From Saprospiraceae bacterium (GTDB taxonomy: Bacteria > Bacteroidota > Bacteroidia > Chitinophagales > Saprospiraceae), in contig JALWRC010000109.1 of assembly GCA_027080725.1 (NCBI GenBank), positions 1 to 33,345 of the forward strand: a DNA stretch of 33,345 nt, given 5' to 3'. Within the stretch, counting starts at the first letter, position 1, and each line of letters opens with the position of its first letter. The position numbers and the translations under genes were made by a program. Below are positions 1-33,345 of the stretch, piece after piece. The notes beneath the pieces are model-generated. The model was given only the letters and a program-made list of their open reading frames with translations. It was not told where the DNA came from and did not search any database.

Positions 1-480
1 ATATTATATTTAACAAATAATACCTTAGCCACATCATTTTGCACAAAATCGCCCAAAAGCCCTGTCACATAAGGCTTCCGGGCTATTTTTAGGCTATTTT
101 AGACAGGAAGTTCCGTTAAAAAGTACACTGATGCAATTCATTCGTCCCGGGGAACGTTCTTCTGCATCGTGAGTTCCCCAGTACTATATTGTATATGAAG
201 AACAGCCCATAGGCGTAATATGAAGCGAAGGTGAAATTATTTTTTTACTTGTATTGGAGGTGAATTATTGATATTCATTTGATTAGAAATTTGATTTAAT
301 TGACATGTATTAAAAATGTTTGAAAAGCTTTGTGTACGTTTGAAAAACGCACTATTTTGTCATTGATTTTGACGTTTTCTTAGGGAGTTTGTCAAAAGAG
401 TTATCCCATTTCTTGCCTCTAATTCATTCTATGCAAAAGTGTTTGACCATAGATAGATTTACCTATATAAAGTTGAGTAT
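1..480. other. Intergenic region upstream of the porP-like gene
   Basis: No credible gene is visible in this AT-rich stretch. It holds a perfect 7-bp inverted repeat GGGGAAC/GTTCCCC (149-155 and 173-179), a tandem ggctatttt (82-100), and a TACGTTTG box at 335-342 that fits the Bacteroidota -7 element TAnnTTTG. The sequence nGTTTGAAAA occurs twice, 20 bp apart, around 318-347. The upstream gene lies outside the window, so its terminator cannot be assigned. Confidence 0.5.
335..342 (+). promoter_or_regulatory. Candidate Bacteroidota -7 promoter box (TACGTTTG)
   Basis: TACGTTTG matches TAnnTTTG exactly and lies about 140 bp upstream of the PorP-like start. No well-placed TTTG -33 box is seen: the nearest TTTG is too close. 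It could drive the three-gene T9SS cluster, but an 8-bp motif in AT-rich DNA is weak evidence. Confidence 0.25.
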
Positions 481-1497
481 ATGAAATCACTTATCACGAA
501 AATTTTTGTTGTATGGCTGTTGGTAGCTGTGGGCGGGATGTATGCGCAAGATGTACATTTTACGCAGTTTTTTAATGCCCCGATGCTTATCAACCCCGGA
601 CTTACCGCCATGCACAATGCTACCAGCAGGGTGGCGGTGAGTTATCGCAATCAGTGGACGACGGTTCCGGTACCGTACACGACATTTGCCGGGACGATAG
701 ACAAGAAGATTTATCCGCGTTACAAGGATGATCATTTTATAGGGGTGGGAGCTCGTGTATTGTACGATTATGCGGGAGATGCACATCTGTCGATTCTTGA
801 CATCAATCTGCTTGGCAATTATGCGATGATTCTCAATCCAAGTAACATCCTAAGTATCGGTTTAGGGCTTAATCTGGATAGAAGGACATTTCGCGATGAC
901 GAGTTGCGATTTCCCAATCAATGGAACGGTGATCATTATAATCCTGCCCTGTCTAATCGGGAACCATTAGCAGGATTTAATTTTTTGTATTTGGATTTAG
1001 GAGGAGGCATAAATTATAGATTTCAAAAGTCCAACCGAACCTGGGTCAATCTTGGGGGAGCTGCCCACCATTTCATACGGCCAAAACAAACCTTTTACGA
1101 CAATGGAGACAATCCGAGGTTGCCCTTGAGATTGGCAGCGACGCTAATGGGGAGTGCCCGGCTGTTTGATGCTGTGGACATGTTGTTGAATGGATTGTGG
1201 CAGCAGCAAAATGTATATCAAGAGAAGGTGGTTAGCGGTCTTTTACGCCTATACCTCAACCGGCAGCCGGGTAACCAAATGGCCATTGACCTCGGTGCTG
1301 CCTGGAGGGTAGGGGACGCCTGGGCTCCATTATTCGGTTTGCACTACCACAATTGGTATGCCGGGTTGAGTTATGATGTCAACACTTCTGCATTTAAAGT
1401 GGCTACAGGAGGTCGCGGCGGGCCGGAGTTTCACATGCAGTATTATTTTTATAGAGTGGAGCCACTTAAGGAGTACAAAAAGTGTCCCGTGTATTAA
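481..1497 (+). CDS. PorP/SprF family type IX secretion outer-membrane protein
   Basis: A 338-aa protein with a signal peptide (cleavage likely after MYAQ, about residue 22), then the family opening DVHFTQFFNAPMLINPGLTA, and a predicted outer-membrane beta-barrel ending in alternating aromatic strands. Length and the internal GGAAHHFIRPKQ segment (about 192-204) agree with PorP/SprF proteins. In gliding Bacteroidota SprF is needed to deliver the type B cargo SprB to the surface, and PorP-like paralogues usually sit beside large type B cargo genes, as here (4145-7786). It is therefore inferred to be a dedicated outer-membrane partner of that cargo rather than the core PorP of the T9SS, whose other genes are absent. 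The ATG at 481 puts the signal peptide directly at the N-terminus. The next gene starts 42 bp downstream on the same strand. Confidence 0.9.
   Translation: MKSLITKIFVVWLLVAVGGMYAQDVHFTQFFNAPMLINPGLTAMHNATSRVAVSYRNQWTTVPVPYTTFAGTIDKKIYPRYKDDHFIGVGARVLYDYAGDAHLSILDINLLGNYAMILNPSNILSIGLGLNLDRRTFRDDELRFPNQWNGDHYNPALSNREPLAGFNFLYLDLGGGINYRFQKSNRTWVNLGGAAHHFIRPKQTFYDNGDNPRLPLRLAATLMGSARLFDAVDMLLNGLWQQQNVYQEKVVSGLLRLYLNRQPGNQMAIDLGAAWRVGDAWAPLFGLHYHNWYAGLSYDVNTSAFKVATGGRGGPEFHMQYYFYRVEPLKEYKKCPVY
1068..1078 (-). repeat. GTATGAAATGG 11-mer, copy 1
   Basis: Reverse-strand copy inside the PorP-like gene, read as the codons for HHFIR, a segment that may be constrained by the protein family. It is one of eight exact copies in the window. 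Confidence 0.5.
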
Positions 1498-1539
1498 TGC
1501 CGGCCATTTCATGCCAGATGTCGTTACCCATGATCAGAT

Positions 1540-4038
1540 ATGAAAATAAGAATAAAAAATAGACAAATGAATCGATTACTTTCCTTAGTTCTCATTTTAA
1601 TCTTTGGAGCGCAGGCTATAGCCCAGATAGGCGGACCCACTTTCCGGCAAGTGGTAGACATGGCGGAGACAGAGTTGGCCGGAGAAGATTACTACTCTGC
1701 GCTGAAGCATTTTGAGGATGCCTTGAAATACGGCAAAGAAGAGACCAAGTTGCATTATTATGCAGCGGAAGCAGCGTGGAATTTGCACGCACTCAAGTCT
1801 GCAAAGGACCATTACCAGGCAGTTTACCAGTCCGAAGAGGCGGATCAGTACGATGATATCACTTATCGTTTGGGGGTTTTGTACCAAAAGTTGGGGCAGT
1901 ATGACGAAGCCAAATACAACCTTGGATTGTATGTTTCGGAGTCGGATGCGGACAGCTTGTTGATGGAGGATGCCAAGCGCAGGATGAAGAGTTGTGATTG
2001 GGCAGTGGCTGCGCAGCCGGATACCATGATTACTTTCGAGCACCTCGGACAAGAAGTCAATACACCCTATTCAGACTTTAGTGCCCATGACTTGGGGGAT
2101 ACCCTGTACTACTCGTCTTTAATCGGGCGAAAGAAGAAGGATCGATACCGGCCTACGCGCAAGATTGCACGAGTTATGCAGTATGCCGATTCTTTGGGTA
2201 AGCGGCAAATGCCCGGGGATATTAATGCTCCCGAGGTACATAGCGCCAATTTGTCCTTTGGCCCGGATGAGCAGTTTGCCTATTATACCGTCTGTGATTA
2301 CGTCCAGGGCGGAAAAATCCGTTGCCAACTCTATTATCGGCGCATCATCGAACCCGATAAATGGAGTAGAGCTATTGCGCTTCCCTCCAACATTAACCTC
2401 CCTCGGTATACTGCCACTCATCCGATGATGGCCTATGACTCCGTACGCCAACAAAAGGTGTTGTATTTTGTCTCAGATCGCCCCGGAGGCAAGGGGAAGA
2501 TGGATATTTGGTACGCCATTCAGACAGGGGAGAATCAATATAACGAGCCTGTCAACGCCTCTGATGTCAATACAACGGGTGACGAATACAGCCCGTTTTA
2601 TCTGTCATCTGAGAATCTTTTGTATTTCTCTTCAGATGGCTGGGAAGACAGTTATGGAGGTTTGGATATATATAAGGCGCGGTTGATTTCTCCCGGACAT
2701 TTTGCAAAACCGGAAAACCTCCACGCTCCTATTAACTCGAGTTATGATGATGTGTATTTTAGCATGTCAGGAGATGAATCTTATGCGTATCTTTCATCCA
2801 ACAGGAATGGATCGTTTCATTATGATGAGTTATTGGAGGCTTGCTGTTATGATATATACAAGGCGTATTTTATTCCCCCACCTATCGACCTGAATGTTTT
2901 GGCGTTGGATGTTTTTGACTCTTCCGCTATCAAGGGGGCTACCGTTACAATACGCGATTTGACTGAAGATCAACGGGAGGTTTTGGTGATGCCGGATACC
3001 TCCAACCAACTCGTCACGCAGATACAGCACGACAAGGAATACGATATTTACATTTCAAAGGACGGCTATCTTCCGGATACGATTCACATAGATACGCGTG
3101 ACAAGCGCAAAATACGGGATTTGGATGCCACCGGTTATCTCACGAAGATGGTGCCCCTCGTGGCATCGGTATGGGATGATAATACGGAGGAACCATTGTC
3201 CAATGCGCATGTGCGCCTATTCGAAATGCTTGACGGCAAGAAGGTGTTGCTCAAAGATGAACACAACCCTAATGGCAACGACTATCATTACGAGTTGATT
3301 CGCGGGCATCAGTATTTGTTGTGGGGGACGAAGGAGAAATACGATCAGGCTACCGTCCCGGTTGCAGCTGAGGAGACAGCAATGGGAGACCCGATTGAGA
3401 AGAAGATTGGTTTGGTCCGTACTGCGATAAGGATGCTTGAAAAGGTGTTGCCACTCGTCTTGTACTTTGAGAATGACGAACCGGAGCCCAAGACCAAATT
3501 AACCACTACCGACAAGCGGTATCGCGATCTGTTTGATCCATTTTACGCCAATAAGAAGTTGTACAAAGAAGAATATTCCGGTGTGTTCGGACCGCTGACC
3601 AAACCCCAAAAGGAAGCCGAAATCGAAGACTTCTTCGAGAATCACCTCAAGGCTAATTACAAGAAGTTGGATTTGTTTATGGAGCAAGTGCTGGGAGTCC
3701 TCGAGGGAGGATTGCTCCTTGAGGTGACCATAAAGGGGTACACCAGTCCCTTGGCTAAGAGTGATTACAACTTTCGCCTGAGTAAACGCCGGGTGCAGTG
3801 CCTCAAGAATGAATTTTATGACTGGCATAACGGTCAGTTAATCCCATACATCAATAAGGGACAGCTGGTTTTGGAAGAAGCACCGTTTGGGGAGACCAAG
3901 TCTTCGACAAACGTGAGCGACTCGCCGTTTGATAAGCGAAACTCCGTCTATAGCCCGGAAGCCTCTAAAGAGCGGCGGGTGGAGATTATCGCGGTAAAGC
4001 GTCTGGCAAAGGCCAAAAAAGGGGTACGGCTACGATAA
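1540..4038 (+). CDS. TPR / PD40 beta-propeller / OmpA-like protein (PorE-like)
   Basis: An 832-aa exported protein. The signal peptide is seen from MNRLLSL (residue 10) to AQAIAQ, so the real start may be the ATG at 1567 instead of 1540. Domains in order: TPR-like helices (about 30-130); PD40/WD40-like propeller repeats (about 230-440) with YFVSDRPGG, LYFSSDG and AYLSSNRNG blades, each ending in a D-I-Y-K-A type strand; one or two carboxypeptidase-regulatory-like beta domains (about 450-620); and the LYFENDEP segment followed by an OmpA-like C-terminus (about 690-830, with GYTSPLAKSDYNFRLS and RR). OmpA-like domains bind peptidoglycan, and PorE-type proteins of this layout link T9SS components to the wall. 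It is inferred to anchor or assemble the surface complex encoded with its neighbours and is probably co-transcribed with the gene at 481. Confidence 0.85.
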   Translation: MKIRIKNRQMNRLLSLVLILIFGAQAIAQIGGPTFRQVVDMAETELAGEDYYSALKHFEDALKYGKEETKLHYYAAEAAWNLHALKSAKDHYQAVYQSEEADQYDDITYRLGVLYQKLGQYDEAKYNLGLYVSESDADSLLMEDAKRRMKSCDWAVAAQPDTMITFEHLGQEVNTPYSDFSAHDLGDTLYYSSLIGRKKKDRYRPTRKIARVMQYADSLGKRQMPGDINAPEVHSANLSFGPDEQFAYYTVCDYVQGGKIRCQLYYRRIIEPDKWSRAIALPSNINLPRYTATHPMMAYDSVRQQKVLYFVSDRPGGKGKMDIWYAIQTGENQYNEPVNASDVNTTGDEYSPFYLSSENLLYFSSDGWEDSYGGLDIYKARLISPGHFAKPENLHAPINSSYDDVYFSMSGDESYAYLSSNRNGSFHYDELLEACCYDIYKAYFIPPPIDLNVLALDVFDSSAIKGATVTIRDLTEDQREVLVMPDTSNQLVTQIQHDKEYDIYISKDGYLPDTIHIDTRDKRKIRDLDATGYLTKMVPLVASVWDDNTEEPLSNAHVRLFEMLDGKKVLLKDEHNPNGNDYHYELIRGHQYLLWGTKEKYDQATVPVAAEETAMGDPIEKKIGLVRTAIRMLEKVLPLVLYFENDEPEPKTKLTTTDKRYRDLFDPFYANKKLYKEEYSGVFGPLTKPQKEAEIEDFFENHLKANYKKLDLFMEQVLGVLEGGLLLEVTIKGYTSPLAKSDYNFRLSKRRVQCLKNEFYDWHNGQLIPYINKGQLVLEEAPFGETKSSTNVSDSPFDKRNSVYSPEASKERRVEIIAVKRLAKAKKGVRLR

Positions 4039-4093
4039 TAAAGCAATATAGAAAGTACTACCTAAATTTTTATTTACTTACTGTTTTTATTGG

Positions 4094-4104
4094 GTATGAA
4101 ATGG
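4094..4104 (+). repeat. GTATGAAATGG 11-mer, copy 2
   Basis: Intergenic copy with the longer form GGTATGAAATGGTT (4093-4106), 40 bp upstream of the 1213-aa cargo gene. Confidence 0.55.
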
Positions 4105-4144
4105 TTGGCAATAGAAAAACTTATGAAAATAAAAAAATATAAAG

Positions 4145-7100
4145 ATGAACGCGATTAAAAAAATATCCGTTTTCACATTCGTTCTTTTGGCGGTGTTGGT
4201 CTTTCAGCCCAAACGGGCAAATGCGACACATATTGTCGGAGGAGAAATGCGTTATGAGTCCTTGGGGGATGGTCTGTTCCGTATTTATTTATCGATGCGC
4301 CGGGATTGTTACAACGGTGCCCCCAATGCGCAGTTTGACAAAGAAGCGGGATTGGGGATATATGATGGCGATGGCAATTTGCTTCGTCTCTATGGCATTA
4401 ATGGCACGTTGTTTATGCTGTTCAATCCGGATGATACGCTCAATGAATTTGTCAACAGTGAGTGTAAGGTGATCGGTGAGGATGTCTGTGTGCACACCAC
4501 GACATATACTGACTTGAAGCGAGGGGACAAGGTTATTAGTGGGGTACTACGGCTCCCTTACCGCGATGGGGGGTATTATATCGGCTATCAGCGGTGTTGT
4601 CGCAATAAAATCGTCAATATTGCAAATCCGGAAGAGGTGGGTGCGACCTATTTTGTACGCATAACGGAGGATGCGCTTTTGCGGGGAAACACGAGTGCAA
4701 AATTTAAACAGTGGGCGCCGATATACCTCTGCGCGGACCAGCCATTTGAGTTTGACCATTCTGCGGTGGATCCGGACGGGGATTCGTTGGTGTACCGGAT
4801 TTGTACGCCTTATCAAGGTGGAGCCCTCACGGATCAAAAGCCGGTTCCTCCACCCAATCCGCGAGGGTGGGAGCTGATTAATTGGAAGCCCCCTTATAGT
4901 TTGAATAATCTCATGGGGGGAGTTCCTCTCCGGATCGACCCACATACAGGAAGATTAACCGGGACCCCACCGAAAGAGACCGGCACGTATTTGATAGGTG
5001 TTTGTGTAGAAGAATATCGCAATGGTAGGCTGATTAATATAGTGCGCCGGGAGTTTGAGTTCAATGTGAGAATATGTCCGAAAAAGCCTATTGCCGATTT
5101 TGAAGTGGATTCGGTTATTTGTAAAGGCTTGACGGTAGATTTTACAAATACGAGTAGCGATGGTATGTATCAATGGTATTTTGATGCAGACAACGACAGG
5201 ACAGTTGGTTCCACAGAGAAGCATCCTAGTCATACCTATTCCCGTCCCGGTACTTACAAAGTTGTCTTAGTGACGGTCAAGGATTCTACCTGTATAGATA
5301 GTACGAGCCACACTATTTTTGTTTACGGCGATAGTGGTTATGGGGCTGGATTTAGCTATAGCATTAATAAGTGTGAAGATGCCGTAGAACTGGAGCTGAT
5401 TTCTACCTCCTTTGACAATAAAAACCCCATTGTGGATAGTAATTTGAAATGGAAGATTAAGGGGAGTACAGGGACGACTACTGCTACAGGTAAAAACGTT
5501 ATGTATCAGCATCCGGTGTCGGATACCCTGGAAGTAACTTTGGTATTTACGACCCGGAATGGGTGTATGGACACGGTGATGAAGCGCATTCCCGTCAATG
5601 TAATTGACGTTGATTTTATTGCTGATAATATAGCCATATGTCACGGGGACTCTACCCCTCTGGTAGATACGATTTCTCCACAATTTCATTATAGCTGGAG
5701 TCCCGCGGCGGGATTGAGCTGTAGCGACTGCCCCAACCCAACTGCTTCTCCGGACCGGACAACCACTTATCATGTGACGATTTCGGACGATAATTGTGAG
5801 ATAGAAAGAGAGGTGACGGTCAAGGTTAACGATCTCTTGGATATCGATGTATTGGGTGACAGTATTGCCTGTAGTAGATTGGTTCAGCTCTTTACCAACG
5901 GTGGTGAAGAATCTACTGTCCAATGGGCCTCGGATCGAGCATTTACCCAAATATTATCAGAGGGGACCTACGAATTTAATTTTGAGATGCTTGGGGAGGA
6001 CTCTATGATATATGTACGGGCACGGAGTAAGAATGGATGTCCCGGGACGGATAGCTTATTGGTCGTCAATGAAATTGTGGAGTTGGAGTATGAAGGGCAG
6101 TATCACGTATGTGTCGGCGATACTTTTCCGGTATTTGTCGACAATAAACACGGCCGGCATAGTTTGGTTTACCAATGGACTCCTGATAGGGCTATTGTTT
6201 CAGGAAAAACGACCCATATGCCAATGGTGACGTTTACTAAGGCCGGCACCTATCAATTGGGATTTGTAGCGACCAACCAATATGGATGTTCTTCGGATGG
6301 AGGAATAAAGGTTTTGGTAGAAGATTTGCCCGAGGTTAACTTTGACTATAGTCACTCTTGCGAGGGGCTCGATGTACGGTTTGTTAACCAGTCCGACACA
6401 GGAAAGTACTATTGGAATTTTGGAGATGGTACACGAGATACTACGACCTCTCCGGTTCATACCTATCCGAAGCAAGGTACCTATGAAGTGACCCTTAAAG
6501 TAGAGGGATTTTGTATGGATTCTTTGGTTCGAACCATTAAAATTGGTTTTATAAAGGACCGTCCGAATGATACGGTGATCTCCTGTTTTGCAGCACCGGT
6601 GTATCTCTATCCGGGTGCAGATACCGGATTTTCTTACCAATGGTCTCCGGGACAATTCTTGGATGACCCGAAGTCCCCCAATCCTTTGGCCAAAGTGACC
6701 AAGACCACTAAGTTTATGGTGACCATCACCAATTCAGACTTTCCGGATTGTTTTGTGACCAGAGAAGTACTCGTCGTAGTGCCACCGGAGATTACATTTG
6801 ACCTTACGGCGGACACCGTTCTTTGCTTTACCGATTCTATGGTGTTAAGCGCACAGTCGGGTATGGATTTGAGTTACGAATGGAGGGATAAAGGAGGGAT
6901 ATTACTCGGGTCTGAAGACAGTTTGCCCGTGAAGGTAAGCGAGCCGGCCACATACTATGTGGTCGCAAAAGATACCTTTGGGTGTTTTGTGGTCGACAGT
7001 GTCCGGGTCACGCCCTATTTTCTCAAGATTGATATTGAGGCGCCGGAATTTATATGCTTTAACACCAAGGGCACTATTAAAGTGACGAATAATGGATTAG

Positions 7101-7786
7101 GAATGTTGGGGTACCATTGGGAGCCGGCCGGGAGTATCGTCAGTGGGCAAAATACAGATGAAATAGTTATCATGCCGGATACTACCACTACCTATATGGT
7201 CACCATGTCTAATGATTTAGGGTGCGTTTATAAGCGCTCGGTAACAGTCGAAGTGTCTAAGGTGCGACCCCGCCCGTCCGTTACGGCCGATCCGGATACG
7301 ATTTATTTGCGCAAGAGTTCGCAACTCAATGTCAACGATGATTATGAGACTTACGAATGGGTTCCGGAAGCGGGACTGTCTTGCAACAATTGTCCGGATC
7401 CTGTTGCCACACCGGACCAGACGACCACCTACAAGGTGTACGTGACCAACACGGATGGCTGTATTGACTCGGCTTCGGTAACGGTAGTCGTCATCCAACC
7501 CAAATGCAATGAGGAGGATGTCTACACCCCAAATGCATTTAGCCCGAATGGGGATGGCGAGAATGACGAATGGCAGGTCTTTAGTAATTTTGTAGAGGAG
7601 ATCAAAGTAGTTGTCTTTAACCGATGGGGAGAGGCTGTTTACGAATCTTCTGATTTGGATGCCAAATGGGACGGTACCTACAAAGGAGAATATCTGGCAC
7701 CGGATACCTATGGGTATCGCATTATGGTTAAGTGTGTAGACGGGCAGGAGTATGTCAAGACAGGCAATATTACTCTATTGAGGTAA
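4145..7786 (+). CDS. Large PKD-domain surface protein with type B T9SS sorting domain
   Basis: A 1213-aa secreted protein. Residues 1-27 form a signal peptide, followed by the THIVGGEMRYE module that opens many giant Bacteroidota cargo proteins. PKD-like domains are clear at about 316-395 and 731-805 (WNFGDGT, HTYPKQGTY). Between and after them are Ig-like repeats, two of which carry the pattern AGLSCxxCPxPxAxPDxTTTY (about 520-550 and 1075-1105). The last 90 residues (from VYTPNAFSPNGDGENDEW, about 1122, to GNITLLR) are a gliding-motility-associated C-terminal domain, that is, a type B T9SS signal. The protein is inferred to be exported through the T9SS and displayed at the surface as an adhesin-like filament, helped by the PorP/SprF-like product upstream. 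Its ligand cannot be read from sequence. The ATG at 4145 follows an A-rich stretch with no Shine-Dalgarno sequence. Confidence 0.92.
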   Translation: MNAIKKISVFTFVLLAVLVFQPKRANATHIVGGEMRYESLGDGLFRIYLSMRRDCYNGAPNAQFDKEAGLGIYDGDGNLLRLYGINGTLFMLFNPDDTLNEFVNSECKVIGEDVCVHTTTYTDLKRGDKVISGVLRLPYRDGGYYIGYQRCCRNKIVNIANPEEVGATYFVRITEDALLRGNTSAKFKQWAPIYLCADQPFEFDHSAVDPDGDSLVYRICTPYQGGALTDQKPVPPPNPRGWELINWKPPYSLNNLMGGVPLRIDPHTGRLTGTPPKETGTYLIGVCVEEYRNGRLINIVRREFEFNVRICPKKPIADFEVDSVICKGLTVDFTNTSSDGMYQWYFDADNDRTVGSTEKHPSHTYSRPGTYKVVLVTVKDSTCIDSTSHTIFVYGDSGYGAGFSYSINKCEDAVELELISTSFDNKNPIVDSNLKWKIKGSTGTTTATGKNVMYQHPVSDTLEVTLVFTTRNGCMDTVMKRIPVNVIDVDFIADNIAICHGDSTPLVDTISPQFHYSWSPAAGLSCSDCPNPTASPDRTTTYHVTISDDNCEIEREVTVKVNDLLDIDVLGDSIACSRLVQLFTNGGEESTVQWASDRAFTQILSEGTYEFNFEMLGEDSMIYVRARSKNGCPGTDSLLVVNEIVELEYEGQYHVCVGDTFPVFVDNKHGRHSLVYQWTPDRAIVSGKTTHMPMVTFTKAGTYQLGFVATNQYGCSSDGGIKVLVEDLPEVNFDYSHSCEGLDVRFVNQSDTGKYYWNFGDGTRDTTTSPVHTYPKQGTYEVTLKVEGFCMDSLVRTIKIGFIKDRPNDTVISCFAAPVYLYPGADTGFSYQWSPGQFLDDPKSPNPLAKVTKTTKFMVTITNSDFPDCFVTREVLVVVPPEITFDLTADTVLCFTDSMVLSAQSGMDLSYEWRDKGGILLGSEDSLPVKVSEPATYYVVAKDTFGCFVVDSVRVTPYFLKIDIEAPEFICFNTKGTIKVTNNGLGMLGYHWEPAGSIVSGQNTDEIVIMPDTTTTYMVTMSNDLGCVYKRSVTVEVSKVRPRPSVTADPDTIYLRKSSQLNVNDDYETYEWVPEAGLSCNNCPDPVATPDQTTTYKVYVTNTDGCIDSASVTVVVIQPKCNEEDVYTPNAFSPNGDGENDEWQVFSNFVEEIKVVVFNRWGEAVYESSDLDAKWDGTYKGEYLAPDTYGYRIMVKCVDGQEYVKTGNITLLR

Positions 7787-7836
7787 TGGGCGCCTTTGGC
7801 CCTTAAAACAATACAATGAAAACAAACAGATGAAAT

Positions 7837-7868
7837 ATATACCAACATCTAAAATTGGTGTATCTTCG
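7837..7868 (+). promoter_or_regulatory. Candidate nusB promoter with overlapping inverted repeat
   Basis: TATCTTCG (7861-7868) resembles the Bacteroidota -7 box TAnnTTTG and lies 23 bp before the nusB ATG. An imperfect 9-bp inverted repeat, ATATACCAA (7837-7845) with TTGGTGTAT (7855-7863, 8 of 9 paired), overlaps its 5' edge. It could be an operator or the tail hairpin of the preceding gene. Confidence 0.4.
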
Positions 7869-7891
7869 CGGTCTAAATTTTGAATTGACAC

Positions 7892-8815
7892 ATGCTAAGT
7901 AGAAGAAGTGTTAGGATTAAAGTGATTCAGCACCTGTATATGATAGATCGCGATAAGGATTTGTCAAAAAAGGAGTGTATTGAAAGTTACAAACGCGCGA
8001 TAGACCAAGTGTTCGCCTTGTACTTGTACAATCTGTATGTATTGTTACGGGTTGCGGAGATGTCCTTGCAAGATAAGAAGAAGCGAACCGAAAAGTACAT
8101 AAAGAAGGAAGAGGATACCGGATTCAGAGCCCGGCTTTACGAGAACCCTCTCATACAATCTCTTGTAACCAATGACTATTTTCAAAAGGAAATAGGGAAG
8201 AACGGTTTCAAAGACAAGGTCAATGAAGATATTATCAAGCGCATTTACAAGTCTTTTGCCCGCTCTCCCATTTACAAAGATTACGTCTATAAAGAAGGTA
8301 AAATTACGGACCTCGATGCGCTGTTAGAACTGTACAGGTACTGTCGGAAGGATGAGTATTTTGGGGAGATGATGGAGGATTTTGCCTACCATTGGCTCGA
8401 TGATAAATCCCTCATTATTGGAGCGGTGAAGAAGGCGATTAAAAGCCTCCCAACTCATGGTAAAGACCTAAGGAATCAATATCCCGATGCCGATAAGATC
8501 AATGACTTTGGACTCAATTTGCTGACAAAATCCCTCGATCGGCAAGAGGCTATTGGGGAGATTATCCAACCCGTAGTAGAAAATTGGGACATGGACCGGC
8601 TCGCATTAATAGACCTCATTATATTAAAGATGGGAACTCTGGAGTTCTTGGACTTTCCCTCTATTCATACCAATGTCACTATCGTCGAGTATGTCGAATT
8701 GGCAAAGCTCTATAGCACCGAAAGAAGTAAGAAATTTATCAATGGAGTATTGGATAAAGTACTTTCTGTATTGGATGAGGAAGGAAAGATTAAGAAGGTC
8801 GAAGTGAGACGTTAG
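7892..8815 (+). CDS. nusB: Transcription antitermination factor NusB (long Bacteroidota form)
   Basis: A 307-aa cytoplasmic protein. The opening SRRSVRIKVIQHLY is the NusB N-terminal helix, and the C-terminal half (about 170-300) contains the NusB helical core with NWDMDRLALIDLIILKMGTLE and the segment up to KFINGVLDKVL. NusB binds boxA RNA with NusE (S10) and supports antitermination of rRNA operons. The roughly 100-residue lysine-rich insertion (about 60-160) is typical of Bacteroidota NusB, which is about twice the length of the E. coli protein, so it is not a fusion artefact. It stands alone between the cargo gene and a convergent cargo gene. Confidence rests on both the N- and C-terminal family signatures. 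Confidence 0.93.
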   Translation: MLSRRSVRIKVIQHLYMIDRDKDLSKKECIESYKRAIDQVFALYLYNLYVLLRVAEMSLQDKKKRTEKYIKKEEDTGFRARLYENPLIQSLVTNDYFQKEIGKNGFKDKVNEDIIKRIYKSFARSPIYKDYVYKEGKITDLDALLELYRYCRKDEYFGEMMEDFAYHWLDDKSLIIGAVKKAIKSLPTHGKDLRNQYPDADKINDFGLNLLTKSLDRQEAIGEIIQPVVENWDMDRLALIDLIILKMGTLEFLDFPSIHTNVTIVEYVELAKLYSTERSKKFINGVLDKVLSVLDEEGKIKKVEVRR

Positions 8816-8834
8816 CAATGTTGAAGAATACTTA

Positions 8835-8856
8835 GTCGGTGTTGCTAATTACCGAC
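8835..8856 (+). terminator. Hairpin downstream of nusB, possible terminator
   Basis: GTCGGT (8835-8840) pairs perfectly with ACCGAC (8851-8856) around a 10-nt loop, 20 bp after the nusB stop. No T-tract follows, so intrinsic termination is uncertain. The rest of the 8816-9051 gap, between convergent genes, shows nothing else clear. Confidence 0.3.
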
Positions 8857-9051
8857 AAAGGGGTTTAAATGGAATGCCTGATAGCTCAAAGGTAAGTTCA
8901 ATTGCCCTGTGCGCGGAGCACTAGAGCCCAGGTGATTTTTATTTCGCTTATCCTCCACCTATGTCAATCATAGCCCCGCGCCAAATCTCTCCTCAACAGA
9001 TATCAGTCATCCAAAATATCCATCCGTTCACTTCTCAGTTAGGGAAAACCC

Positions 9052-10776
9052 TTACCGGCTTATGACTAATTTTTGTATCGTCTCCTGCCCATTCCGGCGG
9101 AGTACGACGTAGTAGAGGCCGGGCACACAATGGCTGCAATCTATCTTCAGCAATGCTCCTATTTTACGAATAGTATACTCCCGGGTTAAGATGCACAGGC
9201 CATCAGAGTGGTAAATGCTGAGGGCTCCATCGGTGCTGGACGCTCCATCGTATTCGATAAAAAAGTGCGCATCTGCCGGATTGGGGAATACTCGCAAGAA
9301 AGGCGGTTCGCTCGCGTTACTTTGGGGCTTCAGACCGGTGGTCTTTTTGGGTATGAATTTGAATTTTCCCGTATTGTAGAAGCAGGTATCGTTATTGCGT
9401 ACATCGGAAGTGTCTTCGTATATCACCTTAATATAGAAGTCGTATCTTCCACCGGTATAAGCAGTATCAAGACGGATTGTAAAATCCGGTTCCCAAATGG
9501 TATCATTGTCAGGTGTGACCCAAGCCGGCACTTCCGTAATAATGCCATGGATACAATTTGGGGCCCACTCAAAAGAAGCAGATACGAAGGCCGTGTCCTC
9601 CGCCCTATTGAATGTGTAATGTGCCTCCACCTTGGGGTTGTACCGGTCGAAATACAGTTTGTAAGTCGTATCACACAGGGTTTTTTCGGCGCCGTAAGGG
9701 GCTGTCCATGTCACCGGGCTGTCACATACGGGTTGGTTATAGCCCCTGCGATTCTCATCGATGTAAGGGGAGTCGTCACAATGGAACACCCATTTTATGC
9801 CGGTATCGCGCTTGGGCAGTAAAGTGAATTCCTTTTCGTAGCGCACGCAGCATCCGGTTCCGGTTTGGGCAAACAAGACACAAGGTGGGTCCACGCAAGA
9901 GCTCTCGATGGTCGTATCTACTCCGTGTATCCCCCAGGTATATTGCTCCTGATGCACTTCATAACAAAGTGTTTCGGGCCGCAATCGGACGGTTTGGATC
10001 GAATCGGCACTAAGGGTAAAACATTTGGTCTGCTCATCACAAATGGCGTCCGGATTTCGGGGGTTGCCGATGAGCCATGTCACACATACCTCGGCCGGAG
10101 ACTCCGGAACGGGCATATTAATACACTGCCAATCTTCGAAATCGGGCATAGGCTCTCCATCAATTGTCCATCTCAGCGGTGCCTGACAAGACCCGGCCAG
10201 ATCGCCAATACACACCTCGACCTCATTGCATAGACACTTTTCTCCTTTCACTTCAAACTCTGGTAGTGGAAGGGGAATCTTAGCCTTGTTACCCTGTCCC
10301 ACACTAATTTCATAACTGCAGACATCCCCACAACATCCGTCCACCCATACGTAATAAGTATGGCAGCTTTCTGTAACTCCGCTTAATGTAAATGTAGAAG
10401 TATTGCAAGCCGCATTACAATCTAAGGGCGGGCCACCGCAGGAAAGTACGATACCGGCTTGGATGCCATTACAGCTTGTTCCGGCAAATTCACAATCCTT
10501 CGGGTTAAATTCAAAGGTAACTTCAATCCTGCTTCCATTGCCCACAAATGCCCACCAATTGGTGTTATGTGAAACTCCTTGGCCAAAACAAAGGGTTGGA
10601 AATGGGCCTGTAGGGTTGGAAATGTCAGGATTTGAACAGGCATATCCATCCAATTCCGACAATCCACACAATACATATGAATTTTCACAATCATCTGCAG
10701 CTGGGGGATTGCAGTTTTGTCCGTATGAAATGGTTGACATTAGGAGTAATGACAAAAGAAGTAAAGTTTTTGACAT
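9052..10776 (-). CDS. Secreted cysteine-rich protein with type A T9SS sorting domain
   Basis: A 574-aa protein with a clear signal peptide (MSKTLLLLSLLLMSTISYGQ). The body is unusually rich in cysteine (for example CCGDVC, CGGPPLDC, CLCNEVEVC), which suggests a disulfide-stabilised extracellular fold. The first part resembles the pre-peptidase-like beta-sandwich modules common in Bacteroidota cargo (NTNWWAFVGNGSRIEVTF, about 72-90). The last 85 residues are a type A T9SS signal: FLRVFPNPA (about 492-500) and GLYYVVL near the end, finishing in QKLVISR. No catalytic motif is recognised, so only secretion is inferred. It lies downstream of the Omp28-like gene on the same strand, with a 250-bp gap holding a REP-like hairpin, so co-transcription is doubtful. 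Confidence 0.85.
   Translation of the reverse strand: MSKTLLLLSLLLMSTISYGQNCNPPAADDCENSYVLCGLSELDGYACSNPDISNPTGPFPTLCFGQGVSHNTNWWAFVGNGSRIEVTFEFNPKDCEFAGTSCNGIQAGIVLSCGGPPLDCNAACNTSTFTLSGVTESCHTYYVWVDGCCGDVCSYEISVGQGNKAKIPLPLPEFEVKGEKCLCNEVEVCIGDLAGSCQAPLRWTIDGEPMPDFEDWQCINMPVPESPAEVCVTWLIGNPRNPDAICDEQTKCFTLSADSIQTVRLRPETLCYEVHQEQYTWGIHGVDTTIESSCVDPPCVLFAQTGTGCCVRYEKEFTLLPKRDTGIKWVFHCDDSPYIDENRRGYNQPVCDSPVTWTAPYGAEKTLCDTTYKLYFDRYNPKVEAHYTFNRAEDTAFVSASFEWAPNCIHGIITEVPAWVTPDNDTIWEPDFTIRLDTAYTGGRYDFYIKVIYEDTSDVRNNDTCFYNTGKFKFIPKKTTGLKPQSNASEPPFLRVFPNPADAHFFIEYDGASSTDGALSIYHSDGLCILTREYTIRKIGALLKIDCSHCVPGLYYVVLRRNGQETIQKLVISR
10723..10733 (+). repeat. GTATGAAATGG 11-mer, copy 3
   Basis: Lies inside the signal-peptide codons of the 574-aa cargo gene, on the strand opposite to the gene (read there as TISYG). 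The flanking bases give GTATGAAATGGTTGACA. Confidence 0.5.
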
Positions 10777-10917
10777 AGCGTATTATTTAGTGAACTTCTT
10801 CAACAATGTATAGATGCGTTGAAAGTCCCAAACGCTGCCTAGGGATTCCGTTCATAGGATAAGTCCATATGATAAATATGGCTAAAACTATTGCCAGAAT
10901 TGAGTTTTACGCTAAAA

Positions 10918-10937
10918 CCCACGGTTAAAACCTTGGG
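10918..10937 (+). repeat. REP-like hairpin (imperfect)
   Basis: CCCACGGTT (10918-10926), a 2-nt loop and AACCTTGGG (10929-10937) form a 9-bp stem with one mismatch. It matches the perfect hairpin at 31206-31225. Such short palindromes are typical of REP sequences mobilised by RAYT/IS200-type transposases, none of which is in the window. Confidence 0.5.
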
Positions 10938-11026
10938 CTATCCTGTTTGAACATCTCGATGCGTAGGAGTGAATGCTTTGGGTGCGCCCCCGTTATTAAC
11001 CTTCAGGCAATGCCCATTTAATCGGT

Positions 11027-12274
11027 TTACTCTTTCATTATTATTTGGGTATGGGTCTGATGGCCGGATTTAAGCCGGAGGATATAGGGCCCCGGGGCTA
11101 AACCGGATAAGTCCAATCGTTCAGAAAAGGTGGCCTTTGTTGGAGGAGACAATTGTCTGAAGAGGCGCAGGCGCCCGGTCATGTCTGATACACTTGCAGT
11201 GAGATGCTTTGTAGTGGGAGCGTGGACCCGGATAGAAGCAACATCCACAACAGGGTTTGGGGTAATGGAGAACGAGGATTTTTGCGCAATCGCTTTTTCT
11301 TCAGTCCCCAATAACTTGCTAAGAAGTGCCTTGGAAGTATTGAGCACCTCTTTGGTGTCTTTGTTTTGCACGAAGGCGATGAGTTCGAGGTGGTCGATAT
11401 CCCAATCTTTTTTGAGATGCAGTTTGAAGGTATTTTTAACACTGGTATGATGTGCCAAATCAACCGATAGTCCTCTTTTGTCCGGCAGAAGCAGGCGCTG
11501 TACGAAGTTCAACTTTTCCTGGTTTTGCCACTTAAAGTCGATGTCTGACTCAGTGAGTACCAAGAAGAGTACCAGATTGGTATCTGCGATGGGGCCGACT
11601 TTTTGGAGGTCTACCGTTACGGCGTAATCCTGGTCTTCTATTTGGGCATCCAGTCGGAGTGTTACTCCGGTCATTACAGAGGCATTTTCTTTGTATTTGC
11701 GTAAATACCCATTGTAAAGAGAGTGAGCCGAATTCCCCCCTACGATTGGATCGTCTCCATCAAAGATGGCAGTCGGAATTCCGCTAATGTTGTAATAGCT
11801 TATTCGAAACTCTCCCTCCGGAGTTGAAAAGTCATCACTGTTGTGATATTCGATTACAGCGGCATGATGTCCATGGGAGATCAGGTCATCCACTCCCCTC
11901 GCCCCTCCGGGACAGGCATAGCACCAAGTGGCAGTGCCCATTTCGACGAGGACTTGGTCTCTGGGGGTGGTGTAAGTGTACACGTATTTTGTGTAGGTGT
12001 TGTCGTCGGTTTTCTCATCCTGCGATAGAAGGGATGAGATGTTTACTTTGTAGAGAGCATTGGGGCGGGATAGGGTGAAGGGCTTAAATGTGGCGGTAGC
12101 TACCATAGAGGGAGGCAGATTGTCAAGTCTTGTGGTGTCTGTAAAGAGCAGCGTTTGATCTTGGTCGTAAACCCGGCAAAGGACATTAAAGCTCTCTGCC
12201 TTTTTTCCATTGTTTCGCACGCGTGCACTAAAGCGCGCCTGATCGTTGGGGCGATAAACGGAAGGGCCGTTCAC
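11027..12274 (-). CDS. Omp28/thioredoxin-like T9SS cargo, C-terminal part of a frameshifted gene
   Basis: A 415-aa frame from a GTG at 12274, lacking any signal peptide. It starts with a CARDB-like beta domain (SVYRPNDQARFSARVRNNG). An Omp28-related, thioredoxin-like domain follows, with the redox motif ATWCYACPGG (about 115-125) and the cis-proline-like GIPTAIFDG (about 167-175). A type A T9SS tail ends the protein (SFSITPNPVVD to LRLKSGHQTHTQIIMKE). A cargo with a T9SS tail needs a Sec signal, and that signal lies in the upstream frame (12271-12825), which ends in a GTGA overlap with this start. Adding one A to the run AAAA (+ strand T run 12282-12285) fuses both frames into a 599-aa protein reading DVKNVEVNGPSVY. 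This is therefore most likely one gene with a one-base deletion, real or a sequencing error. True translational coupling of two genes is the less likely alternative. Confidence 0.8.
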   Translation of the reverse strand: MNGPSVYRPNDQARFSARVRNNGKKAESFNVLCRVYDQDQTLLFTDTTRLDNLPPSMVATATFKPFTLSRPNALYKVNISSLLSQDEKTDDNTYTKYVYTYTTPRDQVLVEMGTATWCYACPGGARGVDDLISHGHHAAVIEYHNSDDFSTPEGEFRISYYNISGIPTAIFDGDDPIVGGNSAHSLYNGYLRKYKENASVMTGVTLRLDAQIEDQDYAVTVDLQKVGPIADTNLVLFLVLTESDIDFKWQNQEKLNFVQRLLLPDKRGLSVDLAHHTSVKNTFKLHLKKDWDIDHLELIAFVQNKDTKEVLNTSKALLSKLLGTEEKAIAQKSSFSITPNPVVDVASIRVHAPTTKHLTASVSDMTGRLRLFRQLSPPTKATFSERLDLSGLAPGPYILRLKSGHQTHTQIIMKE

Positions 12275-12825
12275 CTCGACGTTTTGACGTCATGTATAGG
12301 GGCTTTGTAAAGGTGAATATCGTCAATATACCAATCAATGTTGGATGATTTGCCGGCGAAATAAAGACAAAACTGAAATTCGGTTCTGTCACCAGCGGGT
12401 ACGGATATAAGGGTTCTATCGGTTTGCTCGATAATGTCTCGTTTGAAGAATCTTATAGAAGAGGCCCATTTTCCATCACTTGTTCTTGTTCCGACGCCTA
12501 TAACTTCGATTCCTGCCGATTTCGCAGGATAATAAGCCGTGTTTTTAAATTCCAGGATGACTTGATCTATTCCTGTCAGGTCGATCTTGGGCGAAATGAT
12601 TCTGGTCGTTCCGGAGAACTTCGGATATCCTTTTAATCGTACTTCTCCTTGTGTTGTTCCACCGGCAATTCGAGAGTCGGCCCTTTCCCAGTTGTCTTCT
12701 CTGCTGTCAAAAGTCCAACCTGCAGGAGGGAAAACCTCATTTGTGAAATCTTCCCGGAGGATAGTTGTCTGAGCAAAGAGAAGCGCGATGTTAAAACAGA
12801 ATAATAGTGTGAGTGCGTTTTTCAT
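12271..12825 (-). CDS. Cleaved-adhesin/MAM-like N-terminal part of the frameshifted Omp28-like gene
   Basis: A 184-aa frame with a signal peptide (MKNALTLLFCFNIALLFAQ) and a jelly-roll module of the cleaved-adhesin/MAM-like type: REDFTNEVFPPAGWTF (about 24-39), the mid-domain pattern RIISPKIDLTGIDQVILEF, and the closing NIDWYIDDIHLYKAPIHDV. This module normally precedes further extracellular domains and a T9SS tail, but the frame stops three codons after HDVK, at KTSR and a TGA. The next domain continues in the -1 frame (11027-12274). As it stands the product would be exported but not sorted by the T9SS. Confidence 0.8.
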   Translation of the reverse strand: MKNALTLLFCFNIALLFAQTTILREDFTNEVFPPAGWTFDSREDNWERADSRIAGGTTQGEVRLKGYPKFSGTTRIISPKIDLTGIDQVILEFKNTAYYPAKSAGIEVIGVGTRTSDGKWASSIRFFKRDIIEQTDRTLISVPAGDRTEFQFCLYFAGKSSNIDWYIDDIHLYKAPIHDVKTSR

Positions 12826-12900
12826 TTTCTCGTTGTTTTTTGGTGTACCGGAGGTAAAGTTACTATTTTTTATTGAAAATGAAGGATGATATTGGGGTGA

Positions 12901-13067
12901 TTGTGTTACGAGCAGTACCTTTTTTGATTTGTGAAACTGTAATAATCCCGTAGGGATGCCATATTTGTAGCCCTGTACTATAGGTTATATGCTTGAGAAG
13001 TGTTGCATGCAAAAATAGTGACAGAACAATGCATTGGCTCATTTTAGTGCATTTTGTAATACACATA
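12901..13067 (+). repeat. MITE/REP-like intergenic element, copy 1 (internally deleted)
   Basis: The copy reads TTGTGTTACGAG at its left end and TTGTAATACACAT (13054-13066) at its right end; the right end is the exact inverse of the left end of copy 3. It shares GAAACTG, AATAATCCCGTAGGGATG, CTTGAGAAGTGT and ATGCAAAAATAGTGAC with copy 3. Relative to copy 3 it lacks about 80 bp after CCCTGTAC. AATGCA/TGCATT near the right end can form a hairpin. Confidence 0.65.
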
Positions 13068-13115
13068 TAGGGGCAAGAGATTGTAAGATTTTTTGTATCA
13101 TTGCAGCAGGTTCAA

Positions 13116-13126
13116 CCATTTCATAC
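13116..13126 (-). repeat. GTATGAAATGG 11-mer, copy 4
   Basis: Left arm of an inverted pair. The extended arm AACCATTTCATACC (13114-13127) faces the copy at 13190-13202 across 62 bp, just before the M49 gene. Confidence 0.6.
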
Positions 13127-13190
13127 CGGAAACCCATACTGCCGGTGTGATATGGTTGGAGAAGAAGACGAATTAATGGATATAAATCAG

Positions 13191-13201
13191 GTATGAAATG
13201 G
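13191..13201 (+). repeat. GTATGAAATGG 11-mer, copy 5 (overlaps M49 start)
   Basis: Right arm of the inverted pair. The motif contains an out-of-frame ATG (13193) and ends inside the proposed start codon region (ATG at 13198), so it could affect initiation. Confidence 0.6.
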
Positions 13202-15264
13202 TAAAGTTTACGAGTACAATAACAATGCTTTGGCTCCTCTTGAGTCTCGTGGGGTGTCAAAATGCGAGTCAGGGCGATAATCCAGCTCATCCGGTCGAAG
13301 GGAAGACCACTGCAGCCGAAGAGCCGGGATTTGATTGGGTGGTGGATACTTTTGCAGATTTGCGGGTATTGCGGTATCAGATTCCGGGGTGGGATTCACT
13401 TACTCTGAAGCAAAAGAAGTATGTGTATTATCTCACCGAGGCCGGATATATGGGGCGCGATATCATGTACGATATGAATTATCGCCACAACCTCAAAATT
13501 CGCCGCACCTTAGAGCATGTGTATCGCAATTATAAAGGCGACAAATCCTCCAAAGAGTGGCGAGCCTTTGTCGTCTATCTCAAGCGGATTTGGTTTTCCA
13601 ATGGTATTCATCACCATTATTCGATGGATAAATTCGTACCCGGATTCTCCCGAGAATGGTTAGAGAAAGTGCTTGCAGTTACCGGGAAGTACCTCCATCC
13701 CGAAGTCTTGGATCTGATGTATGATCCCGAACTCGACACCAAAAAGGTCAATCTCGATCCCAATGTGGATTTGGTTTATAACTCTGCAGTCAATTTTTAT
13801 ACTCCCAACCTTAGACAAAAGGACGTAGAGGATTTTTACAAGAAGATGATTGACAAGAATGATCCAAAGCCCATCTCCTACGGGCTCAACTCCCAACTCA
13901 TGCGTCGCCCCGATGGGAAGCTGGAAGAAAGGGTGTGGAAGCTCCATGAGATGTATTCGCAGGCCATTGAGAAGATCATATCCAACCTGAAGAAAGCACA
14001 GGAATTTGCCGAGAATGCCAAACAAGCGGAAGCCCTCAGCACCTTAATCGAATATTACACCACCGGAGACCTTAAAACCTGGGATAAGTACAATATCCAA
14101 TGGGTGCAAGCTACCGGGGGCGATGTCGATTATATCAACTCGTTTATCGAAGTATATAATGACCCGTTGGGCTACAAGGGCTCATACGAAAGCATTGTGG
14201 AGATAAAAGACTTTGAAGCCTCCAAGCGTATGAAGGTTTTGGGAGAGAACGCCCAATGGTTTGAAGACCACTCGTCGATTCTTCCGCAGCACAAGAAGAA
14301 AAAGGTCGTCGGTGTCACCTATACGGTGGTGAATGTCGCCGGAGAAAGTGGCGATGCCTCCCCTTCGACACCCATCGGGGTCAATTTGCCCAATGCCAAC
14401 TGGATCCGTCAACAATACGGCTCCAAATCCGTCAGCCTCGGCAACTTAATCGAAGCCTACCACAATGCAGGAGGCAAAGGAATGTTAAAAGAATTTGCAA
14501 ATGATGAAGAAGAAATCCGGCTCAGCGAAAAGTACGGCAATATCGCCGACAAAGTGTCCACCGCTCTCCATGAAGTCATCGGACACGCTTCCGGTAAAAT
14601 CAATCCCGGTGTAGGAACCCCCAAGGAGACATTGAAGAATTATGCTTCCACTTTGGAGGAGGCGCGTGCCGACCTGGTGGCACTCTATTTTATCATGGAT
14701 CCACAGCTCGTCCAACTCGGTATTATCCCGAGCACGGATGCCGGCAAAGCCGAGTATGACGGCTACATCTCCAATGGATTGATGAAACAACTTCGCCGCA
14801 TAAAACCCGGTAAGAACATCGAAGAGGCCCACATGCGCAATCGCCAGCTCATCGCCAAATGGGCATTGGAGAAAGGGGCCAAAGACGGGGTTATCATCCG
14901 GGAAGAGCGCGATGGAAAGACGTATTTTGATATCAAAGATTACGGCAAACTGCGGGAGTTGTTCGGCCGGTTGCTCCGGGAAATTCAGCGCATAAAGTCA
15001 GAAGGCGATTATCAGGCGGGACACGATCTGGTCGAGAATTACGGCGTGCAGGTAGATAAAGAACTGCATAAAGAAGTGTTGGAGCGCGTAGCCAAGCTGC
15101 ATATCAAACCCTATTCGGGATTTGTTAATCCGGTACTCACTCCGGTCAAGGACAAGGACGGGTATATCACCGATATCCTGTTGGTACAACCCAAGGATTT
15201 CGCCACCCAGATGCTCGATTACGCCGATCGATATACGACTTTGCCGGATGATAACCAGCTTTAA
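13198..15264 (+). CDS. M49 family (dipeptidyl-peptidase III-like) zinc metallopeptidase lipoprotein
   Basis: A 688-aa protein. The N-terminus LWLLLSLVGC has a lipobox with the acylated Cys at about residue 20. The zinc site is intact: HEVIGH at residues 458-463 (the M49 HExxGH, one residue longer than the classic HExxH) and the second motif EEARAD at 487-492 (EExxAD). M49 enzymes remove dipeptides from the N-terminus of short peptides. Bacterial homologues of about 675-690 aa match this length. The lipobox places the enzyme in the periplasm or at the outer membrane, where it could trim imported oligopeptides, whereas the eukaryotic enzyme is cytosolic. The ATG at 13198 gives the lipoprotein signal directly; an out-of-frame ATG lies 5 bp upstream. 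It stands alone, with the sensor-kinase gene about 100 bp downstream. Confidence 0.92.
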   Translation: MVKFTSTITMLWLLLSLVGCQNASQGDNPAHPVEGKTTAAEEPGFDWVVDTFADLRVLRYQIPGWDSLTLKQKKYVYYLTEAGYMGRDIMYDMNYRHNLKIRRTLEHVYRNYKGDKSSKEWRAFVVYLKRIWFSNGIHHHYSMDKFVPGFSREWLEKVLAVTGKYLHPEVLDLMYDPELDTKKVNLDPNVDLVYNSAVNFYTPNLRQKDVEDFYKKMIDKNDPKPISYGLNSQLMRRPDGKLEERVWKLHEMYSQAIEKIISNLKKAQEFAENAKQAEALSTLIEYYTTGDLKTWDKYNIQWVQATGGDVDYINSFIEVYNDPLGYKGSYESIVEIKDFEASKRMKVLGENAQWFEDHSSILPQHKKKKVVGVTYTVVNVAGESGDASPSTPIGVNLPNANWIRQQYGSKSVSLGNLIEAYHNAGGKGMLKEFANDEEEIRLSEKYGNIADKVSTALHEVIGHASGKINPGVGTPKETLKNYASTLEEARADLVALYFIMDPQLVQLGIIPSTDAGKAEYDGYISNGLMKQLRRIKPGKNIEEAHMRNRQLIAKWALEKGAKDGVIIREERDGKTYFDIKDYGKLRELFGRLLREIQRIKSEGDYQAGHDLVENYGVQVDKELHKEVLERVAKLHIKPYSGFVNPVLTPVKDKDGYITDILLVQPKDFATQMLDYADRYTTLPDDNQL

Positions 15265-15370
15265 AATAGAGGGTTCGGAAGGGCGGTTAGGTCCATTCCG
15301 GAAAGGGCTGTTGCAGTCTTACCCAGCGTTGCCGTAAAAGTCAGTATTGCCGATTGACTTTTGTGTAGAA

Positions 15371-18300
15371 ATGTATTTGTCAACTAATATATATTCCGGA
15401 TTACGATTTGTTTCTTGGGATTGCTTTTATCCATTGGTCAGGGGGATATCAGCGGTTATTTTTCTGTTGTTTTGTTGGACGGCGACGTCTCAGGTATTTG
15501 TCGACGTGAATAAAATAGGCCAGGAGCAAGGCTTGAAGGAACGGATAGTCTATCACGTTATTAGGGATAAAAACGGTTATTTTATCATTGTTCAGACCAA
15601 TGCTATCCAGCGATTTGACGGAAGGGTATTTGAGGACGTCAAAGTAGATGTGATGCGAGAGCAGCGGGTTTTGCCGGAGGAGGTGGACCGGCTGGATTTG
15701 TTGCGGGATGGCACTGTATTATTTACTATAAAGAACTCTGAAAAGTACTTCGTACTCCGGCCGGGTAGCTTGGAAGTTGCACCGGGAAGACATCAAGGGA
15801 AGCCGTTATTGCTCTCCGGAAGGTTGTTTTTTCTCATAGGGCAGTCAAATGGCGGATACAGCTTGACGGAGGTTAATGACGCGAGAGAAGAAGCTCCTTT
15901 ACACGTGCGTTTTACTTTGGATGAGGAAATCACTACCGGCTTTATTACGACGGATGGATTTATACTTCAAACCCAATCAGGGAGGATATATCATATTACA
16001 TCCGACAGTTGCAGGGATACAGAGTTGAAGGGGGCACTGATGGAGCGAAAGGATGGGATTTGTGCTTTTACCCGCAGTGGCATCTATTTATGGTCTTCCG
16101 GTCATTGGAAGTCATTGGGTATTCGGCCACCGGTCAAGGAAGTTCCGGCCATCGTTAAAAAGGACAAGGGAGGAAACATCATCCTATCGTATTCATTGGA
16201 GTCCAGGATCCAGAATTATGTTTTTCTATTGGATACCTTGAACGAGTGGCATAATTTGAGCCGCTTGGTCAAAGTGAGCAATACCTTTACAGATGTCTAT
16301 ACAGATGATGGATGGTTTAGGTATTTTCTCGTCGGATACAATGGCATCCAGGTAGTGACATTGCTTCGCCCGGGGGCTCTGTTTGTATGGCGGGACAGCA
16401 CAACGCAGTTGCAAGAGTTTGGAAATGTCATATCCTGCATCGAGAAAGACTCTACCGGTACGCTTCTACTTGCGAGTGAGGCTAAGGGCTTTTTTGAGTT
16501 TGATGACAACCCTCCTTACTTTTATTTGAGCCCTTATCATCCGAAAGGAGGAAATAGTTTTTACAATGCCACACGATTGCTTTACGATGACAGTACGGAC
16601 AGCTATTACGCCTTGTGTTTCGGGGGAGAAAGCAAGAGTATTCTCTACCGTTTTAATCGTACCTCTGACCTTGCAGAACAAATAGAGATTCCTTACAGGA
16701 TGAATGACATGATTCTTTTTGGGGGCGATAAAATCCTGTTGGGAGGGCATGACAAGTCAAGTCGAAAAGGAGCCCTTATACTCTGCCATTTCAAGACAAA
16801 AAAAATGGAAAGAATAAAGCGTTTGTCTGCCCCTGTCAGGTCGTTGTACGTCGATAAGCAGAGTCATTACTGGGTGGGAAGCTTCAAGGGGCTCTACGTG
16901 CTGGATAGTACATTTGAGGAAATAGCGTTGCTGAATAGATATCGAGGTAAATCCCGGATGATGTTGTATGACCACATCTCAATGGTATATCCCTACCGGA
17001 ACCGGCTGTTATGCGGTAGCCGGGGAGGAGGTATTTACGTCGTGCATCCACTCACATATACCGTAGAGAAAATCATCGACACCCGTCAAGGGCTGAGTGA
17101 TAACATGGTGGCAGCTATGATGAATGATGACCAAGGGCATTGCTGGGTGACGACCTTCAACGGGATCTCGGTTTTGGACACTAATCTGACGGTCATCAAG
17201 AGTATCTATGACTGGGAGGGGCTGCCCAATCGGGAGTTTAATACGAAAGCCATCAAAAAAGACCAAAATGGATACATTTATGCCGGTACACTCAATGGAT
17301 TATTGCGGTTTGACCCTCAAATGATGTTAACTTGGGAAAAGACGCACAAGATCGATATCCGGCGGATCACCGTCTATGATAAGGGGCAAGCTGAGGAGGT
17401 GTCTGTATCAGTACCAATACGCTTGTACAATACTACAGATTCTGTAGTTATCCAGGTTAACACCACGGATTATTACAAAAATCCGGGCATAGAAAAGGAA
17501 ATTAATGTAAGATTCCTTGAGAATGCAAATGGCCTTCGGGTAAACCTGGATGACAGGCGTATAAAGTTGAGCAATTTGCCGGAGGATGATTTTAGTATAA
17601 TGGTTTACCCGGACAAAAATTCGGGGGAAACTCGTTTGGACTTCGAAGTACATCATAACTACACGGCGTATTACTTGTTTTTCGGGAGTTTGTTACTCCT
17701 CATTGCAGCAGTGTATTGGTCCGTGAGTTTGATGTTGAAGCGACGGTTGAATGCACAGAGGCGGCGATTGGAGCAAAAACGTAAAATATCTGAATTGCAA
17801 CTGAATTCTTTACAGGCACAAATGAACCCTCATTTTATGAATAACGCCTTGGGGGCGATACAATACTATATCCATATGATGGATACGGAAAAGGCGGATG
17901 AATATTTGGCCAATTTTGCCCTTCTCATACGGTATATTCTGGACTCATCCAAGTCGAGGTTTATCAAATTATCGGAAGAGATAAGAATGCTGAAGTTGTA
18001 TATCGGTTTGGAAGAAATCCGTTTTGACAAGGGAATAATCATGCGGTTGAGGTATGAAATGGTAAAAAATCTTGACATCCTCATCCCTCCGATGATCGTG
18101 CAGCCCTTTGTCGAAAACGCCATACATCACGGATTGAGGAATATGCATGGAAAGACCGGAAAATTAAATATTTACTTTGAGCAACCGGAAGAGCAGTATA
18201 TTGTTATAACCATCGAGGATAATGGCATCGGCCGGGAAGCTGCCAAGGCCTTCAGGAGAACAGGGCATATCTCCAGGGGGTTAAATAATATTGATCAAAG

Positions 18301-18430
18301 GATAGAAGCATTTAATACATTGGGGGGGGTGGATGTCCGGTACAGCATAAGTGATTTGTTTGAAGGCGAGGAATATAGTGGAACAAGAGTTGTTATACAC
18401 ATTCGAATGAAAACCACTGCATACAATTAA
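15371..18430 (+). CDS. Beta-propeller sensor histidine kinase, LytS/YehU type
   Basis: About 1019 aa from the ATG at 15371; an in-frame TTG at 15347 would add 8 residues. An N-terminal hydrophobic segment (ISAVIFLLFCWTATSQ) is followed by a large periplasmic region with two-component-regulator propeller blades (for example VIRDKNGYFIIVQTNAIQRF, DKQSHYWVGSFKGLYVLD, MNDDQGHCWVTTFNGISVLD, KKDQNGYIYAGTLNGLLRFD) and a Y_Y_Y-like beta domain. Then come one membrane span (YYLFFGSLLLLIAAVYWSVS), a coiled coil and a LytS-type kinase core: NPHFMNN with the phospho-acceptor His at about 821, VQPFVENAIHHGL (N box) and IEDNGIGRE (G box). All key residues are present. Such kinases usually sense sugars or peptides, but the ligand is unknown. 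The response regulator starts 17 bp downstream, forming an operon. Confidence 0.92.
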   Translation: MYLSTNIYSGLRFVSWDCFYPLVRGISAVIFLLFCWTATSQVFVDVNKIGQEQGLKERIVYHVIRDKNGYFIIVQTNAIQRFDGRVFEDVKVDVMREQRVLPEEVDRLDLLRDGTVLFTIKNSEKYFVLRPGSLEVAPGRHQGKPLLLSGRLFFLIGQSNGGYSLTEVNDAREEAPLHVRFTLDEEITTGFITTDGFILQTQSGRIYHITSDSCRDTELKGALMERKDGICAFTRSGIYLWSSGHWKSLGIRPPVKEVPAIVKKDKGGNIILSYSLESRIQNYVFLLDTLNEWHNLSRLVKVSNTFTDVYTDDGWFRYFLVGYNGIQVVTLLRPGALFVWRDSTTQLQEFGNVISCIEKDSTGTLLLASEAKGFFEFDDNPPYFYLSPYHPKGGNSFYNATRLLYDDSTDSYYALCFGGESKSILYRFNRTSDLAEQIEIPYRMNDMILFGGDKILLGGHDKSSRKGALILCHFKTKKMERIKRLSAPVRSLYVDKQSHYWVGSFKGLYVLDSTFEEIALLNRYRGKSRMMLYDHISMVYPYRNRLLCGSRGGGIYVVHPLTYTVEKIIDTRQGLSDNMVAAMMNDDQGHCWVTTFNGISVLDTNLTVIKSIYDWEGLPNREFNTKAIKKDQNGYIYAGTLNGLLRFDPQMMLTWEKTHKIDIRRITVYDKGQAEEVSVSVPIRLYNTTDSVVIQVNTTDYYKNPGIEKEINVRFLENANGLRVNLDDRRIKLSNLPEDDFSIMVYPDKNSGETRLDFEVHHNYTAYYLFFGSLLLLIAAVYWSVSLMLKRRLNAQRRRLEQKRKISELQLNSLQAQMNPHFMNNALGAIQYYIHMMDTEKADEYLANFALLIRYILDSSKSRFIKLSEEIRMLKLYIGLEEIRFDKGIIMRLRYEMVKNLDILIPPMIVQPFVENAIHHGLRNMHGKTGKLNIYFEQPEEQYIVITIEDNGIGREAAKAFRRTGHISRGLNNIDQRIEAFNTLGGVDVRYSISDLFEGEEYSGTRVVIHIRMKTTAYN
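18052..18062 (+). repeat. GTATGAAATGG 11-mer, copy 6
   Basis: Inside the kinase core coding sequence (codons for RYEMVK). The extended form GGTATGAAATGGTAAA is shared with copy 5. Confidence 0.5.
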
Positions 18431-18447
18431 TATCACATCAGGCAACC

Positions 18448-19179
18448 ATGAATTATACTTCGGTAATCATAGATGACGAAGCTAAACTCCGGGAGGTGCT
18501 TAAAATCAAGGTCGACCGGTTTTGCAAGGACCTGACGGTTGTGGCGCAGGCGGATTCGGCGCAAAGTGGATTTGAGGCAATCGTACAGCATGAACCGGAC
18601 ATCGTTTTTCTCGACATCTCAATGCCGGGCGGAACGGGATTTGATATGTTGGATAAGTTTGACATCGTCACGTTTGAGATTATATTTATTACAGGGTACG
18701 ATGAGTATGCACTGGAAGCTTTCCGGGTCAATGCGGTAGATTATATTCTGAAGCCGGTCCGGACAGAAGAACTGGTCATAGCGGTCAACAGAGCGCTTGA
18801 AAGGATAAAAAACAAAAACGCACTTACCGGAGAATATGCGTTCAATCGAATAGATTATCCCCGGAAATCCAAGGTGGCGATTCCCTCTGACAATGAATAT
18901 CACCTGGTCAAAGTGGAGCAAATCATCCTTTGCAAAGGATGGGAAAGGTATTCTAAAGTCAAACTCGTTAACAAAGAGGAGATAATCAGTTCTTATCCAT
19001 TGGGCTTTTTTAGAGCTATGTTGGAAAAGTACGGCTTTATTCAGGTGCACAAATCGTACCTGGTCAACAAAGAGCATGTCGTCCGGTATTTAAAAGAGGG
19101 GACGGTCATTATGTCCGATGGGACGACTGTTCCGGTAGCGCGACGAAGGAGAAATGAGTTTTTGTCTCACTTCGGTTGA
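18448..19179 (+). CDS. LytTR-family response regulator
   Basis: A 243-aa cytoplasmic protein. The receiver domain (about 1-120) has the acidic pair D9/D10, phospho-acceptor D56 (VFLDISMPGG), T82 and K102 (YILKPV), so it should be phosphorylatable. The LytTR DNA-binding domain (about 140-243) shows IILCKGWERYSKVKL and FIQVHKSYLVNKEHV and ends near VPVARRRRNEFL. LytTR domains bind paired 9-bp direct repeats with 12-13 bp spacers. Such pairs occur in this window at 23173-23202 and 26415-26444, upstream of the two fibre-like genes, making these the natural candidate targets. It is the partner of the kinase encoded 17 bp upstream and is convergent with an orphan LytTR gene 134 bp away. Confidence 0.94.
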   Translation: MNYTSVIIDDEAKLREVLKIKVDRFCKDLTVVAQADSAQSGFEAIVQHEPDIVFLDISMPGGTGFDMLDKFDIVTFEIIFITGYDEYALEAFRVNAVDYILKPVRTEELVIAVNRALERIKNKNALTGEYAFNRIDYPRKSKVAIPSDNEYHLVKVEQIILCKGWERYSKVKLVNKEEIISSYPLGFFRAMLEKYGFIQVHKSYLVNKEHVVRYLKEGTVIMSDGTTVPVARRRRNEFLSHFG

Positions 19180-19313
19180 TCTGAATACCCGCTATCCGGT
19201 CTTCCTATCGTCAGTACGGAGTTGGGAGGGTTAATCACCCGGGACCCGGCACTTGTAGAAAGAATCCAAATTCCTATGGTGCATAGAATAGCAAAGGAGG
19301 CAATCGGTCTTCA

Positions 19314-19736
19314 TTACCCTTTAAGACAAATGTCAAAAAGGAGATTTTTGTACCTCCTGGATACGGGCAATTTGACATCATTTTTGACACATACCTGAAA
19401 GCCACTCGTTCGACATATGGCGGTCACATACTTGAGATTGACCATATAACTGGAGTGAATTCTCAGAAATCCACGGTGCATTAAGTGATGCTCGAAATAT
19501 TTGAGCGTTTTGGCGCAAAATATATCGGGCCCCTCCTTTAGTACTACTTTGCAGTAATTACTGTCTGCTGATAGATAAAGAATTTGATCTATGTCGAGTA
19601 GATGGATTGCGCTTTCTATTGGGACAATTAACCGGTCTTGTAGAAATGTACAGAAGGTTTTATTTCTACTTTTCCAGATGTCCGGAGTTGCTATCATCAT
19701 ATTGTTATCTTGTTTCATTTCCGGAGTGCTAATCAT
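19314..19736 (-). CDS. Orphan LytTR DNA-binding protein without receiver domain
   Basis: A 140-aa protein. After about 25 unstructured residues it is almost entirely a LytTR domain: [50 protein letters not shown] and [11 protein letters not shown]. No receiver or membrane segment is present, so phosphorylation cannot control it directly. The ATG at 19736 overlaps the stop of the 1095-aa fibre gene (ATGATTAG, 8-bp overlap), implying co-transcription and likely translational coupling; ATGs at 19718 and about 19700 would remove the overlap. It is inferred to be a feedback or modulating regulator of the fibre operon, competing with or assisting the response regulator at 18448. Its target has not been shown. 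Confidence 0.88.
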
Positions 19737-22700
19737 TATTAAATGCTGTGTTCTCTGTCTTATCCCGGAGAAGCGCCTCCAAAGCCTCTAATCGTGCGGA
19801 GAGGGTTTCGAAATTGGACTTTAAGTTCTCATTGGATTTCCTGAGGCTCTTATTTTCGGCGGAGAGTTCCTGCACGGCTTTGACGAGGGGGACGACGAAC
19901 TCGGCGTAGGCGAGACTGTAGTATTTTACATCGCCGGCCGGCTTGCTCACTCCGCTAAAATCATAGCCTACGCTTTCGGCAGCTTGCTCTACTTCCTGTG
20001 CGATGAAACCGGATTGTTTGATTTTGTTGACATCGTATTTCTCCGGGTAGTCGCTGGAATCGACCGTGCCGATGAGTGCATCCATTTTGTCTTTGTCAAA
20101 GTAATAGGTCACGGGACGCAGGGCATTGATAAACTCCAGTCCGACGACGTCCTCTTGGACGTTGTTTTTGACCCTGCCGTCGGAGGTATTGTGCCAGGTA
20201 GAGTGTCCTCCAATCCATGTGACGGAAGAATTGCCTATCATGACTTTATTGCTCGCTCCCGGCTCGGCGTCATAGCCCAGTCCTGTGGAGTTGTCGTAAG
20301 CAGCGCCATCAGAATTGGCACTATATCCAACAGCTGTACGATAACTCCCCGTGGTGTTGTTATACAGAGCTTGAACCCCGTAGGCGGTGTTGTAATCCCC
20401 CGTGGTATTGTAAAACAGGGCATGAGATCCGTTGGCGGCGTTATAAATCCCTGAAGTATTATAGTTTAGGGCTACATACCCAAAAGCGGTGTTATAGCCT
20501 CCGGTGGTATTAGAATATAGACATTTAAATCCGTTGGCGGTGTTGTCATTCCCCGTGGTGTTGGAGTACAAGGCCTTATACCCGCTTGCAGTGTTCCACC
20601 TTCCCGTGGTGTTGGAATACAGGGCTCGGTAGCCTGTGGCGGTGTTGTCATGCCCCGTAGTGTTGGAATACAGGGCTTTTGAACCGACGGCGGTATTGTT
20701 TGCAGCATGGGAGGGTAATGTTGCCCCAGTACCGTTATTGAATAAAGCCGAGTCCCCTACGGCTACGAGGTTGGAGCGACCAATACAATTTTTAATGGCA
20801 CCTATACCGATAGCCACATTGTTATGCCCCGAGTTTATGTTGTATAAAGCATTTACTCCAACAGCTGTATTACCGTTGCCCGAATTATTATATAAAGCAC
20901 TATTGCCCACAGCAGTATTATTATCCCCGTACATATTAGAGTATAATGCTACACTCCCGATTGCCGTGTTGTATTTTCCTGTAAAATTTAATGCTAAGGC
21001 AATTGATCCCAAAGCGGTGTTATAATAACCTGTAGTATTGTTAACAAGAGAACTTCGTCCTATTGCCGTGTTGTGATCTCCCGTGGTGTTTTTATACAGG
21101 GCATAAAACCCGTTGGCGGTATTGTCAAATCCCGTGGTGTTGGAATAAAGGGCTTTGGAACCCACGGCGGTATTGTATTTGGCATGGAAACTGGCTGTAG
21201 CCCCCACTCCATTATTGTAAAGAGCGGAGCCCCCGATGGCTACTAGATTCGAGCGGTCGGTGTTTTTGTAAAGGGCCTTGGTCCCAATGGCCACATTGGA
21301 AAACCCCGTAGTGTTGGAATACAGGGCTTCAAAACCGTTGGCGGTGTTGTCATCCCCCGTGGTGTTTTCGTACAGTGAGTGTTTCCCGATGGCGGAGTTG
21401 TAATTCCCTGAGGTGTTGCTATACAGTGCCCCATTTCCATTGGCGGTATTGTCATCCCCCGTGGTGTTTTTGTAGAGTGCTTGATATCCGTTGGCGGTGT
21501 TGTCATGCCCTGTGGTGTTGGAATACATTGCTTCATACCCGTTGGCGGTGTTGTCATCCCCAGTGGAGTTGTAAACCAATGCTTTAAATCCGTTTGCGGT
21601 GTTGTGAGATCCCGTGGTGTTAGTAAGCAGTGCCTTAAATCCGACGGCGGTGTTGTCATCCCCCGTGGAGTTGCTAAACAGTGTCAGACTTCCGTTTGCG
21701 GTGTTGTTAACCCCCGAGGTGTTGTGATATAGCGCTTGATATCCGTTGGCGGAGTTGTAATTCCCCGTGGTGTTGGAATGCAGGGCATAAGACCCGATGG
21801 TGGTGTTGTGATTCCCCGTGGTGTTGTGATGCATAGCCTCATTCCCGATGGCGGTATTTGAAAATCCCGTGGTGTTGTTATGCATAGCATAATATCCATT
21901 GGCTGTATTTCTATATCCGTTGGTGTTGCTATACAGTGCCTCAAGCCCGTTGGCGGTGTTTTGATACCCCGTGGTGTTGTTATAGAGTGCCTCAAATCCG
22001 TTGGAGGTATTGTCATACCCCGTGGTGTTTTTGTAGAGTGCATGATATCCGTTGGCGGTGCTCCTGTCTCCAGTTGTGTTATTAAATAGTGCTCTAAACC
22101 CGTTGGCGGTGTTCCTGTCTCCAGTTGTGTTATTAAATAATGCCTCAAATCCGTTGGCGTTGTTGTAATTTCCAGAGGTATTATTATACAATGCTTGATA
22201 TCCGTTTGCGGTGTTGTTAACCCCCGTGATGTTGTGATACAGTGCTTGATATCCGTTGGCGGTGTTCTTATATCCCGTGGTGTTGTTATAAAGAGCTTGA
22301 TATCCGTTGGCGGTGTTATTTTTCCCCGTTGTGTTGTTAAGCAGTGCTCTAAACCCGATGGCGGTGTTGAATTCTCCCGTGGAGTTGTTATACAGTGCAG
22401 AATTCCCGTTGGCGGTATTGTAATTCCCCGTGGTGTTACTAAACAGTGCCTGATGTCCGTTGGCGGTGTTGTAATTCCCCGTGGTGTTCATATTCAGTGC
22501 CTGATATCCGTTGGCGGTGTTCTTATATCCCGTGGTGTTGTTATAAAGAGCTTGATATCCGTTGGCAGTATTCCTATATCCCGAGGTATTGGATTTTAAA
22601 GCCTCAAATCCTATTCCTGTGTTTTTATTGTCCGTAGCATCGTCATTCATCCCCGCATGGATACCTAAAAAAACAGAGGATCCGTCACTGTCTGACTTGC

Positions 22701-23016
22701 CATCGCTCAGGTCATTGAGTTCCTTCACAGTACTAGAATTATCCGTTAGTAGACTCCAATCTTTACCGCTGTAATAATAAAACCCAGAAATTTCATCGGT
22801 CTGATAGATTAATAAGCCCGTAGCGGGAGAGCCTATGGCTTCCTTTTGTGCCTTGGTCATTCGTGGGATGAGCAGCCCTTTGTCCGTGGCGTTGATGTCG
22901 AGTTTGGCGCTGGCATCCGGTGTTGTGGTGCCAATGCCTACGTTTTGGGCTTGGAGGGATACGGAAAATACCACCCATAAAAAAATGTAAATCCGGAGAT
23001 CAAGTAAAGTTGTCAT
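19729..23016 (-). CDS. Giant beta-roll repeat protein with C-terminal S74 chaperone domain
   Basis: A 1095-aa exported protein. The signal peptide ends near SLQAQ (residue 24) and is followed by the [17 protein letters not shown] opening typical of Bacteroidota S74 proteins. Residues 143-901 hold about 44 units of 17 residues, consensus NTTGxxNTANGxxALYx, resembling YadA-head/left-handed beta-roll strands. From about 944 comes the S74 endosialidase-type intramolecular chaperone: SDGRVKNNV, where S74 proteins autocleave between Ser and Asp, then [19 protein letters not shown] and [20 protein letters not shown] coiled coil (about 1040-1085) ends the protein. S74 domains drive trimerisation and are then often cleaved off, so a trimeric surface fibre is inferred. 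There is no T9SS tail, so the export route is unclear. The repeat region is prone to recombination. A LytTR-type site lies 157-186 bp upstream. Confidence 0.9.
20314..22590 (-). repeat. 51-bp in-frame tandem repeat array (about 44 units)
   Basis: Codes for residues 143-901 of the 1095-aa protein. Units are 17 codons (51 bp) and share strings such as CCGTTGGCGGTGTTGT and CCCGTGGTGTTG (+ strand). A 64-bp stretch at 22248-22311 recurs without change at 22503-22566, exactly 255 bp (5 units) away, which indicates recent block duplication or conversion. Two units are interrupted by a 7-residue insertion after NNGxGAT. Confidence 0.92.
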
Positions 23017-23172
23017 GTTTAATAAAGTTTAATGATTTAAGATTATTTGTGGGATACAGTTGCATTATTTTTTGTGATTCTTTGAGCGATAAGCCCATTC
23101 TCACAAAAGAGTTATTATACTTTTTGGAAGCACAAGGTTACGTTGGTTCAATAGAATCATAAAGCTTGAATA

Positions 23173-23202
23173 CACCAACGGTTGATTTAATCAAACTAAC
23201 GG
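23173..23202 (-). promoter_or_regulatory. LytTR-type paired binding site (site A)
   Basis: On the minus strand, ACCGTTAGT (23202-23194) and ACCGTTGGT (23181-23173) are direct repeats with a 12-bp spacer, period 21. Both fit the published LytTR consensus [TA][AC][CA]GTTN[AG][TG] at all nine positions, and the spacing equals the reported 12-13 bp. The site is 157 bp upstream of the 1095-aa fibre start and on the same strand. Confidence 0.72.
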
Positions 23203-23321
23203 TATAATAGTACAGATTATCCGAGTCTTGCATAGACACAATAGGGCTGGAGTTAAGTTAAAAGCCAATTTTGTAAGATATTTCAGATAGGTTTTTGTGC
23301 TTGGATAGCAATGCGATTCAC

Positions 23322-23490
23322 AAGTCCTGTACGAGCGTCAGTGAAGTTCAGGGTTTATAAGAGCACCCAAAGCTGTTTTCATGGTGTTTTTGCTCGACCC
23401 AATATATTAAGTACTTGAGAAGTGTTGTCTGCAAAAAAATAGTTACCAAACAATGCATCGGTTTATTTTAGTGCATGTTGTATTACACAC
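23322..23490 (+). repeat. MITE/REP-like intergenic element, copy 2 (5' truncated)
   Basis: The alignable part starts at AGTCCTGTACGAGCG and runs through CTTGAGAAGTGTTG, CAATGCATC and TTTTAGTGCAT to the terminal GTATTACACAC (23480-23490). Compared with copy 3 it lacks the GTGTATTAC start and the TCCCGTAGGGA palindrome. Confidence 0.6.
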
Positions 23491-23495
23491 CTATG

Positions 23496-25736
23496 TTAGT
23501 CAACCGGATGGAGGCTCACTTTAAGGGTATGCAGCTCGGTAATTAAGGATTCCAACTTCTTTTTTTGACGGGCGCTGTCCTCCATCAAAGCTTTAAGCAT
23601 TGCATTTTGGCTTTGGATGATTTGTTGCTGCTCCTGCACGGCTTTGACGAGGGGGACGACGAATTGTGCATAGGAGAGGGAGTAAAGGTCCCGGTCTCCT
23701 TTGGGCTTGGTAATGCCGCTGAAGTCGTAGCCTGCTTCCCGGGCGGCTTGTTCTACCTCCTGGGCGATGAAGCCGGACATCTTAATCTTTTCGATGTCAT
23801 ATTTCTCTGCATAGTCTGAAGAATCGACCGTGCCCATCAATCTGTCCTCTGTGTCTTTGTCGATGTGATAGGTGACCGGACGCAGCCGGGTGATAAAGTC
23901 CAGTCCTGAGACATCTTCTTTCACATCCGTCTTAATCCTGCCATCCGAATAAATGGCCCAAGGCACCTGTCCTCCTATCCAGGTGACGGAGGAGTTGCCT
24001 ACATGGACGCCGTTCGTGGAGACTGGATTAGCATTGTAACCGATGCCGGTGGAGTTGATGCATCTACTACATGTGCTATGGGCGGAGTGACCAATGGCAG
24101 TGTTGTAAATTCCTATGGTGTTGTTTCCCAGGGCTTGAAATCCAGAGGCGGTGTTATTGTGTCCAGTACTGTTTAGACGAAGAGCTTGATTACCGGTGGC
24201 AGTGTTGTTGTTGCCATTTGTATTTTCATACAAGGTATAACTCCCCAAGGCTACATTTTTCTCCCCTGCAACATTAGAATATAAAGAGTAAAATCCATTG
24301 GCCACATTAAAATTCCCTTTAGTATTGGAAGATAATGAGCGAAAACCGGTGGCAGTATTCTGCGTCCCGGTTTTGTTGGATGTCAGGGATTCATGCCCGA
24401 TCGCTACATTGTTAATACCAGTGGTATTTTTATACAGCGCATCACTCCCAATGGCCACGTTGCGAGCACCGGAAGTGTTGGAAGACAATGCCGCGTATCC
24501 GGTTGCGGTATTATAAGAGCCGGTTTTGTTTACCGCTAAAGCCCGGTATCCATTGGCGGTATTTTTAGAACCTGTGGTATTGTACTGAAGTGCTTCCAGC
24601 CCGCTTGCCGTGTTGGCTCCTCCTGTGGTGTTGGAATAGAGCGCACGGACTCCGGTGGCCGTGTTGGCGTTGCCTGTCGTATTGGAATACAATGCATTAA
24701 ACCCACTTGCCGTATTTTCGTTTCCGATAGCATTGGAGTACATAGCATGATATCCTGTGGCGGTATTGGCTACACCCGTAGTGTTAGTATACAGGGCTTT
24801 GGAGCCCAGTGCGGTGTTAGCCCCGGCTTGATTATAAAATAACGCCGAGTCGCCGACGGCTACGAGATGGCTTTGCGTTGTATTGTTGTACAGTGCCCGG
24901 ATGCCCACGGCGACGTTGGAGGAGCCCGTGGTGTTGCGGGTCATGGCCTGGGCGCCGATAGCCGTATTGAAAAGCCCTGCGGTATTGGAATACAGGGCTT
25001 GAGCCCCGGAGGCGGTATTGGCATAACCGGTGGTGTTGGTCATCATGGCCTGATAGCCTGAAGCGACGTTAAAACTCCCCGTCGTATTGGCATAGCCGGC
25101 TTCATGTCCGATCAGGGTGTTGTTGTTGTCCGATAAATCGTCATGGGCGCCTGCCCCCGTGCCGACAAATACCGAGTTCCCGGTATTGTTGACACCGAGT
25201 CGTCCATTATCCATATTAAAATGCTCCATGCCCTGTGTCGAGAAGCGGATGATGTTTTCATTGGCATTTTTTTCGACCTCTACTTTGGTATCTCCGTCTG
25301 CGTCTGCCAGGATGGAGGCGGTCTCTACCATGCCTGCTTTGTCCGCGTATTTGGCATAAGGTACGGTCAATAATGGGGAGGTGCCGCTTATGCTGTAATC
25401 CGTTCCTCCCTTAGGGTCGGTTTCTACCTTGATATAGTACGGACCGGAGGACCAGTCGATGGCCTTAAAATCTCCTGTTAACGCAGTGCCGGAGCCGATT
25501 TCGAGACTGACCAATCCATTCATGTTGGTTACGGGTTTGGGGTCGTAGGTCTCTTGGTACACGACGTTGCCGTTTGGGTGCAAATGCAAGAGGCTGACCC
25601 GCATCCCCAAATGGGTGTTGGGTACCAATTCATTGTTCGCGGTTCTCACGACGGCTTGATAACTGATGGTCTCAGGTGTTTGTGCAACCCCACTAAACGC
25701 GAAAAGAAGACTGAGAAGAATAAATGTTTTTTTCAT
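23496..25736 (-). CDS. Beta-roll repeat protein with C-terminal S74 chaperone domain (746 aa)
   Basis: Shorter paralogue of the 1095-aa protein. It has a signal peptide (MKKTFILLSLLFAFSGVAQ), then a globular N-domain (ISYQAVVRTANNELVPN, YIKVETDPKGGTDYSISG, LTVPYAKYADKA; about 24-135) that occurs in many Bacteroidota exported proteins and differs from the start of the long paralogue. About 20 repeats of 17 residues follow (217-555; N-T-T-G and N-T-A-S/T-G patterns). The S74 chaperone domain (from SDGRIKTDV, about 590) with [19 protein letters not shown] and [16 protein letters not shown], and a short coiled coil, end the protein. It is inferred to be a trimeric fibre processed by its own S74 domain. 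The upstream gene for a small T9SS cargo ends 19 bp before its ATG, so the two form an operon. Confidence 0.9.
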   Translation of the reverse strand: MKKTFILLSLLFAFSGVAQTPETISYQAVVRTANNELVPNTHLGMRVSLLHLHPNGNVVYQETYDPKPVTNMNGLVSLEIGSGTALTGDFKAIDWSSGPYYIKVETDPKGGTDYSISGTSPLLTVPYAKYADKAGMVETASILADADGDTKVEVEKNANENIIRFSTQGMEHFNMDNGRLGVNNTGNSVFVGTGAGAHDDLSDNNNTLIGHEAGYANTTGSFNVASGYQAMMTNTTGYANTASGAQALYSNTAGLFNTAIGAQAMTRNTTGSSNVAVGIRALYNNTTQSHLVAVGDSALFYNQAGANTALGSKALYTNTTGVANTATGYHAMYSNAIGNENTASGFNALYSNTTGNANTATGVRALYSNTTGGANTASGLEALQYNTTGSKNTANGYRALAVNKTGSYNTATGYAALSSNTSGARNVAIGSDALYKNTTGINNVAIGHESLTSNKTGTQNTATGFRSLSSNTKGNFNVANGFYSLYSNVAGEKNVALGSYTLYENTNGNNNTATGNQALRLNSTGHNNTASGFQALGNNTIGIYNTAIGHSAHSTCSRCINSTGIGYNANPVSTNGVHVGNSSVTWIGGQVPWAIYSDGRIKTDVKEDVSGLDFITRLRPVTYHIDKDTEDRLMGTVDSSDYAEKYDIEKIKMSGFIAQEVEQAAREAGYDFSGITKPKGDRDLYSLSYAQFVVPLVKAVQEQQQIIQSQNAMLKALMEDSARQKKKLESLITELHTLKVSLHPVD
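24072..25088 (-). repeat. 51-bp in-frame tandem repeat array (about 20 units)
   Basis: Codes for residues 217-555 of the 746-aa protein. Units are more diverged in DNA than those of the 1095-aa gene, with A/G rather than N before the invariant G (for example NTASG, NTATG), so it is the older or less homogenised array. One unit ([16 protein letters not shown]) matches the special SNLVAxGxSAL module of the longer protein. Confidence 0.88.
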
Positions 25737-25755
25737 GGCTGCAAATGTTTTAATT

Positions 25756-26229
25756 TCAATGTTTGATGATTTTGAAGCTTTGAAGCGTATTGAAATGGTT
25801 GTCTTTTATCTGTAACAGGTACATGCCGGAAGAAAAGTGCCCCATCGGTATGTGGGTGGTATGGTCCTGTATTTTAGCTTGTAAAAGTGGGCGCCCGTTA
25901 ATATCGCACAGTGTGTATTGGAGGGATGACAAGGTGTGTTGGTTGATACTTAGTTGTAAATAAGTCTGTACCGGATTGGGTTGGACTTTACAGGTTAGAC
26001 GGATATTGGACGCCGTCGTCCCCAAGATGTAGATTTCGATGGGCTGCTGTACTCCTTGGACGATATTGTGGCCGGGGGCATTTTGAAAAGAGTAAAATAC
26101 CTGTCCGATGGAGTAACTGACATGTCCACCGGAGCCTGTGGCTTCCCCATATCCGGCAACAGGGCCTTGTTGGGCTTGAAGCACCGATGTAATACATAAT
26201 AAAATGCTGAGGAGTACAATTTTTTTCAT
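25756..26229 (-). CDS. Small secreted protein with type A T9SS sorting domain
   Basis: 157 aa from the ATG at 26229. The frame is open back to 26346, but the extra 39 residues have no features, and starting at 26229 places a signal peptide first (MKKIVLLSILLCITSVLQAQ). The middle (about 20-70: GPVAGYGEATGSGGHVSYSIGQVFY, VQGVQQPIEI) is the short domain found in many Bacteroidota mini-cargo proteins. The end is a type A T9SS signal (VQPNPVQTYLQLSI, GMYLLQI, FKIIKH). It lies 19 bp upstream of the 746-aa fibre gene, so they are co-transcribed. It is inferred to be a small surface partner for the fibre, since the fibre itself has no T9SS tail. The paired LytTR-type site B is 186 bp upstream. Confidence 0.82.
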   Translation of the reverse strand: MKKIVLLSILLCITSVLQAQQGPVAGYGEATGSGGHVSYSIGQVFYSFQNAPGHNIVQGVQQPIEIYILGTTASNIRLTCKVQPNPVQTYLQLSINQHTLSSLQYTLCDINGRPLLQAKIQDHTTHIPMGHFSSGMYLLQIKDNHFNTLQSFKIIKH

Positions 26230-26414
26230 ACATAGGTTATTTTGTATAAAATGGTAATCTGTCTTCATATGGATTGCTCTATGCTGCTTAAGTAAAAGCA
26301 TTAGTAACGGCTTGAAAATGACCTTTGATTTATTCCATTCATTCAACTAATAGGTGATGCGTGTTTCTATGCACAATATTATGACTGATGTTTGTAAAAA
26401 ACAAGGACAAACAC

Positions 26415-26444
26415 ACCATCGGTCAATCTCAACCTACCAATGGT
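26415..26444 (-). promoter_or_regulatory. LytTR-type paired binding site (site B, degenerate)
   Basis: On the minus strand, ACCATTGGT (26444-26436) and ACCGATGGT (26423-26415) have a 12-bp spacer and a 21-bp period, identical in spacing to site A. Each has one mismatch to the LytTR consensus core GTT. The right half plus flank (ACCGATGGTGTGTT) matches site A (ACCGTTGGTGTATT) at 12 of 14 positions. It lies 186 bp upstream of the small cargo/746-aa fibre operon. Confidence 0.5.
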
Positions 26445-26553
26445 CCGTGTTGTCAGACTTAAGGAGATAGGACTGTTCTGAGGATTGAGGAAAAAAAGCA
26501 TGTTGCCGAAAGATGAGATTATAGATTCGAAGGGGTTTATTGCAGATCATGAA

Positions 26554-26790
26554 ATGTGTATTACAAGTTGTACTGTTTTGATTTGAGAAACTGAAATAAT
26601 CCCGTAGGGATGTCCTCATTGTAGTCCTGTACGAGCGATAGCGAAGTGCAGGGCTTTATAATATCACCTAACGCCGTTTTGGCGAAATTTTTACCCGGTC
26701 CAATAGGCTAAATGCTTGAGAAGTGTGGTATGCAAAAATGGTGACAAAAACGATGCTTTTGTTCATTTTTGTGCAATTAGTATTACACAC
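26554..26790 (+). repeat. MITE/REP-like intergenic element, copy 3 (longest)
   Basis: The left end is ATGTGTATTACAA (26554-26566) and the right end GTATTACACAC (26780-26790), which are imperfect terminal inverted repeats. The inside contains ATCCCGTAGGGAT (palindrome), CCTGTACGAGCGATAGCG with GTGCAGG (stem), and CTTGAGAAGTGT. It encodes no protein. Confidence 0.68.
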
Positions 26791-26828
26791 CAATCTGCGC
26801 CTGGCCGGGGCATATCCCATCTATTGCC

Positions 26829-26836
26829 TATCTTTA
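26829..26836 (+). promoter_or_regulatory. Candidate -7 box for the 26865-30007 operon
   Basis: TATCTTTA resembles TAnnTTTG and ends 28 bp before the ATG at 26865, a usual distance in Bacteroidota. No -33 box was confirmed. Confidence 0.35.
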
Positions 26837-26864
26837 CCCTCTCAATCTAAAAAGCGAAAACATC

Positions 26865-27401
26865 ATGAGTGAAATGGAAACATTGGGCGTCGGCTCACGG
26901 GTCAATCATCCTGCATACGGAGACGGCGTCATCGTAGAGGTGGATACTGCCGCCTACAAGGTGAGTTTTATTAAGTACGGATTAAAACACGTAGGGAGGA
27001 ATTACAAGAGTTGGGAGGTGATCGAAGCCGTCCCTATTGCCAACAAGGTCACCTTTGACGATGCAGAGCAGTCTCTTATCAAGATTCTTCGTGCTTGGGC
27101 GGATATCACTGAGGTGGTGGAGCTCGGGGATAAATGGGATGGGGGAATGATGATCCTACGTCCGGGTGACCCTGATCTCAAGGAAAAGGAGATACCGATT
27201 GATGTGTTTTTTCATAAGATTGTCATGTTGCGTGATCGCCTGCGCGTCATGGAGCAACGTATCAACTCCAACAAAAAACTCTCCGACGAAGACAAAGTCA
27301 ACCTCCAGCAGTATCTCACCCGGATATACGGGTCATTGACTACCTTTAATGTGCTTTTTAAGTATAAAAAGGATCATTTTGTAGGAGAAAGATCGTCCTG
27401 A
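26865..27401 (+). CDS. Conserved hypothetical protein with Tudor/KOW-like N-terminal domain
   Basis: A 178-aa soluble protein without a signal peptide. Residues 6-55 (LGVGSRVNHPAYGDGVIVEVDTAAYKVSFIKYG) resemble the small Tudor/KOW-like barrel also found at the C-terminus of UvrD/PcrA helicases, where it contacts RNA polymerase. That function is not inferred here. Residues 65-178 are charged and helical, with VVELGDKWDGGMMILRPGDPDLKEKEIPID as a conserved-looking core. It heads a tight three-gene operon: the next ATG is 2 bp after its stop. The function is not recognised. Confidence 0.75.
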   Translation: MSEMETLGVGSRVNHPAYGDGVIVEVDTAAYKVSFIKYGLKHVGRNYKSWEVIEAVPIANKVTFDDAEQSLIKILRAWADITEVVELGDKWDGGMMILRPGDPDLKEKEIPIDVFFHKIVMLRDRLRVMEQRINSNKKLSDEDKVNLQQYLTRIYGSLTTFNVLFKYKKDHFVGERSS

Positions 27402-27403
27402 TT

Positions 27404-28762
27404 ATGTGCATAAAGTCCACCATTTCATACCTGAAAAGTAAATTCATTCTTGCGCTCATCCCGCTCATTTTGCTGATGGGCGGATGCTTGAGTTTTGACC
27501 ATACGTATGAGCAACTGCCGCCAGGAATGTGGCGGGGCGTCCTCTATCTCGACGGCAGGGTGGAGAAGATTATCCCGTTTGAGAAGAAGCTCTACAACAA
27601 GCAGGATGTCATGAAATATCAGCCGGGCAAACATCAGCTTCCGTTCCTCTTTGAGGTCAAATACTTAGAGCCAGATTCCTTTGTCATCGTCATCCACAAT
27701 GGGGAGGAGCGCATCGTCCTCGATCAGGTGACGTACGGCCGGGACCCCATGACGGCAAGAGATACGCTGCTTATTGCCTTTCCGTTGTACGATACTTATA
27801 TCCATGCGGTCCATGACCAGGGGATGATGGAGGGGTATTGGGAAGTGCCGGCAAGAGGGGATTACAAGATCGAGTTTGACGCCCAATACGGTAAGAAAAG
27901 CCGGTTTGAGGTGAAGAATGCCCATCCGGTCGCGGACTTGACCGGCAAGTGGAAGACGAGATTTGGTATCGAAGACAGCACCGGAAAAAGTATCGAGTAT
28001 GCTATCGGTGAGTTCCGGCAGCAGGGGAGCCATCTGACCGGAACATTTATGACGGAGACGGGGGATTATCGCTACCTCGAAGGGGTGGTCGATGGGGATC
28101 AGATGCGGCTTTCTGCCTTCGACGGGCTGCATGCTTTTTTGTTTGAAGCAAGGCTCTATGGGGATGGCAGCTTGCAAGGGACCTTCCGGTCCGGCAAGCA
28201 TTACACTACCCAATGGGATGCGGTGCACGACGAAGAGTTTGAGCTTCGCGATCCGGACACCCTTACGAAAGTGGTGCGTGAGTTGCCGTTGGAGTTCAGG
28301 TTTCCCGCTTCTGACGGAAGGCGGGTTTCGCTCGAGGATCCACCATTTCAAGGCAAGCCCGTCATCATACAAATCATGGGCACCTGGTGTCCCAATTGCC
28401 GGGACGAATCCGCTTTTCTGGCGGAGTATTTCAAGGCACACCCTTCCTCCGATGTACAGGTCATCGCGACGGCTTTCGAGAAGTATGAAGACACCACGCG
28501 GGCCCTCCAACATCTACAACTCTACAAAGAGCGGATGGGCATGCCTTATACCCTTGTCCTCGGAGGAAAACTTTCGCGCGACGCAGCTATCCAAGCGTTC
28601 CCCCAACTCAATCACATCATGTCGTATCCTACCATGTTGTATCTGGATCGAACCCACCGGATACGATTCGTCCACACGGGTTTTTCCGGTCCGGCGACCA
28701 GCGCTTACCCGGAGTTTAAACGGGACTTTGAGGAAAAGGTCAAAGAGATTAGCAAACCTTAA
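27404..28762 (+). CDS. TlpA-like thioredoxin lipoprotein with large N-terminal domain
   Basis: A 452-aa protein. The N-terminus ends in the lipobox LLMGGC (Cys 28). Residues about 40-290 form beta-rich domains, including a DUF4369-like thiol-reductase N-domain and a segment rich in LTGTF/LQGTF strands. Residues about 300-450 are a TlpA/ResA thioredoxin fold with GTWCPNCRDE (active-site Cys 329 and 332) and the cis-proline loop SYPTMLYLD. It is inferred to reduce or isomerise disulfides in exported proteins in the periplasm; the substrate is unknown. Its start is 2 bp after the previous stop, so it is coupled. Its first codons contain one copy of the 11-mer repeat. A start further downstream would remove the lipoprotein signal, so the ATG at 27404 is preferred. 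Confidence 0.88.
   Translation: MCIKSTISYLKSKFILALIPLILLMGGCLSFDHTYEQLPPGMWRGVLYLDGRVEKIIPFEKKLYNKQDVMKYQPGKHQLPFLFEVKYLEPDSFVIVIHNGEERIVLDQVTYGRDPMTARDTLLIAFPLYDTYIHAVHDQGMMEGYWEVPARGDYKIEFDAQYGKKSRFEVKNAHPVADLTGKWKTRFGIEDSTGKSIEYAIGEFRQQGSHLTGTFMTETGDYRYLEGVVDGDQMRLSAFDGLHAFLFEARLYGDGSLQGTFRSGKHYTTQWDAVHDEEFELRDPDTLTKVVRELPLEFRFPASDGRRVSLEDPPFQGKPVIIQIMGTWCPNCRDESAFLAEYFKAHPSSDVQVIATAFEKYEDTTRALQHLQLYKERMGMPYTLVLGGKLSRDAAIQAFPQLNHIMSYPTMLYLDRTHRIRFVHTGFSGPATSAYPEFKRDFEEKVKEISKP
27420..27430 (-). repeat. GTATGAAATGG 11-mer, copy 7
   Basis: Reverse-strand copy in the first codons of the TlpA-like gene (read as TISYL). Flanking bases resemble a degenerate relative at 30242-30262 (CACGATTTCATA). 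Confidence 0.5.
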
Positions 28763-28789
28763 AAAGGCCCTATTCAGGGTGTTGGTATT

Positions 28790-30007
28790 ATGGGTAAGGA
28801 GGTGGTAAGGACATTCGAACGGGAGATTAGCATTGCGATGGCATTTTTTCTAATAACCGCTACGTACGGATGGATATTGCGTTTATACAAGGTGGTGGAC
28901 TTTATTCCCTTTGGCTACAAGGATATTCTGCAAGCGCATTCGCATGTCACGTTCTTGGGGTGGGGATTTTTTGCGACGGTTGCTCTGGTGCGACGGGCGT
29001 TTTATCCGGGTTCCGAGTTGTTGGCGAGGAGGACTCACCGGATGTATTACGTCATGGCTCTTGCCTTGACCGGGCTACTTATCAGCTTTCCTCTGCAAGG
29101 ATATCGATTCTTTTCCATCCTGTTTTTATCCCTTTTTTTACTGGCGAGCTATATTTATCTACACGGCGTGCTCAAAAACCTGAAGAAGGACCGCGGCCTA
29201 CCGGCGCGATTGGTCCGTACCGGTATATACTTTTACTATCTGTCCAGTCTGGGAATTTGGGCATTGCCTCCGGTTGTGTTGGAATTGGGCAAAGGGGATT
29301 TGTATTTTGATACGATCTATTTTTACTTGCATTTCCTATACAACGGTTTTTTTGTTTTCGCTCTATTTGGAGTGTTTTTGAAGTTGTTACAGCTCGGTGG
29401 AACGCGGACATTAGAAAAGGACTGGAAGTGGTTTTATCTCATGACGGCTGCTGCCTGTATTCCGGCGTATGCCCTTTCGTTGCTTTGGACGGCGGTTCCC
29501 GATTGGGTGTACGGATTGGCGGTCGTCTCCGCAATAGTGCAATGGGCAGCGCTTTTTTATCTGTACCGGATTCTAAGGAAGGAGATACGTACCCTATCCG
29601 GGCTGTTGCAAAGGGTATTGCTCCTTTTGGTATCTGTCGCGTACGCGCTCAAAGTAACCTTCCAGTTGATGAGTGTGTTCCCTTCGATTTTAGCCGAAGT
29701 GATGCGTTACAAGCATTTCTTTGTCATCGGCTATCTCCATCTTTATACTCTTGGGTTTATGAGCCTTTTATTATTGTTTTTAGTCGCTTTAGCGAGCGAG
29801 AGGTCATGGAGCTCCGCCGGTCTGCTCCTTCTTCTCTTTGGCATCTTGGTGAGCGAGGCCATGCTCTTCGGGCAAGGGGTGTTATTGGTCACCGGAGCTA
29901 CAGCCATCCCTTCTTTTGATTTGGTTTTACTCCTCGTCAGTGCTTTTATGCCGGTGGGAATTTTTTGGATGCTGACCGGGAGGATTAGGGAGCGATATAC
30001 TCGTTGA
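28790..30007 (+). CDS. Polytopic membrane protein, heme-copper-oxidase-subunit-I-like, function unassigned
   Basis: A 405-aa protein with about 11-12 hydrophobic spans and no signal peptide. Histidine-containing motifs in or beside spans include LQAHSHVTFLGWGF (about 45-58), FYLHFLYNGFFVFALFG (about 178-194) and KHFFVIGYLHLYTLGFM (about 305-321). Paired membrane histidines recall heme ligands of the CcoN/NnrS-like superfamily, but the full copper-site set is not evident, so the enzyme class is left open. It may transport or bind heme or a quinone. It starts 28 bp after the thioredoxin-lipoprotein gene, which may link it to redox processes in the envelope. The open frame and hydrophobicity make the gene itself certain. 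Confidence 0.82.
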   Translation: MGKEVVRTFEREISIAMAFFLITATYGWILRLYKVVDFIPFGYKDILQAHSHVTFLGWGFFATVALVRRAFYPGSELLARRTHRMYYVMALALTGLLISFPLQGYRFFSILFLSLFLLASYIYLHGVLKNLKKDRGLPARLVRTGIYFYYLSSLGIWALPPVVLELGKGDLYFDTIYFYLHFLYNGFFVFALFGVFLKLLQLGGTRTLEKDWKWFYLMTAAACIPAYALSLLWTAVPDWVYGLAVVSAIVQWAALFYLYRILRKEIRTLSGLLQRVLLLLVSVAYALKVTFQLMSVFPSILAEVMRYKHFFVIGYLHLYTLGFMSLLLLFLVALASERSWSSAGLLLLLFGILVSEAMLFGQGVLLVTGATAIPSFDLVLLLVSAFMPVGIFWMLTGRIRERYTR

Positions 30008-30414
30008 GTTGAACGAATTTTACCGTCAGTTAGTGTTGCCTTTGATCATAAATGAAGGGGGCATGACAAAGCAAGAAATAGTCTTTGTACAGTTTGCTGT
30101 ACACATGTATATCATATTATATGTTGTTCTCTCCGGGAAAGCCGGCTTTTGGGTTCGTAGTGTTATATCGTGTATTTTGTATGAAATGGCGGACTATGTG
30201 GTTTTAGCAGAAGACCGGATAGCCTTTTTGACTTTTTACAACATTAAATCCACGATTTCATATCACAAAATCCAAAAATCAGCGTTAAATGAGGGAAGGT
30301 GGCGTTTCAGATATAGACTTTCTTCATTCTCAATACACAAATTCTGAAGCGTTGCGTTAGAAAACGGTCGAAGGTTATCGAACCGGTGATAATGATAGAT
30401 TGGACAAAACAACT
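30008..30414. other. Intergenic region without a credible gene
   Basis: 407 bp. A 112-codon frame from a TTG at 30009 has no family likeness and is not called. Copy 8 of the 11-mer (30179-30189) and an inverted relative with mismatches (CACGATTTCATA, about 30251-30262) lie here. No promoter was assigned. Confidence 0.5.
30179..30189 (+). repeat. GTATGAAATGG 11-mer, copy 8
   Basis: Intergenic copy; flank CGGACT resembles the TGGACT beside copy 7. Confidence 0.55.
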
Positions 30415-31077
30415 ATGGGACATATTAATACTTTTTATAATCTGTTAGGAGTGCTCCTTGTACTGGTTTTGACCGGGATTGCTCTCCCGTCGATTGCCGT
30501 GGCTCAACAATATATGGTGGATTGGGGGGAGCCTGTCAAAGAAGGGGATTACCTTTTGTATACGCGATTTTCTGAAGGATCTGAAATCAAGGAAGTCAAG
30601 TTGACCGGGACGATACATGCCAATCTAAAAGCGGTTACCCATGTTTTAGAGACGGTTCCGGAGTATATGGAATGGGTGTACAATTGTCAGGAATCCAGGC
30701 TGGTTAGCATGGATGGACCGGAGGCTTTCACTTATTATATCCGGATTGATTTTCCATTTCCTTTGAGTGACCGGGACGTGGTCCTTGCAGCTCATCACGG
30801 ATACTACATGGATGGCTCATGGCATGGTTCTACCCATGTTGTACATCCTGCATCTGTACCTGTTTACGACGGAGTCGTTCGGGTGAAGATGTACCATGTA
30901 ACCTGGGACTTAACGCCGGTGGATAATGACGAAGTGGCATTTGTCTACACAGTGGTAATGGACCCCGGGGGATATATCCCGCAGTGGATTACCAATTTGT
31001 TTTTGAGCGAGGCACCCGTTCGCACGATTAAAGACCTGGAAAAACACAGCCAAAAAGTCCAAAAGCGGGGACAGTGA
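30415..31077 (+). CDS. Secreted START/SRPBCC-domain protein
   Basis: 220 aa from the ATG at 30415; an in-frame TTG at 30400 would add 5 residues. A signal peptide or N-terminal anchor (LLGVLLVLVLTGIALPSIAVAQ) is followed by a START-type lipid-binding fold over most of the protein: VKEGDYLLYTRF, LKAVTHVLETVPEYMEWVYNC, FTYYIRIDFPFPLSDRDVV and WDLTPVDNDEVAFVYTVVMDPGGYIPQWITN. The PFPLSDRD and GYIPQWITN segments are hallmarks of START proteins. START domains bind sterols, phospholipids or hopanoid-like lipids. A periplasmic lipid-handling role is inferred; the ligand is unknown. The gene stands alone, with no operon partner within 400 bp. Confidence 0.85.
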   Translation: MGHINTFYNLLGVLLVLVLTGIALPSIAVAQQYMVDWGEPVKEGDYLLYTRFSEGSEIKEVKLTGTIHANLKAVTHVLETVPEYMEWVYNCQESRLVSMDGPEAFTYYIRIDFPFPLSDRDVVLAAHHGYYMDGSWHGSTHVVHPASVPVYDGVVRVKMYHVTWDLTPVDNDEVAFVYTVVMDPGGYIPQWITNLFLSEAPVRTIKDLEKHSQKVQKRGQ

Positions 31078-31205
31078 TGGCATCTCCACTTCCAAGTCTT
31101 CCTTCGTCAGCTATAGTGCTCCGTGCAGAAAATAACCATACACATCATCTCGCTCATTTCCACTGCCTCTTCGTTCCTCAAACAGGAGTTATGCCGTAAA
31201 CATAG

Positions 31206-31225
31206 CCCACGGTTTTAACCGTGGG
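31206..31225 (+). repeat. REP-like hairpin (perfect)
   Basis: CCCACGGTT, loop TT, AACCGTGGG: a perfect 9-bp stem. It has the same sequence family as the imperfect copy at 10918-10937, so at least two REP-type units are dispersed in the window. Confidence 0.6.
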
Positions 31226-31480
31226 ATGGATATTACAGACGATTTTTGTAATGGTTTTAACCATTTATATCTTGTACACGTTAGAGCGAGTTTATGGGGT
31301 TGTTATTTTGTTTCCGGAGGACTCCGGTTTTTTGTTACTTTTTGGGGCAAGGCCAAAAAGTAAGGCTATTCAATTTATGAAGTCTATTGCCAATGCAAAT
31401 GCTTTTGATTCTACGCACTGATGTGCAGCTTGCAATGCCCCTCCCGATTCATCCTCTCCAATGGTCCTTTGTTTTTATCG

Positions 31481-31517
31481 TATTTTTGTCCGGGATTTCG
31501 ATGAGAGTATCGCGGAC
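31481..31517 (+). promoter_or_regulatory. Promoter box and adjoining inverted repeat before the CDF gene
   Basis: TATTTTTG (31481-31488) is an exact TAnnTTTG -7 box 42 bp before the ATG at 31531. GTCCGGGAT (31488-31496) and ATCGCGGAC (31509-31517) form an 8-of-9 inverted repeat with a 12-nt spacer that covers the expected transcription start. This is an operator-like position that could suit a metal-responsive repressor, or it may be a 5' leader hairpin. Confidence 0.45.
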
Positions 31518-31530
31518 AGTATAAAGCAGT

Positions 31531-32325
31531 ATGTATAAGACAAAGTATAAAATATCACAAATGGATTGCCCATCGGAGGAGCGTTTAATCCGCATGAAAT
31601 TGGATACAATACAAGGCATTGTTCATTTGGATTTTGACATCCCCAACCGGCAGTTGACCGTCTATCATCAATCGGCGGAGGCAGAGGTTACCCGGGCAAT
31701 TGAAGGGCTTAAACTGGGTGGGCGTCTTATCCAAACGGAATTGAGTGACCAGGTGGATTTCGAGGAGCAGAGCCATCAGAGAAAACTGCTATGGACCGTC
31801 CTGGCCATCAACTTTGCCTTCTTCCTCATCGAAATGGCTACCGGCCTGCTCTCCAGGTCTATGGGATTGGTGGCGGATAGTCTGGATATGTTGGCAGATG
31901 CCTTTGTGTATGGCATCAGCATAATGGCAGTGGGAGCAGCGGTGGCTAAGAAAAAGCGCGTAGCTCGATGGGCCGGTTATTTCCAAATTGTATTGGCTGC
32001 CATGGGTTTTGTAGAAGTGCTCCGTCGTTTTATGGGGCAGGAAGGGATGCCTGATTTTATGACGATGATTGTCGTATCCGTTTTGGCCCTCATCGCCAAT
32101 GCATTTTGCCTGTATATCTTACAGAAATCCGGCAGCAAAGAGGAAGCACATATGCAAGCCAGCCTTATCTTTACCTCCAATGATGTAATCATCAATCTGG
32201 GAGTCATCACGGCGGGAGTGCTGGTGTATTACACCCATTCCGGTATACCTGATTTGATTATCGGGACCATTGTATTCTTGATTGTGATGCGTGGCGCCCT
32301 GCGCATTTTAAAATTGGGCAGGTAA
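31531..32325 (+). CDS. Cation diffusion facilitator with HMA-like N-terminal domain
   Basis: 264 aa. Residues 1-75 resemble a heavy-metal-associated ferredoxin-like domain (YKISQMDCPSEERLIRMKL), but only one Cys of the usual CxxC is present. Residues 85-260 contain about six membrane spans of the CDF family: SMGLVADSLDMLADAFVYG carries the TM2 metal-site acidic residues (D-x-x-x-D), and SLIFTSNDVIINLGVI is TM5, where the usual His of HxxxD appears replaced by Phe while the Asp remains. No long cytoplasmic C-terminal domain follows. CDF proteins export Zn, Co, Fe or Mn in exchange for protons. The altered site makes the substrate uncertain. Confidence 0.85.
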   Translation: MYKTKYKISQMDCPSEERLIRMKLDTIQGIVHLDFDIPNRQLTVYHQSAEAEVTRAIEGLKLGGRLIQTELSDQVDFEEQSHQRKLLWTVLAINFAFFLIEMATGLLSRSMGLVADSLDMLADAFVYGISIMAVGAAVAKKKRVARWAGYFQIVLAAMGFVEVLRRFMGQEGMPDFMTMIVVSVLALIANAFCLYILQKSGSKEEAHMQASLIFTSNDVIINLGVITAGVLVYYTHSGIPDLIIGTIVFLIVMRGALRILKLGR

Positions 32326-32418
32326 CCATTCCTGCATATCATCACCTGCTTGCCCGTAGTCGGATCTAAAAGGTATAGGCTATGTGCATTATCTCGTTTT
32401 AGCAAATGGCGAGCTTCA

Positions 32419-33345
32419 TCAACGCATCAGAGTAATATCTCCTGCGATTTGCTTTAATTCTCCTTCTTTATTCCGGTAGATAAGGCGATATACATAGACC
32501 CCCGGCAAGGCATCCTTTCCATTTTGTTGGCCGTCCCAAAGGGTGCATCCCCCGGTACAGGGAAAATCGTAGAGGGCCTGAACGGTATTTCCCCAACGGT
32601 TAAAGATCTCGAATGAAATGAGATAGACCTCCTCTTCTGAAAAGAGTTGGAAAGTCTCGTTTACATTGTCTTGGTTAGGGGTAAACACGTTGGGGAGGTA
32701 TATGCCACCGCCCTCCTCCTCAAGTACCCTTACGGTGATGGCATCGCAATACATGCAACCATTGCTGTCGATGACGCACAGTTCAAACACTGATGTTTTT
32801 CCAATACTGGACTCCAACGCGGTTTGTGCTGTCCCACTTACAATAACCGAATCATTGCGTTTCCACACGACTTCATACGGAGAGGGCACATCTGTTCCGG
32901 CAGTGATACGAAATGACTCCCGAGGCCGGACCTCAAAATCATCACCGAGATCGACGTAATGCGCATCTGCAGCCTTTATCTCTACTATTTCATGCACAGT
33001 ACAACCCAGGCTATCTTTCCACATAACTTCATACGATCCGGGCGGAAGAACGATGAGGTGTTTTTCGATGCTATCTTGCCGGATTCCATCGAGGAATAAG
33101 GAGATTTTTCCTCCACCACCGGATATATATTTGGCCGTAATCCGGCCGTTGTTCTCTTCATAACATCGCTCGTCTGTTACCTCCAATTGGTAGCGTAACG
33201 GCTCGGGCATCGTGACCACCACGGTGTCATCTACCGGGCAGAATCTCCCTTTTGGGTCATAAATACGAGCCGAATAGATCCCTCCTTTGTGAATATAACG
33301 CTTCGTGCTGCGACTGCCATCTTCCCATATCACATCATAGTGGTC
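32419..33345 (-). CDS. Type B T9SS cargo protein, C-terminal part (runs off the window)
   Basis: The frame stays open to the window end (upstream codons read DHYDV before IWEDGS), so the GTG at 33333 is not the start and at least 308 residues belong to a larger protein. It contains repeated beta domains of the SprB-like type (YQLEVTDERCYEENNGRITAKY, GSYEVMWKDSLGCTVHEIVEI, PYEVVWKRNDSVIVSGTAQ). The gliding-motility-associated type B T9SS tail IYLPNVFTPNQDNVNETFQLF through FEIFNRWGNTVQALYDF and GVYVYRL to GDITLMR ends it. Repeats of this kind occur in SprB-type adhesins. It is inferred to be a surface adhesin secreted by the T9SS. It is convergent with the CDF gene, with a 93-bp gap. Confidence 0.9.
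   Translation of the reverse strand, partial: DHYDVIWEDGSRSTKRYIHKGGIYSARIYDPKGRFCPVDDTVVVTMPEPLRYQLEVTDERCYEENNGRITAKYISGGGGKISLFLDGIRQDSIEKHLIVLPPGSYEVMWKDSLGCTVHEIVEIKAADAHYVDLGDDFEVRPRESFRITAGTDVPSPYEVVWKRNDSVIVSGTAQTALESSIGKTSVFELCVIDSNGCMYCDAITVRVLEEEGGGIYLPNVFTPNQDNVNETFQLFSEEEVYLISFEIFNRWGNTVQALYDFPCTGGCTLWDGQQNGKDALPGVYVYRLIYRNKEGELKQIAGDITLMR

Follow-up and report, generated by a model that had tools for sequence, protein, structure and literature searches.

A candidate LytTR regulon of two S74 fibre operons in a Saprospiraceae bacterium

LytTR regulatory systems (LRS) are characterized, in the available part of the published account, by 9-bp repeats with a 12-bp spacer positioned beside the promoter and by autoregulation of the LytTR operon, and the LRS-like operons of Bacteroides possess 11-bp repeats with an 11-bp spacer and TATCTTTG promoters (PMC6193735). 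These Bacteroides operons and the HdrRM/BrsRM systems of Streptococcus mutans resemble the locus described here in having direct repeats just upstream of the promoter (PMC6193735). The S74-type mosaic adhesive trimer (MAT) fibres of Bdellovibrio bacteriovorus are secreted proteins of about 1000 amino acids that end in an S74 domain with an SDxxxK motif and bind prey surface glycans; the available part of that account makes no mention of LytTR control (PMC10769870). Our literature searches found no description of a LytTR-controlled S74 fibre regulon and no account of how cellular S74 fibres are controlled; LytTR regulation itself is already known, and by these searches the new part is S74 fibres as its targets.

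The DNA analysed here, referred to as the window, is a stretch of 33,345 nucleotides from a Saprospiraceae bacterium that contains the following features:

15371..18430, + strand: LytS-type sensor histidine kinase with Reg_prop propeller, membrane segment, His_kinase and HATPase_c (Pfam, translation)
18448..19179, + strand: response regulator (RR) with receiver and LytTR DNA-binding domain (Pfam)
19314..19736, − strand: orphan LytTR protein without a receiver (Pfam)
19729..23016, − strand: fibre 1, with 17-aa NTAxGxxALxxNTTGxx repeats (51-bp DNA period), Peptidase_S74 with SDGRVK and a C-terminal coil (Pfam, repeat and motif analysis)
23133..23140, − strand: putative −7 box TAACCTTG, matching TAnnTTTG with one mismatch, at 41 bp from the proximal half-site's CC
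23174..23203, − strand: LytTR-type direct repeat ACCGTTAGT-N12-ACCGTTGGT before fibre 1, its proximal CC 165 bp ahead of fibre 1
23496..25736, − strand: fibre 2, with 17-aa repeats, beta-solenoid, Peptidase_S74 with SDGRIK and a Bdello_MAT_N-like N-terminus (Pfam, predicted structure)
25756..26346, likely start about 26229, − strand: small secreted protein whose T9SS sorting tail is of type A; its gene leads the fibre-2 operon (Pfam)
26374..26381, − strand: putative −7 box TAATATTG, also with one mismatch and at 41 bp from the proximal half-site's CC
26415..26444, − strand: LytTR-type direct repeat ACCATTGGT-N12-ACCGATGGT before the fibre-2 operon (pattern search)

The Pfam domains fit the propeller LytS kinase and LytTR regulator that an earlier note had placed at 15371–19179, and the kinase, with His_kinase and HATPase domains, adjoins the receiver-LytTR regulator as in a two-component system. 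Other LytS/LytTR systems with Reg_prop sensors share these kinase and RR domains; what sets the window's pair apart is its link to S74 fibres and their promoters. The orphan LytTR frame meets the end of the fibre-1 gene and shares 8 nt with it, as the note had described. In contrast to the LRS, as far as the available part of their account goes (PMC6193735), the window orphan has no paired inhibitory membrane protein, its neighbours being the secreted fibre gene and the opposite-strand RR; a LytS and an RR lie nearby, and the targets are giant S74 fibres. A PDB sequence search with the orphan gave 3d6w as the sole match. The fibres share with the Bdellovibrio MAT fibres the C-terminal S74 domain with SDxxxK, and the N-terminus of fibre 2 matches Bdello_MAT_N below threshold (E 1.8e-8, 34.4 bits, curated cut-off 60), with no match to this family in fibre 1. 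They differ from the MAT fibres, as these appear in the available part of their account (PMC10769870), in coming from Bacteroidota, in having a T9SS-sorted partner and in their long, regular solenoid of 17-aa repeats.

One pair of 9-bp direct repeats with a period of exactly 21 lies ahead of each fibre operon. The earlier note had not found these sites before the other genes it inspected and had proposed a genome scan; across 3.8 Mb (3,803,690 bases) the exact form, ACCRWTRGT-N12-ACCRWTRGT, occurs as two perfect pairs, one per fibre operon and nowhere else. With one mismatch there is one further place, on contig C17, where an open frame spanning the whole 3-kb locus encloses it. The window itself has 9 matches at up to three mismatches against 0.87 expected, overlapping and opposite-strand readings being counted. 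The genome has 14 matches at up to two mismatches against 17 for the reversed control pattern, so the window's letters mark no larger regulon and a wider one carrying them is ruled out; a looser ACCNNTNGT pair gave 3 matches and 3 control matches. The same pattern search found no repeat site at the window's LytS/RR operon.

Two features of LytTR promoters are present in the window, paired 9-bp repeats about 21 bp apart and a fixed distance to a −7-like box, the latter not counted blind. From the sequence we consider it likely that both fibre operons belong to one small LytTR regulon. A LytTR protein would bind a pair of 9-bp half-sites that share one helical face immediately upstream of the promoter, and would switch transcription on; the control is probably activating in sign. 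The LytS propeller may sense something outside the cytoplasm and phosphorylate the RR, and the RR, the orphan LytTR or both could bind the sites. Of the two, the orphan is slightly favoured as direct binder, since its own operon has the sites and the LytS/RR operon lacks them; made from the fibre-1 operon, it would provide positive feedback. The fibres would be exported, trimerise, undergo autoproteolytic trimming by S74 and serve as adhesins. The arrangement points to a mode of control for adhesive fibres of this kind, and a promoter layout that can be read from sequence makes this control testable. It also provides a rule for finding LytTR targets in Bacteroidota, namely 20–21-bp repeats about 40 bp before a −7 box.

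Comparable arrangements occur in relatives. In G224, which belongs to another genus, LytS, an orphan LytTR, fibre 1, a small T9SS protein and fibre 2 lie in line, and a triple repeat, CCAATTTCACA/CCATTCTCACA/CCATTCTCACA with a 21-bp period, occurs at two places in 4.5 Mb, before the orphan–fibre 1 unit and before the small protein–fibre 2 unit, with none in three congeners and 0 control matches. In the same-genus G041, LytS and RR directly precede fibre 1, whose initial part runs to the end of the contig; the box there, TAGCTTTG, is perfect, and repeats with a 20-bp period lie at −42 and −62. A homologue of the small T9SS protein lies before a fibre gene in G041 (37%) and a weak one in G224 (22%); the orphan LytTR is 43% identical to that of G224 and 46% to one in G166 that does not adjoin a fibre gene, and its best match in G041, which has no close orphan, is 39%. 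In G371, TTCACTCA-N13-TTCACTCA (21-bp period) occurs at up to one mismatch at two places, both ahead of class-a fibre genes, one of which (L197) lies in a 20-kb region devoid of LytTR genes; at two mismatches there are three more places in G371 (one for the control), and G091 has a single 1-mismatch place. In G166 the RR, LytS and fibre genes are in line and half-sites are common to the RR and fibre promoters; elsewhere the G166 motif has a perfect match in G077, within a long frame that is unrelated, and a 1-mismatch match on G166 contig C288, against two matches for the reversed control. The window's own genome holds a third S74 fibre, of class a, on contig C67 (L014), where RR, LytS and fibre again stand in line and the half-site ACCGTTWACTCATT is common to the RR–LytS operon and the fibre. 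Like the window, C67 combines an RR, a LytS and a class-a fibre, but it has no adjoining orphan and other half-site letters. At up to two mismatches its motif gave 8 matches against 11 for the control; by eye, one 1-mismatch match falls within apparent ribosomal-protein genes.

The half-site letters change from locus to locus, and the repeat period (20–21) and box distance are kept, which is the pattern expected of LytTR activators. The regulon proposed in the earlier note thus stands as a promoter layout common to both fibre operons and seen in other genera, but its description as self-contained is doubtful, because the third fibre has its own LytS/LytTR pair and the repeat is present at L197 although the 20-kb region there lacks a LytTR gene. 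Gene order likewise recurs, in G224 and, at its start, in G041, with RR, LytS and fibre in line in G166 and C67, but most fibre genes examined in relatives have no LytTR neighbour. This is what the note had named as counting against its proposal, and our claim is therefore limited to a subset of fibre loci. Among class-a genes outside the window's genome with 5 kb on both sides, a LytTR domain lies within 5 kb of 4/23, compared with 2/47 other S74 genes (p=0.09); in any context the counts are 8/51 and 3/78 (p=0.025), both near copies L183/L184 included. The S74 model for relatives was built with seeds at known places, and the class-a survey covered 40 regions, class-a genes being present in 82 genomes. 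A general linkage of S74 and LytTR genes was not seen for ordinary S74 genes (the 2/47), and for class a it is modest. Control regions of the same genomes held a LytTR domain in 1 of 20 (L137), which also held a class-a fibre gene and was reassigned to class a. When orphan LytTR regions were picked by short frame alone, 2 of 16 (L169, L175) had an S74 gene, so orphans are not generally fibre-linked.

As a tentative extension, these loci could represent a switch that is dedicated to fibres and recurs among Saprospirales-type bacteria, where LytS would sense a surface glycan or contact, the RR would prime the fibre promoters and the fibre-1-encoded orphan would lock them on, giving an all-or-none coating of S74 adhesive fibres; if regulators and half-site letters change together, each locus would be insulated from its paralogues.

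The strongest alternative, though a somewhat unlikely one, is that the fibres are LytTR-controlled by another LytTR protein acting in trans, with the neighbouring LytS/RR pair a bystander or directed at another target. The genome's seven LytTR domains, the repeat at L197 and the lack of sites at the window's LytS/RR operon would all allow this, but C67 and G166 have RR, LytS and fibre in line with shared half-sites, and the window RR has a grouping, though not a firm one, with RRs linked to S74: the LytTR tree joins it to four rows, three of them S74-linked, with support of 91/91, below the star level, and a long end branch. The tree is poorly resolved (8/53 inner branches starred), and the S74-linked label shows no significant clustering in it (14 changes, with 49 of 500 shuffles as low).

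That a LytTR protein binds the sites and represses the fibres is quite unlikely: the sign of regulation is not readable from sequence alone, but a proximal half-site at a fixed distance upstream of a −7-like box is the LytTR activator layout, according to the available part of PMC6193735. 

In favour of the LytTR regulon, a TAnnTTTG-like box lies 39–41 or 60–62 bp from the CC at 10 of 62 positions, compared with 2 of 500 other positions, in a count that was not blind: some boxes had already been noticed when the list was fixed, several half-sites were chosen by eye and some promoters are near copies. A composite rule (half-sites 21 apart and a box at 39–41), partly learnt from the loci on which it was tested, was matched by 4/10 LytTR-linked S74 genes, or 3/9 without the window, by 0/86 unlinked S74 genes and by 3/965 other genes; shifted controls gave 0–1/10 and 1–3/965. 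Left out beforehand were upstream stretches shorter than 100 bp, the near copy L184, and the remaining genes of linked loci. Among the four linked matches L213, where G169 has a class-a fibre close to an orphan LytTR, appears fortuitous, and L197, which has the repeat and was counted as unlinked, does not fit the rule. A scan of periods at 9/12 matches found 21 in six of the ten linked fibre promoters, with 0–3 for other periods, which supports the LytTR layout weakly; some pairs are not LytTR-like, and the other genes also peak at 21 at 10/12, partly through the codon period.

We regard it as very unlikely that the two site pairs are functionless, arising by chance or as remnants of a duplicated upstream region. 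A dispersed intergenic repeat is common to both fibre upstream regions and looser site versions are no commoner than the reversed control, but copies of that dispersed repeat lack the sites, and other genera combine different letters with a similar period, distance and target genes.

The S, D and K of SDxxxK are invariant in all seven rows of the S74 alignment. A PDB sequence search with fibre 1 gave no match, and the single-chain model of fibre 2 is a beta-solenoid, with block pLDDT of 82–95 over residues 221–530 and under 50 in the S74 region (573–704). Structural comparison placed the phage Sf6 tailspike (4urr_B; Z 15.3, 2.9 Å, 234 residues) at the top, tied within 1 with other rows that include beta-helix enzymes; with Foldseek alone TM-scores were low. 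Phage tail spikes commonly carry S74 domains, which together with this tied Sf6 match would favour prophage tail fibres over cell-surface adhesins, but that reading is hardly credible, given that a Pfam scan of 22 window proteins (five without any match) found no phage family except S74, that a T9SS-sorted protein is encoded in the same operon, and that S74 genes are present in 66 of 100 genomes of the family.

The fibre operons lie on contig C109 of a genome of 3.80 Mb in 110 contigs, where the window contains the following genes:

15371-18430, + strand: LytS, a kinase with Reg_prop, His_kinase and HATPase domains
18448-19179, + strand: RR, a response regulator with receiver and LytTR domains
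25756-26346, - strand: small T9SS-sorted protein (likely start about 26229), followed by fibre 2
23496-25736, - strand: fibre 2
19729-23016, - strand: fibre 1, followed by the orphan LytTR gene
19314-19736, - strand: orphan LytTR, whose frame overlaps the end of fibre 1 by 8 nt

The paired 9-bp direct repeats reported in the earlier note upstream of both fibre operons were confirmed on the - strand at 23203-23174 and 26444-26415, with a period of 21 bp. Across the whole genome, ACCRWTRGT-N12-ACCRWTRGT is matched perfectly only at these two places; allowing up to 2 mismatches gives 14 hits vs 17 for the reversed control, so these letters point to the two fibre operons and to no larger regulon. 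A match with 1 mismatch on contig C17 falls within a long open frame. We conclude that the fibre operons are probable LytTR targets. A dispersed intergenic repeat, in pieces of 76-174 bp with 75-84% identity, occurs at 12902-13065, 23323-23494 and 26557-26794; two of the copies are found ahead of the fibre operons, with no LytTR sites inside them.

In 11 promoters, with the first C of the proximal half-site as the reference point (for L197, CTTTC), a TAnnTTTG-like box with at most 1 mismatch occurs at 39-41 or 60-62 bp in 10/62 positions vs 2/500 elsewhere, a count that is not blind, as several half-sites were chosen by eye, some boxes had been noticed by eye before the list was settled, and some promoters are near copies. 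The box lies at 39-41 in eight promoters and one 21-bp step further, at 61-62, in two (both of locus L183); the RR promoter of L212 has none. TAnnTTTG is given as the flavobacterial sigma-A -7 consensus in PMC9723704. Outside the count, fibre 1 of G041, from the same genus, has a box without mismatch, TAGCTTTG, and repeats of 20-bp period at -42 and -62. A fixed composite rule, half-sites 21 apart with the box at 39-41, picks out 4/10 LytTR-linked S74 genes (window included), 0/86 unlinked and 3/965 other genes, the rule having been learnt in part on these loci; the match in L213 looks like chance. The layout matches, in repeat length, spacer and promoter proximity, the LytTR activators described in PMC6193735, with 9-bp repeats, a 12-bp spacer, an adjoining promoter and, in Bacteroides, TATCTTTG promoters. 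Regulation of the fibre operons is most likely activating; this sign, a ligand, feedback by the orphan and a trimeric fibre are what we infer for the system.

Conservation of gene order, suggested earlier as a check, was found as a recurring order across linked loci of several genomes. The G224 locus L187 (contig C7) reads LytS, orphan LytTR (43% to that of the window), fibre 1 (48%), small T9SS protein, fibre 2, and the near copies L183 (G166, C159) and L184 (G224, C79, a contig that begins within RR) read RR, LytS, fibre, small T9SS protein, fibre. RR, LytS and fibre follow one another in L212 (G371, C4) and L014 (contig C67 of the window's genome), and three fibre-like genes precede an orphan LytTR in L196 (G012, C56). 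In G041, LytS and RR precede fibre 1 (68%), of which only the first part is present before contig C197 ends (L166), and C244 holds a small protein and a fibre; no close orphan LytTR was found in this genome, the best being 39%.

Sites were found in the relatives too. A triple 21-bp repeat occurs at two places in the 4.5 Mb of G224, one ahead of the orphan and fibre 1, the other ahead of the small protein and fibre 2, with none in three congeners and none for the reversed control. The 53% complete G371 has TTCACTCA-N13-TTCACTCA (up to 1 mismatch) at two places, before the fibres of L212 and L197, the very promoters from which the pattern was derived; 2 mismatches add three more places vs 1 in the control. 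The L212 fibre adjoins LytS/RR, and the 20-kb region of L197 has no LytTR domain. A half-site is common to RR and fibre promoters in two further loci: AACCATTCACTAA in G166, a motif with additional matches, and ACCGTTWACTCATT on C67 of the window's genome, for which the longer pattern gives 8 matches vs 11 for the control at up to 2 mismatches. On C67 the third S74 fibre of this genome (1383 aa) is flanked by two LytS/LytTR pairs, one on the upstream and one on the downstream side (locus L014, 2536-15378). By eye, similar stretches with a start such as ATACCAA(A/T)TTAACT are seen ahead of LytTR genes of genus g77 (L187, L183, L158), in L158 together with an inverted copy, AGTTAATTTGGTAT, in a MITE-like arrangement.

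In the window the orphan appears a somewhat better candidate binder than RR, because the sites stand before the operon that encodes it and are absent from that of LytS and RR; RR may possibly bind them, since half-sites are common to RR and fibre promoters in sister loci. Most forks of the LytTR-domain tree are unresolved. The window RR, on a long end branch, grouped with 4 rows, 3 of them S74-linked (support 91/91, under the tool's star level), and the rows nearest to the orphan by path are those of G166 and G224; S74 linkage was not significantly clustered in this tree (49/500 shuffles as low).

S74 genes are present in 66/100 family genomes, and class a, the class of the window's fibres, with a longer S74 domain (alignment A1), in 82/398 genomes at E<=1e-20. 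Among sampled regions, LytTR domains occurred in 4/60 around S74 hits, 1/20 controls (L137, also with a class-a fibre) and 7/40 of the highest-ranked class-a regions. The fibre-LytTR association expected in relatives holds for a minority of class-a genes, most being unlinked: with the window genome excluded and 5 kb of context on both sides, a LytTR domain lies within 5 kb of 4/23 class-a vs 2/47 other S74 genes (Fisher p=0.09), and including the window genome of 7/26 vs 2/47 (p=0.008). Any context gives 8/51 vs 3/78 (p=0.025; window genome excluded, near copies L183/L184 both counted). On these counts linkage is limited to a minority of genes and is probably commoner in class a. An orphan LytTR also adjoins an other-class S74 fibre on the same strand, operon-like, in L169 (G140, 1160-6434) and L089 (G004, 9404-11398).

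Both window fibres are made up of 17-aa NTAxGxxAL repeats (51-bp repeats in fibre 1 DNA) and end in a C-terminal Peptidase_S74 domain with the SDxxxK motif. The components are known, S74 MAT fibres in Bdellovibrio from PMC10769870 and LytTR repeats from PMC6193735; their combination appears new, as far as the open-licence PMC literature goes, where no description of LytTR control of S74 fibres was found. Fibre 2 is predicted (12-row alignment) as a single-chain beta-solenoid, with block pLDDT of 82-95 over residues 221-530, mean pLDDT 71.6, pTM 0.52 and the S74 region below 50; its top VIA-align match, level with those to other beta-helix proteins, is Sf6 tailspike 4urr_B (Z 15.3, 2.9 A, 234 residues). 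The fibre 2 N-termini of the window and of G224 resemble, below cut-off, Bdello_MAT_N, a domain found at the N-terminus of MAT fibres in Bdellovibrio.
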